Assembly: GCF_041415945.1 (NCBI RefSeq)
Contig: NZ_JBGCUS010000004.1
Span: 21,874-85,873 of the forward strand
Source of the DNA: Ancylobacter sp. IITR112
Lineage (GTDB): Bacteria; Pseudomonadota; Alphaproteobacteria; Rhizobiales; Xanthobacteraceae
Length of the DNA: 64,000 nt
Reading direction: 5' to 3'
Of this stretch, positions 1-64,000 are shown piece by piece. Below the pieces are notes generated by a model, which made no database searches, was not told where the DNA came from, and was given only the letters and a program-made list of their open reading frames with translations. The position numbers and the translations under genes are program-made. Within the stretch, counting starts at the first letter, position 1. The number at the start of each line of letters is the position of its first letter.

Positions 1-1111
1 CCTGCTCGCGCGGCACGCAACGACCGCAGCGTCTGAGAGGCTGGTCGTTTGCCTTTGCGTTCTGGTGCGATCGGCACCGTGAGCCACTATTCGGCGGCGA
101 AATGAGCGGCGTCAGCGCGCTCGGCGATGAAGCATCAGGCCGTCGGGGTGCGGAAGTCCTGCTTCAATGGGCAATGGAGAGGGAGATTGCCGCGATTCCT
201 GTCGGCTCGGTGCTGTCGCTGCTGCTTTTGCCGTCTCGGAAATCGTCGCCTCCGGAACCGTGGGAACTCGCGCACTTGCCGATCCCGCATCAGCGCGATC
301 CTTCCGTTCTGTCGCGACCCTGCCGGCGCCCGGTTCTGAGTGTCGTGGTGCCGGAATTCAGGACTGCGGTGCCGATCAGCGATCAGCGTCTGTCTTCAAC
401 CATCGCCGATCTGCCGAGTGCGCCACGGGCGGAGCGGTACGCGCTTGCCATCGGCGTTGCCCGGGTTCTGAAGAATCCGATCGGCGCGATCGTTCGTGTC
501 CTGGAGGTTTCCGACGAGTTCGGCCGAAAGAAGGTAATGGCGCTGATCGACGGATGGCCGGCGGCAATCCGCTACGCTGTCGGACGTGCCGCTCCCTGCA
601 CCAGGCACAGCGGGGAGGCCGGAAGAGCGGTGACAGGTGCCCGTTTCAGCCATCAACGGGTTCAAGCGCTCTCCTGATCCCCCAAAAAAGCTGGAGGCCC
701 GCCAAGGCCGCTCAGAAGCCCGCAGGCGGCCACTAGCCGTTTTCCGACCCTTGCCTCGCCCAACCCGTTCGATCGGCCTCAGCGGCCTCCTGACGAGGTC
801 GATGGAATGGGGTCTGCGTCCGCATCCGGCGACGTCCACCGAACAGCAGGCTGTCTTCAAGATGTGCGAGCCGCGCTTGGCCGGGCTTCCGCGCTGATCG
901 GGGCGGTATTCCCGAGACAATGTCCATCCAAACCGGAAATCGTGAGACTGCGTAACAAGGCGCGCCTCTGGCTGGGAAAGGCGTCTGGAAACCAACGATT
1001 TCAGTCTGTTAGCAACGCGCCCAGCTCTGGATCTGGCAGGCTGTCTCACGAAAACCGCTTCAAAAAACGGCTCGACGGCGGCCGAGTCTCACGAATTCCG
1101 GTCTGCTGACA
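1..1111. other. No recognisable gene
   Basis: Open frames exist on both strands, but none has a recognisable domain, a convincing ribosome binding site or plausible protein composition; they look like GC-driven shadows. The stretch ends at an IS end remnant, so it is probably decayed or rearranged DNA left by insertion sequence activity. Confidence 0.5.
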
Positions 1112-1130
1112 ATTTCAGGGGGCAACGTCA
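1112..1130. repeat. Solo terminal repeat of an IS3-family (IS407-like) element
   Basis: The 19 bases ATTTCAGGGGGCAACGTCA are identical to the right end of the complete IS3-family element at 41069-42267. No transposase lies beside this copy, so it is a solo end left by deletion or recombination, marking the border between the featureless left edge and the DUF1403-ScpB operon. Confidence 0.75.
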
Positions 1131-1161
1131 TCGATCATCTCCTCTATAAAGAGCAATACGA

Positions 1162-1182
1162 CCGATAATGCAACATTATCGG
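1162..1182. promoter_or_regulatory. Perfect palindrome upstream of the DUF1403-ScpB operon
   Basis: Nine-base arms CCGATAATG and CATTATCGG flank a CAA centre, about 80 bases upstream of the DUF1403 start. A perfect palindrome in an otherwise AT-richer leader suggests an operator or a partition-type binding site for a protein encoded nearby. The ligand is unknown. Confidence 0.45.
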
Positions 1183-1264
1183 ATGTTCTTATTTGGCGAC
1201 AGGTGGTGCGGTTTCAATCGGAAAATATGGAATAAAGCGCACCGCTCGGTTATCCTTCCGGCCG

Positions 1265-2215
1265 ATGTCCGCGACCGATTCAACGTCCTTGCCCGCATAT
1301 GCGCCTCCGACCGTGCCGGGGTGGGCGATCCCGCGCGCGCCCGTGGAGGACCCGGTCGAGGCCGCCTACATGGCCGGCGCAGCATTGAATTCATTGGATA
1401 ATCTGGTCCGCGCCGATCCGCCCTGGGCGGGTGCCTGGCGCCAGCGCGTGGCCCTGAACGCGGCGGCGAGCGTCGCCCGCCTGCTCGGCCATCGCGAGGA
1501 CGCGGGGGCGCTGCGCGACGCCTGGCATCTGCGCCCGCCTGGCGCCGATCCTGGGCCCGCGGGCAACTTGCTGGCGGCGTGGCGACGGCTCGCCTCCCGC
1601 TCCCCGATGCTCGACGTGGACGGGCTGCGCTCGCTCGCCACTCTGCTCGGTCTGGCCTGGGCGCCGGCGCTTGAGGCCCTGCCGGAGGCGGTCGAGACGG
1701 CCGCCACCTCCAGTCGGCTGGCGCCGCTCGCCACCGCGTCGGCCGTCGGCACAGTCAGTGCGGCCGCACCCGGAACCGAAGCACTCGCCTGGTGGATTGC
1801 GGACCTGACGCTGGCGCGACGGATGCGCTGGCCGATCCCGGTGCCGGTGCTCGCCACCCAGATCCACGCGCGCGTGCTGCGATCCGCTCCGGGTGGTCGC
1901 CGCTATCGGCCGGGAGGGGAGGGGGGCGAGGCGGCGCTTTGTCTTGCCGCGGCCGCCGGCGCCGCGGAGGCCTGCCGGCTCGCCGGCGAGATCGCCCGCC
2001 GCGCCGAGCGGCTCGGGGCCGTGGCGCCAAAGCTGCGCGCCAAGGGGGCAGGGGAGGCGATCGCCTTGCTGCTGGACGATGACGCGGTGTCGGGCGCGCT
2101 GACGACGGCGGCGCTGTCGCGCTGGGCGTCGCGCCGACTGTTCGAGCGGCTCGCAGCGCTCGACGCCGTGCGCGAGCTCTCGGGCCGATCCACCTTCCGG
2201 CTCTACGGGCTCTAG
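1265..2215 (+). CDS. DUF1403 family protein
   Basis: A 316-residue, Ala/Arg/Leu-rich, mostly helical protein. The run around ADPPWAGAWRQRVALNAAA and the RPPGADPGPAGNLLAAWRRL segment are typical of DUF1403, a family of unknown function found mainly on rhizobial plasmids and commonly next to a ScpB-like gene, as here. An in-frame TTG lies at 1193, but ATG 1265 (MSATDSTSLPAYAPP) fits the usual family start better. It is followed after two bases by the scpB-like gene, so the two are co-transcribed. A role in plasmid maintenance is inferred from context only. Confidence 0.8.
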   Translation: MSATDSTSLPAYAPPTVPGWAIPRAPVEDPVEAAYMAGAALNSLDNLVRADPPWAGAWRQRVALNAAASVARLLGHREDAGALRDAWHLRPPGADPGPAGNLLAAWRRLASRSPMLDVDGLRSLATLLGLAWAPALEALPEAVETAATSSRLAPLATASAVGTVSAAAPGTEALAWWIADLTLARRMRWPIPVPVLATQIHARVLRSAPGGRRYRPGGEGGEAALCLAAAAGAAEACRLAGEIARRAERLGAVAPKLRAKGAGEAIALLLDDDAVSGALTTAALSRWASRRLFERLAALDAVRELSGRSTFRLYGL

Positions 2216-2217
2216 CC

Positions 2218-2901
2218 ATGGCCCGGCGGCGCCGCGCGGACGCAACCCTCGACACCGAGCTCGCCGAGCTGCCGCCGGAGCTGCGCTGGCGGGAATGGGT
2301 CGCGCGGGTCGAGGCGGTGATCTTCGCCGCGCCAGGTCCTGTCGATCGGGAGCTGCTCGGCCGCGTCGTCGGACGGGGCTGCAGCATCGAGCTTATCATC
2401 GAGGACATCCGGGACGCGTTGCGTGAGCGCCCCTACGAGCTGGTGCCGGTCGCCGGCGGCTGGCAGCTGCGCACCCGTGCGCGCCACGCCGAGGCGATCC
2501 ACGCGGCGTTCGGCTCGGCGCCAGCGCCGGTTCCGCTCTCCGAGGCCGGCATGCTCGTGCTCGCCTGCATCGCCTACCATCAGCCGGTGACCCGGGGCGC
2601 CCTGAGCGAGATGATCGGCAAGGCGGTCAGCCGCGACACCATCGCCGAGCTGCGTGCGCGCGACTTCATCGTTGCCGGGCCCAGGAGCCCGCAGGCGGGC
2701 GCGCCCTACACTTATGTGACCACCCGGGCATTCCTGGTGCACTTCGGCCTCGACACGCTGCGCGACCTGCCCGACGTCGAGGCGCTCGAGGACGCCGGGC
2801 TACTCGATGCCGCGCAGCTGCGCGCTGGCGGCTTTCCGTCGTCGGCGGCCGACGACGATGATCTCGGGCCCGAGGATGGGGAAGACGAGGAGGGGGATTG
2901 A
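2218..2901 (+). CDS. ScpB-like segregation and condensation protein (plasmid type)
   Basis: A 227-residue protein with the tandem winged-helix pattern of ScpB: LRWREWVARVEAVIFAAPGPVDRELLGRVVG near the N-terminus, then VPVAGGWQLRTRA, then the second winged helix LSEAGMLVLACIAYHQPVTRGALSEMIG at about residues 105-135. ScpB is the kleisin-associated subunit of the SMC complex in chromosome condensation; plasmid copies like this one lack a neighbouring scpA or smc and probably form a separate lineage tied to DUF1403. The C-terminus is a very acidic tail (DDDDLGPEDGEDEEGD). The start is two bases after the DUF1403 stop. Confidence 0.85.
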   Translation: MARRRRADATLDTELAELPPELRWREWVARVEAVIFAAPGPVDRELLGRVVGRGCSIELIIEDIRDALRERPYELVPVAGGWQLRTRARHAEAIHAAFGSAPAPVPLSEAGMLVLACIAYHQPVTRGALSEMIGKAVSRDTIAELRARDFIVAGPRSPQAGAPYTYVTTRAFLVHFGLDTLRDLPDVEALEDAGLLDAAQLRAGGFPSSAADDDDLGPEDGEDEEGD

Positions 2902-2908
2902 AGCCGGC

Positions 2909-3757
2909 ATGAGAGCCCAGCCGTTTACCCGGTCGACGATTGTCGCCGCCAATGAGCTTCTGGCCGAGGCCATCAGGTCGCACACTCAGATCAACAAGAT
3001 GGTGCTTCGCCTGGGCCTGGAAACGGAGGTCCCGGACGACACTTCGCTTGGCATCGAAAAGAAGTGCGATCGGCTTGGTCGAACCATCCTCGACCGCGCC
3101 TTGGTGCCGGTGGAAACCCTCGATGGGAGATTTTCGCTGGCCGAAGCCTTTGTCCGCGAGGCGGTGAGCCTCGCCGAGCAATCATCGTCGAGCATCCGCC
3201 AGAGGGATCTGCTCCGGGGCCTGGCACGCGACGGGTATGTCGTGGTCTGGGGCGAATGGCGCGAGCCGCCCAGGCTGCGGGCCGCCTTGCCCGAGGAAGT
3301 TGACCTGCCGGCGGCCGACGACGAGGTCCGGGAATTGCTGAAGCGGTTCGGGTTCACGGTGCCGCTGCGACACCTGGATCAGGCGATCGAGGCGCACACG
3401 CGGGGCGATTGGGAGGCGGCGAACGCGCAACTCCGAACCTTCCTCGAAGGGCTGTTCAACGACATCGCCCGCTCTATCGACCCGTCGAGAGCGGCCCGGC
3501 TGCAGGAGGGCATCAACATGCGGCAGATGCTGGCGGACAACTCCATCGAGTTCCTGGCGATCGACCGGAAGGAATGGACCGCCGATGGCAGGAGCTATAT
3601 CGAAGGCCTCTTCAAGATGCTCCACACCGATGGATCGCACCCCGGCCTGTCCGACGAGGATCACTGCACGTTCCGGCTCCACGTCGTGCTGGTGACCGCG
3701 CGGACCTTCCTTCGACGCCGACAGCAGGGGCGGCTGTCCTCGCTCCCGCCTGGCTAA
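2909..3757 (+). CDS. Conserved hypothetical protein, possible abortive-infection C-terminal fold
   Basis: 282 residues, chosen start ATG 2909 just after AGGAGGGGG, only seven bases beyond the scpB-like stop, so it is probably in the same transcript. I do not recognise a named family with certainty. The C-terminal half (AIEAHTRGDWEAANAQLRTFLEGLFNDI followed by a helical segment and LHTDGSHPGLSDEDHCTFRLHVVLVTARTFLRR) resembles helical abortive-infection C-terminal (HEPN-like) modules that end defence proteins. No catalytic motif can be assigned confidently. It converges on the DUF2971 gene with a two-base gap. Confidence 0.65.
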   Translation: MRAQPFTRSTIVAANELLAEAIRSHTQINKMVLRLGLETEVPDDTSLGIEKKCDRLGRTILDRALVPVETLDGRFSLAEAFVREAVSLAEQSSSSIRQRDLLRGLARDGYVVVWGEWREPPRLRAALPEEVDLPAADDEVRELLKRFGFTVPLRHLDQAIEAHTRGDWEAANAQLRTFLEGLFNDIARSIDPSRAARLQEGINMRQMLADNSIEFLAIDRKEWTADGRSYIEGLFKMLHTDGSHPGLSDEDHCTFRLHVVLVTARTFLRRRQQGRLSSLPPG

Positions 3758-3759
3758 GC

Positions 3760-4653
3760 TTACGGCTGAGGCGCGCAGGTGACCGGCACGGTCGTCTCAA
3801 ACGGCGTGCCCGCAATGGCGGACAGCACGTCTCTCCTCTGTGCAGCGGGACCGCACTGGATCTCGAGAAGCCGGATGCCGCAGAAATCGTTGTGTTGGCC
3901 AATCGGCAGCGGCCAGTATCGATTCTGGCCGTCAAATTCGGTCTCGTCTCGGCCTCCCGGGTATCGCTTTATGAGTAGCCGGACCTCATCTTCCCGATGA
4001 AGCGTCGACGGCAGATAGAAGGCGCCGATCTTCGACACCGTCCACGGTACAAAGGGTGGCTCACCCTCGGCTGCAAGCGTGCTGTTCAGTTCCATCAGAA
4101 GCGTGCCCGCGGGTGGTTCATACTGAATCTTCCGCAGTTCGGCGCGCGAGGGGTTCACCAAGAGCCTCAACCGCACTCCGGTGCCGCCCAGCGCAAAGGC
4201 GCGCCATAGTTCGAATTCGTCACCGCCACCCGGACATGTCAGCGAAATGTAGAAGAGGTCCTTGGACAAGGTCTTGAAATAGGGCTCACTCTCCGATGAA
4301 TCGAGGTAACCTTTCAGCCGATGCTTGATGGCGAAGGGTTCGAGCTCACCCTGATCAATGCGCTTGTGGACCCAATGGAGGCGCAGGAGCCCGGTTTTTG
4401 CAATACCCTTCAGTGAATCGATGCTGGTGTAGTGAAAAAGTTCCGCTGGCTTTGGTGCGTGCGGAAACATGTGGTTGAGGATCGCGTCAGAAAGCACCTT
4501 GCTATGCGTAGGCTCTACGATAACTTCCGGTCGGAGGGTGAATTCGACGTCTTTGACCTGATCCCAAACACCGCAGGGCTCCAATACGGATTGGAAGATC
4601 CGCCGGACCTTAGCTTGTCGCTCTATCTCAAGGAAGATGGGTGGTTGGTTCAT
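3760..4653 (-). CDS. DUF2971 family protein
   Basis: 297 residues. The N-terminal part has ELFHYTSIDSLKGIAKTGLLRL, the middle has DLFYISLTCPGGGDEFELWRAFALGGTGVRLRL, and the C-terminus has YLPSTLHREDEVRLLIKRY. This is the layout of DUF2971, a family with an ADP-ribosyltransferase-like look (H-Y-T at the start, late E) often found in defence islands. It lies 18 bases downstream of the GIY-YIG gene on the same strand, making it the last gene of the abiEi-abiEii-GIY-YIG run. Catalytic activity is inferred from family architecture only. Confidence 0.65.
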   Translation of the reverse strand: MNQPPIFLEIERQAKVRRIFQSVLEPCGVWDQVKDVEFTLRPEVIVEPTHSKVLSDAILNHMFPHAPKPAELFHYTSIDSLKGIAKTGLLRLHWVHKRIDQGELEPFAIKHRLKGYLDSSESEPYFKTLSKDLFYISLTCPGGGDEFELWRAFALGGTGVRLRLLVNPSRAELRKIQYEPPAGTLLMELNSTLAAEGEPPFVPWTVSKIGAFYLPSTLHREDEVRLLIKRYPGGRDETEFDGQNRYWPLPIGQHNDFCGIRLLEIQCGPAAQRRDVLSAIAGTPFETTVPVTCAPQP

Positions 4654-4671
4654 TGCGAGGGGAATCTCGTC

Positions 4672-5514
4672 TCAAGGGAGAAGGCTGGCCGCCCATGCGG
4701 ATTGCAATTCGGCTTCCGAGCACTGCAGGCGTTCGAAGCCGGTCCGGCTCGGTTCCATGCGGGTCAAGACGCGCTGCTCCATCTCGTAGGCCTCGATGGA
4801 GGTCTTCCAGGGTTGGGTCAGGAAAATCGCCCATTGCTCGTTGAGCACCTCGACGGGGATGTGCTGGTTCACGGCGGCGAGACGTACCTTCACATCCTCG
4901 GCGTGGCCGATCTTGAAGATGTTCCTCTTGCCGAACCGCAAAGCGTAGGTCGCGGCGGCGTTCTGAGCGGAGCGTTGCACGCCGTACGTTGTGTCGTGGG
5001 GTCTCGGGCCGGTGGTCGGCCGAAGAAGCTCGTTCAGTTGTCGCATCCGCTGGAGCGAGGCAAGCTCGGGCAGCACGAGCGGCTCGGCAGCGAGGGCCAG
5101 GACGCGCCTTACATCATCCTCCTCAAGCTCCTCCACGCCCGGCGTCGCGAGCATGGTCAGCTGGGCGGACAGCGTGTCCGTCACCACCGGCTGCGGCACA
5201 AAGCGCCATGCCCGGGTCAGTGCGACCGCATGAGGAAATTTGTAGTTGCCGCGCTCGTCGAAGTCGCGGGGATCGAGGTCGGCGTGGGTGGCGATCTCGA
5301 GCGTGCGCAGCGGCTCGAAACCAATCTCCGCCATTCCCAGCAATCGCCCTTGGAGGGACTCCGGCGTGCGCTCCGTCTTCGTGCCCACGAACAGCAGGCG
5401 GTCCCCGCGTTCGGCAAGCCTGAGGAGACGGTTGAGGTGGCCCGCCGATCCGAAGGTCGCGATCGGCAGACGTTCAAATCCCAGGCCCCAGACGCGGGTT
5501 GCGAACATCCTCAT
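4672..5514 (-). CDS. PUA/EVE-like plus GIY-YIG nuclease-type protein
   Basis: 280 residues in two parts. Residues about 35-110 (GDRLLFVGTKTERTPESLQGRLLGMAEIG and the following NYKFPHAVALTRAWRF) look like an EVE/PUA-type modified-base binding domain. Residues about 190-260 (ATYALRFGKRNIFKIGHAEDVKVRLAAVN and EAYEMEQRVL) match the GIY-YIG/T5orf172 nuclease pattern, with the KIG-x-x-x-D-x-x-x-R core. The pairing suggests recognition and cutting of modified DNA, which is inference. Its ATG overlaps the stop of abiEii in an ATGA, so translation is coupled to the toxin gene; DUF2971 follows 18 bases later. Confidence 0.65.
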   Translation of the reverse strand: MRMFATRVWGLGFERLPIATFGSAGHLNRLLRLAERGDRLLFVGTKTERTPESLQGRLLGMAEIGFEPLRTLEIATHADLDPRDFDERGNYKFPHAVALTRAWRFVPQPVVTDTLSAQLTMLATPGVEELEEDDVRRVLALAAEPLVLPELASLQRMRQLNELLRPTTGPRPHDTTYGVQRSAQNAAATYALRFGKRNIFKIGHAEDVKVRLAAVNQHIPVEVLNEQWAIFLTQPWKTSIEAYEMEQRVLTRMEPSRTGFERLQCSEAELQSAWAASLLP

Positions 5515-6641
5515 GGCGCTGTCGAGCCCAGCTGATCGGGATGCGACACCGAGGGCGAGTTGAGGTGTCGTTCGAGCGCTTCGATGCTCGCCATCACCTC
5601 CTCGAAGGCGGGCGGTGTCCCGAAGATCATCGCCGACATGCGCCCATAATCGGCCGCCAGCTTGGCACGCATCTCCGAGGTGGGGACAAGACGGTAGGTC
5701 CCCGGCACGGCCCGGTCGTATCGATGATCCGGCGCGCGAAACATCAGCATCTTGTGTTGGCGGGAGGCTTCGGCGAGGTCGAGCGTCGAGGCGGTCGCGA
5801 CGCCATAGTCCGGATGGGTCCAGATCTGATGGACGTCGTAATAGTGGCGCGAGTAGCGATCGAGATTGGGTTCCGGGCGGTCGGGCCTGGCGTCAAGACG
5901 GCGCTTCTCGGTCATCTCGGTCATGGCGTGCAGGATCAGCACCTTTTCCCAAAAGGTCCGCTCGGGTTTGACCGTCATGACGCTTCCGACGGTGAGATCG
6001 AGGTCCTCGGGCATTTCCGAGGCGACATAGGGAACGATCGTTCGAGGCTCCGCGGGCACGGGATCGGGCCGCGCGCCGCCCTCGATGCGGACCGCCGCCT
6101 GGACGTAGTCGTCGCCGGCGTCGAAGGCGCTCCTGTAGCCGACCACCAGGATGTCGAGGGCCTCCCTGTTCCGGTAGGGATCGAAGCCGAAGCTGAGGGA
6201 AAAATGTCCCTTCTGCCCGGCCTCCCTTTCGACGACGGTGATCTCCTCGCTCAGCAGGGTTCTGAGCGGGCCGGAAATATACTGCCGCGCCGCTTCGTCG
6301 ACCCGGTCGGTCAGTGCCTTCTGCTGCTGGGTCGGCGAGGGCAGGGCAGCGATGTCGGCTTCCAGCGGCACCTTCAGGTCGGCCTTGTAGATGCCGATGT
6401 CGATGTCTTCGGAGAAGCGGCGGATCAGTCCATAGGCCTTGCTGAGGCTGGTGCCACCCTTGAAATAGAGTCCGATGGGATCGTGTGGCCGGCGGTTGAA
6501 CAGGAAGTCGAGCACCCAGCAGACATAGAGGTCCTTCTCGACGTTCTCCGCGCGGGTCTCGAGCCCGGCGGCGACGGTCGAAAAGAGGGCGCGGCGATCG
6601 TCGACGCTCGCGCGGAGGATTTCAATGAACGTCTCTTGCAT
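5511..6641 (-). CDS. AbiEii-type nucleotidyltransferase toxin (copy 1)
   Basis: 376 residues from ATG 6641 (MQETFIEILRASVDDRR). The nucleotidyltransferase signature KGGTSLSK is at residues 61-68, followed by FSEDIDI at 76-82 with the metal-binding acidic pair. A conserved VKPERTFWEKVLILHAM lies in the second half. AbiEii proteins are the toxin of type IV AbiE systems; related enzymes add nucleotides to tRNA or other targets. It overlaps the upstream antitoxin by 20 bases and the downstream GIY-YIG gene by ATGA. A close paralogue is at 39592-40713. Confidence 0.85.
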   Translation of the reverse strand: MQETFIEILRASVDDRRALFSTVAAGLETRAENVEKDLYVCWVLDFLFNRRPHDPIGLYFKGGTSLSKAYGLIRRFSEDIDIGIYKADLKVPLEADIAALPSPTQQQKALTDRVDEAARQYISGPLRTLLSEEITVVEREAGQKGHFSLSFGFDPYRNREALDILVVGYRSAFDAGDDYVQAAVRIEGGARPDPVPAEPRTIVPYVASEMPEDLDLTVGSVMTVKPERTFWEKVLILHAMTEMTEKRRLDARPDRPEPNLDRYSRHYYDVHQIWTHPDYGVATASTLDLAEASRQHKMLMFRAPDHRYDRAVPGTYRLVPTSEMRAKLAADYGRMSAMIFGTPPAFEEVMASIEALERHLNSPSVSHPDQLGSTAP

Positions 6642-7365
6642 GCTCCCCCTTCGGCCGCTCGGGATCGGGTTCATCAGCCCCGCCTTCCTGGCCAAGTAGC
6701 TTGCGCGCGATCGTCTCCGCCAGGGGGTACATCCATGCTGGCACCGCCTGGATGTTGTCGCGCAGGTCCTGCGCGACCTGCCCTCGGTTGGGGGCCTGCG
6801 ACAGATGCCGCACGATGCCGTTGACGGCCGCATCGAGGCTCGATTTTTCGTCCCGATACCACGTCAGGGCCTGGACCACGCGCATGGCCGGCCGGCCGGC
6901 CCAGAATGCGGTCTTGGCCGAAATGCGCTTGAAGTCCAGCCTGTAAATGACCGGCTGCGCGGCCTTGGGATCGCCGGCGTTGGCCTCGATCTCGATCGTC
7001 CGCGGATAGGTGTCCGCATGGATCGTCGACCGGGCCGGAACGGCGGTGGTCAGGCCGAGATCGTTCGCCGCCGTCATGCCGTCGACCAGCACACGCAGCT
7101 TGTCGCGCCGGGCGATGGCGTCGATGAACGCGGCGCGCGGCGGAAACACCATCTTGCCGGTCAGCTTGCTGGTTGTGGGCTTGTCGTAGAGGCCACGGTG
7201 AGGGCGGCGGATGTCGCCCCGCCGGGTCAGCCTCTGCAGCGCTTTCTCCACGGCATTGGGCGTCCCGATATCGAGGAAGTCGGCGCGGGACCACACCCCG
7301 GCCGGTGCCGCCTTGGCGATCCGGTCATGGATGCGGTCGAGGGTATCGGACGTAGGATCCGGCAT
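6622..7365 (-). CDS. AbiEi-type antitoxin, DUF6088-like (copy 1)
   Basis: 247 residues. An N-terminal winged helix (GVWSRADFLDIGTPNAVEKALQRLTRRGDIRRPHRGLYDKP) is followed by the AbiEi C-terminal domain (RLDFKRISAKTAFWAGRPAMRVVQALTWYRDE). Such antitoxins repress their own operon through the winged helix and counteract the toxin without a stable complex. It is the first gene of the operon, directly downstream of a sigma-70-like promoter overlapped by two direct repeats, and overlaps the toxin gene by 20 bases. The matching second copy at 40694-41068 has lost its N-terminal half. Confidence 0.85.
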   Translation of the reverse strand: MPDPTSDTLDRIHDRIAKAAPAGVWSRADFLDIGTPNAVEKALQRLTRRGDIRRPHRGLYDKPTTSKLTGKMVFPPRAAFIDAIARRDKLRVLVDGMTAANDLGLTTAVPARSTIHADTYPRTIEIEANAGDPKAAQPVIYRLDFKRISAKTAFWAGRPAMRVVQALTWYRDEKSSLDAAVNGIVRHLSQAPNRGQVAQDLRDNIQAVPAWMYPLAETIARKLLGQEGGADEPDPERPKGEHARDVH

Positions 7366-7385
7366 CAGGCATCCGTTTGTGTCCG

Positions 7386-7457
7386 AAAATTATATCCAGA
7401 AATTGGTCAGTGGCAATGACGGCGCGACCAAAAATTATATCCAAAAATTGGTCACTG
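7386..7457 (-). promoter_or_regulatory. Promoter and tandem operator repeats of abiE copy 1
   Basis: On the minus strand TTGCCA (7416-7411) and TATAAT (7394-7389) are separated by 16 bases, 24 bases upstream of the antitoxin ATG. Two 27-base direct repeats with two mismatches, 7386-7412 and 7431-7457, share a 45-base period. The proximal one covers the spacer and the -10 box. This is what an autorepressor site would look like; binding by the AbiEi winged helix is inferred. Confidence 0.7.
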
Positions 7458-7755
7458 CAGCGAAGAAGGGCGGGGTGCGACCTGGGCTCCGCCACCTGCT
7501 GCTGGCTGGCGCCTGGAGCGATTGGCCGATGCGCATGTGGAAGGCGAGCGGGAGCACCTCGGTATTGCCGAGACCGCAAGCCGAGCGGAGCTGGTCAGGC
7601 GGTTGGTGCAGGGGTTCGGCATCTCGCTCATGGCATGGCGCAGAGTCCGAAGCCATCGACCGTGACCCATGGACGTCACCGACGAAAGGATGCGCCGCGA
7701 GAGCGCTATCCCGCGCCGCTGCGACGATTCAAGTCCTTGGCCGGAGACAACTCCA
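7458..7755. other. No gene recognised between abiE copy 1 and the DUF1801 gene
   Basis: Short frames here have no domain and no ribosome binding site. One plus-strand stretch near 7520-7660 (reads about LADAHVEGEREHLGIAE) looks protein-like but is interrupted and unrecognised; it may be a remnant. Confidence 0.4.
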
Positions 7756-8184
7756 TCAGGGACGCCGTCGATGATAGGTAAGCGCCATGGCGAGGCAGAT
7801 CGCAAGCGGCTCGGCCGGCAGCGGAACGGATGGATCGAGCAGGATCGTGCGGTTTCCCTGATAGGAGAGCGTCTGCGCGAAATGTGCGCGGAACGTCTCC
7901 ACCAGTGTCGTGCGGCAGTTGAACAGCACCGCACCCGTGCCTTGCGGCGATTTCGGCCGGCCGAGCCGGATCGTGCTGCCGCTGCCCGTCGCCAAGGTAA
8001 GGTAGGCGGGCTCACCCCATTTCAACGTCTCGGTTAAAGGGCCGACGCCGGACGTTCCCGCGGCCGTCGCGAAAATCAGAGCCCGCACCTCCAGGAGCCT
8101 CAGGCGGACCCGCTCGGGGAATGCGGCGAACGCCGCCGCGACCTCGGCGGGGATCTCCGGCGGTTCCGGTTCGCGGCGCATCAT
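7756..8184 (-). CDS. DUF1801 domain protein
   Basis: 142 residues. FPERVRLRLLEVRALIFATAA followed by LTETLKWGEPAYLTLATGSGSTIRLG and YQGNRTILLDPSVPLP match the DUF1801 (YdhG/frataxin-like) pattern, in which a helix ending in a kWgePay turn leads into a small beta sheet. Function of the family is unknown. The gene stands alone, between the AbiE operon and the MucR regulator, on the minus strand. Confidence 0.75.
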   Translation of the reverse strand: MMRREPEPPEIPAEVAAAFAAFPERVRLRLLEVRALIFATAAGTSGVGPLTETLKWGEPAYLTLATGSGSTIRLGRPKSPQGTGAVLFNCRTTLVETFRAHFAQTLSYQGNRTILLDPSVPLPAEPLAICLAMALTYHRRRP

Positions 8185-8487
8185 GGAGCCCTCAGCGGCA
8201 CATCGATGTCAACGACAAGTCGGGACAGGACCACGTGTTATCGAGCGAAGCTTCAGATGGTCCTGGTATTCATTTCCCCGGCAGGGATCGAACGAAGTCG
8301 AGAGCGGCATCGATCAGCTTTCGCCGCAGTTCGTCGTCACCATATGCCGATGGCCCGGCTCGAACCCAGCCTTGCATCCGCCGGCCGCGGGAGATCATCG
8401 GGACAACATCCGCCATGGCCAGCGCCAACCTTGCCGGCTCGCAGGAAATGCGCTTGAAACGAAGCTGTTACTTTAGCGAGGTGCACC
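8185..8487. other. Intergenic, divergent promoters
   Basis: This 303-base stretch separates the divergent DUF1801 and MucR genes and presumably carries their promoters. No convincing gene, operator palindrome or RNA was seen. Confidence 0.4.
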
Positions 8488-8964
8488 GTGACCGAACCGT
8501 CCGTCGAGCGGAAAAACGACACTAATCTTGAACTCGCCACAGATATCGTGGCGGCCTTCGTCAGTAACAACAGCGTGCCTGCGGCTGATCTACCTGTCCT
8601 CATTCAGAGTGTGTATGCTGCCCTCGCGAAGTTAGGGGCTCCCGAACCCGTCATCGTGGAGAAATTGAACCCCGCCGTCCCAGTCAAACGCTCGGTGACC
8701 GACGACTTCATCATCTGTCTCGAGGATGGCAAGAAGTTCAAATCGCTGAAGCGCCATCTGCGCACGGTCTACGACCTCAAGCCGGAGGCCTATCGCGAGA
8801 AATGGGGCCTCCCGCACGACTATCCCATGGTGGCGCCCGCCTACGCGGCGGCACGCTCAGAGCTCGCGAGGAACATGGGCCTGGGTCAGGCGCGCAAAAA
8901 GGCCGTTGAGCCTCCTGCGCCAACCAAGAAAGCGCCTTCACGCCGTAAGGCTACGGCCACCTGA
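8488..8964 (+). CDS. Ros/MucR family transcriptional regulator
   Basis: 158 residues from GTG 8488, preceded by GAGG. The N-terminal oligomerisation region (LELATDIVAAFVSNNSVPAADLPVLIQSVYAALAKLG) and the DNA-binding part (FIICLEDGKKFKSLKRHLRTVYDLKPEAYREKWGLP) are typical. Compared with Ros, the second Cys of the zinc finger is Asp and the last His is Tyr (RHLRTVYDL), so only one Cys and one His of the classical ligand set remain; zinc-independent Ros homologues are known in Mesorhizobium. MucR proteins act as H-NS-like silencers of AT-rich and horizontally acquired genes. The C-terminus is Lys/Arg-rich. Confidence 0.85.
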   Translation: MTEPSVERKNDTNLELATDIVAAFVSNNSVPAADLPVLIQSVYAALAKLGAPEPVIVEKLNPAVPVKRSVTDDFIICLEDGKKFKSLKRHLRTVYDLKPEAYREKWGLPHDYPMVAPAYAAARSELARNMGLGQARKKAVEPPAPTKKAPSRRKATAT

Positions 8965-9169
8965 AACCCAGTCACCTTTTTTTTCGTCCCGCTTCGTGGC
9001 GTGAGGGATCTCTCTCAACGCTGGACTGAAGTTCGCCTCCTTCGGCGGATGACGCCTTTGGCTTCCTAGTGAACGACAGCAGGTCCATTCGTCCGCGTCC
9101 GACCCCGACTTCGCCGTTCACGGCGGCTTGCGTAGGGCCCGAAAAGCAATCGTTGTGAGGGAGCCTCCT

Positions 9170-9448
9170 GTGAAGAGAGCCTTGGTCTTGTTGGGTGCTG
9201 GTGCTGCAATCGACTTCGGCGCTCCTTCGACGATGAAGCTGACCGACATCATCGAGAAGGCGGTCATTGAGGATCGGGTCATGCAGATGACCGGCGGTGA
9301 CGGAGCCTTCCAGACGATTAGGGCTGGTCTGGCGGGCTACCTGCACAAGCCCGGCATTGTGCATTTTGAGCAGATCTATCACTGCGCGCACGAGCTCCTG
9401 TTCACGACACTGTGGGCTTCAAGCCCACAAGGTCGTGAAATAGATTGA
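9170..9448 (+). pseudogene. SIR2-like defence protein, N-terminal fragment
   Basis: From GTG 9170 after GGGAGCCTCCT the product begins KRALVLLGAGAAIDFGAPSTMKLTD, the NAD-binding GAGA/G-x-GAPS start of SIR2-like proteins found in many defence systems. Only about 80 residues of homologous sequence remain (up to HFEQIYHCAHELLFTT) before the frame runs into a long hairpin and stops. A full SIR2 domain needs about 250 residues, so this is a broken gene. Confidence 0.65.
9401..9439. repeat. Long hairpin at the SIR2 truncation point
   Basis: TTCACGAC pairs with GTCGTGAA, and inside it TGTGGGCT pairs with AGCCCACA around a three-base loop, with one two-base internal bulge. It sits exactly where the SIR2 homology ends, so it may be the end of a lost element or a terminator; no T-run follows. 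Confidence 0.6.
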
Positions 9449-9741
9449 GACGCCTTGCCTTCCTGACCCCATCATGCGGCGACCCTGCGTCGACCGCGAA
9501 GAGAAGCGAGTGACCCACGGGGCGACGCGATCCAAGACCAATGAAGGCAGAGAGCAGGAGCAGCTTGACTTCAACGACCCCAATCAGAGAGGGCTCTCAG
9601 AGACTTTTCGTCGGGAAAAGCAAAAAATCACAGCGCGCCGAAAGCGCCAATCACGCTCTCAATTTAGAGCGTTGAACAGCCCTGGTTGAAAGGATGTTGG
9701 GCCCGCCCGCAGAATCACGGGCGGATAATACAAGGATATCT

Positions 9742-10464
9742 TTATTTCGACGCGTCGTCGATCGCCTTTCGAATCGAGCGATAGGTCTCGTAAAAAAGCG
9801 TCCTGGCATCCGTGTAGCTCTTCTGCACGGCCTTCCAGGCTGTACTTGAACCTTCTTCGAGCCGTGCGAGCCTCGCCTGAGCATCATCGACCTGCGCTTT
9901 CAGCGCGGCGATGCGCGCTTCAATGGCCACGCGCTGGTCGGCCCCGACCTTTTCCGCCCGCGCCCGCAGGTCCTCGACGGATTGCAGCCAAGCCGTGCGC
10001 CGGGCATCCAATTCCGCCTGGAGCACGGCCCGGCGCGTCGCGAGGTCTGCTTTGGCGGAATCCAGGTAGGAATCGCGCGCGGATTGGAATGCCGTCCAGT
10101 TCGCATCGAGCCGTTCTTGAGCCGCGCTGACCTGCGCATCGGTCCAGGATTTCGCGTTGGCGATCGACGTGTCGGCCTGCGCTCGATAAGCGTCGCGTTG
10201 CTCGCGCAGCGTCTTGATCGCGGCATCCGCCTTGGCGCGCGCCTCGCCCGTAAGCGCTGCGGCGTTGCGCTCCAGCGCGGCGATGGTCGCATCGGCCTCC
10301 GCCAGACGATCCTGGGTCCATTGGATGGCCTGGCGGGCCGCCGAAGTCTTATCGACGTCCTGCGTCGGCGGCGCGGCGCCCTCGGCGAGGGCATGCGGCG
10401 CGGCGAACGCGAGAGCGGGAACCAGGAACGCAATCCCGGCGATGGTGGCGCGCATGTTCTTCAT
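9742..10464 (-). CDS. Exported coiled-coil protein, unknown function
   Basis: 240 residues from ATG 10464 (MKNMRATIAGIAFLVPALAFAAPHALA), a clear signal peptide. The mature part is almost entirely charged heptad-like helix (AALERNAAALTGEARAKADAAIKTLREQ and similar repeats) rich in Ala, Arg, Asp and Gln, so a periplasmic coiled coil is likely. The C-terminus (STAWKAVQKSYTDARTLFYETYRSIRKAI) resembles the C-terminus of the upstream gene product, so the two are distant paralogues. They are 52 bases apart on the same strand. An imperfect GC hairpin at 9702-9723 follows the stop. Confidence 0.7.
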   Translation of the reverse strand: MKNMRATIAGIAFLVPALAFAAPHALAEGAAPPTQDVDKTSAARQAIQWTQDRLAEADATIAALERNAAALTGEARAKADAAIKTLREQRDAYRAQADTSIANAKSWTDAQVSAAQERLDANWTAFQSARDSYLDSAKADLATRRAVLQAELDARRTAWLQSVEDLRARAEKVGADQRVAIEARIAALKAQVDDAQARLARLEEGSSTAWKAVQKSYTDARTLFYETYRSIRKAIDDASK

Positions 10465-10516
10465 TGTGATCTCCGCAGCAGGAAGAAGGGGTCGGAAAGC
10501 CCGGACGTCACGTGCT

Positions 10517-11125
10517 TCAGAGCAACTTGGCGAACGCGCCCTTGATTTTGTCGATGGTACGGTTGTGGACGGCCTTCGCCTCCGCAAGGCCGCTCTTCAC
10601 AGCCTCCCAAGACGTATCTCCCGCGTCCTTGACCTCGCCGATCCTGGCCTGGAACCTCTCGGCCTCCTCGGACAGACGATTGATGGCCGCGTCCAGCTCC
10701 CCGCGCGCGGTGTCCACCGTCTCGGCGGCCTGATCGCGCAGCCTCTTCAGGGAATTGTCCCAAGCCTGGCGCTGCGCTTCGACACGCGCCGCCACGATGC
10801 CACGCGCCGTCTCCGCCTGGCCGGCGAGCGCCCCGAGGAGGGACTGGAAGGCTGTCTCGACCTCGACCCATTGGGCGTCGAAGGCGTCCTGGAGATCTTC
10901 CGCAGTGCGATCGAGAGCCTTCGCCTCGGCGCGGAGTTCATCGTAGGACTGCTGCAGGCTGGCGCGGGACGCCTCAAGACGGGCCACCGCGGCATCGGCT
11001 TCCGCCCGGACACTACCGCTCAGATCCTTGGACCTCTTCTCCACCTCGGAGATGAGCGCGTCCAGCTCATCAAGCCGCTGCTTCGCCCATACGATGGTTT
11101 CGTGGGGGTATGATTTTTCACTCAT
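10517..11125 (-). CDS. Cytoplasmic coiled-coil (phasin-like) protein, unknown function
   Basis: 202 residues without a signal peptide, almost wholly helical (AKQRLDELDALISEVEKRSKDLSGSVRAEADAAVARLEASRASLQQSYDELRAEAKALD). The pattern of amphipathic helices is phasin- or apolipoprotein-like, but no family is certain. The end SWEAVKSGLAEAKAVHNRTIDKIKGAF is similar to that of the exported neighbour 52 bases downstream, suggesting duplication followed by addition of a signal peptide. The 90-base AT-rich gap upstream (11126-11215) presumably holds its promoter. Confidence 0.65.
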   Translation of the reverse strand: MSEKSYPHETIVWAKQRLDELDALISEVEKRSKDLSGSVRAEADAAVARLEASRASLQQSYDELRAEAKALDRTAEDLQDAFDAQWVEVETAFQSLLGALAGQAETARGIVAARVEAQRQAWDNSLKRLRDQAAETVDTARGELDAAINRLSEEAERFQARIGEVKDAGDTSWEAVKSGLAEAKAVHNRTIDKIKGAFAKLL

Positions 11126-11215
11126 CTGGCATCCCTTCTCGCTATAGAAATGGAACCACTTACTTATTTAACATATGAACATATTTCTGCATCATCATTA
11201 TTGATCTACATTAAA

Positions 11216-11890
11216 TCATGCGAGAAAATTGCTTCGACACAGATCGCGGACCATGACCTCGAACTGGGCAACATGCCCGCCCTGAAAATCATCCCCGTCG
11301 ATGCTGCGCAGCACGATGCCGCGCAGAAACCTGAAGCTCATGATGACGGTCATGATCGCGCTGACGCGCAGACGGATGATCTCGTCCTCCGCCTTCGAGG
11401 CGGACATGTCGCGCGCCGCCAGAGCGAGCCGGTTTACCAACGGCTTGATGGCTTCCGTGTGGATGAGCTCGAATGCCTCATCCTTGTCGTACGCGCAACG
11501 AGCGAAGAACGACGTCCAAGAATGTGGCTCCGCGTCCTCCAGGACGATGTGCAGCAGATGGATGAGCGCGCCTTCAAAACGGCGCCTCGGGTCGGCCTCC
11601 GCGCCCCCGTCCAACAGGGCGCCGATTTCCTCGAAGCGGCCCCGTGCATAGTCGGCGATCATCTGCGCCGCAGCGAGATAAAGCTCCTTCTTCCCTCCGA
11701 AATGGTAGGGAATAGCCGACAGGTTCGCATTCGCGGCCTTGGCCAGGACGCGCGTGCTCGCCGCCTCATATCCGACCGAGCCAATGACCTCGATCGTCGC
11801 CTCCAGGAGGTGCTCGCGTGTCTTGGCGCTGCGGGCGTCGTGCCCGCTCGGTGCTTTCGGTTTCGATGCCATTGCAATTTCCTCGTTCAA
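11216..11890 (-). CDS. TetR/AcrR family repressor, CecR-like
   Basis: 224 residues. The N-terminal helix-turn-helix (KTREHLLEATIEVIGSVGYEAASTRVLAKAANANLSAIPYHFGGKKELYLAA, about residues 22-75) is classical TetR, with the YHFGGK recognition-helix end. The C-terminal domain (RRFEGALIHLLHIVLEDAEPHSWTSFFAR) matches the CecR/YbiH C-terminal type. It is divergent from the RND efflux operon, with an 18-base perfect palindrome between them, so it is probably the local efflux repressor. Start at 11890 or at MASKPKAPS (11872). Confidence 0.85.
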   Translation of the reverse strand: MNEEIAMASKPKAPSGHDARSAKTREHLLEATIEVIGSVGYEAASTRVLAKAANANLSAIPYHFGGKKELYLAAAQMIADYARGRFEEIGALLDGGAEADPRRRFEGALIHLLHIVLEDAEPHSWTSFFARCAYDKDEAFELIHTEAIKPLVNRLALAARDMSASKAEDEIIRLRVSAIMTVIMSFRFLRGIVLRSIDGDDFQGGHVAQFEVMVRDLCRSNFLA

Positions 11891-11895
11891 TAGTT

Positions 11896-11913
11896 AGTTC
11901 ATTCGAATGAACT
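11896..11913. promoter_or_regulatory. Operator palindrome between TetR and the RND operon
   Basis: AGTTCATTC is followed directly by its reverse complement GAATGAACT, a perfect 18-base palindrome starting six bases from the repressor start codon and about 80 bases before the adaptor gene. Position and symmetry fit a TetR-family operator that would control both directions. Confidence 0.7.
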
Positions 11914-11992
11914 TATCAAGCGGGAAGCTGCGCTCGATCGTCGCCGGCCGACCCGGATCGAAAACCCGAATGTGACTCCAAAGGAAATCGTC

Positions 11993-13073
11993 ATGCGTGA
12001 CACGGCCGCCAGGCCTCATGCCGCCTGCCTTGCGGCGCTGCTCCTGATCTTCCCGCCTGTCGCCGCCTGGGCGGCACCTGCCGCCGAACCATCCGCGGGC
12101 CTTGCCACCGTGACGGTCGTGGAAAGGGAGGTTCCCGTGACTTACAGCGTGCCCGGATCGGTGGTCTCCGATGGGCGCATCGACGTGTCGTCGCGGGTTG
12201 TCAGCTTCATCCAACAGCTCGACGTGCGCGAGGGGCAGACGGTGTCGCGTGGCGACCTCCTCGTGCGCATCGATCCTTCCGACATCCACGAAGCGATCCG
12301 GCAGGCGGAGGCCAGCGTGCGAGCCAGCCGCGAGGACCTCGACGACGCCAAGGCGGATGTCGAGAAATATTCCAAGCTCGCCGTCACGGGCGCCATCGCC
12401 GCCGAAACCTTGCGCAAGGCGAAGGTACGCGTGGATGTTGCCCAAGCACTCCTCGACAAGGCGCAGGCCGCTCTCGCCGCCGCCAATGCCCAGAAGGGCT
12501 ACGCCACCATCACCAGCCCGGTAGACGGCGTGGTGGTCTCCGTCGCGCGCCGCACCGGCGAGATGGCCACCGCCGGCACCCCCCCTGCTAACGGTGGAAT
12601 CCCGCGAGGTCCTCCTGTTCAAAACGTTCGTCGCCGAAAGCAGGCTCACGCAGATCGATCCGAAAGCAGAGGTCAAAGTGCGGATCGACACGTTGAAGGA
12701 CAAGGTATTTCCGGGACGCGTGCGTGGCATCGTGCCGTCCGGAGACGACATCACGCGGCGCTACGAGATCAACATCATCCTGCCGTCCGATCCGGCGCTG
12801 GTACCGGGCATGTTCGGGCGCGCGGACTTCAGCCTTGGCAGCCGCAAGACACTGCTCGTGCCGCGCGCCGCCATCGTGCATCGCGGTGGGCTCGACGGAG
12901 TGTTCGTGCTCGACGGCCACTCGGCTCGTTTCCGCTGGCTGCGCACCGGCAAGGACATCGGCGATGCCGTGGAAGTCAACGCCGGGCTCACCGCCGGCGA
13001 GGCCATCCTCATCGGGCCCACCGACGCGCTGCGCGACGGCGCGATCGTCAACCTGATCGGAGGGGCGAAATGA
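11993..13073 (+). pseudogene. RND efflux membrane fusion (adaptor) protein, frameshifted in a C7 run
   Basis: Start ATG 11993 follows AAGGAA and gives a signal peptide (CLAALLLIFPPVAAWAAPA). Residues to about 197 are a normal adaptor: the lipoyl/hairpin segment (SRVVSFIQQLDVREGQTVSRGDLLVRIDPSD, long coiled coil, ATITSPVDGVVVSVARRTGEMATAGTP). At the seven C's 12579-12585 the frame shifts; removing one C restores LLTVESREVLLFKTFVAESRLTQIDPKAEVKV to the stop at 13073, giving a 359-residue protein of ordinary length. The remaining beta-barrel and membrane-proximal parts are intact. It overlaps the pump gene by ATGA. The cause may be a sequencing error, a real mutation or phase variation. Confidence 0.8.
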
Positions 13074-16000
13074 GCGCGCCACGCCTCAACATGGCTGGGC
13101 GCCTCGCCCAGACCTTCATCACCTCCAAGCTCACCATCGTCTTCATCATCGCCGTCGCATTGATCGGCATCGTGGCGGTGCTGAAGACCCCGCGGGAGGA
13201 GAACCCGCAGATCATGGTGCCGGCAGCCCTGATCACGGTGAGCCTGCCCGGCGCGTCGGCGGCCGAGGTGGAGCAGCTCGTTGTCCGGCCGCTCGAAGGC
13301 ATCATGAGCGAGATGTCCGGCGTCGACCATGTGGAGAGCACGGCCCAGAACTCTCTCGCCATGGTCCAGGTCCAGTTCAAGGTCGGCCAGCCGAAGGAAG
13401 AGTCTCTGGTGAAGCTCTACGACCGGGTCCTGGCGAGCCGTGCCCGCCTGCCGGCGGACTCGGGCACGCCCTTCGTGCGCAGCATCGACGCGGACGATGT
13501 GCCCATCGTCACCGTCACCCTCGCTTCCCCGCGCTACGACGACTACGCTTTGAAGCGGCTCGCCGAACGCATGGCGGAGCACCTGCGCAGCACGGACAAT
13601 GTCTCCGTCGTTTCCGTGAAGGGCGGGCAGACGCGCGAGATCGCCATCGAGTTCGACCCGGACCGCCTGCAGGCTTTCGGCGTGACCCTGAGCCAGGCCT
13701 ATGCGGCCTTCGGCGCCAGCAACCTCTCCGTGCCCCTTGCGCCCACCGTGCGCGATGGACGGGTGGAGGCTATCAAGCTCTCCGCCGACTTCGCCTCGGC
13801 GGACGACGTGCTGAACCAGATCGTGGCCATTCATGATGGCCGCCCGGTCTATGTCCGCGACGTGGCAGCGGTGACCGATGGGCCGCCATCCGAAATCTCC
13901 ACCATGAGCCGCTTTTCCTTCGGCCCCGGCGACCCGCGCTTTTCCGGACCGGACGCGACGAACCTGCCGGCGGTGACCATCGCCGTGGCCAAGAAGAAGG
14001 GGGCAAACGCGGTAACGGTGGCCAACGCCGTCATCGAGCGGGTGAGGCAGATGCAGGCGACGTTCGTGCCTCAGGACGTTCAGGCAGTGGTCACCCGCGA
14101 CGATGGCGAGAAGGCCGACGCCGCGGTGAACCTGCTGCTCGAGCACCTCCTGATCGCCCTCGCCACGGTGGGCCTCGTGCTGATCTTCTTCCTGGGCTGG
14201 CGCGAGGCCCTGATCGTGATGGTGACGGTGCCGCTCATCCTGTCCATCACTCTAGCGGCCGACCTTCTCGGCGGCGTCACCATCAACCGCGTGACCCTGT
14301 TCGCGCTCATCCTCGCCCTCGGCCTCCTGGTGGATGCGGCCATCGTGGTGATCGAGAACATTCACCGCCACTATGGCGCAAAACGTTCCCGCGCCAGCAA
14401 GGAGCAGATGACGGTCGCGGCCACCAACGAGATCGGCAACGCCACCAATCTCGCCACCTTCGCGGTGATGCTGGTGTTCGCTTCTCTGTTCCTCGTCACC
14501 GGCATGGCGGGCGACTATTTCTATCCCATCGCCTACAACGTGCCCATCGCCATGGCGGCATCGGTGGTGGTGGCCTACATCGTCACACCCTGGGCCGCCA
14601 ACCGGTGGCTCCACCGCCATGAGGTGCAGGAGGAGGACGCCAAGGCGGTGGCCGCGCACCATGGCGAGCCGGGATGGATGGAGCGCCTCTATCTTCGTCT
14701 CATCGCGCCCCTGCAGCAACGGCGCGGCGCTCGCCGCCTGTTCGCCGCGGCGGTGCTGGTCCTGGTGGTCGCCTCGATGATGCAGGGGGCATGGCAGTTC
14801 ATCCGCCCGTCCGGCGTCGGCGGGCCGGCCTCGGCTTTGGGCGTGCCCCTCGGCTTCCTGCCGAAGGACAACAAGAACACGTTCAACGTCGTCATCAAGG
14901 CACCGGAGACGACGCCGGTCGAGGTCACCGACCGCTTCGCGCGGGAGATTTCGGCGCTGCTCGCGAAGGAGCCGCAGGTCGCCAACACCCAGACCTGGAT
15001 CGGGCAAGCGGGCGTCGAGGATTTCAACGGCCTGTTCAAGGGCACCGCGGGCCGCGTCGGCAGCAACGTCGCTGAGATCCGGGTAAACCTCACCGACAAG
15101 CACGACCGCTCGGAGAGCTCCATTGATATCGTGCGCAACTTGCGGCCCAAGGTGGATGCCCTCGCCAAAGCCTATCCCGGCACCGAGGTCTCCCTGGTGG
15201 AGGATCCGCCCGGACCACCCTTGCGCTCAACCGTCCTCGCCGAGCTCTACGGCCCGGATTCCGAGGGGCTGCGGGCGCTGTCGGGCGAGGTGCGCAAGGC
15301 CTTCGCCGAGACTTACGACGTGGTCGATCTCATCGACACCGAGCCGGAGGACGTGCGGGAGCACCGCATCGTCCCGGACAAGGAGAAGGCGGCCCTCTCC
15401 AAGGTCTCCACGGCGCAGATCGCCGAAGCCCTCTCCTTGATCCATGGCGGCAAGGTGCTGAGCCGGGCCCATCTGCCCGACGAGAAGAATCCGGTAGACG
15501 TGCGCGCCTTCGTGCCCCGTCGCTTCGAGGTGGACCCGACCCGGCTGGACCGCGTGTTCGTCGCCAATGCGGACGGCAGGCCGGTGCCGCTTTCCGAGCT
15601 GGTGAAGGTGCTCCCCGCCGAGGCGGACCGTCCCATCCATCATCGCGACAACGAGAAGGTGACCTTCGTCGGCGCCGAGCTCTCCAACTCCGTGCCCCTC
15701 AACGCGGTGCTGGATCTGCAGCGGCGCCTTTCCGGCATCACGGCGCCCGACGGGCAACGGCTCCGCACCGGCAATCTCGGGTTCATCCAGGACGTGCCCG
15801 ACACCATCGGCGGCTACCAGCTCCTGTGGGGCGGAGAGATGCGCATGACCCTCGACATCTATCGCGATATGGGGGTGGCCCTGGGCGGCGCCCTGCTCAT
15901 GGTCTACTTCCTGCTCGTGGCCTATTATCGGTCGTTCCTCCTTCCCATGATCGCCATGTCGTCGGTGCCGCTCGGCGTCATCGGCATCTTTCCGGGGCAC

Positions 16001-16393
16001 TGGCTGGTGGGCGCCGATTTCTCGGCCACGTCCATGGTGGGCATCATCGCCCTGTCCGGCGTCGTGATCCGCAACTCGCTGCTGATCATCGACTTCATCC
16101 AGGACAACCTGAAGCACGGCATGCCGCTCGATGTGGCCGTGCGGCAGGCCGGGGCGGTGCGCCTGCGCCCGATCCTCCTGACCACCCTCGCCATCATCCT
16201 CGGCTCGGCGATCATGGTGAGCGACCCGGTCTTCGGCGGATTGGCGATCTCGCTGATCTTCGGAACGGTGGCGTCCACCGCGCTCACCGTGTTCGTCGTC
16301 CCGATCCTCTATGATCTCGACGCCCGCCGTCGGGAGCGGCACCTCGGGGCCGGCGACGAAATCCGACCGGCGGGAGGCGGGTCCACGCTTTGA
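13070..16393 (+). CDS. RND efflux pump permease (AcrB/MexB superfamily)
   Basis: 1,107 residues from ATG 13070. It has the N-terminal TM1 (LTIVFIIAVALIGIVAVLKTPREENPQIMVPAALITVSLPGAS), a large periplasmic loop, the TM2-6 block (LLIALATVGLVLIFFLGWREALIVMVTVPLILSITLA), and a second half repeating the layout to FGGLAISLIFGTVASTALTVFVVPILYDLDARRRE. In TM4 the proton-relay motif reads LLVDAAIVVIEN, keeping one of the two Asp residues of AcrB. The second periplasmic and TM7-12 regions look complete. It forms a tripartite pump with the adaptor just upstream; no outer membrane channel gene is seen here. Confidence 0.9.
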   Translation: MSAPRLNMAGRLAQTFITSKLTIVFIIAVALIGIVAVLKTPREENPQIMVPAALITVSLPGASAAEVEQLVVRPLEGIMSEMSGVDHVESTAQNSLAMVQVQFKVGQPKEESLVKLYDRVLASRARLPADSGTPFVRSIDADDVPIVTVTLASPRYDDYALKRLAERMAEHLRSTDNVSVVSVKGGQTREIAIEFDPDRLQAFGVTLSQAYAAFGASNLSVPLAPTVRDGRVEAIKLSADFASADDVLNQIVAIHDGRPVYVRDVAAVTDGPPSEISTMSRFSFGPGDPRFSGPDATNLPAVTIAVAKKKGANAVTVANAVIERVRQMQATFVPQDVQAVVTRDDGEKADAAVNLLLEHLLIALATVGLVLIFFLGWREALIVMVTVPLILSITLAADLLGGVTINRVTLFALILALGLLVDAAIVVIENIHRHYGAKRSRASKEQMTVAATNEIGNATNLATFAVMLVFASLFLVTGMAGDYFYPIAYNVPIAMAASVVVAYIVTPWAANRWLHRHEVQEEDAKAVAAHHGEPGWMERLYLRLIAPLQQRRGARRLFAAAVLVLVVASMMQGAWQFIRPSGVGGPASALGVPLGFLPKDNKNTFNVVIKAPETTPVEVTDRFAREISALLAKEPQVANTQTWIGQAGVEDFNGLFKGTAGRVGSNVAEIRVNLTDKHDRSESSIDIVRNLRPKVDALAKAYPGTEVSLVEDPPGPPLRSTVLAELYGPDSEGLRALSGEVRKAFAETYDVVDLIDTEPEDVREHRIVPDKEKAALSKVSTAQIAEALSLIHGGKVLSRAHLPDEKNPVDVRAFVPRRFEVDPTRLDRVFVANADGRPVPLSELVKVLPAEADRPIHHRDNEKVTFVGAELSNSVPLNAVLDLQRRLSGITAPDGQRLRTGNLGFIQDVPDTIGGYQLLWGGEMRMTLDIYRDMGVALGGALLMVYFLLVAYYRSFLLPMIAMSSVPLGVIGIFPGHWLVGADFSATSMVGIIALSGVVIRNSLLIIDFIQDNLKHGMPLDVAVRQAGAVRLRPILLTTLAIILGSAIMVSDPVFGGLAISLIFGTVASTALTVFVVPILYDLDARRRERHLGAGDEIRPAGGGSTL

Positions 16394-16431
16394 TTGCTTG
16401 GACATGCCGGGGATTGTTTGGACATGCCGGG
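16392..16431. repeat. Tandem 20-base repeat between the RND pump and AI-2E genes
   Basis: GATTGCTTGGACATGCCGGG is followed immediately by the same 20 bases with one change (C to T at position 6). It overlaps the end of the pump gene and lies 50 bases before the next gene. It could be a paired binding site or replication slippage. Confidence 0.7.
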
Positions 16432-16480
16432 CCGGAATAGGCGAGATAGGGAACCTGCAACCACGGAGGCAATGCCGCCC

Positions 16481-17536
16481 ATGGCGCGGACGAAGATCCA
16501 GGAGTTCGCCTTTCTCGCCACCCTCGTCCTGGTGACGGTGGCGTTCGTCTGGCTGCTGTCGCCTTATTACGGCGCGATCCTGTGGGCGGTCATCCTCGCG
16601 ATCCTGTTCGATCCGCTTCAGCGCGGGCTCGAGAGGCGGCTCGGCAGCCGGCGCAACCTCGCGGCAGCGCTCAGCGTCCTGGCCTGCATCTGCGTCGTCG
16701 TCATCCCGGGCACACTGATCCTCGCCGCCCTCGCCAACGAGGCGGCCGGCCTCTACACCCGCATCGGCACGCGGGAGTTCGATCCGGGAACCCTGTTCTC
16801 CCGGCTCCAGGGCGCGCTGCCGCCCTTCGTCTGGAAGGGGCTCGCCGCCCTCGACCTCGGCGACATGGCGCAGATCCAGGCCCGCCTCACCTCTTTCCTC
16901 CTCGAGGTGAGCCAGACCATCGCCACCAGGGCGGTCACCATCGGGCAGAACACGGCCCAGTTCGTCATCAGCCTCGGCGTGATGCTCTACCTGCTGTTCT
17001 TCCTGTTCCGCGATGGCGTGGCCCTTGCCGCCCGTATCCGCAAGGCGAGCCCCCTCGGCGAGCGGGAAACCGACCAGATGCTGGAGAAGTTCGCCTCGGT
17101 GGTGAAGGCGACGGTCAAGGGCAACGTCACCATCGCCGCCATCCAGGGCGCCATCGGCGGGCTCACCTTCTTCATGCTGGGCATCCAGCCCGCGCTCCTG
17201 TGGGGCATCCTGATGGCCGTCCTCTCGCTGCTGCCCGCCGTGGGCGCGGGGCTGGTCTGGGTACCGGCGGCCGCCTATCTCCTGCTCACCGGCGCCTATC
17301 TGAAAGGCGCCGTCCTGCTCGCCATCGGCACGCTGGTGATCAGCACGGTGGACAACCTCCTGCGGCCACCTTTGGTGGGAAAGGGCACCATGCTGCCGGA
17401 CTATGCCGTGCTCATCTCCACCGTGGGCGGCCTCTCGCTGATCGGCATGAACGGATTCGTCCTCGGCCCGCTGATCGTCGCTTTGTTCGTCGCCGCCTGG
17501 TCGCTCTTCTCGGATGACAAGATGCACCCCTCATGA
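16481..17536 (+). CDS. AI-2E family (PerM-like) membrane transporter
   Basis: About 351 residues from ATG 16481, placed 11 bases after GGAGG; ATG 16472 is too close to the site. Eight or so membrane segments can be seen (EFAFLATLVLVTVAFVWLLSPYYGAILWAVILAILFDPL, AALSVLACICVVVIPGTLILAAL, FVISLGVMLYLLFFLFRDG, GLTFFMLGIQPALLWGILMAVLSLLPAVGAGLVWVPAAAYLLLTG, and a C-terminal PLIVALFVAAWSLF). The PAVG and GPLI motifs are typical of the family. The substrate is unknown; members include quorum-signal exporters and Na+/H+ antiporters. It lies downstream of the RND pump, perhaps in the same transcript. Confidence 0.85.
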   Translation: MARTKIQEFAFLATLVLVTVAFVWLLSPYYGAILWAVILAILFDPLQRGLERRLGSRRNLAAALSVLACICVVVIPGTLILAALANEAAGLYTRIGTREFDPGTLFSRLQGALPPFVWKGLAALDLGDMAQIQARLTSFLLEVSQTIATRAVTIGQNTAQFVISLGVMLYLLFFLFRDGVALAARIRKASPLGERETDQMLEKFASVVKATVKGNVTIAAIQGAIGGLTFFMLGIQPALLWGILMAVLSLLPAVGAGLVWVPAAAYLLLTGAYLKGAVLLAIGTLVISTVDNLLRPPLVGKGTMLPDYAVLISTVGGLSLIGMNGFVLGPLIVALFVAAWSLFSDDKMHPS

Positions 17537-17584
17537 GCTGGCGCCGCATGCCGTTCAAACCGCATGCGTCCGCGCCGAAGTGTC

Positions 17585-18592
17585 CTAACGCCGGACAAAC
17601 ACCCACCTTTCCGCGTCCATCCCGTGCCCCAGCTCCCCGCGGACGACGAGGTGGCGCAGGTGGGCCAATGCCTCGCTGAGGCCGAAGCCGATCTGATCCA
17701 GCGGCAGGGGACGGAACAGGACGTCCAGCGTGTCCATCACGGTGCGCGGCTCGATGCAGAACGACGAGAGCCGCTCCAGCCGCTCGTCATGGTGCTCCCG
17801 GAGCGCCTCGATGCGCCTGTGAAGACCGTGGAACGGCTCGCCGTGGGACGGCAGCACCAGCGTGTCCCCGGGCAGCGCCTCGAACTGAGCGATCGAGTTC
17901 AAAAACGTACCGAGCGGATCGGCGAGGGGATCCGAGGGGTGCGTGCCGATGTGCGGAGAAATGCGTCCGAGAATCTGATCCGCCGCGATCAGCAGGCCTC
18001 TCTCTGCGCAATACAGGCAGATCATCTCCGGCGCGTGACCTTCGCCGATCATCACCCGCCACGCGCTGCCGGCGAGCACCAGCTCATCGCCTTCCTTTAC
18101 ACGCAGGTAGCGCCGGGGCAGCGGTCCGACCCATTTGGGATAGAGCATGCCCCGGCGCTCCACCAGGTCCAGGAACGCCTCGGGGGCGCCGCACAGCCGG
18201 TTGTGAGCCACGAGCTGGGGGACCACCTCGGCGGGATCCTCGTTGAGGAGCAGGCGCGCCTGCATCCATTCCACCCGACTCATATGGATGTCGGCGCCGG
18301 TGCGGGCGTGGAGCCAGCCGGCGAGCCCCACATGGTCCGGATGGAAATGGGTCACGAGCAGCCGCGTCACCGACCGACCACCAAGCCGGGGGTCGGCCAG
18401 CACCTGCGCGAAAAGCGCCCGCGTCGGCGCGTCGTCAATGCCGGAATCGATAAGCGTCCACCCATCCGACCCGGACAGCAGCCAGGCGTTGACCTCGCTC
18501 GGCGGAAAGGGCAGCGGCACGCGCACGCGCAGAAGCCCCGGCGCAACCTCGCTCAGATCGTCCGCGACGGCGTCACACAGCCCGGTGGTCAT
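17585..18592 (-). CDS. MBL-fold metallo-hydrolase
   Basis: 335 residues. The metal-binding motif THFHPDHVG places H82, H84, D86 and H87; later ligands are in MIGEGHAPEMICLY (His), LIAADQIL (Asp) and LPSHGEPFHG (His). The C-terminal winged-helix-like tail (IEALREHHDERLERL) is typical of the LACTB2-type group within glyoxalase II-like proteins. The substrate is unknown. It converges with the AI-2E gene, separated by 48 bases, and is divergent from the MarR gene. Confidence 0.85.
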   Translation of the reverse strand: MTTGLCDAVADDLSEVAPGLLRVRVPLPFPPSEVNAWLLSGSDGWTLIDSGIDDAPTRALFAQVLADPRLGGRSVTRLLVTHFHPDHVGLAGWLHARTGADIHMSRVEWMQARLLLNEDPAEVVPQLVAHNRLCGAPEAFLDLVERRGMLYPKWVGPLPRRYLRVKEGDELVLAGSAWRVMIGEGHAPEMICLYCAERGLLIAADQILGRISPHIGTHPSDPLADPLGTFLNSIAQFEALPGDTLVLPSHGEPFHGLHRRIEALREHHDERLERLSSFCIEPRTVMDTLDVLFRPLPLDQIGFGLSEALAHLRHLVVRGELGHGMDAERWVFVRR

Positions 18593-18661
18593 GCTCGCTC
18601 CTCATGTCGCACGCTTTTCCTTCCCTGAACCAAGGCATAAATCCGCTCCGCGCTAGCTAAA

Positions 18662-18674
18662 TTGATTGTATCAA
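18662..18674. promoter_or_regulatory. Probable MarR operator
   Basis: TTGAT-TGT-ATCAA is an inverted repeat in the AT-rich gap between the metallo-hydrolase and marR-type genes, 28 bases before the MarR ATG. The TTG...CAA form and position suit autoregulation by the neighbouring MarR protein. Confidence 0.5.
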
Positions 18675-18701
18675 AATTAATTTCTGGCACATTATGTGCT
18701 C

Positions 18702-19187
18702 ATGAACAATCAACAGGCAAACCGTCGGCGCCTCACCTCCGGGCTGCTGCAGGCGGGCCGGCAGTGGCGGCGGCTGGCGGAAGCCGCGCTCGCGGCCGAC
18801 GATATTTCCGAAGCCTGCGCCTCTCCCCTCGTCTGGCTGAGGCGGCTCGGCGGCGGCGTGCGGCAGGTGACCCTGGCGGCCCATGTGGGCATCGAAGGGA
18901 CCTCCCTGGTCCGCCTGCTCGACCAGCTCTGCGATGCCGGGCTCGTGGTGCGCCGGGACGATCCGGAGGACCGCCGCGCCAAGACCCTGTGGCTCACCGA
19001 GGCGGGAGAGCAGCTTGCGGAGCGCATCGAGCGCGCCATCACCAGGCTGCGCTCCCGCATCCTCGACGAGGTGAGCGACGCAGACGTGGAGGCGACCCTG
19101 CGGGTGCTGGACACCATCGAGCGGGCCCACGCCCGCCTGCAGCAGGACCCCACCTTTCTGGAGGCGCTTCCGGCGATGGGCCGGTGA
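18702..19187 (+). CDS. MarR family transcriptional regulator
   Basis: 161 residues from ATG 18702 (MNNQQANRRRL). The winged helix spans about residues 45-105: VRQVTLAAHVGIEGTSLVRLLDQLCDAGLVVRRDDPEDRRAKTLWLTEAGEQLAERI, with the DPEDRRAKTLWLT wing that marks MarR proteins. It precedes an aromatic-acid type exporter operon and overlaps the next gene by GTGA, so it most likely represses that operon and responds to a phenolic ligand, as AaeR-like and EmrR-like systems do; ligand identity is inferred. Confidence 0.85.
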   Translation: MNNQQANRRRLTSGLLQAGRQWRRLAEAALAADDISEACASPLVWLRRLGGGVRQVTLAAHVGIEGTSLVRLLDQLCDAGLVVRRDDPEDRRAKTLWLTEAGEQLAERIERAITRLRSRILDEVSDADVEATLRVLDTIERAHARLQQDPTFLEALPAMGR

Positions 19188-21247
19188 AACTTCCCTCGGG
19201 GCGCGACTGGCTGTTCTCCGCCAAGGCCTTCACCGCCGCCATGCTGGCGCTCTACGTCGCCCTGGCCATGGACCTGCCGCGCCCCTACTGGGCCATGACC
19301 ACGGTCTATGTGGTGGCCAACCCGCTCACCGGCGCCACCACCTCCAAGGCTCTCTACCGCGCGCTGGGCACCCTCATCGGCGCCACCGGCGCAGTCGTGC
19401 TGGTGCCAACGTTCGTGACCGTGCCCGAGCTTCTGAGCCTCGCCGTTGCGCTCTGGGTCGGCGGCCTGCTCTACCTCTCCCGTCTCGACCGCACGCCCCG
19501 CAGCTACGTGTTCATGCTGGCGGCCTATACCCTGCCCATCATCGCCTTGCCTGCGGTCACGGCGCCCGAGACCATCTTCGACGTGGCGCTCGCGCGCAGC
19601 GAGGAGATCCTCCTCGGGATCCTGTGCGCGAGCCTCGTGGGCGCGATCGTGTTCCCGGTGAGCGTCGGGCCGGCCTTCGCCACGCGGGTCGGCGGCTGGC
19701 TGCGCGATGCGGGCGCCTGGGCCGGCGAGGTGCTGCGCGGCGAGGTGACGGGTGATGCGGTGCCCCTGGTCCGGCAGAAGCTTGCCGCGGACGTGGCGGC
19801 GCTCGACGCGCTCATCACGCAGCTGGCGCACGATCCAGAAGGGCGCGCCTTCGCCCGCGGGGCCGGAGAACTGCGGGGGCGACTGCTGCTGCTCCTGCCG
19901 GTGCTGTCCTCGCTCAACGACCGGATGCGCGCGATCGCCTGCTGCGATGCAATGGATAGCGTGCGGGAAGACCTGGCCGCTCTCGCCCACGAGATCGCAG
20001 ACTGGATCACCGGCACGTCCGACACGCCGGACCGGCTGCGCGGGCGGATCGCCGCCCTGACGCCCGATCCCGGCGCTATTGAGGACTGGCCCGGCCTGCT
20101 GCGCGCCAACCTGTGCGCGCGCCTCAAGGAGCTTGTGGATCTCTGGCAGGACTGCCTCGCCTTGCGTCGGCAGATTGCCGGAGGCCCCGCTGCGGGACAC
20201 TGGGCGCCAGTGCTGCACCACCGGCCCATCATCGGCACCGCGCGCCACCACGATCACGGCCTGCTGCTGTTCTCCACCGCCTCCGCCGCCCTCGCGACCC
20301 TGACGGCGAGCCTGATCTGGATCCTGAGCGGATGGCCGGGCGGTGCCAATTTCGTGGCCATGGCCACCGTCGCCTGCTGCTTCTTCGGCGCCCAGGACCG
20401 GCCCGCCCCGTTCATCTGGATGATGGCCATCTGGGGCACGGCGGCGCAGGCGATCGCGGGGCTCCTGCTGTTCGCGGTGGTCCCCCTGGTCCACGATTTT
20501 GTGACGCTCGTTCTGGTCCTCGCGCCGCCGTTCCTGCTGGTGGGGGCCCTCATCCCCCGGCCGGAGCTCGGCCTCGTCACCCTCCTGCTTGCCGCGATGG
20601 GAGCGGGCTCCCTCTCGGTCCAGAGCCACTACAATGCGGACTTCACCGTTTATGTGAATGAAAGCCTGGCGGTGACCGGCGGCTTCCTGTTTGCCTGGAT
20701 CTGGGCGTTGGCGACCAAGCCCTTCGGCGCCGAGATTGCCGCCCGCCGCCTCGTGCGCTCCGGCTGGGCGGACCTTGCCGCCTGTTCCGCCGGCACCCGC
20801 CTGCAGGACCATCGCGTGCTGGTGAGCCGCATCTTCGATCATCTCGGCCAATTGGTGCCCCGCCTTGCGGCCGGCGCCATCGGCAACGACCTCGCCACGG
20901 ACGGGTTGAGGGACCTGCGCACTGGCTACAATGTCCTCGACCTGCAGCGCGACCGCCGGGCGCTGCCCGCGGTCGCGAAGGAGGCCATCACTGCCGTCCT
21001 CGGCGGAGTGGCCGGGCATTTCCAGGCGCAGGCCAAGGCCGGCGCCACCTTGCCTCCGCCTCATCCGCTGCTGGACCACGTGGATCACGCCATCACCACC
21101 GTGCTGGCGCGGCGCGAGGGGCTGGCCGCGGACAATGCCCTGCAGGCCCTGGTGGGGCTCAGGCAGGCCCTGTTCCCCCGTGCGGCAGCGCCTATCCTCC
21201 CGCCAGCGGCAGCCGCCGGCGCCCCGCCTTTGCTCGCGGCCGAGTGA
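19184..21247 (+). CDS. FUSC family exporter (AaeB-like)
   Basis: 687 residues from GTG 19184, overlapping the MarR stop. Two blocks of membrane helices (LFSAKAFTAAMLALYVALAMDLPRPYWAMTTVYVVANPLTGATTSKALYRALGTLIGATGAVVLVPTF and, after a cytoplasmic region, DHGLLLFSTASAALATLTASLIWILSGWPGGANFVAMATVACCFFG) give the duplicated FUSC layout. The RPYWAMTTVYVV turn is a family hallmark. With the DUF1656 and HlyD proteins it should form an exporter like AaeXAB for aromatic carboxylic acids or fusaric acid. Confidence 0.9.
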   Translation: MKLPSGRDWLFSAKAFTAAMLALYVALAMDLPRPYWAMTTVYVVANPLTGATTSKALYRALGTLIGATGAVVLVPTFVTVPELLSLAVALWVGGLLYLSRLDRTPRSYVFMLAAYTLPIIALPAVTAPETIFDVALARSEEILLGILCASLVGAIVFPVSVGPAFATRVGGWLRDAGAWAGEVLRGEVTGDAVPLVRQKLAADVAALDALITQLAHDPEGRAFARGAGELRGRLLLLLPVLSSLNDRMRAIACCDAMDSVREDLAALAHEIADWITGTSDTPDRLRGRIAALTPDPGAIEDWPGLLRANLCARLKELVDLWQDCLALRRQIAGGPAAGHWAPVLHHRPIIGTARHHDHGLLLFSTASAALATLTASLIWILSGWPGGANFVAMATVACCFFGAQDRPAPFIWMMAIWGTAAQAIAGLLLFAVVPLVHDFVTLVLVLAPPFLLVGALIPRPELGLVTLLLAAMGAGSLSVQSHYNADFTVYVNESLAVTGGFLFAWIWALATKPFGAEIAARRLVRSGWADLAACSAGTRLQDHRVLVSRIFDHLGQLVPRLAAGAIGNDLATDGLRDLRTGYNVLDLQRDRRALPAVAKEAITAVLGGVAGHFQAQAKAGATLPPPHPLLDHVDHAITTVLARREGLAADNALQALVGLRQALFPRAAAPILPPAAAAGAPPLLAAE

Positions 21248-21264
21248 GGCCGAGGAGACCCCGG

Positions 21265-21471
21265 ATGCCCGCGGAAATCGACATTTTCGGCGTCTACCTG
21301 CCGACCTTTCTCCTCCTCGCGCTCGCCGCCATGGGGGTCACGCGGCTCATCTCCCGCGTCCTCACCCGGATCGGGCTCGGCCGGCTCATCTGGCACCGGG
21401 CGCTGTTCGACCTCGCCGTGTTCATCCTCGTGACCGGCGCGGGCTATTTCCTTCTTGAACGGATCACATGA
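21265..21471 (+). CDS. DUF1656 small membrane protein (AaeX-like)
   Basis: 68 residues from ATG 21265. Two predicted membrane helices (YLPTFLLLALAAMGVTRLISRVL and LFDLAVFILVTGAGYFLLERI) with the EIDIFGVYLPTF start typical of DUF1656. Members sit between the FUSC and HlyD genes of aromatic acid exporters. It overlaps the next gene by ATGA. Confidence 0.9.
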   Translation: MPAEIDIFGVYLPTFLLLALAAMGVTRLISRVLTRIGLGRLIWHRALFDLAVFILVTGAGYFLLERIT

Positions 21472-22430
21472 TGAAGATCGACGCCGCGAAGATCGGCCGC
21501 GCCTGCATCACCCTCGGCGTGCTCGCGGGCGCGCTGCTCATGGGCCGCGCGCTCTGGGACACCTACATGAATGCCCCCTGGACGCGGGACGCGCGCGTGC
21601 GCGCCGACGTGGTGGGCATCGCTCCCGATGTGTCGGGGCTGGTGAGCGAGGTCCTGGTGCAGGACAACGCTCCCGTGAAGAAGGGCGACGTCCTGTTCCG
21701 GGTGGATCGCGAGCGCTTCACCCTCGCCCTGAAACAGGCCGAGGCCGCGGTGGAAGGCCGCGCCGCGACGCTCGACCAGGCGAAGCGCGATCTCGCGCGC
21801 TACGCCCAGCTGCGCGAGCGGCAGGTGGTCTCGCCGCAGAATGCCGAGCAGGCCCAGACCGCCCTCACCCAGGCCGACGCCGCCTGGCGGCAGGCGGTGA
21901 GCGAGCGGGACCTCGCCCGGCTCAACCTCGATCGCTCGGAGATCAAGGCCCCGGCCAACGGCATCGTCACCAATCTGGAGCTCCGGCGGGGCGACTATGT
22001 CTCCACCGGCAAGGCGGTGGTGGCGCTGGTGGATACGGATTCGCTCCGGGTCGAGGGCTATTTCGAGGAAACCAAGCTGCCGCGCATCCATGTGGGCGAT
22101 GCCGTCACGATCCGGCTGATGGGGGAGCCGACCCTGCTGCGCGGCCGCGTGCAGAGCGTCGCGGCGGCCATCGAGGACCGCGAGCGCGCCGCCGGCACCG
22201 GCCTCCTCGCCAACATCAACCCCACCTTCAACTGGGTGCGTCTTGCCCAGCGCGTGCCCGTGCGCATCGCGATCGAGGAGGTGCCGCCGGATATCCGCCT
22301 CGTGGCCGGCCTGACCGCCACCGTGGAGATCCAGCCGGGCGCCGCCGTCGGGAAGAGCGCGCTCGCGGTCACGCCGGGTGCCGGATCCACGCACGCCTCA
22401 TCCGCGCAGGCCTCCCGGTCGGTCCGGTGA
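21468..22430 (+). CDS. HlyD family membrane fusion protein (AaeA-like)
   Basis: 320 residues. A single N-terminal membrane anchor (ACITLGVLAGALLMGRALWDTYM) precedes the WTRDARVRADVVGIAPDVSGLVSEVLVQDNAPVKKGDVLFRVD lipoyl half motif, an alpha hairpin of about 90 residues and the SEIKAPANGIVTNLELRRGDYVSTGKAVVALV second half motif. It is the periplasmic adaptor partner of the FUSC protein. The gene starts inside the DUF1656 stop codon. Confidence 0.9.
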   Translation: MMKIDAAKIGRACITLGVLAGALLMGRALWDTYMNAPWTRDARVRADVVGIAPDVSGLVSEVLVQDNAPVKKGDVLFRVDRERFTLALKQAEAAVEGRAATLDQAKRDLARYAQLRERQVVSPQNAEQAQTALTQADAAWRQAVSERDLARLNLDRSEIKAPANGIVTNLELRRGDYVSTGKAVVALVDTDSLRVEGYFEETKLPRIHVGDAVTIRLMGEPTLLRGRVQSVAAAIEDRERAAGTGLLANINPTFNWVRLAQRVPVRIAIEEVPPDIRLVAGLTATVEIQPGAAVGKSALAVTPGAGSTHASSAQASRSVR

Positions 22431-22506
22431 GAGTGGTGCGCCTTATCCCCGGCAGATGGCCGCAAGGGCCGCTCCACCTTCAGCTGCGGCGCCAGGATAA
22501 AATGCC

Positions 22507-23730
22507 ATGAATGCGCCCGTGAATGCGCCGCGGACATCGGAGCCAAAGGGGAGCACGCACCGCCGGACGGTGCCGCTCTGGCTGCTGGCGCTCCTGGCCT
22601 TTTCCGGCACCCTCGCCATGCACATCTTCGTGCCGGCGCTGCCCAGCGCCCAGGCCGACCTCGGCGGCGGGATGGCGGCCATGCAGCTCACCATCAGTCT
22701 CTACATCCTCGGCCTTGCCGGCGGGCAGCTCGTCTACGGGCCTTTGGCAGACCGTTTCGGGCGCCGGCCCGTGCTGATGGCGGGGCTTGCACTTTACACC
22801 GCCGCCAGCCTCGCGGCGACGCTCGCCCCGAGCATCAACGCCCTCATCGTCGCTCGGCTGTTCCAGGCGCTGGGCGGCTGCTCCGGCCTCGTGCTCGCGC
22901 GTGCCATCGTCCGCGACACCTCGGCACCGGCCGACACCACCCGGCGCCTCGCCTTGATGAATCTCATGATCACCGTCGGCCCGGGCGTGGCACCGCTGGT
23001 GGGCGGCCTGCTCGCCGACGCGGCCGGCTGGCGCTCCATCTTCCTCGCCATGACCCTGCTCGGTGTGGTCAACATTCTGCTGACCTTGCGTCTGCTCCCG
23101 GAGACCGGACGGGTTGCCGAAGGCGACGCCATCGGCCTGATGGAGAGCTATGGCCAGCTGCTGCGGGCCCCTGCCTTCTGGGCCTATGCGGTGGGCGGCG
23201 GCTGCGCCACCACCTCGCTCTATGGCTTCGTCGCGGCGGCCCCCTTCATCTTCATCGGCGAGCTGCACCAGCCGGCGGCGCGCGTCGGAAGCTACATCGC
23301 CCTCCTGGTCCTGGGCGTGTGGGTGGGCAGCATACTGGCCAGCCGGCTCATCGCCCACGTTTCCGTCGGCCGCCTGCTGGTGGGCGCCAACGGGGTCAGC
23401 GTGGCCGCCGCCTTCATTCTGCTCGCCGTCGTGCTCCTGGATCGGCTCACCGTGCCGCTCGCCATCGTCACCGTGTTCACATTCTGCGTCGGCGTGGGCA
23501 CCGCGGCGCCCGCAGCGCTGACCGAAGCCCTGAGCGTCAATCCCCGCGTCGGCGGCTCCGCATCAGGTCTCTACGGCGCCGTGCAGATGGCGGTCGGCGC
23601 CCTGTGCACGACCTTGGCTGGTGTCGGGTCCGACCCCGCTTTGGCCGCCGCTCTCGTGCTCGCCGGCTCCGGCATCATCGCCCAGGCCACCTTCTGGATG
23701 GCCGGGCGACCAAGGCGCATGGCCCCGTAG
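22507..23730 (+). CDS. Multidrug MFS exporter, Bcr/CflA type
   Basis: 407 residues with 12 predicted membrane helices. LYILGLAGGQLVYGPLADRFGRRPVLMAGLALYTAASLAATLAPSINALIVARLFQALGGCSGLVLARAIVRD contains the MFS motif A (GPLADRFGRRP) and the Bcr-type RxxQxxG motif C region. Bcr/CflA proteins are drug:H+ antiporters for bicyclomycin, chloramphenicol, and similar compounds. It follows the HlyD gene by 76 bases, so co-transcription is possible. Confidence 0.9.
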   Translation: MNAPVNAPRTSEPKGSTHRRTVPLWLLALLAFSGTLAMHIFVPALPSAQADLGGGMAAMQLTISLYILGLAGGQLVYGPLADRFGRRPVLMAGLALYTAASLAATLAPSINALIVARLFQALGGCSGLVLARAIVRDTSAPADTTRRLALMNLMITVGPGVAPLVGGLLADAAGWRSIFLAMTLLGVVNILLTLRLLPETGRVAEGDAIGLMESYGQLLRAPAFWAYAVGGGCATTSLYGFVAAAPFIFIGELHQPAARVGSYIALLVLGVWVGSILASRLIAHVSVGRLLVGANGVSVAAAFILLAVVLLDRLTVPLAIVTVFTFCVGVGTAAPAALTEALSVNPRVGGSASGLYGAVQMAVGALCTTLAGVGSDPALAAALVLAGSGIIAQATFWMAGRPRRMAP

Positions 23731-23781
23731 AGCAGGCAGCAGGCGCACAATGTGACGAATGGGCATCACGAGGTGAGAGGC

Positions 23782-24621
23782 ATGGACATCAAGACAATCG
23801 CTGTTCTCATTGATACCAGCCCGTCGCGGGAAACGCGGATGGATTATGCGATCCATCTCGCACAGCGCCATGGCGCTCATCTCACCGGGATCTTCCTGCT
23901 TCCACCGGACCTCGACGGCCGGGCCGCGTCCTCCCATGTCCGCGGGCAAACGGCAATCGCCGAGCATCTGCACCATCAGCAAATCCGCAAGGACGACATG
24001 ATCCGGCAGGCGCGGGACAGCTTCGAAAAGCACGCCGCCCGGCAGGATGTGCGTTGCGAGTTCCGCATCCACACGCCCCGCGGTGAAGATGAACGCCGCA
24101 TCGGCGCCCTGCACGCGGATCTCGTCGTCGCTGCGCCTCCGCACGAGTCTTGGCTCGACGACGGGCCCCCGGCCGATGTGGTGCAGCTGTCGACCGGCGT
24201 CCCTTTCCTGCTTGTGCCGGAGAGCTGGCACAATATGGAACCACCGCAGCGCATTCTCATCGGCTGGAATGCAAGCCGGGAATCGCGCCGGGCCATCGGC
24301 GACGCCTTGCCCCTGCTGGCGCGCGCGTCATCGGTGACGGTGCTGATCGTGGACCCGCAGGCAAGTCTCCCGGCCGGAGAGGAGCCGGGGATGGAGGTGG
24401 CGATGTTCCTGTTGCGTCACGGGGTCCGCCTGACCGTCGATCCCCTGCAGTCACATGGCCGAGCGATCCCCGAAGTCATCTTGGAATACGCCGTGTCCAA
24501 TGACCACGACATGATCGTGCTCGGCGCCTACAGCCATGCCCGCGCCCGGGAGATCGTGCTCGGCGGCGTGACGCGTTCGCTTCTGAGACAGTCGCCGGTC
24601 CCTTTGCTCATCTCCCACTGA
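23782..24621 (+). CDS. Universal stress protein, two tandem UspA domains
   Basis: 279 residues from ATG 23782 (MDIKTIAVLIDTSPSRETRMDYAIHLAQRHGAHLTGIFLLPP), preceded by GAGAGG. The first UspA half keeps the D-x-S pattern but is degenerate; the second (RILIGWNASRESRRAIGDALPLLARASSVTVLIVDP) ends in the nucleotide-binding type DMIVLGAYSHARAREIVLGGVTRSLLRQSPVPLLISH, near the canonical G-x2-G-x9-G-S/T form. It is the last gene of the efflux island before the IS remnants. Confidence 0.85.
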   Translation: MDIKTIAVLIDTSPSRETRMDYAIHLAQRHGAHLTGIFLLPPDLDGRAASSHVRGQTAIAEHLHHQQIRKDDMIRQARDSFEKHAARQDVRCEFRIHTPRGEDERRIGALHADLVVAAPPHESWLDDGPPADVVQLSTGVPFLLVPESWHNMEPPQRILIGWNASRESRRAIGDALPLLARASSVTVLIVDPQASLPAGEEPGMEVAMFLLRHGVRLTVDPLQSHGRAIPEVILEYAVSNDHDMIVLGAYSHARAREIVLGGVTRSLLRQSPVPLLISH

Positions 24622-24670
24622 ACAATGAGGCGAGATCCGGGCGGAGGTACGCCTGAGAGCGTGTTTGAGA

Positions 24671-25396
24671 AGGATTGATCGGGATAGGGGGACGCCTCAC
24701 GGCGCCGCCCCTCCCACACCACCGGGCATACGGGTCACGTACCACGGCGGTTCGACTGGATTACGCTTCGACAGGGACATAGAGTCGGGGAAGACTGAGC
24801 GAGTCGAAGTACTGATTGCGCAGGGCCTGTTGGACCGCCGGATGTCCTGACATGCGCCAGAACCCCGTCGGCGAACCGGCGGCAACCGCGGCCCGGAGTT
24901 TTGGTACGCCACGACGGCGCAGCTCCTTGAAGCGGTTGTGCCGTTTCCCCATTGCCGCCAAAGATACGAGCGTAATCTTCGGCGAATCCACGCTTCACAG
25001 TTCGTAAGCACCCACGGGGTCTGGCAGAAGCCGAAGTAGCCGCGCCATCCGATGAGGTATGGCTTCAGCTCTTTGATCAGCTGCGCCAGACTGATTCCCC
25101 GTGTCCGGCGGGTCATGTCCCGGATCCGCGCCTGGAATTTGTCGAGGGCCTGCGGCGCGATGCGCCGCTCGCTCCCGTCATTCGAGATGCTGAACCCAAG
25201 GAACTTCCGCTCCTCCGGTTGCGCCACCGCGCTCTTCGCTTCGTTGACCTTCAGCCGTAGCTTCTTGGTCAGGAACCGGCTGACAGAGGCCATGACCCGT
25301 TCGCCGGCGCGGCGGCTGCGAACATAGATGTTGCAGTCGTCCGCGTACCGGCAGCGATCGGGATGATCGCCTTCCAGAACAAGGCCGCCGTCTATG
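24671..25396 (-). mobile_element. Group II intron, 3' half
   Basis: On the minus strand this covers the C-terminal half of the intron-encoded reverse transcriptase and then the catalytic RNA 3' end. The domain V-like segment lies at about 24754-24716 (CCGCCGTGG ... CCCGGTGGTG pairing), followed by a domain VI-like region ending near CCCCTATCCCGATC at about 24680. The 5' half, including domains I-III, is absent, so the intron cannot splice by itself. Confidence 0.7.
24761..25396 (-). pseudogene. Group II intron reverse transcriptase/maturase, truncated and frameshifted
   Basis: The fragment begins just before the RT active site RYADDCNIYVRSRRAGERVM (near 25345) and continues through LTKKLRLKVNEAKSAVAQPEERKFLGFS to the maturase region (ISLAQLIKELKPYLIGWRGYFGFCQTPWVL). 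A one-base loss near 24930 shifts the frame after SYLWRQWGNG; the rest (HNRFKELRRRGVPKLRAAVAAGSPTGFWRMSGHPAVQQALRNQYFDSL...YVPVEA) is read in the next frame to the stop at 24761. The N-terminal RT domains are missing. Confidence 0.8.
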
Positions 25397-25420
25397 CCAT
25401 CCTGTTAGAGCGGACTCTTC

Positions 25421-25575
25421 TTAATCCGGTTCATATCCGGCGGCGAAGAAGTTGGCGCATTCCTGCGGTGAGAAGGCCGGCAGAACAGCGCCGATGCGAT
25501 GCCACAGGCCCTCTCGCGTTCGCTCCGCCGCCTTGCGCAACAGCGCCTTGAGCTTGGAGAAGGGTAAGCGATGCT
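25421..25575 (-). pseudogene. IS630-family transposase, C-terminal fragment
   Basis: About 50 residues remain: HRLPFSKLKALLRKAAERTREGLWHRIGAVLPAFSPQECANFFAAGYEPD, the usual end of IS630 transposases after the catalytic DDE region. No catalytic residues are present. It abuts the group II intron remnant on one side and an IS66 fragment on the other. Confidence 0.75.
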
Positions 25576-25637
25576 CTGAGAGCACCTTTCAGCCGGTGAG
25601 CTGAGGGTCGATGTTGGAAGCCTGAGGGCTTGGACAC

Positions 25638-25740
25638 ATGACGATTTCAGAGCATACGCTTAAAACCAGCGCGGATGAGCCGGTCCGGCGGTTTGAGTTT
25701 TTTACCGGAGCGGGACGCCGGCGGGATTGGTCCGACGACG
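25638..25740 (+). pseudogene. IS66-family TnpA, N-terminal fragment
   Basis: The plus-strand reading from ATG 25638, MTISEHTLKTSADEPVRR then FEFFTGAGRRRDWSDDDK, resembles the first residues of the small IS66 accessory protein TnpA (FTGAGRRR-x-W followed by acidic residues). It then runs into the relaxase sequence in antisense orientation, so the element truncated the relaxase and was itself truncated. Confidence 0.55.
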
Positions 25741-26108
25741 ACAAGGTCGGCGATCATGCCCTGATCGACGAATTCGGACTGCACGAAGTCGCGGGCGAGT
25801 TCGATGCCCTGGGCTTGCGTCATCTCGCGCGGCAGGGCGAACTCGACCTCGCGGCCAAGCTGGGCGTCCTTCCTGACCTCGAAGGCTTCGACATCATTCC
25901 AGAGCCGTTCGCGGTCGCTCCATTGCTCGGGCGCATCCTCCGGCAGCATGATCTCGGAATGGACGACGCCGCGCTTGTTGGAGAAGTCATGGCTGCGCTC
26001 AAGCCGGTCGTCGCGCAATCGCGAGGCCGAGCGGTAGGCGGCGGAGGCCACCGCGCTGGAGCCGGCCTTGCGGCCGACGACCTTGACGTGAAGATGATAG
26101 ATCGCCAT
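25735..26108 (-). pseudogene. MobA/MobL (TraA-like) relaxase, N-terminal fragment
   Basis: From ATG 26108, MAIYHLHVKVVGRKAGSSAVASAAYRSASRL is the classic start of MOBQ/MobA-MobL relaxases, with the catalytic Tyr expected in the AYRS segment. About 125 residues follow to QGMIADLVVV, where the IS66 fragment begins; the three-histidine metal site that follows in intact proteins is gone. An intact TraA-type relaxase would have several hundred residues or more. It is divergent from the traC/traD-type genes, with the oriT between them. Confidence 0.8.
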
Positions 26109-26138
26109 CACGATCCGAACATCACCACGGCGAAGCGC

Positions 26139-26166
26139 ACGTCGGAATGACGTATAAGCGCGCCCT
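26139..26166. other. Origin of transfer (oriT), Ti/RSF1010 type
   Basis: An inverted repeat ACGTC-GGAAT-GACGT (26139-26153) is followed after one base by TAAGCGCGCCCT (26155-26166), which differs at one base from the RSF1010-type nic region TAAGTGCGCCCT. It lies between the relaxase fragment and the divergent traC/traD-type genes, the same place as the oriT of Ti plasmids. Nicking in trans by a related relaxase is therefore possible. Confidence 0.75.
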
Positions 26167-26279
26167 CGAAACTAATTTCTCGGGACTGCTCGCACCGTTT
26201 CAGCCCGTCTCGGCGACCTTACAGCATTGCGGTAGGCGCTCAACTATCATCGCTCCATCGACAGCTTATGGAGACGACG

Positions 26280-26606
26280 ATGCGCAAGCCACGGGACTTC
26301 GATGCGGAACTGAAGTCGCTGGAAGACAAGGCGCGGGACTTGAAAGCTCGCAAGGTGCAGCAGCTTGGCGAGCTGGTCATCTCGACCGGAGCCGACGGCC
26401 TCAGCGCCAAGGAACTGGCGGGCGCGCTGATCGTGCTGGCCGAAACCAAGGACGCCGGAAAGAGGGAGGCATGGGCGAAGCGCGGGGCCGCGTTCTTTCG
26501 AGGGCGGGAACGGCGATCTGCGCCATCGCCTGACCGCGACGCTGGCGGCGCTGCAACGCCATCGGGCGGCGCGCAACCGGCATCAGAGAGTTCGGGCGCG
26601 TCATGA
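26280..26606 (+). CDS. Conjugal transfer accessory protein, TraC/TraD-like
   Basis: 108 residues from ATG 26280, five bases after GGAG. RKPRDFDAELKSLEDKARDLKARKVQQLGELVISTGADGLSAKELAGALIVLAETKDAGKREAWAKRGAAFFRGRERR is the common form of small Dtr proteins encoded beside MOBQ relaxases; the first helix is a charged coiled coil and the middle a ribbon-helix-helix-like region. It probably binds oriT as part of the relaxosome. The next gene starts after one base. No coupling protein gene (traG) follows. Confidence 0.75.
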   Translation: MRKPRDFDAELKSLEDKARDLKARKVQQLGELVISTGADGLSAKELAGALIVLAETKDAGKREAWAKRGAAFFRGRERRSAPSPDRDAGGAATPSGGAQPASESSGAS

Positions 26607-26607
26607 C

Positions 26608-26826
26608 ATGCGCACCTGGCAGGTCGAGCGCCGCAATCGGACGCGGCATCTGATCGAACTCGGCGGCCTCGTCGTCAAGGCCGGGATCGTCGACCTGACA
26701 GGTGATGATCGCGCCGCGATCTACGGCGCACTGCTCTGGATGGCCGACAAGCTCCGAAGCGAGCGGGGTGAGCACGCACGGGCGCTCTGGACCGCGAAGG
26801 GAAAGCAGGCATTCGGGGACAACTGA
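26608..26826 (+). CDS. traD: Conjugal transfer protein TraD (Ti-plasmid type)
   Basis: 72 residues. RNRTRHLIELGGLVVKAGIVDLTGDDRAAIYGALLWMADKLRSE matches the TraD family of Ti-type plasmids (not the F-plasmid coupling ATPase of the same name). It is one base after the preceding gene and forms the second relaxosome accessory gene. In Ti plasmids traG would follow; here the next gene is the opposite-strand AbiE toxin, so the transfer operon has been cut. Confidence 0.8.
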   Translation: MRTWQVERRNRTRHLIELGGLVVKAGIVDLTGDDRAAIYGALLWMADKLRSERGEHARALWTAKGKQAFGDN

Positions 26827-26872
26827 GCATCACTATCGCCGAACGGCGCGCCCTCTTCGTTGTGCGTCGCGG

Positions 26873-27790
26873 TCACGGAAAAAGAACGCGCTCCAGGGCA
26901 TCGGCCAGCGCGCGCCGTTTTGCATCGGGCAGCTTGGCGAGGTTGCGCTGCTTCCACATGACGGCGGGCAAATGCTGTGCCTCCGGTATCCCGAGAAGCG
27001 CCCAATCCGGTTCGCCGCGCTTGAAGCCGGCAAGGAAGCGCCGGTGCTCTTCCGGCATGTCGGCCACCATCGCGGCGATGATCGCTTCTCGTGCGGCCTC
27101 AAGGCCCGCAAGCGCGACAGGTTCCTGAGTCATGCCGGCAAAGCCCCGTGCGAACTCCTCACGGAGAGGCTTGCGGGTCGGGGCCAGAACTTCGGCCATC
27201 GGACGGTTGTGGCTGATGACGTAAACCAGAAAGGCGCGGCGCAACTCATCGCTGATGCCCTCGCTCGCCAGCAGGCCGTGCACGTCGAAGAGGTCGCGCG
27301 GGTGTTGGCGGTCGAATGCCGCCACGATCTTGCCCGCATAGAGGTCGGCGAATGACACCACCTGCATTTCAGCGAAGCCGAAGGCGTCTTCGACAGCGGG
27401 AACCACACCCATCACGACGGGATCATAAACCGCGCCACGGAGCACTGGCGTCACCTCGATCTTGATCTGCGCGCCGCTCGCGCGAACGATCAACTTGGTG
27501 ACGATATCCTCGTCGGACGAACGCGAAGCATTGACCCTCGTGGCAGGCATGCCCCGCTCGATGCGCTCCTTGATCCGCAGCATAGCGGCGTCGATCGCCG
27601 CGAGCGATGTGGCCCGATCTTCGACTGGCAGATAGGTCAGGTCGATGTCCACGGAGAGGCGCGGCATGTCGCGCACGAACAGGTTGATCGCAGTGCCGCC
27701 TTTGAGCACGAATGCCCGCTCCTCCGCGACGAAAGGAAGGACGCGAATAAGCAGGGCGACCTGCTGTCGGTATGTGTCCAGGAAGGCCAT
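26873..27790 (-). CDS. AbiEii-type nucleotidyltransferase toxin (second family)
   Basis: 305 residues from ATG 27790 (MAFLDTYRQQVALLIRVLPFVAEERAFVLKGGTAINLF); a GTG at 27799 overlaps the antitoxin stop and is also possible. The nucleotidyltransferase motif LKGGTAINLFVRDMPRLSVDIDLTYLP carries the GG and the D-x-D metal site at about residues 31-57. FADLYAGKIVAAFDRQHPRDLFDV is the second conserved block. It belongs to a different AbiEii subfamily from the copies at 5511 and 39592 and is paired with its own antitoxin upstream. Confidence 0.85.
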   Translation of the reverse strand: MAFLDTYRQQVALLIRVLPFVAEERAFVLKGGTAINLFVRDMPRLSVDIDLTYLPVEDRATSLAAIDAAMLRIKERIERGMPATRVNASRSSDEDIVTKLIVRASGAQIKIEVTPVLRGAVYDPVVMGVVPAVEDAFGFAEMQVVSFADLYAGKIVAAFDRQHPRDLFDVHGLLASEGISDELRRAFLVYVISHNRPMAEVLAPTRKPLREEFARGFAGMTQEPVALAGLEAAREAIIAAMVADMPEEHRRFLAGFKRGEPDWALLGIPEAQHLPAVMWKQRNLAKLPDAKRRALADALERVLFP

Positions 27791-27795
27791 GAAAT

Positions 27796-28593
27796 TCACG
27801 GGCCTGCAAGGTCGGACGGCACGGTGATGTTGTAGCGCGGATCGAGCTTGCCGCCTTTGACGAGGACGCGCTTGCCCGAACCCAGATCGACGCGGGACAT
27901 GTCGAGCCGGGATCGCCACGCATGGCGGTGGCGGTCGGCGAAGAAAAGAAAGAGCCGCTTCACCTTCACGCTGGCGCAAGCCTCCAGCAGAGTTTGCAAG
28001 CGGCGCGGGCTCAAATCGCTCATCCCTTCCATCAGGGCATCGATCTGATGGAAGCTCTCATGCTCGGGGAGCTCGTCGAGCAATTCGAGAACGGCGCGCT
28101 CCTTGGTGGAATAGCAGATAGGCAAGGTCAGGCCGCCGGCGCTGACCATGACGGGGCTTGGCTCGGGCGGTGCGTCGGCATCGCCGGGAAACAGTCGCAG
28201 GCTGTTGTGCCAATGAAAGGTCACGTCGAGCGGCAGGCTCACCAGCCAGGTCGGCGGGCGCGTCGGCCCGTAAAGGTGAACCTCGCGCATGGCAGTCGAA
28301 AGGTAATGGGCGTAACCCTGCTGTTCGAGCGCGGTACGCCCGCCGACGGTCAGCGGAAGGTCCAGCACCGTCTGGAGAGAAACGGCCACCTGCTGCCAGG
28401 TGAGCGGCGTGCGCGAGCGGCGATAGACGCGCCGGGCCGGGCTATCGAGCCAGCCCGCGCGAACATACTGGCTGCGCAGCGCCGATGAGTAGCCGTGGGC
28501 TTCCATCCAGGCGGCATCGGCCAGGAGTCCCTCGGGGAGATCCTGCTGCAGCCGGTTTAGCTTGCTGCCAGAACGCATATCCATGTTTAACAT
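27796..28593 (-). CDS. AbiEi-type antitoxin (second family)
   Basis: 265 residues. The N-terminal winged helix (DAAWMEAHGYSSALRSQYVRAGWLDSPARRVYRRSRTPLTWQQVAVSLQTVL) and the AbiEi C-terminal domain (DLPLTVGGRTALEQQGYAHYLSTAMREVHLYG, VKRLFLFFADRHRHAW) are complete. It overlaps a possible GTG start of the toxin. Two inverted repeats upstream (28613-28656) are candidate autorepression sites, as known for AbiEi of streptococcal AbiE. Confidence 0.85.
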   Translation of the reverse strand: MLNMDMRSGSKLNRLQQDLPEGLLADAAWMEAHGYSSALRSQYVRAGWLDSPARRVYRRSRTPLTWQQVAVSLQTVLDLPLTVGGRTALEQQGYAHYLSTAMREVHLYGPTRPPTWLVSLPLDVTFHWHNSLRLFPGDADAPPEPSPVMVSAGGLTLPICYSTKERAVLELLDELPEHESFHQIDALMEGMSDLSPRRLQTLLEACASVKVKRLFLFFADRHRHAWRSRLDMSRVDLGSGKRVLVKGGKLDPRYNITVPSDLAGP

Positions 28594-28612
28594 TTTGGCA
28601 TATTTTCAAACC

Positions 28613-28656
28613 AATGTCGAGTTCATATTTTTCGACATTCACTAAGTCATACTTAG
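28613..28656. promoter_or_regulatory. Inverted repeats upstream of the second-family abiE operon
   Basis: AATGTCGA (28613-28620) and TCGACATT (28632-28639) form eight-base arms around 11 bases; CTAAG-TCATA-CTTAG follows at about 28642-28656. They lie 20-63 bases upstream of the antitoxin start codon, in an AT-rich stretch, where AbiEi autorepressor sites are expected. Confidence 0.55.
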
Positions 28657-28866
28657 CGTTTCGTTGAATCTACAAACCATCCCTCGAGGTCAATGAGGGG
28701 ACCGCCAACATCGGATCATCCTTAAAACTCCGCTTTCAGAGCGGAATTTTCAGTATGATGCTGCGGCAGCCCCGGCCCAACCGCCGCTGCTCGCCCCGGG
28801 ATGGGTGAGGTGGTCCCCATTTGGCGGACAGATTGGCGGCTTCGCTAAGCTTGGTTCTGGTGTGTG

Positions 28867-29200
28867 TCACGCCGCCATGTTGATGCCGTCGCAGGCCGTA
28901 TGGACCTCCTCCGGCGTTCTGCCGCCGAGAGCCGAGTGCGGCCTCGTACAATTATAGTAGGTGACCCACCTGCCGATCCCGGCCCGGGCCTGCGAGCCGG
29001 TCTCGAAGGCGTTGAGGTAGATGCACTCGTATTTCAGCGACCGCCAGAGGCGCTCGATGAACACGTTGTCCATCCACCGGCCGCGGCCATCCATGGAGAT
29101 CCGCACGCCAGCGTCCAGCAGCACCTGAGTGAAGCGCGGGCTGGTGAACTGGCTGCCCTGGTCGGTGTTGAAGATGCCCGGCCGCCCGGGCGCCGCGTCG
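28867..29200 (-). pseudogene. IS3-family transposase, C-terminal fragment
   Basis: The integrase-core end is preserved: NTDQGSQFTSPRFTQVLLDAGVRISMDGRGRWMDNVFIERLWRSLKYECIYL and YYNCTRPHSALGGRTPEE, with the second D and the final E of the DDE set. The element's left end is probably near 28809 (TGAGGTGGTCCCCATTTGG). Upstream sequence is lost, replaced by the MFS gene remnant. Confidence 0.8.
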
Positions 29201-30172
29201 AAGCCGTTCTTCGCCCTCGCTGGCGCACCGGCCATGGTGTTTGCCGCGCGCTTCGCCGACCGCATCGGCAAGGGGATCCGTGGCGCGCCGCGGGACGCGC
29301 TGGTGGCCGATGTCACGCCGCCTTCCATCCGCGGGCGCGCCTACGGGGTGCGCCAGGCGCTCGATACGGTCGGCGGCTTCCTCGGCCCGCTCCTCGCCAT
29401 CGCGCTGATGGCGCTGTTCGCCGACGACATGCGAACGGTGTTCTGGTTCGCCCTCATCCCCGGCGCGCTTGCGGTGGCGTGCGTCATCCTGGAGGTCGAG
29501 GATCTGGGGGTCGAGGATCGCGCCATCGGGGAGGAGGGCTCCACCGGCCGTCCGCCGCCGGTGCGCCTCGCCGATCTCCGGCAGTTCGACGGCGCGTTCT
29601 GGGGCGTCGTCGCCATCGGCGTGGTGTTCACCCTTGCGCGGTTCAGCGAAGCCTTCCTCGTGCTGAAGGCGCACGACGAGGGCCTACCGCTGGCCCTCGC
29701 GCCGCTCGTTCTCGTGGCCATGAACGTCGTCTATTCGCTCGGCGCCTATCCCGCCGGTGCCTGGTCCGACCAGGCCTCGCCCACGCGCTTGCTGCTGGTG
29801 GGGCTGGCGGTCCTCATCGGCGCGGACCTGATGCTGGCCTTCGCGCCGGGGCTGTGGGGCGCCTTTCTCGGCATCGCCTTGTGGGGCGCGCACATGGCGC
29901 TCACGCAGGGCCTGCTCGCCAAGCTGGTTGCCCAGCACGCGCCCGCGACGCTGCGCGGCTCCGCCTTCGGCCTGTTCAATCTCGCCACCGGCGTCGCCAT
30001 GCTGGTGGCGAGCGTCGTTGCGGGGGTGCTGTGGGAGCGGATCGGCTCCGCGGCGACCTTTGCCGCAGGGGCCGGTTTCGCGGTCCTCGCGGCCCTCTTC
30101 GTGATGGTATCCGCCCTGACGCGCCGGGCGGGGCGCGAAGATCCCTCTCCCGGCGGCGCGCACCTCCCCTGA
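29200..30172 (+). pseudogene. MFS transporter, 5' end lost to an IS3 fragment
   Basis: The reading continues in frame from IS sequence into FFALAGAPAMVFAARFADRIGKGIRGAPRDALVADVTPPSIRGRAYGVRQALDTVGGFLGPLLAIALM, a typical MFS segment after TM2-3, and runs to the end with about eight further helices. The first two to three helices and the real start are missing, so the gene is almost certainly non-functional. The last part (WERIGSAATFAAGAGFAVLAALFVMVSALTRRAG) is intact. Confidence 0.75.
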
Positions 30173-30231
30173 GACGCCCCGGCTCCAGGCCGGGCGCCTG
30201 TCTTTCACAGGATGGCCATGCAACCGCAGTG

Positions 30232-30351
30232 CTAATGCCACAGGTATTTGATGAGCGCGGCGATCCCGAGCACGACAAGGATGAGGATCAGGAGCCCGAC
30301 CAGCCCCATCCCCCACATGCCGCCGTCCATCATGCCGTCGTAGTTCATCAT
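30232..30351 (-). CDS. Small Met/Gly-rich membrane peptide next to CopA
   Basis: 39 residues, ATG 30351 seven bases after AGGAGG and 10 bases past the copA stop. The N-terminus (MMNYDGMMDGGMWGMG) is rich in Met and Gly and the rest (LVGLLILILVVLGIAALIKYLWH) is one membrane helix. A related but broken peptide lies at 35820-35929. Met-rich termini suit transient copper or silver binding; the function is not proven. Confidence 0.75.
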   Translation of the reverse strand: MMNYDGMMDGGMWGMGLVGLLILILVVLGIAALIKYLWH

Positions 30352-30361
30352 CGTGTCCTCC

Positions 30362-32746
<2,385 letters not shown>

Positions 32747-32936
32747 GGGACTTCTCCGGAAGGTGGGTCTTCCCGGACGGAAAGCCGATCCGGGGAGGAA
32801 GGCGGCAACACCAGGGTGTCCTCACCGAAGGTCCGGGTAGCAGACACGTCGCGTCCCCGGCCGCCGGATTGATCCTCCTCCCCCGGCGGGATGGATTGGG
32901 GGATCGGGACGGCGCACGCCGTCCCGATCCCTCCGC

Positions 32937-33533
32937 TCACATGGCTCCCATGGGTCCCGGCATGAGCAGTTGATCGGCCGTGCGCTTCTGCGCGTCGTCG
33001 AAGGCGGCGTAGAGCGGCCCGAGCGCGCCCTTCAGCCGGCGCAGGGCATCGAGACGGGCGGCGAGCATCCGTTCATGAAGCTCGAGCCGCTGCGGCAGAG
33101 CCGCGGGGCCCTGTGCCCCCATCATCATCATGTCCTGCATGTCGCCCATCATGCCCGACATGCCGCGGGCGTTGACGCGGAGCGCCTCGGTGAAAGCGTT
33201 CCACAGCGGCTGCTGCGCGTCGGTGATCTTGAGCTCCGTCTTGAGGAAGGCGATGCGTCCCTCGATGCGCCCCGGGGCCATCATATGGCCCATCATGCCC
33301 ATGGAACCTCCCCCCATCATCCCCATCACGCCACCTCCCATCGTGCCCGGCTGCACGTCGGAAGCTTGAGCGGCGGCCGGAGGCTGCGGGGCAGGTGCCG
33401 GAGCGGTCGTTTGAGCAGGGGCTGGCTGCGCCGCGCCGGGCGGGTGGTGCGCGTCCTCGGCCAGAGCCGGCCCAGCCGCGATCAGCAATGCACCCGCCGC
33501 ACAGGCCATCATCAGCTTGCGATATGTCGTCAT
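32937..33533 (-). CDS. Spy/CpxP-family periplasmic protein, Met-rich
   Basis: 198 residues from ATG 33533 (MTTYRKLMMACAAGALLIAAGPALA), a signal peptide. A Pro/Ala/Gln linker is followed by the Met/Gly-rich run GTMGGGVMGMMGGGSMGMMGHMMAPG and a helical domain (RIEGRIAFLKTELKITDAQQPLWNAFTEALRVNA) with the LTxxQ-like pattern of Spy/CpxP proteins. The Met-rich stretch suggests binding of copper or silver in the periplasm. It is on the same strand as copA, 190 bases upstream. Confidence 0.75.
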   Translation of the reverse strand: MTTYRKLMMACAAGALLIAAGPALAEDAHHPPGAAQPAPAQTTAPAPAPQPPAAAQASDVQPGTMGGGVMGMMGGGSMGMMGHMMAPGRIEGRIAFLKTELKITDAQQPLWNAFTEALRVNARGMSGMMGDMQDMMMMGAQGPAALPQRLELHERMLAARLDALRRLKGALGPLYAAFDDAQKRTADQLLMPGPMGAM

Positions 33534-33865
33534 GACAAGCGTCCTCCAATTGTGGCGAGACGGCACGCGCCGCTCGCATCGGCCTCGAAAGTGTCGAATG
33601 GGCGTCACGATGGCGTGACGACATCCCTGTTGCTGTTCATTGAAGCGCTCGGCGAAAGACGGAATTCGCCAAAGTCCTGGACACCGACGTTCGGGCTTCA
33701 GACCTGCTGGAAGGTCCGCTCCCCGACGGCGTCGCACGGCCGGTGCCCATCGCATGGTTGTGCGCCCGCTGCGGATGAGCGTGCACGCGCATCGCGCGCG
33801 GCATCAGGTCGGGCACCATCCCATGACCCGATCGCCCTCCGATACGGAAGGCGGCTCAGGAGGGG
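33534..33865. other. Intergenic, upstream of the Spy-like gene
   Basis: About 330 bases between the Spy-like gene and the His-rich exported gene. It must contain the promoter of the copper operon. No gene, palindrome or terminator was convincing. Confidence 0.4.
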
Positions 33866-34267
33866 TCAGGCCTGAAAACGAGGGGGATCCAGAGCGGGAG
33901 GAACCGTCAAGCCACGGGCGACCTGATCGATAAGGTCGAAATGCTGACGGGCGAAGGTCGGATCGAGGACATCTTCGGCAATGCTGCCGATGACCATGGC
34001 ATGGACACCGCAGGCGACGGCACAGCATTTTCCATGATCGACGACCTGCGATGGCTCGCCAGAATGGTCGACCAGACCGGAGGCTACGACGTGCTGCGCA
34101 TCATGCATGACACTCGCTTGCGCGACACCTCTATGCGCCGCAGGCTCGTCATGGTCATGACACGGCATCGGCCTGGCATTGGCCAACGGCGCAAGCAGCA
34201 TCGCCACCCCGACCAGAACGGCCGGCAGCAGCTTCGCCTGTCTCAGTGCCCGCCATAGCCAGATCAT
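33866..34267 (-). CDS. His/Cys-containing exported protein, possible copper-related
   Basis: 133 residues with a signal-peptide-like start (ALRQAKLLPAVLVGVAMLLAPLANARPMPCHDHDE). The mature part has several His (CHDHDEPAAH, SVMHDAQHVV) and a VDHGKCCAVACGVHA motif with three Cys. I do not recognise the family for certain; DUF2946-like periplasmic proteins of copper loci share this type of composition. An IS1595 element is inserted 37 bases upstream of its start and has probably disrupted its promoter. Confidence 0.55.
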   Translation of the reverse strand: MIWLWRALRQAKLLPAVLVGVAMLLAPLANARPMPCHDHDEPAAHRGVAQASVMHDAQHVVASGLVDHSGEPSQVVDHGKCCAVACGVHAMVIGSIAEDVLDPTFARQHFDLIDQVARGLTVPPALDPPRFQA

Positions 34268-34304
34268 CGAAGGGACTGCCTCCCAAACATATTTTACTAC
34301 AATC

Positions 34305-35410
34305 CGTGCCTATCCGGTTAAGGCATACACCCACTAGATGTTGGGTGCTGCCACTCTCCTGAATAAAGCGCATCGAATGTCGGCGCGTCGACTTCGCCGG
34401 CGATCCCGAGCAACGAGCGGAAGGCGTTGAAGGGGTAGAAGCGCCGATTGAAGCGGAAGGTGAACTCGTTAAGGTAGGCTTGCAGATGCTTAGCGCTGAC
34501 GCCGTGATGAGTGCCGCTGAGCCAGGTCTTCAAGTTCAAGAAGACGAGATGGATGATCGGCAGAAATTCTTCGGCGACGTCCGGATCGCCGCACTCGGCG
34601 ATGGCGTGATGGTCGTAGCCGCGCTTCCGCAGGCTGGCGTAGGCGCTCCAATCGTCCGTCACCGTGAGGGCGCCCGGCGCGACGGCGCTTTCGACGAAGC
34701 CGCAAAGCTGTTCGGCGCTCCGGTCGGACACGACAGCGAGCCGGACACGCCCGGCGTAGCGTCCATCCTTCCGCGCGTCCTGCGCGCTCCCCGGCTTACG
34801 ATGGCGCACCTCGACGGCGCAGGCGACGAGGACTTTGTGATGCACGCCACGGCCCTCGCCGCGCGTCCGTCCGCCGATCCATGTCTCGTCCACTTCGACA
34901 TGTTGGCCGGGCCGACCACCGATCCTGTCCTGGTTGGGCCGCACCATTGCGGCGCGGAGCTTGTGCAGAAGGCCGAAGGCGGTCTCGTAACGCGAGAGCC
35001 CGAGCTGGCGTTGGAACTGCACAGCCGACATGCCGGTCGTCTGGCTGGCGACGAGATAAGCGGCCCAGAACCATGCGCTCAGCGGAGTGTGCGAGCGCTC
35101 CATGACGGTCCCCGCCGTCAGTCCCGTCTGGCGGCGGCACTTGCGGCAAGTCAGGATGGCCGGCCGCGTGGCGATGCGAAACGGTTCGCCGACTTCCCCG
35201 CAATGAGGGCAGGTGAAACCCTCGGCCCAGCGGGCCTTTTCGAGATAGCTGGCGCACGCTGCGTCATCCGGAAAAAGCTGCTGGAATTCGGCGAGCGATT
35301 TCGGAAACGCCAACCCCGCGCGGTCGAGAACGTCCATCAACGCCTCAATCGATCGAATGACTGGCGTCTAACTACATCTAGTGGGTGTATGCGTCAACCG
35401 GATAGGCAGG
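34305..35410. mobile_element. Complete IS1595-family element
   Basis: 1,106 bp flanked by the 8-base target duplication CTACAATC (34297-34304 and 35411-35418). The inverted ends run for over 35 bases; the inner 19 bases GCATACACCCACTAGATGT (34323-34341) are perfectly repeated at 35374-35392. An 8-bp duplication is typical of IS1595. It lies upstream of the His-rich exported gene. Confidence 0.9.
34318..35337 (-). CDS. IS1595-family transposase (ISXO2-like)
   Basis: 339 residues. An N-terminal zinc ribbon (FTCPHCGEVGEPFRIATRPAILTCRKCRRQTGLTAGTVMERSHTPLSAWFWAAYL) precedes the ISXO2-like DDE/N core: VEVDETWIGGRTRGEG (first Asp), LTVTDDWSAY (second Asp) and IHLVFLNLKTWLSGTHHGVSAKHLQAYLNEFTFRFNRR (third catalytic position, Asn/Glu type). 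The stop codon lies inside the left inverted repeat. The gene looks intact. Confidence 0.9.
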   Translation of the reverse strand: MDVLDRAGLAFPKSLAEFQQLFPDDAACASYLEKARWAEGFTCPHCGEVGEPFRIATRPAILTCRKCRRQTGLTAGTVMERSHTPLSAWFWAAYLVASQTTGMSAVQFQRQLGLSRYETAFGLLHKLRAAMVRPNQDRIGGRPGQHVEVDETWIGGRTRGEGRGVHHKVLVACAVEVRHRKPGSAQDARKDGRYAGRVRLAVVSDRSAEQLCGFVESAVAPGALTVTDDWSAYASLRKRGYDHHAIAECGDPDVAEEFLPIIHLVFLNLKTWLSGTHHGVSAKHLQAYLNEFTFRFNRRFYPFNAFRSLLGIAGEVDAPTFDALYSGEWQHPTSSGCMP

Positions 35411-35541
35411 CTACAATCTTCTATCCTGAGAAATTCCGCGTTGATCGTGATCAATGAGCCTGTTGCTTGAGAAGATTATCTCGCGAACGAGCCGATCCAG
35501 ACGGTGTGTCACGTCGGACAGCGCGCGGTGTATCCTTCGCT

Positions 35542-35760
35542 TCAGCTCCTGGCCCCGCAGCAGTCGGACCGGCTGTCCTGAACCGGCGGGCATGGCACGT
35601 CCGCATAGGAGCAGAAGACGCAGCAATCCCCGGGCTTGGGTTTCAATACGGCCCCGCATGCCCGGCAACGGTAGAAATATCGGCGGCATCGGTTGGCATC
35701 TTCTCCTTGAATGCCGCGCCGCAGCGCGGGCAGGTGATGGTGGCTTCCAGGGTCGTCATG
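35542..35760 (-). pseudogene. Zinc-ribbon GDCCVFCSY protein, frameshifted
   Basis: From ATG 35760 the reading is MTTLEATITCPRCGAAFKEKMPTDA, then a one-base shift near 35687 is needed to reach YFYRCRACGAVLKPKPGDCCVFCSYADVPCPPVQDS to the end near 35542. Small proteins with two Cys-pair sites and the GDCCVFCSY-VPCPP signature accompany mercury, copper and arsenic loci. Its function is unknown. The shift makes it a pseudogene unless the sequence has an error. Confidence 0.6.
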
Positions 35761-35819
35761 AGCACCGCTCCACCCATTGTCTGAGACCGGATCGTCTGTG
35801 ACCCGCGATCGTAGGCCCC

Positions 35820-35929
35820 TCACCGAAAGAACACGTATTTCACCGACGCCGCGATCACGAGCGCGAACACCACCATGCCAATCATCCGGACTAAGCCCGT
35901 CCCATGCCGCCCATTATGTCCTGCATCAT
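35820..35929 (-). pseudogene. Small membrane peptide, frameshifted
   Basis: ATG 35929 follows GGGAGG. MMQDIMGGMGRA is read to a stop; shifting one base gives LVRMIGMVVFALVIAASVKYVFFR to a stop at 35820. The composite resembles the Met/Gly-rich one-helix peptide at 30232-30351. It lies between a CusA remnant and a zinc-ribbon remnant. Confidence 0.55.
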
Positions 35930-35941
35930 GGAAACCTCCCG

Positions 35942-36371
35942 TCATTCAACCGCCTCAAGAGCGGCCCGCGCCCGCTCGTGCGCAGTCTCTGCGACAATCT
36001 CTCCGCGCTCGAGCCGCCAGCCCTTCACCAGAGCGTAGACCGCCGGGATCACCACCAAGGTCAGCACGGTCGAGGAGAGCATGCCGCCGATCATCGGCAC
36101 GGCGATGCGCTGCATCACCTCCGATCCGGTACCGGTGCTCCACAGGATAGGCAGCAGCCCGGCCATGATGGCGACCACCGTCATCATCTTCGGCCGCACC
36201 CGCTCCACAGCCCCCAGCATGATGGCCCGGTTAAGATCGGCCCGGGTGAAGGGCCGGCCCTGCGCCGTCCGCGCGACCTTCAGCTCGCGCATGGCCTGAT
36301 CGAGATAGATCAGCATGACGACCCCGGTCTCGGCGGCGACGCCCGCGAGCGCGATGAAGCCCACCCGAAGG
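35942..36371 (-). pseudogene. CusA/CzcA-type RND metal efflux pump, C-terminal fragment
   Basis: About 140 residues remain: [101 protein letters not shown]. This is the TM10-12 end of heavy-metal RND pumps, including the [17 protein letters not shown] loop typical of CusA. The first 900 or so residues are absent; an IS5 fragment abuts at about 36370. Confidence 0.85.
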
Positions 36372-36560
36372 AGCGGCCGCTCGGCGATCGACGGCCGCAC
36401 CACCCGCCATCCCGGATATGCCGCGAGCCAGCGGGTCCGCAAGCGCATCGAGGAGGGCTTCGGCTGGATGAAGGCGGTGGCCGGGCTCGACAGGCCGAAG
36501 CTGCGCGGCCGCCGCCTACAACCTCGTCCGCCTGCCGAAGCTGCTGGCGGCGCCGGCATG
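36372..36560 (+). pseudogene. IS5-family transposase, C-terminal fragment with internal deletion
   Basis: [43 protein letters not shown] is the end of the DDE domain (final Glu in [10 protein letters not shown]). A deletion then joins it to [17 protein letters not shown] with a frame change, ending at 36560. Confidence 0.75.
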
Positions 36561-36654
36561 AGCGAGACCACCGACGCGTCGCTGCAAGCAACCAAATCCT
36601 ACGCCGTATCAGGGCTCTATGCCACGCCAGCCCCAAAGCACTCGCTTCATGAAT

Positions 36655-37482
36655 AATTGCGGCTAGCAGCGTGGTCTTCCCTCCGGTCGATCTCTGGCGC
36701 GGAACGAGACCGAGGAAGGCGGCGAGGTCGCGGCCGCTGCGGAAGTCCGATACATTTGCCACAGCACTGAACAGGGCGGTGGCGACGATCACCCCGACGC
36801 CGGGAATAGACAACAAGGCCCTGCAGGCGGAGTTGGATTTGGCGAAAGCGGCAAGCTCCTCGTCGATCTCGTCAATGCGGGTATCGATCGCCTCGTATTC
36901 GGCGGCAAGAGTGGCGAACAATGTCCGGCAAACCGGATTGAGCTGAATCTCCTGGCAGGTCAGTTGTTCACGCAGAAATCGGCCGAAACGCATCCGGCCA
37001 GAGCCGAAGACCAGCCCGCGTTCGCGAAGCAGGCCGCGCACTTGGTTGACGATGGCGGTGCGCGCCGTGACCAACCGTTGCCGGACCCGGTGCAATGCCT
37101 GGATGTCCATCTGCTCCTGCGATTTGATCCCCACCGCATGTCGACCTGGCCGCTGCGCGGCTTCCGCGATGGCAAGCGCATCGTTCCAGTCGTTCTTCTG
37201 AGCCTTGGCGAAAGGCCGGACGCTCTCGGGCGTCAGGAGCCGGACGTCGTGACCCATCGCCATGAGCTGATGCGCCAGCCAATGCGCACCGGAACAGGCC
37301 TCAAAGGCGACGTTGAGGTGCTCCTCCGTTCTCTGCTTGAAAAACGCGATCAGCCGCGACCGAGTGAATTGCCGGCGAAGCACGATATCGCCGTCGCTGC
37401 CGAGCGCGACCAGGTGAAAGCTGCTGTTCTTGCCGATATCGATGCCGATCTGCTTGATTTGCACGTGATGCCTCCTTCTCAT
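36655..37482 (-). pseudogene. IS110-family transposase, C-terminus lost
   Basis: From ATG 37482 (MRRRHHVQIKQIGIDIGKNSSFHLVALG) the DEDD domain is present (GIDIGKNSSFHL; FEACSGAHWLAHQL; LTPESVRPFAKAQKNDWNDALAIAEAA) and the Tnp_20-like part begins (LLSIPGVGVIVATALFSAVANVSDFRSGRDLAAFLGLVPRQRSTGGKTTLLAAI). Homology ends near 36655, before the serine-containing C-terminal region needed for activity; the adjacent IS5 fragment likely replaced it. Confidence 0.8.
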
Positions 37483-37571
37483 TGGACGACGAAGCGTATT
37501 CGCCGGGGAGGAGGCGAACCATCCCACAAGACGAGGCTCGGATCGGGCAAAAGAACGGGATCGTCTGACAA

Positions 37572-38033
37572 TGGGCGCGGCGAGGGACGAGACCCCGCCA
37601 GCCGGCCGATCAGCGCTACGAGAACGCCTATCTCTTCGGCGCGATCTGCCCGGCGCGGGGCGTCGGCGCCGCCTTGGCGCTCCCCTACATCGGCACCGAC
37701 GCCATGCAGATGCACCTCGACGAAATCTCGACCGTGGTCGCCCGAGGAGCGCACGCCGTGCTGCCGCTCGATCGCGCCGGATGGCACACCACGGGAATGC
37801 TCACGGTGCCGAAGAACGTGACGCTGATCTTCCTGCCGTCGCGATCACCGGAGTTGAACCCGGTCGAGCAAATCTGGTAGTACCTGCGCTCGAACTGGCT
37901 CTCCAACCGCGTCTTCGAGACCTACACCGACATCGTCGACGCCGCCTGCGATGCCTGGCGCAGGCTCGTCGACAGCCCGGACGTCATCACATCGATCGGA
38001 ATGCGCGACTGGGCACACATCGGTCTGAAATGA
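37572..38033 (+). pseudogene. IS630-family transposase, 5'-truncated with an internal stop
   Basis: ENAYLFGAICPARGVGAALALPYIGTDAMQMHLDEISTVVARGAHAVLPLDRAGWHTTGMLTVPKNVTLIFLPSRSPELNPVEQIW is the second half of an IS630 transposase with the LPLDRAGWH Asp and the SPELNPVEQIW Glu. A TAG at 37878-37880 stands where most relatives have Gln; reading on gives YLRSNWLSNRVFETYTDIVDAACDAW to a stop at 38033. The first Asp and the N-terminal helix-turn-helix are missing. Confidence 0.8.
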
Positions 38034-38192
38034 GAGCCGTTGGTATAACGCAGCGGGTTACGAAGCGGCCAGTATGCTGCGATTTGTCACGCAATGTCGA
38101 CAACATCCACAATCGATCCATCGACCCCTCGGAGCGCTTTTCAGAAGTCCCAACTCTATGATTCAGTAGAGAAAATTGGGATTGATTCGGCC

Positions 38193-39161
38193 ATGTCTCG
38201 TCGTAATTTGTCACAACCGTCACTCGCCGATGCATTGGTGAGCCACCACAGCCGGGGAAACAAGTTTCTGGAAGACGTTGCGAAGCTTATCGATTGGTCA
38301 GCCTTCGCAGTTTTGTTCAAGGATATCCATGGCAATGCTCTGGGTGCGCCTGGCTTCCCGCCGATCGCGATGTTCAAGATTGCGCTCTTGAAGCAATGGT
38401 ACGGCCTGTCCGACCCGGCAGCGGAAGAAGCGGTGGCCGACCGGCTGTCATTCCGCCGCTTCTGCGGCTTTCCGCTCGATCAGAAGACCCCCGACCACAT
38501 GTCGATCTGGCGGTTTCGCCAAAGGCTGGTCGAACTGGGGCTTCAGGACACGCTGCTTGCCGAATTGAACCGGCAGTTGGAAGGGCGTGGCCTTCTGGTC
38601 AAGCGCGGCACGCTGGTCGACGCCACCATCATCTCGGCGGCGGTTGCCAAGCCGGACTATGACAAGGGCCAGGTGTCGGAGCGCGATCCCGACGCGGGCT
38701 TCACCCACAAGCACGGCAAGACCTATTTCGGTTACAAGGCGCATCTGGCGGGCGACGGGGAGAGCGGTCTGATCCGCCAGGCGCAAATGAGTTCGGCCGA
38801 TTTGCACGACAGCCAGATGGCCGCGGCGCTGATCCAGGGTGACGAAGACGCCTATTACGCCGACAAGGCCTATGATAGCCAGGCGCTGCGCGATGAACTG
38901 ACGGAGCGCGGCATCAAGGACCGGATTGCCTATAAGGCGAGGCGAGGCAAGAGGCAGCCGAATTGGCAAAAGTGGATGAACAAGGTCGCCGCCAGTGTGC
39001 GGGCCGGCATCGAGCGGACCAACGCGACAATGAAGAACTGGTACGGCATGGCCCGGGTCCGTTATCTCGGCCTGGTGCGCAACCACTGCCATCTGCAACT
39101 CGTCGCCTGCGCGATGAACGCCAAACGGGCGCTCGTTCTCATCAAGGCCGGAGCGGCCTGA
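38193..39161 (+). CDS. IS5-family transposase
   Basis: 322 residues from ATG 38193 (MSRRNLSQPSLADALVSHHSRGNKFLEDVAKLIDWSAF). The N-terminal DUF772 segment (YPPIAMFKIALLKQWYGLSDPAAEEAVADRLSFRRFCGF type), the catalytic Asp in GTLVDATIISAAV, the second Asp in YYADKAYDSQALRDEL and the Glu in RAGIERTNATMKNWYGMARVRYLGL are all present, so the protein may be active. It has truncated the peptidase T-like gene at about 39222. Inverted ends could not be fixed. Confidence 0.85.
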   Translation: MSRRNLSQPSLADALVSHHSRGNKFLEDVAKLIDWSAFAVLFKDIHGNALGAPGFPPIAMFKIALLKQWYGLSDPAAEEAVADRLSFRRFCGFPLDQKTPDHMSIWRFRQRLVELGLQDTLLAELNRQLEGRGLLVKRGTLVDATIISAAVAKPDYDKGQVSERDPDAGFTHKHGKTYFGYKAHLAGDGESGLIRQAQMSSADLHDSQMAAALIQGDEDAYYADKAYDSQALRDELTERGIKDRIAYKARRGKRQPNWQKWMNKVAASVRAGIERTNATMKNWYGMARVRYLGLVRNHCHLQLVACAMNAKRALVLIKAGAA

Positions 39162-39221
39162 GGGGCGAGGTGCGTCCAACATCAGGATATGGAGGCAAAA
39201 TCGGAACCAATGAACCGAAAG

Positions 39222-39595
39222 TGAGCCAGCAGCGCTGGATTGTCGCTGACCCGGATGACCCGCTGCGCGTCGCCGGAAAGTTGTATGTCGCCGCCGCGAT
39301 AGTTACTGATTATCCGCGGCTTGACGTCCGTTCCGGTGAAGTCGGGCGCGGTGTCCATATGCGAGCAGAAGCAGATAACCGGCACTGGCTTTTCGACATT
39401 GGAAGGAATGGTCGCATAGACGTAGCCATGCTCATCCAGATGCGCGTCGGTGAGGCCGACCGCCAGCAATTCCTCGACCAGCAGGCGGCCCAGGTTCTTC
39501 TGCTTTTCGGTGGAGGGCTGTGTCGATGACTCCGGGTCCGATTGCGTGTCGAGGACAACGTAACGAAGAAAACGATTGGTCACAGTATCGATCAT
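39222..39595 (-). pseudogene. Peptidase T-like (M20) protein, N-terminal fragment
   Basis: From ATG 39595: MIDTVTNRFLRYVVLDTQSDPESSTQPSTEKQKNLGRLLVEELLAVGLTDAHLDEHGYVYATIPSNVEKPVPVICFCSHMDTAPDFTGTDVKPRIISNYRGGDIQL. This is the start of peptidase T, with the first metal-binding motif SHMDTAPDF. The rest (about 280 residues, including the catalytic Glu and other metal ligands) is lost to the IS5-type insertion. The ATG overlaps the abiEii stop in ATGA, so it was co-translated with the toxin. Confidence 0.85.
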
Positions 39596-40713
39596 GAAGC
39601 AGGTCCAATTACCGCTGAGTCTGGAGCAGAGTTGAGATATTGTTCGAGCGCCTCGATACTCGTCATCACGTCGTCGAAGGTAGGCGGTTCACCGAAGATC
39701 ATGGCTGACATACGATCGTAGTCCGCGGCCAGTTTCTTACGCATGGCCTCAGTCGGTACGAGTCGATAGTTGCCTGGAACGGCGCGATCATACCGATGGT
39801 CCGGCGCACGAAACATCAGCTCCTTGTGCCGACGGCTGGCTTCGGCGAGATCCCGCATGTTTGCGGTCGCTACCCCATAGTCAGGATGGGTCCATATCTG
39901 GTGGACGTCATAGTAGTGGCGTGAGTACCGATTGAGATCGGGTGCCTTCCGCTCCGGGTTTGCCTCGAGAGTTCGCTTCTCGGTCGTCTCTGTCATCGCA
40001 TGGAGGATGAGGACCTTTTCCCAAAAGGTCCGTTCCGGCTTGACGGTTGTGACGCCGCGAACCGTGAGATCGAGTCCCGGTCTCATTTCCGATGCGATGT
40101 AAGGCACGATCTCCCGAGGCTCGGCCGGGATGGGATCGGGGCGGGCGCCGCCTTCGATACGCACCGCTGCCTCGATATAGCCGCCGCTGGTATCAAACAC
40201 GCTCTTGTAGCCGATGACCAGAATGTCGAGCGCTTCCCTTCTTCGGTAGGCGTCGTAGCCGAAGCCGAGAGAGAAATGGCATGTTTGGTCGGCTTCTTCT
40301 TCGACGGCGGTGATTTCCTTGGCCAGCAGTTCCTTGAGTGGGCCGGAAATATATCGGCCTGCGGCCTCGTCGACCTGCTCGGCCAAGGTCTTCTGTTGCT
40401 GCGTCACGGAGGGGAGGGCGGCTATGTCCGCCTCGAGCGGCACCTTCAAGTCGGCTTTGTAGATGCCGATGTCGATATCTTCGGAAAAGCGCCGGATCAG
40501 ACCATATGCCTTACTGAGGCTGGTGCCGCCCTTGAAGTAGAGACCGATGGGGTCGGCGGGTCGCCTGTTGAACAGGAAGTCGAGCACCCAGCAGACATAG
40601 AGGTCCTTCTCGATATTCTCGGCTCGCGTTTCCAGTTCGGCCGCGACGGTTGAAAACAGCGCCCGGCGCTCATCGACGGTGGAGCGAAGGATTTCAATGA
40701 ACGTCTGATGCAT
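39592..40713 (-). CDS. AbiEii-type nucleotidyltransferase toxin (copy 2)
   Basis: 373 residues from ATG 40713 (MHQTFIEILRSTVDERRALFSTVAAELETRAENIEKDLYVCWVLDFLFNRRPADPIGLYFKGGTSLSK). It closely matches copy 1 throughout, with KGGTSLSK and FSEDIDI intact. Start and stop are complete, so the toxin could be made. Its antitoxin partner upstream has lost its N-terminal half and promoter to an IS3 element; expression may now depend on the IS. It overlaps that antitoxin fragment by 20 bases, as in copy 1, and the peptidase T remnant by ATGA. Confidence 0.85.
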   Translation of the reverse strand: MHQTFIEILRSTVDERRALFSTVAAELETRAENIEKDLYVCWVLDFLFNRRPADPIGLYFKGGTSLSKAYGLIRRFSEDIDIGIYKADLKVPLEADIAALPSVTQQQKTLAEQVDEAAGRYISGPLKELLAKEITAVEEEADQTCHFSLGFGYDAYRRREALDILVIGYKSVFDTSGGYIEAAVRIEGGARPDPIPAEPREIVPYIASEMRPGLDLTVRGVTTVKPERTFWEKVLILHAMTETTEKRTLEANPERKAPDLNRYSRHYYDVHQIWTHPDYGVATANMRDLAEASRRHKELMFRAPDHRYDRAVPGNYRLVPTEAMRKKLAADYDRMSAMIFGEPPTFDDVMTSIEALEQYLNSAPDSAVIGPAS

Positions 40714-41068
40714 GCGCGTCCTCGGAATTCTGTTCCTCCGTCGGCCCGCCATCGCGATCAGCGAGGAGCAGTGCGCCCGTTATGCTGGCGACCAACGGAT
40801 ACATCCAGGCCGGGATCGCACTGATGTTTTCGCGCAGGTCCTGGAGGATCATCTGGCGATTGGGATTCCGTTCCAGATGGCGAGCGATGCCATTCACAAC
40901 GGTATCGAGATTCGATTTCTCGTCCCGAAACCAACTGAGCGCCTGAATCACGCGCATGGCCGGCCGGCCGGCCCAGAAGGCTGTCTTTGCCGAGATGCGT
41001 TTGAAATCCAGTTTGTAGATGACCGGCTTCGTCGCGTGCGGATCACCGGCATTGGCCTCGATCTCGAT
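40694..41068 (-). pseudogene. AbiEi-type antitoxin (copy 2), 5' half lost
   Basis: The retained part reads SIEIEANAGDPHATKPVIYKLDFKRISAKTAFWAGRPAMRVIQALSWFRDEKSNLDTVVNGIARHLE to the end, closely following the C-terminal half of copy 1 (6622-7365). The N-terminal winged helix, promoter and operator are gone; the sequence changes to the IS3 left end at 41069. The flank beyond the IS right end is not antitoxin sequence, so the missing half was deleted, not just displaced. Confidence 0.85.
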
Positions 41069-41094
41069 TGACGTTGCCCCCTGAATGCCCTCGT

Positions 41095-41916
41095 TCATAA
41101 CCAGAATCCGTTCTGGTTGTGGTCCTGCCTGGACCGGGCTGCGAACTCGTTTGGGGTAAGGCCGCCGAGGCTCGTGTGAGGCCGGTGGCCGTTGTAGTCG
41201 ATCCGCCAAGCTTCGATGATCCGACGTGCCATCGGCAAGCCCTGGAACAGGTGCTCGTTCAGACATTCGTCGCGGAAGCGGCCGTTCAGGCTCTCGACGA
41301 AGGCGTTCTGAACCGGCTTGCCGGGAGCGATGTAGTGCCACTCGACACCTGTGTCCTGCTGCCAACGCAGGACCGCGTGCGAGGTCAGTTCGGTGCCGTT
41401 GTCGCTGACGACCATGAGCGGCTTGCCACGACGTTGGATGATGGCGTCCAGCTCCCGTACGACCCGGTGGCTCGACAGCGACGTGTCGGCCACGAGCGCC
41501 AGGCACTCCCGGGTGAAGTCGTCGACGATCACCAGCACGCGGAACCGGCGTCCGTCCGCGAGCACATCGGAGACGAAGTCCAGGCTCCATCGCTGGTTGG
41601 GTGCCTGCGGCAAGGTCATCGGCGCTCGCGTGCCAAGCGCTCGCTTGCGTCCGCCGCGACGGCGCACCGACAGCCGCTCCTCGCGGTAGAGCCTGAAGAG
41701 CTTCTTGTGGTTGATCTCCTTGCCCTCTCGCCGAAGCAGGATCAGCAGACGCCGATAGCCGAACCGCCGACGCAAGCTCGCCAGCTCACGAAGGCGCTGG
41801 CGGAGCGCGGTATCGTCGCCTCGCGTCGAGGCGTAGCGATAGGTCTTCGGCTCGATGCCGATGAGGCCGCACGCACGCCGCTGCGAGTAGCCCTTCTCCT
41901 CGATCGCCCAGGTCAC
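41095..41916 (-). CDS. IS3-family transposase OrfB (IS407 group)
   Basis: 273 residues. An HTH_21 region ([41 protein letters not shown]) precedes the rve core: [33 protein letters not shown] (first Asp), [17 protein letters not shown] (second Asp) and [26 protein letters not shown] (Glu). It is expressed as an OrfAB fusion by -1 frameshifting at A-AAA-AAC (41952-41946 on the minus strand), after which the frame reads [21 protein letters not shown] into this ORF. Confidence 0.9.
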
Positions 41917-41939
41917 GACCTTCCTCCGGGAACTGGGCG

Positions 41940-42206
41940 TCAGAAGTTTTTTCCAAGAGCCTCGCGGAGAGTGGCTACGTCGAGCATCGACTCGGCCAGA
42001 AGCTTCTTCAGCTTCCGGTTTTCCTCCTCGAGCGCCTTAAGGTTGCGGGCGTCGGACACCTCCATCCCGCCGTACTTCGTGCGCCACGTGTAGAAGGTCG
42101 CGTCGCTGATCCCGTGCTTCCGGCAGAGGTCCACGACCGGGATTCCGGCCTGGTGCTCCTTCAGGATCCCGATGATCTGTTCCTCGCTGAACCGGCTCTT
42201 GCGCAT
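41940..42206 (-). CDS. IS3-family OrfA
   Basis: 88 residues: [77 protein letters not shown] helix-turn-helix is followed by a leucine zipper, the standard OrfA of the IS407 group. Its last codons GLGKKF-stop overlap the slippery heptamer that feeds into OrfB. Confidence 0.9.
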
Positions 42207-42267
42207 CGTCCGTCTCCTCTCGACGGATCCTAGCTTCTGAGCGGGGTCATTTCAGGGGGCAACGTCA

Positions 42268-42681
42268 GGGCAGTCAGGTCGCTTGTCCCGGTCCTGGTCC
42301 AGCGCTTGCGGACATGCCGCACAAGACGCCGCAGATGCGCGCGCACCTCGACGCCGGACGGCGTCTTTCGTCGATTGCCCGCGCGGTCCGATAGTACCAG
42401 GAGCCGGCTTTCCCGAAATTCTGCTGCGGAAAGGCGAGCGGCTTCGCCTTCAAATCGGCCCCCGTCTCGATGCCGAGCCTCCGGGGATGCCGCTTGCGAG
42501 CGGGCGGCGGCAAGGGAAGCTGCGCCGCGGCTGGCTTGCGGACCGCACTGCCGAAATCATCAGTTGCCAGCCGCGCCCTTGCCGCCTTCGCTCTTCGCGG
42601 CAGCTGGGGATCGCCTCGCGACATGCGAGGAGGAGACCTCGAGCAGGAAAGGCCGGACGCCGATGGGTGCCGGGAGAGGTG
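42268..42681. other. No gene recognised between IS3 and the toprim gene
   Basis: About 410 bases. A minus-strand stretch near 42300-42450 (reads GADLKAKPLAFPQQNFGKAGSWYYRTARAIDERRR) looks faintly protein-like but has no start, family or support. The right part is the leader of the toprim gene. Confidence 0.4.
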
Positions 42682-43638
42682 ATGGAAAGGAATGACGTTG
42701 AAGAGCTGAAGGAGCGTGTCCTGTGCGCGGCCGTGCTGGAAAAGGCCGGCTTCGCGATCGACCTGAAGGAGAGCACGCGCCGGGCCGTCAAATATCGCCG
42801 GGGCGACGACATCGTCATCGTCATCCATGACGGCAAGGGCTGGTTCGATCCGCTGTCCGAGGCGAAGGGCGACGTGTACGCGCTGGTCGCTCATCTCGAT
42901 CATGTCGCGTTTACCGAATGCCTCGACCGTGTGGCGGAGCTCGTGGGCTTTATCCCGAACGAGCCCGTCTGGACGCGGCCGGCGCGAATACGCGCTGCCG
43001 ATGTTGGCATTGCGGAGCGCTGGCACCGACGCCGCAAGCCCTGGCCCGGTTCTCTCACGAGGCGCTATCTCGGCGAAGAACGCGCGCTTTCCGATACAGT
43101 AGTCCGGGCCGCGATCCGGAACGACCGGCTGCGCGAAGGCCCACGGGGCAGCATGTGGGCGGCCCATACCGATGAGGCCGGGGTCATCACCGGCTGGGAG
43201 GAGAGAGGGCCGGAGTGGCGCGGCTTCGCCACCGGCGGGGCGAAGGTCCTGTTCCGCTTCGGACCTGTCGATGCCACCCGCTTCTGCCTCACCGAGGCGG
43301 CGATCGACGCCATGAGCCTCGCCGCGATCGAGGACATGCGGCCCGACAGCCTGTTCCTCAGCACCGGCGGCGGCTGGTCGCCGGCGAGCGTGGCGGCGAT
43401 CCGCACGCTTGTCATGCGTGACAACGCGCTTCTCGTTGCCGCCACCGACAACAATGCGCAGGGCGATGCCTATGCCGAGCGCCTGAAGGCCATCGCGGCC
43501 GAAGCGCCCTGCGGCTTCGAGCGCCTGCGTCCGAACGCCGGAGATTGGAATGAGGATCTGCGATCGATGAAGAAGGAGAAGGATGAGGAGGGAAAGGAGG
43601 CCCTGCTGCCGCATGCCCGCCGGCCGCGTCAAGGGTGA
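42682..43638 (+). CDS. DUF3991 and toprim domain protein
   Basis: 318 residues from ATG 42682, preceded by GGGAGAGG. The N-terminal DUF3991-type part (VLEKAGFAIDLKESTRRAVKYRRGDDIVIVIHDGKGWFDPLSEAKGDVYALVAHLDH) and the C-terminal toprim-type part (RFCLTEAAIDAMSLAAIEDMRPDSLFLSTGGGWS, then LLVAATDNNAQGDAYAERLKAIA with the D-x-D/N pattern) are typical. Such proteins are common on alphaproteobacterial plasmids and may have primase-like activity; this is not proven. It is the first gene of the long plasmid block to its right. Confidence 0.85.
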   Translation: MERNDVEELKERVLCAAVLEKAGFAIDLKESTRRAVKYRRGDDIVIVIHDGKGWFDPLSEAKGDVYALVAHLDHVAFTECLDRVAELVGFIPNEPVWTRPARIRAADVGIAERWHRRRKPWPGSLTRRYLGEERALSDTVVRAAIRNDRLREGPRGSMWAAHTDEAGVITGWEERGPEWRGFATGGAKVLFRFGPVDATRFCLTEAAIDAMSLAAIEDMRPDSLFLSTGGGWSPASVAAIRTLVMRDNALLVAATDNNAQGDAYAERLKAIAAEAPCGFERLRPNAGDWNEDLRSMKKEKDEEGKEALLPHARRPRQG

Positions 43639-43667
43639 AGCTTCGCCCGGCTGCGCCGGCCCTTGAC
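43628..43667. promoter_or_regulatory. Inverted repeat GTCAAGGG...CCCTTGAC at the end of the toprim gene
   Basis: The arms GTCAAGGG (43628-43635) and CCCTTGAC (43660-43667) enclose a smaller CCGG-CTGCG-CCGG hairpin. The left arm overlaps the last codons of the toprim gene and the structure lies 116 bases before the DUF1419 start. A related arm pair (GTCAAGG/CCTTGAC) with a longer loop is at 60958-61057, before another gene, so the arms may be a shared leader element. Confidence 0.55.
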
Positions 43668-43782
43668 CCGCCCGGACGGAGAGGCGGCCGCCAAGGAGGG
43701 GTCATGAAGGGCTGAAGAGAAGATGGTGATCCCCGCGAAGGGGAGCTGCGCTCCGGCCCGACGAGGCTGAAAGGAGCCCGCC

Positions 43783-44385
43783 ATGAACCTCCCACCCGTC
43801 CGCAAGGTCTTCGAGGGCGTCGCCGACCGGCGCCAGATGTTCCGCATGTTCGACCGCCACGCGCAGCGCCCCAACCGCTGGCAGGGCGACGACAGTGCGC
43901 TCTATCGCGGCGAATGGTTCGAGATCGGCCAGGTCGAGCACGACTACATGTTCGAGGTGCTGCCGCCGCTCTGGATGCGTGGCGACATGTTCGCCATGCG
44001 CGAATTCCTGACCGGGAGCATCACCAGCGTCTTCTTCTCGCTGACGATCGACGGCCGGGCTCGCTACTTCCACGGCTATTGCGATCTAGGCGACCCATGT
44101 TCTCCCGATTGCCTGAAGGCGGTGATCGCCGAGCGCGAATCCCGGCCGGCGAAGGCGATGACGCGCGAGGAGCGCCTCGAGCACATCTGGAGCGCGACGA
44201 ACGACGACTATCGTGGCTATGCCGACTGGCGATTCCCCCACGCCGCGCGCGGCAGGCGCATCGTCATCGTCTATCGCCGGGTTCGGGGCCGCGACTTCAA
44301 GCTGCTCGACCAGCTCACGGACGCGGAGATCGGCGCCAAGCTTCCGGTGCATCTGCGCTACCTGCCCGACCCGATCGCGGCGTAG
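43783..44385 (+). CDS. DUF1419 family protein
   Basis: 200 residues from ATG 43783, preceded by AAAGGAG. PVRKVFEGVADRRQMFRMFDRHAQRPNRWQGDDSALYRGEWFEIGQVEHDYMFEVLPPLWMRGDMFAMREFLTGSITSVFFSLTIDGRARYFHGYCDL is the usual form of DUF1419, a plasmid-linked family of unknown function. Its neighbours (toprim, DUF3085, methyltransferase-helicase) are the standard context. Confidence 0.85.
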   Translation: MNLPPVRKVFEGVADRRQMFRMFDRHAQRPNRWQGDDSALYRGEWFEIGQVEHDYMFEVLPPLWMRGDMFAMREFLTGSITSVFFSLTIDGRARYFHGYCDLGDPCSPDCLKAVIAERESRPAKAMTREERLEHIWSATNDDYRGYADWRFPHAARGRRIVIVYRRVRGRDFKLLDQLTDAEIGAKLPVHLRYLPDPIAA

Positions 44386-44393
44386 GTGCTGCC

Positions 44394-44792
44394 ATGTTCA
44401 CCTTCTCCGTGACAGACGTCCATGCGGTCATCACGCGCGGGCGTATCGATGCCCTCGCCAATGGCGGCTTTCGCAATCCCTATTACGGCCTCCGTCCCGG
44501 CAAGGACGAGAAGCCCGGTCTCTGGCTGGTCGGCGACGAGGGAGTCTATCTGCTCTCCAACGGCAAGCTCGCCGAGGGGCAGCGACCCCTCGTCGTCTAT
44601 GCCGAGGAATGCGATCCGAAGACCAACCCCGGCTACTGGCACTACAAGCGCCAGCATTTCGGCGGCGATGACGGGATCGAGTTTCTCGATGCCGAGATGC
44701 TCGTGAAGCAAATCGCCGCGGTTCCTCGAGCCACGTATGTACGGATCGAAATGACCGACACCAGCATGTCGATCACGCCGATCCGCCGCTGA
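44394..44792 (+). CDS. DUF3085 family protein
   Basis: 132 residues from ATG 44394, eight bases after the DUF1419 stop. MFTFSVTDVHAVITRGRI, GLRPGKDEKPGLWLVGDEGVYLLSNG and the VVYAEECDPKTNPGYWHYKRQHFGGDDGIEFLDAEML segment match DUF3085, a small protein of unknown role. It is co-transcribed with DUF1419. Confidence 0.85.
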   Translation: MFTFSVTDVHAVITRGRIDALANGGFRNPYYGLRPGKDEKPGLWLVGDEGVYLLSNGKLAEGQRPLVVYAEECDPKTNPGYWHYKRQHFGGDDGIEFLDAEMLVKQIAAVPRATYVRIEMTDTSMSITPIRR

Positions 44793-44899
44793 CATCCCGG
44801 GCCGGCCGGCCCGTCCCCGACATCACCGCGATCGTCGCTCCTGCCGGAACCCCGCCGGCGGGCCGATGCCGCGCGCCTTCAGCACAGGAGACATTTCCC

Positions 44900-47800
44900 A
44901 TGGCGCAGGACGATCCCTTCACGCTCGACCTCTTCGGCAACACTGCCCTGTCCTCCGGGCTCGGCCTCGGCATCACGGCATTTGCGGCCTCGTCCAACGA
45001 CAATCCCGATCACGACGATGACCCGCCGCTATCGGCGCCGGCCTCGGCGATGCCGTTCGCTTCGCGGCAGCTCGTGTCGTCATCCCCGGGCCGGACGCGA
45101 GGCGAGAATTTCCATCTCGCCTGCCACCGCGCCTTGGCGAAAGGCTGGAAGGACCGGGCGCGCGACAATATCGCCGCGATCCGCCTCGCCGCGGCGATCG
45201 AATCCGAGGAACGCCCGGCGACGATCGAGGAACAGCAGCACTTGATCCGCTTCACCGGCTTCGGCGCGTCCGATCTCGCCAACTTCGTGTTCCGGCGGCC
45301 TGGGGAGGCGGAATTCCGCAAGGGCTGGGAGACGATCGGTGCCGAGCTCGAGGACGCCGTCGGCGATCTCGATCATGCCTCGCTCACGCGCTGCACGCAG
45401 TATGCGCACTTCACCCCGGAATTCATTGTCCGCGCGGTGTGGACAGGGCTTCAGCAACTCGGATGGCGGGGCGGGCGGATCCTCGAGCCAGGCGTCGGCA
45501 CGGGCCTGTTTCCGGCACTGATGCCCGAGTCGCTTCGCGACGTGTCGCACGTCACCGGCATCGAGCTCGATCCGGTCACGGCACGCATCGTCCGGCTGCT
45601 GCAGCCGCGGGCCCGGATCCTGACCGGCGATTTCGCCCGCACCGAGCTGCCGGCGAATTTCGACCTCGCGATCGGTAACCCGCCCTTCTCCGACCGCACC
45701 GTGCGATCGGACCGCGCGTACCGCTCGCTGGGCCTGCGCCTCCACGACTATTTCATTGCGCGGGCGATCGACCTGCTGAAGCCCGGCGCACTCGCGGCCT
45801 TCGTCACCAGCGCGGGCACGATGGACAAGGCGGACGGATCGGCGCGCGAGCACATCGCGAAATCGGCTGACCTCGTCGGAGCGATCAGGCTGCCCGAGGG
45901 CAGCTTTCGCGCCAGCGCCGGCACCGACGTGGTGGTCGACCTCCTCTTCTTCCGCAAGCGCAAGATCGGCGACGCGGAAGGCGATCTCGCCTGGCTCGAT
46001 CTCGACGAGGTGCGGCCGGCGACGGAGGACGAAGGCCCCATCCGCGTGAACCGCTGGTTCGCGACGCATCCGGCCTTCGTGCTCGGAACCCATGCGCTCG
46101 CCTCCGGGCCCTTCGGCGAGACCTATACCTGCCTCCCGCGCGAGGGCGAGGATCTCGGCGCCGTGCTCCCGGCGGTGATCAACCGTCTTCCGGAAGCCGT
46201 CTATGACGGCGAGCCCGGCATCATCGACCTTGACCTTGAGGATGGCGCCGACGAGGCGGCTCCCGACCTGTCCGGCGATCGGCATGTGCGCGAAGGCAGC
46301 TATGTCTTCGACAAGGCCCACGGCCTGATGCAGGTCCTCGATGGCAGGCCCGCCGCGGTCCAAGTCCGCAAGCGGCGGAGCGCCGACGGAATCCCCGAGA
46401 AGCATGTCCGGATCCTCCAGAAGCTGATCCCGATCCGCGACGCCGTGCGCGAGGTGCTGAAATGCCAGGAGCTCGACCGGCCCTGGAAGGATGCGCAGGT
46501 GCGCTTGCGCATCGCCTGGTCGAGCTTCGTCCGCGACTTCGGCCCGATCAATTTCACCACCGTCTCGATGACGGAGGACGAGGAGACCGGCGAGGTGCGC
46601 GAGACGCATCGCCGGCCGAACATACAGCCGTTCCTGGACGATCCCGATTGCTGGCTGGTCGCCTCGATCGAGGATTATGACCTTGAGACCAATACCGCGA
46701 AGCCCGGCGCGATCTTCACCCAACGCGTGATCTCGCCGCCGGCGGCGCCAGTGATCACCAGCGCGGCCGACGCATTGGCCGTGGTGCTGAACGAGCGCGG
46801 CCGCGTCGATATCGACCATATCGCCGAACTGCTGCACCGCGACCGCGACGATGTCGTCGCCGAGCTCGGCAGCGCCATCTTCCGCGATCCCGCCGACGGC
46901 TCCTGGCAGACAGCCGACGCCTATCTCTCCGGCGCCGTCCGCGACAAGCTGAAGGCTGCGGAGGCGGGCGCGGCGCTCGACCCCGACTATGAGCGCAACG
47001 TCACGGCGCTGCAGGGTGTGCAGCCGGCCGATCTCAGTCCCTCCGACATCACCGCGCGGCTCGGCGCCCCGTGGATTCCCGCCGCGGATGTCGTCGCCTT
47101 CGTCAAGGAGACGATGGGCGCCGAGATCAGAATCCACCATATGCCGGAACTGGCCTCCTGGACTGTGGAGGCCAGGCAGCTCGGCTATATGGCGGCTGGG
47201 ACGTCGGAATGGGGCACCGACCGCCGGCATGCCGGCGAGCTTCTCGCCGACGCCCTCAACAGCCGTGTGCCGCAGATCTTCGACACGGTGAAGGAGGAGA
47301 TGAGCGAGCGCCGCGTCCTGAACGTCGTCGACACGGAGGCCGCGAAATCCAAGCTCTCGAGGATCAAGGATGAATTTCAACGCTGGATCTGGTGCGATCC
47401 CGACCGCACCGACCGGCTGGCGCGGTTCTACAACGACCGCTTCAACAATATCGCGCCGAGAGCCTTCGACGGCTCCCATCTTAAACTTCCGGGCGCCTCT
47501 GGCGCCTTTGTTCTTTATGGGCACCAGAAGCGCGGCATCTGGCGGATCATCTCGGCCGGGTCTTCTTATCTCGCCCACGCCGTCGGCGCCGGCAAGACCA
47601 TGACAATGGCCGCCGCCATCATGGAGCAGCGCCGTCTCGGCCTGATCGCCAAGGCGATGCTCGTCGTGCCCGGGCATTGTCTGGCGCAGGCCGCGAGGGA
47701 GTTCCTGGCGCTCTACCCCTCGGCGCGCATCCTCGTCGCCGACGAGACCAATTTCGTGAAGGAGAAGCGACATCGCTTCCTCTCGCGCGCGGCGACGTCG

Positions 47801-49999
47801 ACCTGGGACGCGATCATCATCACGCATTCGGCCTTCCGCTTCATCTCTGTGCCCTCGGCTTTCGAGCAGCAGATGATCCAGGACGAGCTCGAGCTCTACG
47901 AGACGCTGCTGACCAAGGTCGAGAGCGACGACCGCGTCTCGCGCAAGCGGCTCGAGCGGTTGAAGGAGGGGCTGAAAGAACGCCTGGAATCGCTGGCGAC
48001 GCGCAAGGACGATTTGCTCACCATCTCCGAGATCGGCGTCGACCAGATCATCGTCGACGAGGCCCAGGAGTTCAGGAAGCTGTCCTTCGCCACCAATATG
48101 TCGACGCTCAAGGGCGTCGATCCGAACGGCTCGCAACGGGCCTGGGATCTCTATGTGAAGTCCCGCTTCATCGAGACGAAAAGCCCGGGCCGCGCGCTCG
48201 TGCTCGCCTCCGGCACGCCGATCACCAACACGCTCGGCGAGATGTTCTCGGTGCAGCGGTATCTCGGATACGCGGCGCTCAGCGAACGTGGTCTGCATGA
48301 GTTCGATGCCTGGGCCTCGACCTTCGGCGACGTGTCGACCGAGCTCGAGCTGCAACCGTCGGGCAAATACAAGCCGGTCACCCGCTTCGCCACCTTCGTC
48401 AATGTGCCGGAGCTGATCGCCATGTTCCGCTCGTTCGCGGACGTGGTGATGCCGGCGGACCTGCGCCGCTATGTGAAAGTTCCGACGATCTCGACCGGCC
48501 GGCGGCAGATCGTCACCGCGAAGCCGACCGCGGCGTTCAAGCGCTACCAGGTGCTGCTGGATGAGCGCATCAAAGCGATCGAGATGCGCGAACGGCCGCC
48601 GGAGCCGGGCGACGACATCCTGCTCTCGGTCATCACTGACGGACGCCACGCCGCGATCGACCTGCGCCTCGTCGATCCGGACAACGACAACGAGCCGGAC
48701 AACAAGCTGAACCTGCTCGTCGCCAACGCCTTCCGCATCTGGAAGGAGACGGCCGAGAACACCTACCTGCGGGCCGACGGCAAGCCGTTCGAGCTCCCCG
48801 GTGCCGCGCAGATGATCTTCTCCGACCTCGGCACGATCAGCGTGGAGAAGACGCGCGGCTTCTCGGCCTATCGCTGGATCCGGGACCAGCTCGTCCGGAT
48901 GGGCGTGCCAGCCGCGGAAATCGCCTTCATGCAGGACTACAAGAAGTCGGAGGCGAAGCAGCGGCTCTTCGGCGACGTGCGTGCGGGCAGGGTCCGCTTC
49001 CTTCTCGGAAGCTCGGAGACGATGGGCACGGGCGTCAATGCGCAGCTGCGCCTGAAAGCCCTGCACCATCTCGACGTGCCCTGGCTCCCCTCGCACATTG
49101 AGCAGCGCGAGGGCAGGATCGAGAGGCAGGGCAATCAGCACGACGTCATCGACATCTTTGCATATGCGACGGAGGGCTCGCTCGACGCGACCATGTGGCA
49201 GAACAACGAGCGCAAGGCCCGCTTCATCGCCGCGGCGCTATCCGGCGACACCTCGGTCCGGCGTCTCGATGATCTCGGCGAAGGCCAGGCCAACCAGTTC
49301 GCCATGGCGAAGGCGATCGCCTCCGGCGACCCGCGGCTGATGCAGAAGGCCGGGCTCGAAGCGGACATCGCCCATCTCGAACGGCTCCGTGCCGCCCACC
49401 AGGACGATCAGTTCGCCGTTCGCCGCCAGATCCGCGACGCCGAGCGCGAGATCGAGTTCGCGACCCGGCGCATCGGCGAGATCGAGCAGGATATCGCGCG
49501 CCTGGTCCCAACCACCGGCGACGCCTTCGCGATGACGGTGACCGGCAAGACCCATGGCGAGCGCAAGGAGGCCGGCCGGGCGCTGATGAAGGAGATCCTG
49601 ACGCTCGTGCAGTTGCAGCGGGAGGATGAGAGCGTGATCGCCTCGGTCGGCGGCTTCGATCTCGAATATTCCGGCGAGCGCTTCGGGCGCGATGGCTATC
49701 GCTACAGCACCCTGCTCCTCCGGACGGGATCTGAATGCGAAATCGACCTGCCGGTGACCGTCACGCCCCTCGGCGCGATCTCTCGTCTCGAGCATGCCCT
49801 AGACGATTTCGATGGCGAGCAGGAGCGATTTCGGCAGCGTCTCGCTGATGCTCGGCGTCGCCTCGCCTCCTACCGGTCCCGTGACGGAGGCGCGTTTGCC
49901 TTTGCCGAGGAACTGGCGGAAAAGCGGCGTCAGCTCGCGGCGATCGAGGCCGATCTCGCTGCTGACACGGAAAGCTCGGCCGAACGGGCTGCCGCCTGA
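44900..49999 (+). CDS. DNA methyltransferase-helicase fusion (DarB/Snf2-like)
   Basis: 1,699 residues from ATG 44900, after AGGAGA. The N-terminal part carries an adenine-type methyltransferase fold: SAM motif ILEPGVGTGLFP near 194-205, catalytic NPPF at about 259-262. The middle and C-terminus are an SF2 helicase: Walker A AVGAGKTMTMAAA near 894-906, DEAQEF near 1053-1058, SGTPITNTLGEM near 1103-1114, and QREGRIERQGNQ (motif VI) near 1402-1413. A coiled coil ends the protein. Phage P1 DarB, an anti-restriction protein, has the same combination; rhizobial plasmid forms are of unknown role. Orientation and neighbours suit the plasmid leading block. Confidence 0.85.
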   Translation: MAQDDPFTLDLFGNTALSSGLGLGITAFAASSNDNPDHDDDPPLSAPASAMPFASRQLVSSSPGRTRGENFHLACHRALAKGWKDRARDNIAAIRLAAAIESEERPATIEEQQHLIRFTGFGASDLANFVFRRPGEAEFRKGWETIGAELEDAVGDLDHASLTRCTQYAHFTPEFIVRAVWTGLQQLGWRGGRILEPGVGTGLFPALMPESLRDVSHVTGIELDPVTARIVRLLQPRARILTGDFARTELPANFDLAIGNPPFSDRTVRSDRAYRSLGLRLHDYFIARAIDLLKPGALAAFVTSAGTMDKADGSAREHIAKSADLVGAIRLPEGSFRASAGTDVVVDLLFFRKRKIGDAEGDLAWLDLDEVRPATEDEGPIRVNRWFATHPAFVLGTHALASGPFGETYTCLPREGEDLGAVLPAVINRLPEAVYDGEPGIIDLDLEDGADEAAPDLSGDRHVREGSYVFDKAHGLMQVLDGRPAAVQVRKRRSADGIPEKHVRILQKLIPIRDAVREVLKCQELDRPWKDAQVRLRIAWSSFVRDFGPINFTTVSMTEDEETGEVRETHRRPNIQPFLDDPDCWLVASIEDYDLETNTAKPGAIFTQRVISPPAAPVITSAADALAVVLNERGRVDIDHIAELLHRDRDDVVAELGSAIFRDPADGSWQTADAYLSGAVRDKLKAAEAGAALDPDYERNVTALQGVQPADLSPSDITARLGAPWIPAADVVAFVKETMGAEIRIHHMPELASWTVEARQLGYMAAGTSEWGTDRRHAGELLADALNSRVPQIFDTVKEEMSERRVLNVVDTEAAKSKLSRIKDEFQRWIWCDPDRTDRLARFYNDRFNNIAPRAFDGSHLKLPGASGAFVLYGHQKRGIWRIISAGSSYLAHAVGAGKTMTMAAAIMEQRRLGLIAKAMLVVPGHCLAQAAREFLALYPSARILVADETNFVKEKRHRFLSRAATSTWDAIIITHSAFRFISVPSAFEQQMIQDELELYETLLTKVESDDRVSRKRLERLKEGLKERLESLATRKDDLLTISEIGVDQIIVDEAQEFRKLSFATNMSTLKGVDPNGSQRAWDLYVKSRFIETKSPGRALVLASGTPITNTLGEMFSVQRYLGYAALSERGLHEFDAWASTFGDVSTELELQPSGKYKPVTRFATFVNVPELIAMFRSFADVVMPADLRRYVKVPTISTGRRQIVTAKPTAAFKRYQVLLDERIKAIEMRERPPEPGDDILLSVITDGRHAAIDLRLVDPDNDNEPDNKLNLLVANAFRIWKETAENTYLRADGKPFELPGAAQMIFSDLGTISVEKTRGFSAYRWIRDQLVRMGVPAAEIAFMQDYKKSEAKQRLFGDVRAGRVRFLLGSSETMGTGVNAQLRLKALHHLDVPWLPSHIEQREGRIERQGNQHDVIDIFAYATEGSLDATMWQNNERKARFIAAALSGDTSVRRLDDLGEGQANQFAMAKAIASGDPRLMQKAGLEADIAHLERLRAAHQDDQFAVRRQIRDAEREIEFATRRIGEIEQDIARLVPTTGDAFAMTVTGKTHGERKEAGRALMKEILTLVQLQREDESVIASVGGFDLEYSGERFGRDGYRYSTLLLRTGSECEIDLPVTVTPLGAISRLEHALDDFDGEQERFRQRLADARRRLASYRSRDGGAFAFAEELAEKRRQLAAIEADLAADTESSAERAAA

Positions 50000-50004
50000 C
50001 CGCT

Positions 50005-50502
50005 TCAGCGCGACAGGCGGTTCTCGTCGTCAATCAGCACGAGCCGGGCGGGCGCCGCGTTGGACCATCGCCACAAGACGAGGTTCAAATCCTCAGCGGT
50101 CGAGCCGGCGGCGAAACTGCGGACCAGCAGGCCGTTATAGCCGGCACCGATCAGGCGCCGGGCGAGAGCCTGGGTCTTCGCTTCGCCGCTGGCCTTCATC
50201 TGATCCCGCCAGGTCGTGTCGGCGATCGCAGCCGCATCCATTCCCTCTGCCGACAGCGCGGCATCATCCCGGCAATCGAAGATGCCATCGATCTCCGCCT
50301 CATAGGCGACGAGTGTCGTCGGCTGTAGATTGCCGACCTGGTTGGCTTCGCGCAGCGCCGTCATGACCGAGAGCGACGTGTAGAGCGCGGGCACGCCTTT
50401 CGGATTGAAGCGTCCGCCATAGAGTTCGGCGCCGCGGCCCGACAGCGGCTCGCGGGCATAGATCGGGTTCAGTGCCCGGTAGAGCTTGCCGTCATGGCGC
50501 AT
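50005..50502 (-). CDS. RES-domain toxin (NAD+ phosphorylase type)
   Basis: 165 residues. LYRALNPIYAREPLSGRGAELYGGRFNPKGVPALYTSLSVMTALREANQ contains the R, R-F-N-x-x-G, Y-T-S and E residues of RES toxins, which deplete NAD+. The C-terminal NGLLVRSFAAG and LNLVLWRW segments are also typical. The partner antitoxin gene is upstream, six bases away, on the same strand. Confidence 0.85.
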   Translation of the reverse strand: MRHDGKLYRALNPIYAREPLSGRGAELYGGRFNPKGVPALYTSLSVMTALREANQVGNLQPTTLVAYEAEIDGIFDCRDDAALSAEGMDAAAIADTTWRDQMKASGEAKTQALARRLIGAGYNGLLVRSFAAGSTAEDLNLVLWRWSNAAPARLVLIDDENRLSR

Positions 50503-50508
50503 GAGCGG

Positions 50509-50859
50509 TCAGGCGTGAACGCCGGCGTCGACAGCGTCGATATAGTCGAGCACATCGTCGGCCCGGCCGCTGCGCACGAGCTGCATCGCCGTCTGCCCGG
50601 AAAATCCCGGCAAGGGCTCCGACCGATACCAGGCATAGGCCATCAGCGCCGAACCGAAGCGCGGCTCGACCTTGTTGATGACCTCGATCATCTCGCGCAG
50701 CCGGCGCTGCGTCTTGTCCGAGCGGATCCGGTCCCTGCGCTGGATGGCGTCCTTGCCGAGACCAGCCGTGCGGGCGATCTCCTCGCTCGTAGTCCGGAAG
50801 GCTTCGGCGATGCGCCGCGGCGCGAAAATGCCATCATCCGCGTATTGGGCGAGGCCCAT
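50509..50859 (-). CDS. Antitoxin Xre/MbcA/ParS-type, toxin-binding domain protein
   Basis: 116 residues. An N-terminal helix-turn-helix-like part (FAPRRIAEAFRTTSEEIARTAGLGKDAIQRRDRI) and the C-terminal MbcA/ParS toxin-binding domain (RLREMIEVINKVEPRFGSALMAYAWYRSEPLPGFSGQTAMQLVRSGRADDVLDYIDAVDAG) are complete. It neutralises the RES toxin and represses the operon. A palindrome lies upstream at 50894-50911. Confidence 0.85.
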   Translation of the reverse strand: MGLAQYADDGIFAPRRIAEAFRTTSEEIARTAGLGKDAIQRRDRIRSDKTQRRLREMIEVINKVEPRFGSALMAYAWYRSEPLPGFSGQTAMQLVRSGRADDVLDYIDAVDAGVHA

Positions 50860-50893
50860 GGCTCAGACCTCCATGTCTCTGTGCCGGTGATAT

Positions 50894-50911
50894 TGACGCA
50901 ATGTAGCGTCA
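50894..50911. promoter_or_regulatory. Probable operator of the RES/Xre operon
   Basis: TGACGC-AATGTA-GCGTCA is an inverted repeat with six-base arms, 35 bases upstream of the antitoxin start. Self-regulation through such sites is usual for Xre-type antitoxins. Confidence 0.5.
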
Positions 50912-51027
50912 GAAGAAGCGGAATGCAAGAGAAGGGAGAGGGAGGAGGAATGCCCGCTCGCAGATCGGTCGGACCGCTGACGCTGGCGCTCAACCGCGCC
51001 CCACGCGATCCCGGCCCGTCGTCCTGC

Positions 51028-51130
51028 GCAGGGCTGAAAGCCCTGCTGGTCCAGCCGGGCAGGGATGCTCGGCCGCAGTTGCACCGGCCCGTCCGCTCCG
51101 CGGGCCGGGGGGTGTCTTCGGAAAGAAGAC
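51028..51130 (+). promoter_or_regulatory. Multi-hairpin leader upstream of the ParB-like gene
   Basis: Three stems lie in the 160 bases before the start codon: GCAGGGCT-GAA-AGCCCTGC (51028-51046), CCGGCCCG...CGGGCCGG (51084-51108) and GTCTTC-GGAAA-GAAGAC (51114-51130). The leader could be a structured 5' untranslated region. No known riboswitch or RNA family is recognised. Confidence 0.45.
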
Positions 51131-51184
51131 GAGAGAGGGCCGCCCGGCCGGGCTGGTCCGCAACCCCCTGGATGGAGCATCCCT

Positions 51185-52861
51185 ATGCACCTCATGAAAG
51201 TCGATCCGCGTGCGCTGAAGGAAAACCCCGACCGCGCGCGCCAGACCAAGGCAACGCCGCAGGCCGACGCCTTGCTGCTCGCCACCATCAAGGCCGTCGG
51301 CCTCGTGCAGCCGCCCGTGATCACCCCCGAAGCCGGCGGCGGCAACGGCTACATCATCAATGCCGGCCACCGCCGCGTGAAGCAGGCGATCGCCGCCGGC
51401 CTCGAGGAGATCGATGTTCTCGTCGCGGACGCGTCGAACGACAACGGCGCCATGCGTTCGATGATCGAGAACATCGCCCGCGAGCCGCTGAACCCGGTCG
51501 ACCAGTGGCGCGCGATCGAGCGCCTGGTGGCCCTCGACTGGACGGAGGAAGCCATCGCCATCGCGCTGGCGCTGAACGTCCGTCGCATCAAGCAGCTGCG
51601 CCTGCTCGCCAATGTGCTGCCGGCGATGCTCGATCACATGGCAAAAGGCGACATGCCCGACGAGCGCCAGCTGCGCACCATCGCCGCAGCCTCGATCGAC
51701 GAGCAGAAGGAGGTCTGGAAGAAGCACAAGCCGTCCAAGGGCGATCCGCAGGTCTCGTGGTGGAGCGTCGCCCAGGGCCTGCAGAAGAAGCGCATGTATG
51801 CCCGGCACGCGAGCTTCGGCGACGACCTCGCCCAGGCCTACGGCATCGAGTGGGTCGAGGACCTGTTCGCTCCGGCCGACGAGGACAGCCGCTACACCAC
51901 CAATGTCGAGGCCTTCCTCGGCGCGCAGCAGGAGTGGATGGCCAACAACCTGCCCAAGAAGGGCATCATCGCCGAGTCCACCAACTGGGGCGAGGTGAAG
52001 CTGCCGCCGAAGGCCGAGCGCGTCCACGGCAAGCCGACGAAGTCGGATTGCACGGCGATGTATCTCGACCGCGATGGCCGCGTGCAGAGCGTGCACTACC
52101 GCATGCCCGAGCCCAGGAAGGCCAAGGGCAAGGCGGGGAGCGATTCCGACAGCACGGCGGACGAGGTCGGCGTCGTGGCGAAGACCCGCCCCGACGTGAC
52201 GCGCAAGGGCGTCGAGATGATCGGCGACTTCCGCACCGACGCGCTGCGCGAGGCCCTCGGCCGCGCCCCGATCGAGGACGACACGCTGATGGCGCTGCTC
52301 ATCCTCGCCTTCGCCGGCCAGAACGTCTCCGTCACCACCGGCAGCGGCGGCGTATATTACGGCCACAGCCGGCTGGCGAAGCATGCAGCCATCCTGTTCG
52401 ACGGCGAGGGCAAGCTCGCCTTCGACATGGACACGCTGCGGGTTGCGGCCCGATCGATGCTCGTCGACGTGTTCTCGTGCCGGGAGAACGCCACCAATAG
52501 TGGCATCGTCGCCCGCATCGCCGGCGCCACGGTCGGGGCGGACGGCTTCCTCCCCAATATGGGGACCGACGACTTCCTGTCGTGCCTGGCACGCCCGGCA
52601 CTGGAGGCGTCGTGCAAGGACACCCCGGTCCTGCCGCGTCAGCGGGTGAAGGATACGCGCGCGGCGCTCGTCGAGCACTTCAAGGAAGCTCGTTTCGTCC
52701 ACCCGGCCGCGCTCTTCGCTCCGGATGCGACGGCGCTCGCTGCGTGGCTGTCGTCCAACACCTCGTCCGAGGATGGCGACGAAGCCGATGAAGAAGCCGA
52801 CGGCGCGACCGCCGAGCCGTCCGACGAGGACGGCGAGGCCTTCAGGGAAGCCGCCGAATAG
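51185..52861 (+). CDS. ParB/RepB/Spo0J-like protein
   Basis: 558 residues from ATG 51185 (MHLMKVDPRALKENPDRARQTKATPQADALLLATIKAVGLVQPPVITPEAG). The ParB N-terminal fold has the signature INAGHRRVKQAIAAGLEEIDVLVAD (GHRR in place of the GERR box) and the DNA-binding helices follow (MIENIAREPLNPVDQWRAIERLVALDWTEEAIAIALALNVRRIKQLRLL). The C-terminal 350 residues are an unusual extension with an acidic tail (EDGDEADEEADG). No parA is in the window, so it may not be a classical partition protein. A strong terminator follows. Confidence 0.8.
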   Translation: MHLMKVDPRALKENPDRARQTKATPQADALLLATIKAVGLVQPPVITPEAGGGNGYIINAGHRRVKQAIAAGLEEIDVLVADASNDNGAMRSMIENIAREPLNPVDQWRAIERLVALDWTEEAIAIALALNVRRIKQLRLLANVLPAMLDHMAKGDMPDERQLRTIAAASIDEQKEVWKKHKPSKGDPQVSWWSVAQGLQKKRMYARHASFGDDLAQAYGIEWVEDLFAPADEDSRYTTNVEAFLGAQQEWMANNLPKKGIIAESTNWGEVKLPPKAERVHGKPTKSDCTAMYLDRDGRVQSVHYRMPEPRKAKGKAGSDSDSTADEVGVVAKTRPDVTRKGVEMIGDFRTDALREALGRAPIEDDTLMALLILAFAGQNVSVTTGSGGVYYGHSRLAKHAAILFDGEGKLAFDMDTLRVAARSMLVDVFSCRENATNSGIVARIAGATVGADGFLPNMGTDDFLSCLARPALEASCKDTPVLPRQRVKDTRAALVEHFKEARFVHPAALFAPDATALAAWLSSNTSSEDGDEADEEADGATAEPSDEDGEAFREAAE

Positions 52862-52890
52862 GCCCGCTCCTCTTCCCCTCCGATTGAACC

Positions 52891-52923
52891 CCGCCGCCGG
52901 CATCGCCGGCGGCGGCTTTGTTT
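52891..52923 (+). terminator. Rho-independent terminator after the ParB-like gene
   Basis: CCGCCGCCGGC-ATC-GCCGGCGGCGG is a perfect 11-base stem, followed by CTTTGTTT. It separates the ParB-like transcript from the five-gene cluster that starts at 52951, so these are separate units. Confidence 0.85.
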
Positions 52924-52950
52924 CCGACACCCCGCGAAGGGAGACTTTCC

Positions 52951-53427
52951 ATGTCCGCACAACTGATCTTCGACCGCGTGCCGCTCGGCGCGCTTGTCCG
53001 CTACGCCGACGGATCGCCGCGGCCGCCCGAACGTCATCGCAAGAAGCTCTCCGCCTGGGAGAACCGCAACAGCAGCGGGAGGCTTATCGCCAAGCGCGCG
53101 CCGGCTGTCGTCGGCAGCACCACGCTGCCCGCCTCGATCACCCTGCACAAGGGGGACTTCGGCAGCGGCGGCGTCATCGTACTGCGCGTTCACCAGACCT
53201 TCTCGGTGAACAGCGACCTCACCTTCACCGTCGTCGAGCGGCCCGCCATCGGTTCGGTCCTGGTCCTCGACCGTGCCGGCGCGGGCGGCGAGCTCGTCCA
53301 CCTCGCGGAAAGCCGCGAGGCCGCGCAGACCTGGCTGAAGAGCCATGGCTACCCGCACGCCGTGCTCCACGAGGTCACGGCCGACGAGGCTGCCATCGGC
53401 GCCGACGGGGGGAGGGCCGCGGCATGA
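52951..53427 (+). CDS. Conserved plasmid protein of unknown function
   Basis: 158 residues from ATG 52951, preceded by AAGGGAG. The N-terminal segment (MSAQLIFDRVPLGALVRYADGSPRPPERHRKKLSAWENRNSSGRLIAKRAP) is basic; the rest (SITLHKGDFGSGGVIVLRVHQTFSVNSDLTFTVVERPAIGSVLVLDR) is beta-rich. I do not recognise a family. Its stop overlaps the next start (ATGA). The terminator just upstream suggests that a new promoter lies at 52924-52950 or beyond. Confidence 0.7.
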   Translation: MSAQLIFDRVPLGALVRYADGSPRPPERHRKKLSAWENRNSSGRLIAKRAPAVVGSTTLPASITLHKGDFGSGGVIVLRVHQTFSVNSDLTFTVVERPAIGSVLVLDRAGAGGELVHLAESREAAQTWLKSHGYPHAVLHEVTADEAAIGADGGRAAA

Positions 53428-54311
53428 ACGCGACAGCTGCCGCCAACGACATCGAAGAGGCCCCTGGATTTCCGGGGGTTTCCTTCGGTCGCGGCGCCGA
53501 CGGGCTTCTCGTCGCGCTGGTCGGCGACACCGCCTTCGCCATGGCGCCGGCGCGCGATGGCCGGCATTATCTCGTCAGTGGCTGGCGCATCCGCAAGCCG
53601 ATGGCACAGTGGTCCCGCTCCGACTTCTACGGCCATTGCGGCGAGCTCGCCGACGAGGCGGCATTTCGTGCCCGCGTCCTCGAAAGCGCCGAGCATCAGC
53701 GGGAGAAGCGGGCGCTCGGCCGCAAGGAGGTTTATTCGCGCGCGAGCACACCATTGGGCGCCTCGCAGGGTGCGACGCTCTACGCCGAGGACGTCGTCTT
53801 CCACTCCACGGCCGGCCATGGCGGCTTCCACATCTCGGCCGACCGCAATCGGAACGTCCATCCGCTCCTTCGCGCCGAGGGCGGTTGGTACGAAGAGGAT
53901 GAGTCCTGGGCCGCAGTTGCGATCACGTTCCCGCATCTGTTCACCGCCTTTGAGCGGCGCTGTGCCGAGCGCACGATCAAGGACAGCTGGCCCGATGCCT
54001 GGGAGGCGATCTTCGGCACCGTGCTGCTCCCCGGCGAGTCCCGCGAGAAGGATCGCCGCGACTTCGAGCGCGATCATGCCGCTGACTGGATCGTCGCCTC
54101 GGCGATCACGTCGGACCAGCAGCCAGGCTTCGTCGAGGTTGTCGCGACGCTCGGCGGCAAGCGCGGTCCGGGAACCGAGGAACGGCGATTCCTCGTCCCA
54201 TCGGCCGAGTACCGGATCGGTCGCTTCCGCTTCATCATCGATCCGGCCCGGCATCGCGTCTATGGCGGGCCGTCGAGCTTCATCGGCTGGAGCGGGAGGG
54301 TGGTCACATGA
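53424..54311 (+). CDS. Conserved plasmid protein of unknown function
   Basis: 295 residues, starting in the ATGA with the preceding stop. Clear conserved-looking blocks are VFHSTAGHGGFHISADRNRNVHPLLRAEGGWYEEDESWAAVAITFPHLF and the C-terminal AEYRIGRFRFIIDPARHRVYGGP. The STAGHGGFHIS and GGWYEEDxxWAAVA patterns recur in plasmid proteins of Rhizobiales, possibly the group databases call DUF7007; I am not certain. It overlaps the next gene by ATGA. Confidence 0.7.
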   Translation: MNATAAANDIEEAPGFPGVSFGRGADGLLVALVGDTAFAMAPARDGRHYLVSGWRIRKPMAQWSRSDFYGHCGELADEAAFRARVLESAEHQREKRALGRKEVYSRASTPLGASQGATLYAEDVVFHSTAGHGGFHISADRNRNVHPLLRAEGGWYEEDESWAAVAITFPHLFTAFERRCAERTIKDSWPDAWEAIFGTVLLPGESREKDRRDFERDHAADWIVASAITSDQQPGFVEVVATLGGKRGPGTEERRFLVPSAEYRIGRFRFIIDPARHRVYGGPSSFIGWSGRVVT

Positions 54312-54682
54312 CCGCGCGCGCCGACCGCTTCGCCGAGCTCTCCCGCATGCAGGAGGCGCGCCGTGAGATCCAGCGTCAGCTCGACAGGATCAATCGTCAG
54401 ATCACCCGGCGGATGACGGCCTTCATCCCGCAGTTGAAGCCGCGACACAGCTTCTTCCGGCGCGGCAAGGCTCCCGAGCCAAGCGCATTCCTCGAGCGCT
54501 ATCGCGCGCAGCTTGCGGCGCTCACGGCCGAGCGACAGCCCGAGATCGATGCCTTTTCGCGAAAGCTCGCCCGGCAGGACCTGGCGATCGCCGCGCTCCG
54601 CGACCGCCTCGGATGCCCGGAGTGCGAACCGACCGAGGCGCGCCGAGAGTCCCGAAGGACGGCGAGGGAGCAAACGCCATGA
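54308..54682 (+). CDS. Small helical plasmid protein of unknown function
   Basis: 124 residues in two coiled-coil blocks (FAELSRMQEARREIQRQLDRINRQITRRMTAF and FLERYRAQLAALTAERQPEIDAFSRKLARQDLAIAALRDRL) joined by a basic linker. The C-terminus has a C-x2-C (GCPEC). It begins in the ATGA of the previous stop and ends in the ATGA of the next start. No family is recognised. Confidence 0.65.
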   Translation: MTARADRFAELSRMQEARREIQRQLDRINRQITRRMTAFIPQLKPRHSFFRRGKAPEPSAFLERYRAQLAALTAERQPEIDAFSRKLARQDLAIAALRDRLGCPECEPTEARRESRRTAREQTP

Positions 54683-54891
54683 AGCGCAAGGCGTCACGGC
54701 CGCCGAAACATCCTCTCGTCGCTCATTGGGACGATGAGCGCGACATCGGCAACGGCATCATCGTCACGCTGCACCCCGACCATTTCTTCTACGACGATTG
54801 CCGGGTGATGGGCTTCGACACGGTGCGCGCAGCGCGTGAAGCCCTTCGGAGCGTCGCCGCGAGATCGGAACGGCAGGAGCGGCGCTCATGA
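54679..54891 (+). CDS. Small plasmid protein of unknown function
   Basis: 70 residues: KRKASRPPKHPLVAHWDDERDIGNGIIVTLHPDHFFYDDCRVMGFDTVRAAREALRSVAARSE. A basic N-terminus, a short beta-rich centre with one Cys and a helical C-terminus. ATGA overlap with both neighbours marks it as a real member of the cluster; no known domain is seen. Confidence 0.6.
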   Translation: MKRKASRPPKHPLVAHWDDERDIGNGIIVTLHPDHFFYDDCRVMGFDTVRAAREALRSVAARSERQERRS

Positions 54892-55187
54892 GATTCCGCT
54901 GCCATCGCTGCGGCCAGACATGGCCGGACCATCCCGTCACCCGCGTTCCCTGCCCGACATGTCGGGCCGCCGCAGGGACGTGGTGTCGCCGACCGTCGGG
55001 GCACCGCGCCATGGAGCTCCACGTCGATCGCGAGCACAGTGCGCTCGCCATGGGATGCCTCCAGCGATGCCCCGGCCCAGCCGGCGACGCTCAGCTGAGC
55101 CTCGACCTGCAGCCGTCGAAGCGTGCGCTGGAGATGCTGCCGAGCGTGTATCCGTCTCCCGGCCGTTCGACGTCGCGGGGCGCATGA
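54888..55187 (+). CDS. Zinc-ribbon plasmid protein
   Basis: 99 residues. CHRCGQTWPDHPVTRVPCPTCRAAAGTWCRRPSGHRAMELHVDREH has two C-x2-C pairs (CHRC, CPTC) and a WCRRPSGH element seen in small zinc-finger proteins of phages and plasmids. It could bind nucleic acid. It is the last gene of the ATGA-coupled cluster, and the C-terminal 50 residues are disordered-looking. Confidence 0.65.
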   Translation: MRFRCHRCGQTWPDHPVTRVPCPTCRAAAGTWCRRPSGHRAMELHVDREHSALAMGCLQRCPGPAGDAQLSLDLQPSKRALEMLPSVYPSPGRSTSRGA

Positions 55188-55806
55188 ACGTTGGGCCGTC
55201 GCGGGCAGCCTCCCCGCCCAGACGCGCCCATACCGCCCCCCGGCGTTCACCGTCATCCCACATCGTGCGGTGGATCCCCGAATCCGCTCGATGGCGCATC
55301 CTCGTCTTCGGCGCCGCATCCGCTGCCGTCGCGCTGTACCCCGGAGGCTTGGCGCGCCGAGGTCACGGGCTCGACCGGCTCTGGCGAGCGAAGGCCGGGC
55401 GCGTCCGATCGCGCGCGACGCTTTGCCGGCCCCCTTTCGTCAAGGACGACGGCTCCTGCACGGCGAGACGGCCTGTCATGGCGGTCTTTGCCGGTCGGCT
55501 TCCCATGTCGAGAGTCCGGTCCGCCGGACCTCCCCCCGGGTTTGTCGCGGTCTTAAGCCGGCGGCCGGGCGCTTCAAGGCCGCTTCGCGCCGCGTTGCGG
55601 CCGGAACCGCCACTCTCGCAGGGCGTGCCCGCGTCCCGCGCGAGTGCCTGAAGGCCCTGCTTGGCCGCACGCCCACCCCGCTCGATCCGGCGTCCCCGGA
55701 CCCTGAAGCACCCGTCTTTCCGCCGGCTTGTTCCGACCGCACCCGCAGGGAGGACCGGCTGGAGCCGGTCCGGGCCTCGGGAGAAACCGAACGAAAGGAA
55801 ATCGCC
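55188..55806. other. Long leader without a gene
   Basis: About 620 bases of GC-rich DNA before the next gene. Open frames lack domains and ribosome binding sites. A short hairpin (GTCCGG-TCCG-CCGGAC, near 55513-55528) is visible, but no known RNA. A promoter for the 55807 gene must lie here. Confidence 0.4.
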
Positions 55807-56394
55807 ATGACCAAGTCCGCTGCCGCTCCTCGCCAGGCCGCCAAGGTCGTCCAGCTCCGCAAGGGCACCACCCTCGAAATGGTCAAGCTGTGCTGCGCCG
55901 ACGCCGCCACCGCCACGCTCATCTCCGAGCGCTTCGGCCTCACCGTGGTCGACGGCGACGGCATCCGCGAGCTTCATCACCGCCTGATCGTCGAGACCGC
56001 CGGCAGCCTCGACGAGGGCCTGGGCGAGCGCGCGATGCAGATCCATCTCCAGCGCATCGTCGGCGCCTATGTCGGCTCCGCCCATGGGGCCGGGCAGTTC
56101 TACAGCCGCGCGGTGACGGAGGCCCGCGACGCCACGGCCAAGGCCGCCAACGATACCCGCGACGAGGACCTCGACGGCCCGGTCGGCTTCGACAGCGCCG
56201 CGCAGCGCAAGCGCGAGTTCGCGGCTGACATGGCCCTGCAGTCCTACGCCCTGCGCATGGCGGCCGAGGGCGCCGTCGCTGCCTATGAGCACGTTGTCGG
56301 CGAGCGCTGGAAGCCCTTCGAGCGCCCGGTCGAGAACCCGGGCCAGAGCGTTGACCGCAAGGCGGCCGAGCTGCAGATGGCCGCCTTCGGCTGA
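55807..56394 (+). CDS. Conserved plasmid protein of unknown function
   Basis: 195 residues from ATG 55807, preceded by AAAGGAAATCGCC. Helical throughout: AKVVQLRKGTTLEMVKLCCADAATATLISERFGL, HHRLIVETAGSLDEGLGERAMQIHLQRIVGAYVGSAHGAGQFYSRAVTEARDATAKAAN. The context is a plasmid block, but no family is recognised. Two hairpins follow, the second split by an IS1182. Confidence 0.65.
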   Translation: MTKSAAAPRQAAKVVQLRKGTTLEMVKLCCADAATATLISERFGLTVVDGDGIRELHHRLIVETAGSLDEGLGERAMQIHLQRIVGAYVGSAHGAGQFYSRAVTEARDATAKAANDTRDEDLDGPVGFDSAAQRKREFAADMALQSYALRMAAEGAVAAYEHVVGERWKPFERPVENPGQSVDRKAAELQMAAFG

Positions 56395-56403
56395 GCTGCC
56401 CCT

Positions 56404-56425
56404 GGGCGAGGCTTCGGCCTCGCCC
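56404..56425 (+). terminator. Hairpin after the 55807 gene
   Basis: GGGCGAGGC-TTCG-GCCTCGCCC forms a nine-base stem with a stable TTCG tetraloop, nine bases past the stop codon. There is no T-run, so it may act with the second hairpin or as an RNA 3' end. Confidence 0.6.
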
Positions 56426-56480
56426 TCATCTCTCACTACCAAAAGGCCGGCCCATCAGGCAGGCTGTGTGGAAACGATTG

Positions 56481-56510
56481 GAGGCTCCGGTTTTTCCGGA
56501 GCCTCTTTTT
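56481..56510 (+). terminator. Internal terminator at the IS1182 left end
   Basis: GAGGCTCCGG-TTTTT-CCGGAGCCTC is a perfect ten-base stem followed by TTTTTG, reading to the right. It stops transcripts that enter the IS from outside in the plus direction, opposite to the transposase, so it would limit antisense reading into the transposase gene. Confidence 0.8.
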
Positions 56511-56513
56511 GTT

Positions 56514-57905
56514 TCAGGCGGCGGCTTGGCTGATATTGGTCGCGCGCAGGATGTTGTAGGCGAGGACGGAGAGGGCCATCTCGGTGCGTGTCCCCTTGAG
56601 GTTTCGGGTGAGGAAGCGTCCGCCGGCGGTCATCCTCTTGAGGGTGCCGAAGGGATGTTCCACGGCGCAGCGCCGTGCCCGCATCATCTGCGGCGTGGCG
56701 CGCGCATCCATCCGGTTGAGGGCCTCCTCATCCAGGTGGCGGGTGACCAGGCGCCGGGCGGCGGTGGTGCAGCGGGGCTTGAGCGCGCAGCCGGAGCAAT
56801 CGGGCGAGGCGTAGATGACGGCGCGATCCCTGCGCTGCAGCTGCTTGCGCAGGAGCCTGCGTCCGGCCGGACAGGCGAAACTGTCGCTTGCGGCCTCATA
56901 GGTGAAGGCGGTGCGGTCGAACAGCGTGCCGTCGCCCTGGCTGTTGACGGAGCGCTGGGCGGGCACGCAGGCGATGATGCCGTCGCGCTCGCAGGCGCTG
57001 GCATGGGCGCCGTTGTCGAATCCCTTATCGGCGACCACCGCCAACGCGTCGCGGCCGAGGCTCGCCTTGGTGGCGCGCGCCATGGGGTGAAGCTGACGCC
57101 GGTCGGTGGGTTCGTCGGTGACGTCGTGATGGACGATCAGGCCGGTGTCGGCATCCACGGCGGTCTGCACATTGTAGGAGGGTGGCTTGGGGCCCCGTCC
57201 GGCGCCCATGGGGCGCACGTCCTCCTCCCCGTCGACCAGGGTCGTCCGATCCGTCTCGTCGAGCCTCGCCGCCATGAGGTCAAGCTCCGTGCGCCGGGCG
57301 CGAAGGGCAGCGAGCGCCGCCTCGACTGCCTCGGGCGCATCGTCGGGCTCGGTCGCATCGGCCGCGTCCAGGCCGGCGAGATAAGCGGCGATCGTGGCAT
57401 CGAGCCGCGCCGCTTCCCGCCCGATCTCCTGACGGCCCATGATCTTCTGTGCGCTCGCCGCAGCGCGGAACTTCGACCCGTCCAGGGCCACCAGCCGGGC
57501 CGAGAACAGGCCCGCATCCCGGCACACCAGCACGAAGGCCCGGCAGGCGCCGACGATGGCGGGGCCGTTGTCGCGACGGAAGTCGGCGATGGTCTTGAAG
57601 TCCGGCGCAAGCTGCCGCAGCAGCCACATGGCCTCGACATCCCGCCAGCAGGCCCGCTCCAGCCGCCGCGACGAGCGGACCTCGTTGAAATAGCCCCACA
57701 CATAGAGCTTCAGGAGATCGCGCGGATCATAGCCCGGCCGGCCGGTCGCCGCGGGCGCGGCCCGCCCGAACCCCAGCGCCTCAACATCCAGTCCATCGAC
57801 AAAGGCGTCGATCACCCGAACCGGCGCATCGCCGGCCACGTAATCCTCGATCCGCGCCGGCAGAAGCGACGCCTGTCCCCGATCCGTGCCGACAATGTAC
57901 CCCAT
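56514..57905 (-). CDS. IS1182-family transposase
   Basis: 463 residues. The DUF772-type N-terminus (GRPGYDPRDLLKLYVWGYFNEVRSSRRLERACWRDVEAMWLLRQLAPDFKTIADFRRDN), the DDE core (FSARLVALDGSKFRAAAS, DALAVVADKGFDNGAHA and the late RRCAVEHPFGTLKRMTAGGRFLTRNLKG) and the Cys cluster (CSGCALKPRC) are all complete. It is likely active. Confidence 0.9.
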   Translation of the reverse strand: MGYIVGTDRGQASLLPARIEDYVAGDAPVRVIDAFVDGLDVEALGFGRAAPAATGRPGYDPRDLLKLYVWGYFNEVRSSRRLERACWRDVEAMWLLRQLAPDFKTIADFRRDNGPAIVGACRAFVLVCRDAGLFSARLVALDGSKFRAAASAQKIMGRQEIGREAARLDATIAAYLAGLDAADATEPDDAPEAVEAALAALRARRTELDLMAARLDETDRTTLVDGEEDVRPMGAGRGPKPPSYNVQTAVDADTGLIVHHDVTDEPTDRRQLHPMARATKASLGRDALAVVADKGFDNGAHASACERDGIIACVPAQRSVNSQGDGTLFDRTAFTYEAASDSFACPAGRRLLRKQLQRRDRAVIYASPDCSGCALKPRCTTAARRLVTRHLDEEALNRMDARATPQMMRARRCAVEHPFGTLKRMTAGGRFLTRNLKGTRTEMALSVLAYNILRATNISQAAA

Positions 57906-57974
57906 GAAAATGGCCGCCCCGTTCCCGAGGCGGCCATCTTATCAATCAGACGCTTTCCACACAGCCTGCATCAG

Positions 57975-58415
57975 GGTCGGCCTTTTCTCTTGTCGCCATC
58001 GCGTCCTGCCGGCGCGGGGCTCTACTTGCTGAGCCGCCGAGGACGATCTTTTCGACGGAGCGCTGCGCAGATTGGTCAGCACGGCGGCGACATTCGTTCG
58101 AGCAGTCGGCCCCTTTTAGCCGGATATCACGCCTGCGACCTGTCTCGCCCCTCTGCGAATTTCCAGACCGTGACGATGGGAGAGCGGCCGGGAGTGGCGC
58201 GCTGGCGCGGCCCGTCCCGGACGGCGGTCCTGCCGGGTCCGGCGGCCCGCGCAACGGCTGCGCCGTCCTCCACTGCGTTCCGGCCCTGACCACCCCGTCG
58301 CGCAGGCGCGCCGGGGACCCCGGTCGGGTGCGCGGACCTCATGACCGTCCCCGCCTGACGGACCTCCGTGACGGGGCCGCGATCGGCGCGGCCTCCATGA
58401 AGGAGGTTCGGGACA
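57975..58415. other. No gene recognised; ArdC leader
   Basis: About 440 bases of GC-rich DNA with overlapping weak frames and no domain. It contains several short inverted repeats close to the ArdC start and ends with GAAGGAGG, the ribosome binding site of ardC. Confidence 0.4.
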
Positions 58416-59345
58416 ATGAAAAGGAAGGAAAGCAGGCCGCGCACCGACATCTATGCGCAGATCACGGAAAAACTCGTCGCCGCGCTGGAGAAGGGGGTGC
58501 GTCCTTGGGTGCAGCCCTGGAGCGCAGGCAATGTGAAGGGCCGCGTGACGCGGCCGCTGCGCCACAATGGCGAACCCTACACCGGCATGAATGTGCTGCT
58601 GCTCTGGTTGGAGAGCATGGCGCGCGGCTTCGCCTCGCCGATGTGGATGACCTTCAGACAGGCATCCGAGCTCGACGCCCATGTCCGCAAGGGCGAAAGC
58701 GGCGCGACCGTCGTCTATGCCAGCCGGTTCAAGCGCACGGAGACCGACGCGCGCGGCGACGAGGTCGAGCGGGAAATTCCCTTCCTCAAAGCCTACACCG
58801 TCTTCAATTGCGACCAGATCGAGGGCTTGCCGGAACACTACTATGCCCGGCCCGCCGAACCGATCGCCAACCCGATCGAGCGGGTCGCGCATGCCGACCG
58901 CTTTTTCGGCAATACCGGGGCAGTGATCCGCCACGGCGGGACGAAGGCCTTCTTCGCCCCGTCCAGCGACCATGTCCAGATGCCGCCGTTCGAGAGCTTC
59001 CGCGACGCGGCGAGCTACTACGCCGTTCTTGGACATGAATGCGTCCACTGGGCCGGCGCGTCACATCGGCTCAACCGGGACCTCAGCCGCTACCACCAGG
59101 ATCGCAGCGAGCGGGCGCGCGAAGAGCTCATCGCCGACATCGGCGCGAGCTTCCTCTGCGCCGATCTCGGCCTGGTGCCGGAGCTCGAGCCGCGGGCGGA
59201 CCACGCGAGCTACGTCGCCTCCTGGCTCAAGGTGCTGCAGGACGACCGCAGGGCGATCTTCGCCGCAGCTGCCCATGCGCAGCGGGCGGTCGCCTATCTG
59301 CACGGCCTTCAGCCATTGGCGGAGAGCGAGCGGGAGGCAGCCTGA
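58416..59345 (+). CDS. ArdC-like anti-restriction protein (ssDNA-binding, zincin)
   Basis: 309 residues from ATG 58416, after GAAGGAGG. The N-terminal ssDNA-binding ArdC domain (RTDIYAQITEKLVAALEKGVRPWVQPW, GMNVLLLW, SPMWMTFRQASELDAHVRKGESGATVVYASRF) is followed by a zincin-like metallopeptidase region with HECVHWAGA near 209-217 (HExxH) and a later Glu in REELIADIGASFLC. Plasmid ArdC proteins protect incoming ssDNA from restriction enzymes. The last 40 codons are duplicated at 63856-64000. Confidence 0.85.
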   Translation: MKRKESRPRTDIYAQITEKLVAALEKGVRPWVQPWSAGNVKGRVTRPLRHNGEPYTGMNVLLLWLESMARGFASPMWMTFRQASELDAHVRKGESGATVVYASRFKRTETDARGDEVEREIPFLKAYTVFNCDQIEGLPEHYYARPAEPIANPIERVAHADRFFGNTGAVIRHGGTKAFFAPSSDHVQMPPFESFRDAASYYAVLGHECVHWAGASHRLNRDLSRYHQDRSERAREELIADIGASFLCADLGLVPELEPRADHASYVASWLKVLQDDRRAIFAAAAHAQRAVAYLHGLQPLAESEREAA

Positions 59346-59370
59346 TGCTTCACGCTCCGCCTTCGAACGG
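59226..59370 (+). repeat. First copy of the 145-base direct repeat
   Basis: This is the resident copy, lying in the complete ardC and PAPS-reductase-like genes. The second copy is at 63856-64000. Confidence 0.9.
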
Positions 59371-60214
59371 GGAGGGCGCCGAGTCCTCCCCGGCGATCCG
59401 CCTGCGCGTGCTCAGCCTCGGCGCCGGCGTGCAGTCCACCACCCTCGCGCTGCTCGCCGCCCATGGCGAGATCGGCCCCATGCCCGACTGTGCGATCTTC
59501 GCTGATACGCGCTGGGAGCCCAAGCCGGTCTACGAGCACCTGGCCTGGCTCATGTCGCCCAACGTCCTGCCATTCCCGGTCCATATCGTGTCTGCCGGTG
59601 ATATCCGGGCGAATCTCATCGCGGCGGCGGGAGGCCGCCGCTGGGAATCGATCCCCGCGTTCACGCGCCGTGTGGACCGGCAGGGGCGCGTCTCGGTCGG
59701 CATGATTCGGCGCCAATGCACCGGCGACTACAAGATCGATCCAATCCGTCGGAAGGTGCGCGCGCTCGCCGGCTTGACGCGCCGGCGGTCGCCGGCCGTG
59801 CCGGTTGTCGAGCAATGGATCGGCATCTCGACCGACGAGATCATCCGCATGAAGCCGAGCTTCGAGAGCTGGCGCCTCAACCGCTGGCCGCTCGTCGAAA
59901 GGCGCATGTCGCGACGCGACTGCCTGTCCTGGCTGGAGCGGCACGGCTATCCGCGGCCCCCGAAAAGCGCCTGCATCGGCTGCCCGTTCCACAGCGACGC
60001 GGCGTGGCGGCGCCTGCGCGACGACGATCCGGCGGGCTGGGCCGATGCGGTCGCGGTCGACCGGACGATCCGCCGCGGCCTGCGCGGCATCCGGGGCGAG
60101 GTCTATCTCCATCGCTCAGCGATGCCACTGGAAGACGCCGACCTCACCACAGCGGCCGATCACGGCCAGCTCGATCTCTGGCCCAACGAATGCGAAGGGA
60201 TGTGCGGCCTGTAG
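59345..60214 (+). CDS. PAPS-reductase-like (adenine nucleotide alpha hydrolase) protein
   Basis: 289 residues, ATG 59345, sharing one base with the ArdC stop. VLSLGAGVQSTTLALLAAHGEIG is the PP-loop of the PAPS reductase/N-type ATP pyrophosphatase family, followed by FADTRWEPKPVYEHLAWL. Cys residues occur in RRQCTGDYK, SACIGCPFHSDAAW and near the end (CEGMCG), a possible iron-sulphur set like that of DndC and TtcA. Related proteins of mobile elements (IbrA type) work with a ParB-like partner; here a ParB-like gene lies 6.5 kb upstream. The function is unknown. Confidence 0.75.
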   Translation: MLHAPPSNGEGAESSPAIRLRVLSLGAGVQSTTLALLAAHGEIGPMPDCAIFADTRWEPKPVYEHLAWLMSPNVLPFPVHIVSAGDIRANLIAAAGGRRWESIPAFTRRVDRQGRVSVGMIRRQCTGDYKIDPIRRKVRALAGLTRRRSPAVPVVEQWIGISTDEIIRMKPSFESWRLNRWPLVERRMSRRDCLSWLERHGYPRPPKSACIGCPFHSDAAWRRLRDDDPAGWADAVAVDRTIRRGLRGIRGEVYLHRSAMPLEDADLTTAADHGQLDLWPNECEGMCGL

Positions 60215-60271
60215 GCCGGGGCTGGCGCCAGTCATTCAATTGCATTACACTGATGGAACGAGGAGGCGATC

Positions 60272-60577
60272 ATGGCTGCCAACGCACTTGTTCAGACCCG
60301 CATCGATGCCGACGTGCGCGACCGCGCATCCGCCGTGCTCGAAGGCATGGGCCTCACCGTGTCGGATGCCGTGCGTATCCTGCTCACCCGTACCGCCAAC
60401 GAGGGCGCTCTGCCGCTCGAGCTCGTCACCAACAGCGAGGCGCATGACGCCTGGTTCCGGGCAAAGGTGCAGGAGGCACTGCAGGACACCCAGTCCGATA
60501 TTCCCGATGAGCAGGCCGAGGCGCATTTCGCCGAGCGCCGCGCCGCGGCCCGGCGCAAGGCGGCCCCCGGATCGTGA
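60272..60577 (+). CDS. RelB/DinJ family antitoxin
   Basis: 101 residues: ALVQTRIDADVRDRASAVLEGMGLTVSDAVRILLTRTANEGALPLEL is the ribbon-helix-helix N-terminus of RelB/DinJ. The C-terminal part binds the toxin. It overlaps the toxin start by GTGA, and both are directed away from the PAPS-reductase-like gene. Confidence 0.85.
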   Translation: MAANALVQTRIDADVRDRASAVLEGMGLTVSDAVRILLTRTANEGALPLELVTNSEAHDAWFRAKVQEALQDTQSDIPDEQAEAHFAERRAAARRKAAPGS

Positions 60578-60867
60578 ACCTCGTCTGGTCCGCGCTCGCA
60601 CTTGCCGATCGCGACAGCATCTTCAGCCATATCGAAGCGGACAATCCGCGCGCGGCGATCGCGGTCGATGAGCGGATCGCGGGCGCTGCGCGCCGGTTGA
60701 TCGACTTTCCGGAGAGCGGCCGTCCCGGCCGCGTCGCCGGTACGCGGGAACTCGTCATCCCGGGCACACCCTACATCGCCGCCTACGTCGTGACCGTGGA
60801 GAAGGTCCGGATTCTCCGTGTCCTGCACGGAGCTCAAAGGTGGCCGGACGAGCTGCCGGAAGGCTGA
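60574..60867 (+). CDS. RelE/ParE family toxin
   Basis: 97 residues from GTG 60574. VNLVWSALALADRDSIFSHIEADNPRAAIAVDERIAGAARRLIDFPESGRPGRVAGTRELVIPGTPYIAAYVVTVEKVRILRVLHGAQRWP is a complete ParE/RelE fold; the GTRELVI...PYIAAYVV and ILRVLHGAQ blocks are typical of the ParE side. Either gyrase or ribosome-bound mRNA could be the target. Confidence 0.85.
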   Translation: MNLVWSALALADRDSIFSHIEADNPRAAIAVDERIAGAARRLIDFPESGRPGRVAGTRELVIPGTPYIAAYVVTVEKVRILRVLHGAQRWPDELPEG

Positions 60868-60957
60868 GCCCGGTTCGGATACGACCGAGGGCGGCCGCAG
60901 CGCTGTGCCAGGCCGTCTTCCTCTCAATGACGACCCATCATACCGGCAGTCGGGCCG

Positions 60958-61057
60958 CGTCAAGGACGCGCGGTGCCCCCAATTTTGCCGCCGCTGCGCG
61001 ACGACAAAATCGGCACCCCCACGCGCCGGCGCTGCCGGTCGCTGCGCGATCCTTGAC
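60958..61057. promoter_or_regulatory. Inverted repeat GTCAAGG...CCTTGAC in the leader of the 61114 gene
   Basis: Arms GTCAAGG (60958-60964) and CCTTGAC (61051-61057) flank a further palindrome-like pair ATTTTG...CAAAAT around 60983-61008. The same GTCAAGG/CCTTGAC arms occur at 43628-43667 before the DUF1419 gene. It lies about 56 bases before a small gene with an AAGGAGG site. Confidence 0.5.
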
Positions 61058-61113
61058 CCGTCCCTCCAACGCCCGGTGCGCCGCCTCCCGTCATCGAGAC
61101 GAAGGAGGTTCAC

Positions 61114-61272
61114 ATGACGAAGGTTCTCGACATCTACGCCGAAATCGCTGAGCTGCGCTCCGAGCTCGCGCACTGCATCCTCACCCGCAAGGAGCGCAGG
61201 GAGTCGCAACAGCGCCTTGAAGAGCTGCTCGCGGAGGCCGAGCGTCGCAGCCGCGAGGCGGAGGGGGCGTGA
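61114..61272 (+). CDS. Small helical protein of unknown function
   Basis: 52 residues from ATG 61114, which lies seven bases after AAGGAGG: TKVLDIYAEIAELRSELAHCILTRKERRESQQRLEELLAEAERRSREAEG, a single charged coiled coil. The strong ribosome binding site and clean helix make it a credible gene. No family is recognised. Confidence 0.6.
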   Translation: MTKVLDIYAEIAELRSELAHCILTRKERRESQQRLEELLAEAERRSREAEGA

Positions 61273-62099
61273 GCCCCCTTTTTTGTCGGCGCCGGCACTC
61301 CCGGTCCTGAGTCTTCCGCTCTTCGATGCTTCTGGTCGGGCAGGCCCGCACCGCGGGCAGGCGCTCTCGTCTCCGTTGTCCGCCAGCGGGAGGACTAGGC
61401 TTGGCGGTCTCGGCCTCTCCCGACCACGGCAGGTTGCCGGTTGCGGGAGCCGGATGGTGACACCTTGCGCGGAGGGTAGCGTTCCAGCCCTGCGGCGAAC
61501 CGCTGCCGGGCCGTGGGACCGCTTTCGTTATGTCGGCGACGGGATGGGGTGCTGGGCCGGCCAGTGCGGTGCGCGGACCGCGGATCCGCGATCTGGGCGG
61601 AGTGAGCGGATAGCGCGCGGCATTGTGCCGTCGGGAGCTTGGCGATCTTCGCGCATGTCGCATTCCCCCGGTGTTGCGACGGCCTCCCCCATGGCGAACC
61701 CGATGTGGCAGGTCTGGCCGAAGGACGGGCGCTGCGCGCCCTCGATCTTGTCCCCGCAACGTCCGGCGCTGGCTTTTTTCCGCCGCCGGCCACCCCGAAG
61801 GGGACCCCGGCCGGCTTTGCATCGCGAAGCATATGTGGACGCCCCTATCGGGGGAAGATGCATTTTTCGAGCAGGAGCAAGAAACGGTCGGGTGCTTCCA
61901 TATGTCCGGCCTCTGCGAGGCGGCGCATCTGGCCGCGGGCCCTGATGAAGTCCGCGGATCCTGGTCCCTATCAAAAAAACGCGCTCATATGGCGCAGCCT
62001 CGCGAACGGGTTGTCCTGATCCAACGGATTGACCGACTTGCATCATACTCTCTGGTGCACCCCTCCCGAACTGTTGTGAGGCCGAGCCTCGAATGACGA
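61273..62099. other. No protein gene; possible IS110/IS1111 non-coding region in the right part
   Basis: About 830 bases. The left two-thirds has only shadow frames. The right third (about 61850-62099) is the region just downstream of the IS110-type transposase fragment on the minus strand; in IS1111-group elements a non-coding guide RNA can lie 3' of the gene. No conserved structure was identified by eye. Confidence 0.4.
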
Positions 62100-62603
62100 T
62101 CAGATCGCGGCCGGCGCCGGCGTCACGATGCTGTTGCTGAAGGCACGCTTGCGCATGAGGACCGCCCAGGCAATGCGCGCCAGCTTGTTCGCCAGCGCCA
62201 CGGTGACGAGCCTTGCCGGCTTCTTTCCCAGCAGCCCGCGCACCCAATCGAGCAGCCGGTCCGGGGAGTTGATCCGCGCCGATCGGATGATCGCGGTGGA
62301 ACCCACGACGAGTAGCGTGCGCAGGTATTTGTTGCCGGCCTTGGTGATCTTGCCGAGCCGCTCCTTGTTGCCGGACGAGTTCTGCCGTGGCGTCAGCCCG
62401 AGCCATGCCGCCATCGCGCGCCCGGAATCGAACTGCGCGGCATCGTCGATCGTCGCGGCCAGCGCGGTCGCGGTCACCAGGCCGATGCCGGGAATCGTGG
62501 CGGGCCGGCGGCTGTCCTCGTTGGCCCGGTGCCAGGCGAGCATCTCGGCATCGAGCGTCGCGATCTGCTCTTCGAGCGCTTCGAGCTGTCCGACATGGAG
62601 CTC
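62100..62603 (-). pseudogene. IS110-family transposase, N-terminus lost
   Basis: The retained C-terminal part reads EELHVGQLEALEEQIATLDAEMLAWHRANEDSRRPATIPGIGLVTATALAATIDDAAQFDSGRAMAAWLGLTPRQNSSGNKERLGKITKAGNKYLRTLLVVGSTAIIRSARINSPDRLLDWVRGLLGKKPARLVTVALANKLARIAWAVLMRKRAF. This is the Tnp_20 domain with its serine region. The DEDD N-terminal domain has been lost at the junction with a tyrosine recombinase fragment near 62604. Confidence 0.8.
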
Positions 62604-62981
62604 TTCGTCAATGCGCAGGGTGAGCCGATGACCCGTGCAGGGTTCGAGTATGTGCTCGACAAGCATGTCCGCGAGGCGGCCGAGACCTGCGCATCGTTGC
62701 GTGATCGGAGCGTGTCGCCACATCAGCTCCGGCACAGCTGCGCGGTCGTCATGCTGCAGGCCACCCACGACATCCGGAAGGTCGCCCTGTGGCTCGGTCA
62801 TGCCGACATCCGCACGACGGAGGTTTATCTCCGCATGGACCCTTCCGAAAAGCTGGAAGCGGTCGAAGCGGTCGTCCCGCCGGAGCTCAGGCGTGGCCGG
62901 TTCAAGGCACCGGATGCGCTGATCGCATCCTTGCTCTTGGACCTGGAGGCACCGGCCGGATCGGAACGGCTCCGCACCTGA
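62604..62981 (+). pseudogene. Tyrosine recombinase (site-specific integrase), C-terminal fragment
   Basis: LFVNAQGEPMTRAGFEYVLDKHVREAAETCASLRDRSVSPHQLRHSCAVVMLQATHDIRKVALWLGHADIRTTEVYLRMDPSEK has the H-x2-R (HQLRH), LGH and Y (TTEVYLRMD) signature of the catalytic domain. The first 200 or so residues, including the first catalytic Arg, were lost where the IS110 fragment joins. It ends at 62981. Confidence 0.85.
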
Positions 62982-63418
62982 AGCGGCTCTCTCGCCCAAT
63001 CGCCCCGGTCCTGCACCGGCATCATGCTCGACACGGTCTGTGCCGTGTCGAGCGGGGCATGTGTCGTCGGGTCAGAGGCAGGTGGCCGTGACCACGGGAG
63101 GGTGATGCACCGGCGGCGCTGAGCATGCTGATGAGGCGCCGACCGCCAGCGTCGATCTCTGCCGATCATGCGGCGAAGCCCCCAGGCGGCCTCTCTTCTG
63201 GGCTGGTCTGGCGCCGGCCCGGCCTTGGCCTGCAACGGCTCCGCCGACCTTCTTCCCCTGACCGCAAGCGGTCATTCCTCGCGGGACAACAAGCTCGGCT
63301 GCCGCCGTCCTCCGCTGCCGCTGCGGCCCACAAGGGGTGCAGCCGTCCGGTCCGTCGCCTCTCGACCGCCATCGAGGCCGCATCGGGCGGCTTCGGGCAA
63401 AGCTCAGGAGATACGACA
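62982..63418. other. No gene recognised; leader of the DUF736 gene
   Basis: About 440 bases with shadow frames only. It ends with AGCTCAGGAG, the ribosome binding site of the DUF736 gene. Confidence 0.4.
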
Positions 63419-63718
63419 ATGGCTCAGATCGGCACCTTCACCCGCGACGAGAACGGCGCCTATGCCGGGACGATCAAGACCCTCACCCTCAACGTCAAGG
63501 CCACCATCAAGCCCTGCGACCGCGACACCGACAAGGCGCCCGACTATCGCGTCACCGCCAACGGCGTCGAGTTCGGCGCCGGCTGGAGCCGGACCGCCCG
63601 CGAGACCGGCGCCGAATACCTCTCACTCAAGCTCGACGATCCGTCCTTCACGACCCCGGTCTACGCCTCCCTGGTCCAGGGCGACAAGGGCGAGCACAAG
63701 CTCATCTGGTCGCGGTGA
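63419..63718 (+). CDS. DUF736 family protein
   Basis: 99 residues from ATG 63419: MAQIGTFTRDENGAYAGTIKTLTLNVKATIKPCDRDTDKAPDYRVTANGVEFGAGWSRTARETGAEYLSLKLDDPSFTTPVYASLVQGDKGEHKLIWSR. This is the complete DUF736, a small beta-rich protein found on many alphaproteobacterial plasmids and near conjugation genes; its role is unknown. A near-perfect hairpin (63727-63753) follows. Confidence 0.9.
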   Translation: MAQIGTFTRDENGAYAGTIKTLTLNVKATIKPCDRDTDKAPDYRVTANGVEFGAGWSRTARETGAEYLSLKLDDPSFTTPVYASLVQGDKGEHKLIWSR

Positions 63719-63726
63719 CCGGCCAA

Positions 63727-63753
63727 GGGCGCTCCGCTTCCCGCGGGGCGCCC
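63727..63753 (+). terminator. Hairpin after the DUF736 gene
   Basis: GGGCGCTCCGC-TTCCC-GCGGGGCGCCC is an 11-base stem with one wobble pair, eight bases past the stop codon. It has no T-run but is the likely transcript end. Confidence 0.6.
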
Positions 63754-63770
63754 GCCTTCCATCCCCGCAA

Positions 63771-63855
63771 TTATGCGGAGCAGAACCCCCGCCGAAGCCG
63801 GCGGCAACACAGACCTTACAGGCCAGCGCTCCGCAAAATCCCGCTCTCCGCATAA
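63771..63855. repeat. TTATGCGGAG/CTCCGCATAA inverted repeat at a duplication junction
   Basis: TTATGCGGAG (63771-63780) and CTCCGCATAA (63846-63855) are exact reverse complements 85 bases apart outside-to-outside. Inside is a CCGCCG-AAGC-CGGCGG hairpin. The left arm is also part of CCGCA-ATTA-TGCGG (63765-63778), a core-type site for a tyrosine recombinase. The duplicated ardC sequence starts at the next base, 63856, so this is probably a recombination site. Confidence 0.6.
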
Positions 63856-64000
63856 CTCAAGGTGCTGCAGGACGACCGCAGGGCGATCTCCGCCGCAGCT
63901 GCCCATGCGCAGCGGGCGGTCGCCTATCTGCACGGCCTTCAGCCATTGGCGGAGAGCGAGCGGGAGGCAGCCTGATGCTTCACGCTCCGCCTTCGAACGG
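63856..64000 (+). repeat. Direct repeat of the ardC end and PAPS-reductase start
   Basis: These 145 bases equal 59226-59370 except for one base (C at 63890, T at 59260). They contain the last 39 or so codons of ardC and the first nine of the PAPS-reductase-like gene, with the same TGATG junction. The window ends within the repeat, so its true length is unknown. Confidence 0.9.

Follow-up and report, generated by a model that had tools for sequence, protein, structure and literature searches.

AbiE has been described as a bicistronic type IV toxin-antitoxin system with a polymerase-beta-type nucleotidyltransferase toxin and promoter repeats (Dy et al. 2014, PMC3985639); the same paper defines the AbiEii toxin by the motif hG[G/S]x15DhD, a motif III lysine, and a motif IV of the form +DxxD. 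EVE domains occur in defence contexts, toxin-antitoxin modules included, and their numerous fusions with GIY-YIG nucleases are predicted to be type IV (modification-dependent) restriction enzymes (Bell et al. 2020, PMC7641849). Methylation dependence has been shown for the wH-GIY-YIG 6mA-dependent nucleases (PMC11037411), and SNIPE (DUF4041 + GIY-YIG) is a phage-defence nuclease with an essential active-site glutamate, E414 (PMC13190303).

We analysed a 64,000-nt stretch of Ancylobacter sp. IITR112 DNA (the window), in which four minus-strand genes encode a DUF6088 antitoxin, an AbiEii toxin, a GIY-YIG protein, and an ADP-ribosyltransferase-like protein. The locus shares with the published AbiE an antitoxin, a nucleotidyltransferase toxin with x15-spaced motifs I and II, and promoter repeats; however, it has four genes rather than two. 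The third gene product has the two-domain architecture of the EVE-GIY-YIG fusions in PMC7641849. Like the wH-GIY-YIG enzymes of PMC11037411, it joins a (here predicted) modified-base reader to GIY-YIG, although the reader is EVE/YTH-like rather than a winged helix. SNIPE, as described in PMC13190303, likewise uses a GIY-YIG nuclease as a phage-defence protein, but it is membrane-anchored and carries a DUF4041 targeting domain instead of an EVE/YTH-like one. The main text of PMC7641849 contains no words beginning with "Abi" or "Zorya," and we found in it neither the last-gene position (behind Zorya I, AbiE, Mrr, or C5-methylase/Vsr genes) nor the domain-boundary change reported below. Among the matches listed in our literature search, which covered few subscription papers and no bioRxiv preprints, none, going by its title and opening abstract lines, describes an operon of AbiE, EVE-GIY-YIG, and ADP-ribosyltransferase-like genes. 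We consider the locus to be a mobile, mosaic defence operon, in which AbiE would provide control and maintenance and the nuclease would work largely alone (probability roughly 0.6).

Operon layout and the AbiE pair

The antitoxin gene (window positions 6622..7365, minus strand, 247 aa) and the toxin gene (5511..6641, minus strand, 376 aa) overlap by 20 nt, the toxin stop codon overlaps the start of the GIY-YIG gene (4672..5514, minus strand, 280 aa) in an ATGA, and an 18-nt gap separates this gene from the fourth (3760..4653, minus strand, 297 aa). These coordinates agree with the gene order, overlaps, and gap given in the first-pass annotation. Its AbiE labels also hold: Pfam matched DUF6088 (E 4.6e-21) and AbiEii (E 1.3e-33), and PADLOC matched AbiEi (2.4e-88) and AbiEii (1.8e-91). 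An AbiEi-type antitoxin gene thus lies upstream of, and overlaps, an AbiEii nucleotidyltransferase gene, as in type IV AbiE, and the 20-nt overlap was also present in all eight sampled plasmid AbiE loci.

The toxin carries motif I (G62-G63), the x15 spacing, motif II (D79-I-D81), and the motif II arginine (R75), and at least 16 of the 17 toxins in the alignment share each of these residues; K233, conserved to the same extent, is a candidate for the motif III lysine, which in AbiEii has a hydrophobic setting. Motif IV reads R265-H-Y-Y-D269, in which the basic residue and last D are kept and the first D is absent. Together with the DUF6088 antitoxin, this partial departure from the published motif distinguishes the pair from the AbiE of PMC3985639. 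Compared with K. hirudinis, dN/dS was 0.12 for the antitoxin, 0.13 for the toxin, and 0.23 for the nuclease; judged from these sequence comparisons, all three genes are under purifying selection.

Upstream of the antitoxin gene, a promoter/operator-like region (7386..7453, minus strand) contains two copies of a 23-nt element, distal (7453-7431) and proximal (7408-7386), each with a TATAAT inside. A -35-like TTGCCA starts at 7416, and the -10 TATAAT ends at 7389. Between positions 2500 and 8200, this was the only sigma-70-like site (11/12 matches; 0.5 sites expected). The proximal copy outscored all 200 composition shuffles in 14/14 AbiE loci, and the distal copy did so in 12/14. By analogy with AbiE biochemistry, in which the antitoxin represses its own operon and neutralises the toxin without touching it, the DUF6088 antitoxin would repress this promoter, so that the DUF6088-AbiEii pair would supply both a self-repressed promoter and addiction. 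Because the genes overlap and no second promoter-like site was found, all four probably share a single transcript, and the nuclease and ADP-ribosyltransferase-like genes would then be expressed from the AbiE promoter. The operon is a toxin-antitoxin pair that has acquired two further genes, one for a predicted nuclease whose second domain resembles known modified-base readers and one for an ADP-ribosylating-enzyme look-alike.

The predicted nuclease and the fourth protein

In the predicted structure, the nuclease consists of an N-terminal EVE/YTH/ASCH PUA-like reader-type domain (residues 1-145; 5080..5514, minus strand), a linker (residues 146-184; 4963..5079, minus strand) with pLDDT under 50 at residues 167-180, and a C-terminal GIY-YIG domain of T5orf172/MUG113 type (residues 185-280; 4675..4962, minus strand). 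Assignment of the N-terminal domain follows from the predicted fold, as Pfam EVE matched none of 30 family members. For the C-terminal domain, the window protein by itself did not reach the Pfam threshold (T5orf172, E 0.01); among its relatives at E≤1, T5orf172 matched 26/30 (best 3.1e-5), MUG113 matched 20/30 (best 2.9e-7), and the GIY-YIG model itself matched 2/30. Residues Y190, K201, G203, R211, and E246 are invariant in 30/30 members, and we take Y190, R211, and E246 to be the Tyr, Arg, and Glu of GIY-YIG. Foldseek matched this domain weakly to Slx1 (E 0.15); the VIA fold rows re-examine Foldseek's own matches and are not an independent search. Of the labels proposed from sequence, PUA/EVE is supported by the predicted structure and GIY-YIG by the relatives' profile matches. 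Neither PADLOC nor NCBIfam assigned a family to the nuclease, and sequence comparison of the nuclease, fourth protein, and toxin with solved structures gave no useful match. We infer that the nuclease may cut DNA bearing a modified base, in a type IV-like restriction carried out largely on its own.

The first-pass annotation assigned the fourth protein to DUF2971, a label that failed at the Pfam level: the window protein had no Pfam match at E≤1, and DUF2971 matched 0/26 members of its alignment. The accompanying suggestion of an ADP-ribosyltransferase-like protein is moderately supported by the predicted fold; Tox-ART-HYD1 weakly matched 11/26 alignment members (best 9.1e-4). The invariant H74, T76, E221, E223, and R225 would be compatible with NAD+-dependent transfer. 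PADLOC assigned no family to the gene. The closest known enzymes with an ADP-ribosyltransferase fold are DarT and Tpt1, from which the protein differs in that it had no sequence match among PDB chains and no macrodomain gene was present among the scanned neighbours. During infection, the protein may modify nucleic acid or protein.

The closest folds include YTH m6A-RNA readers for the nuclease N-terminal domain and the tRNA phosphotransferase Tpt1 for the fourth protein, and both would suit an RNA-directed operon, in which modified RNA would be bound by the EVE/YTH-like domain, and the GIY-YIG domain would either cleave RNA or, alongside AbiEii and the fourth protein, act on tRNA. However, the GIY-YIG defence enzymes described in PMC13190303 and PMC11037411 cut DNA, and the Zorya, Mrr, and C5-methylase/Vsr partners of the nuclease family are DNA-directed by annotation; we regard an RNA target as very improbable.

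Linkage of the nuclease with AbiE

All four genes occur together on two plasmids, and three of the four occur in K. hirudinis, so the gene order does recur. Linkage of the GIY-YIG gene to AbiE is rare: among the matches listed, the gene is known at 2/174 plasmid AbiEii places. This figure combines AbiEii matches at E 1e-40, for which 60 of 168 records were listed, with nuclease matches at E 1e-5 in 6 records, and leaves out a Rhizobium etli fragment of residues 1-63 and partial Limimaricola and Caulobacter matches. Across 397 genomes of the order, with the best 6 candidates scored per genome, it is known at 1/9 AbiEii places.

These counts bear on the proposal in the first-pass annotation of a single compound system, in which phage DNA would be sensed by the EVE-GIY-YIG protein and the cell stopped by AbiEii together with the fourth protein. 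Four overlapping or abutting genes behind one promoter-like site, their joint occurrence on two plasmids, and the purifying selection seen against K. hirudinis speak for such a system, but the linkage is rare, another nuclease gene takes the fourth place in K. hirudinis, and the family lies mostly behind non-AbiE genes: among 20 full-length nuclease loci in genome contigs, 15 have another upstream partner (5 of these without a family), and no partner was recognised at a further 4. Given how seldom the genes are linked, a fixed, dedicated four-gene AbiE system is not supported, and we judge the compound reading quite unlikely. In the mosaic operon that we favour, AbiE would not be an effector triggered by the nuclease.

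The slot after the toxin is occupied by unrelated genes (the GIY-YIG gene, a 362-363-aa gene, an NTP-transferase gene, a 267-aa gene, or a decayed pepT), and the gene after GIY-YIG either is the ADP-ribosyltransferase-like one or encodes a DpnII/MboI-type nuclease. An exchangeable third-gene slot, as first proposed, is therefore loosely supported; the second AbiE copy cited for it is weak evidence. That copy (39226-41100) exists and is coupled to pepT, but it is a decayed fragment rather than an intact system: antitoxin residues 1-122 have no match, with an IS3-type element in their place, and the pepT-like ORF has 236 aa, whereas full-length pepT has about 400 aa. In an identical copy on contig 3, this ORF runs into a transposase ORF.

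The variable slot would also suit a chance neighbourhood, with the third and fourth genes riding behind the AbiE promoter on a mobile element and functionally unconnected. Consistent with this, for 6/8 sampled AbiE plasmids no co-directional third gene is listed within 100 nt, and the block is mobile (see below). Against it, the nuclease and ADP-ribosyltransferase-like genes recur together without AbiE on two S. meliloti plasmids, AbiE recurs with the ADP-ribosyltransferase-like gene on S. meliloti pSymA, and the nuclease sits close to lineage-stable partners, as described in the next section; chance therefore seems unlikely. AbiEi_3 and AbiEii were confirmed at S. meliloti locus L067.

Nuclease relatives in other operons and mosaicism

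PADLOC and Pfam were run on representative loci, and the remaining loci were assigned to representatives by tblastn. One of the 20 nuclease loci lies behind AbiE, 3 behind an Mrr-type gene (one with an intervening DUF4238 gene), 4 behind a C5-methylase/SNF2/Vsr island, 3 behind Zorya I genes, and 5 behind a 157-174-aa gene without a family (four being near-copies); L034-L036, L038, and L039 were omitted from this count because the match was partial. Because its relatives close several antiviral operons that are unrelated to one another, the nuclease looks like a portable add-on and not part of one fixed machine. The gap to the upstream partner was -17 to +10 nt in 21 loci, and at the divergent locus L082 (genome G298) a 282-aa gene without a family overlaps the nuclease gene by 4 nt.

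Partner labels on the nuclease tree required 7 changes (minimum 6; shuffled mean 16.9; 0/200 shuffles as low), and the association is lineage-stable. The tree contained 25 hand-chosen rows, with L083 on a very long branch; it omitted near-copies (L018, L019, L059, L077), frame-disturbed L060, viral L054 and L055, truncated or partial L013, L014, L034-L036, L038, L039, and L064, and divergent L010 and L043-L047. The family has probably been appended several times to unrelated defence operons at their 3' ends, with the partner then kept, and the AbiE coupling would be one recent case. Around the orphan nuclease genes at L076 and L077, which are 75% identical, no AbiE remnants were found. Phage records held no relatives at E 1e-5; three IMG/VR contigs did, one (L053) with a methylase/Vsr island and two (L054, L055) that resemble phage on visual inspection and show no defence partner.

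Zor genes precede nuclease relatives in L029, L030, L032, and L081. Zorya type I consists of ZorA-ZorB-ZorC-ZorD; the window's own genome has no ZorC match at E≤1e-15. ZorC matched in 23/397 genomes, and the nuclease was linked in one (G481), which rejects it as a general Zorya feature; in G298, the ZorC match and the nuclease are on different contigs (best 6 candidates per genome scored). A bolder proposal, which we hold to be unlikely, is that the protein is a plug-in nuclease recruited as the last gene of Zorya I, Mrr-type, C5-methylase/SNF2/Vsr, DUF3644, and AbiE operons, with nuclease halves that can be swapped behind the linker, and that here its expression would be gated by the toxin-antitoxin pair, so that infection would derepress it jointly with the toxin and the ADP-ribosyltransferase-like protein. 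If the family is portable, the way in which defence systems acquire parts could be tested directly, by setting the same kind of module from Zorya, Mrr, methylase, and AbiE operons side by side; the locus also cautions that genes' other neighbours should be counted before one compact operon is called a new compound machine.

The locus lies in a 6.4-kb block (1142..7540) with 98.6% identity to a conjugative plasmid of Xanthobacter dioxanivorans; positions 1155-7540 share 98.7% with a conjugative plasmid of Ancylobacter polymorphus. Near position 5000, at about residue 171, nucleotide identity to K. hirudinis drops from 89-100% to 73-86%, and homology ends at the end of the GIY-YIG gene. The nuclease half and the following gene thus seem to have been swapped together as one unit, with the junction in the linker between reader and nuclease, and the two loci form a natural pair differing at that point. 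The fourth gene and a convergent gene (2909..3757, plus strand, about 282 aa, without an assigned family) match a locus in genome G389 at 68% DNA identity. There, a 77%-identical relative of the convergent gene is likewise convergent with the fourth gene's relative and lies beside Hachiman genes.

Operon layout and control region

The four genes lie on the minus strand of an 86-kb contig, in an assembly of 11 contigs. The antitoxin (7365-6622) matches Pfam DUF6088 and PADLOC AbiEi, and the toxin (6641-5511) matches Pfam and PADLOC AbiEii; they are followed by the nuclease gene (5514-4672), whose product joins a reader half with an EVE/YTH-like fold to a GIY-YIG nuclease half, and by a fourth, ADP-ribosyltransferase-like gene (4653-3760). 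The coordinates and junctions in the first-pass annotation are exact: a 20-nt antitoxin/toxin overlap, an ATGA overlap between the toxin and nuclease genes, and an 18-nt gap before the fourth gene. The toxin has intact motifs I and II, including the arginine of motif II and the x15 spacing typical of AbiE; K233 is a candidate for the motif III lysine, and in motif IV the first aspartate is not conserved.

A single promoter-like site occurs within positions 2500-8200, directly upstream of the antitoxin gene, and its -10 hexamer falls within a 23-nt element. We sought the window's version of this element 5' of 14 AbiE antitoxin genes (one each from the window, Kaistia hirudinis, and a plasmid whose copy is identical to the window's; another from elsewhere in this genome; two from other genomes; and eight from plasmids) and compared scores with the maximum of 200 composition shuffles. 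A proximal element exceeded this maximum in all 14 loci and a distal element in 12, mostly 45-52 nt further upstream (34 nt in one locus). Passages of Dy et al. (PMC3985639) describe Streptococcus AbiEi binding two inverted repeats in its own promoter; on this basis, we can fairly infer that all four genes would be under one antitoxin-type control.

The first-pass annotation proposed a compound sensor-effector system, in which the nuclease senses and AbiEii acts; we consider this unlikely. In the mechanism that we favor, the genes would share a transcript controlled by the DUF6088 protein, the reader domain would bind modified bases and steer cutting, the fourth protein would ADP-ribosylate, and AbiE would chiefly control and stabilize the block. 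The putative role of the nuclease is the best founded of these steps, since passages of one paper predict EVE-GIY-YIG fusions to be modification-dependent nucleases (PMC7641849) and passages of another demonstrate methylation dependence for a winged-helix-GIY-YIG fusion (PMC11037411).

Recurrence of the four genes

The operon consists of known parts whose association is rare for AbiE. The proposed recurrence held in that Xanthobacter dioxanivorans and Ancylobacter polymorphus each have a conjugative plasmid carrying all four genes, in a 6.4-kb block 98.6-98.7% identical to window positions ~1142-7540, and K. hirudinis has the antitoxin, toxin, and nuclease genes, with the fourth replaced by a gene for a nuclease of the DpnII/MboI type (PF18742, E 3.7e-33); however, such cases are rare among AbiEii places. 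Across 168 plasmid records there are 174 AbiEii places, and the nuclease is known at only 2 of them (the two plasmids just named); among 397 genomes of the order, it is known at one of nine AbiEii places (E 1e-60 or better, six genomes), the window's own. Six plasmid records carry the nuclease overall, one of them a short fragment. Among the best six candidates per genome, the nuclease profile matched in 8 of the 397 genomes at E 1e-10 (four full-length); the fourth-gene profile matched in four at E 1e-5. The 20-nt overlap is kept in all eight AbiE plasmid loci examined (out of 60 listed), and the PLSDB gene table, which is incomplete, gives a co-directional gene ≤100 nt after the toxin in two and none in six.

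Between the window and K. hirudinis, dS is 0.17 for the antitoxin, 0.12 for the toxin, and 0.08 for the reader half; it is 0.45 for the linker and 0.91 for the nuclease half, and the sequence after the nuclease gene is unrelated. Over the reader half, 90-nt windows show 89-100% identity, which drops to 73-86% from approximately position 5000 (residue ~171, within the disordered linker). The simplest account of this alignment would be one recombination that swapped the nuclease half together with the following gene. Values of dN/dS (antitoxin 0.12, toxin 0.13, nuclease 0.23; reader half 0.19, nuclease half 0.15) indicate purifying selection on the antitoxin, the toxin, and both halves of the nuclease.

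Two S. meliloti plasmids carry a set of methyltransferase, ADP-ribosyltransferase-like, Mrr-type, and nuclease genes, with no AbiE in the stretch shown. On pSymA of S. meliloti ABS7 and FSM-MA, a fourth-gene relative, broken by frame changes in both copies, accompanies a different AbiE subfamily (by annotation in ABS7; AbiEi_3 E 5.6e-35 and AbiEii E 5e-43 in FSM-MA), with no nuclease in the stretch. Genome G389 carries a fourth-gene relative beside Hachiman genes, convergent with a relative of the window's plus-strand gene at 2909-3757; the start of this fourth-gene relative resembles P0124, a protein named Rhizobium. Other copies lie beside TcmP and Hachiman genes (locus L062), an SRAP gene (L063), and a weakly HEPN/RES-like gene (L066). 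There is therefore more than one pairing among the nuclease, the ADP-ribosyltransferase-like gene, and AbiE. The protein of window 2909-3757, with no family assigned, is widespread (at least 744 relatives at E≤1e-3 among candidates scored); in the window, too, its gene runs convergently to the fourth gene.

Partners of the nuclease family

An apparently portable EVE-GIY nuclease closing several defence operons is the broader pattern, and more interesting than the operon itself; we found no description of it in the passages of published work consulted. A contig scan yielded 25 nuclease loci, 20 of them full-length. Among these 20, the immediate partner is AbiE in one, a 157-174-aa gene with no family assigned in five (L016, L017-L019, L021), C5-methylase, SNF2 helicase, and Vsr in four, Zorya type I in three, and an Mrr-type nuclease in three (a DUF4238 gene intervenes in one); a recognized partner is absent at four (L026, L031, L033, L037). 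L017-L019 and L021 are near-copies across four genera (Sandaracinobacter, a Qipengyuania MAG, Roseomonas mucosa, Aurantimonas); their near-identical segment, which holds the nuclease gene, a 174-aa gene, and large ORFs judged polymerase-like by eye, is probably a recently spread mobile element.

Outside the contig scan, the nuclease accompanies Zorya I in genome G481 (ZorA 5.9e-187, ZorB 6e-73, ZorC 2.7e-122, ZorD 4.8e-298), a methylase/Vsr island in L053, from an IMG/VR contig, Mrr in the two S. meliloti plasmids (L060 and L061; Mrr_cat E 9.9e-7), DUF3644 in G177 (E 2.9e-41), and a 282-aa gene with no family assigned in G298. No adjoining partner was seen at L076, L077, L054, or L055, and in Xanthobacter autotrophicus a plasmid-borne, truncated copy (L064) is preceded by unrelated genes. 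In L060, positions 8923-12401, which directly adjoin the set of methyltransferase, ADP-ribosyltransferase-like, Mrr-type, and nuclease genes, hold a gene for a prokaryotic Argonaute of 517 aa (PADLOC 3.1e-219) and one annotated as TIR, and the nuclease gene (8001-8858; strain M162) has its middle (residues ~107-172) partly in other frames, unlike its close relative L061.

In 21 measured loci with a partner, a gap of -17 to +10 nt separates the nuclease from the gene before it; the gap is -4 nt in a 22nd (G298). On a 25-row nuclease tree, partner labels take seven changes (minimum 6; shuffled mean 16.9; 0/200 as low), so partners switch rarely and then persist. AbiE rows form one clade (100/96), as do Zorya rows (95/96); Mrr rows need two. 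ZorC occurs in 23 of the 397 genomes and the nuclease is linked in one; the nuclease is therefore optional for Zorya.

Other AbiE copies of the genome

Positions 39226-42271 (3,046 bp) are repeated on another contig (L079) at 99.97% identity and contain an IS3-type element, AbiEi without residues 1-122, AbiEii free of stops across 363 matched residues, and a truncated pepT-like ORF. This AbiE remnant might still function, because the AbiEi C-domain alone suffices for neutralization according to passages of Dy et al. (PMC3985639). Positions 42488-49963 match a stretch adjoining the contig-2 AbiE copy (L080 10525-18001) at 97.8% identity over 7.5 kb; thus, the two AbiE copies occupy comparable places beside one backbone. 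A 362-363-aa gene with no family assigned follows AbiEii in this genome (L080 7329-8420) and on Afipia carboxidovorans pHCG3 (L089 4197-5285), the two copies being 71% identical, with gaps of 114 and 83 nt; it is a second recurrent third gene behind AbiEii.
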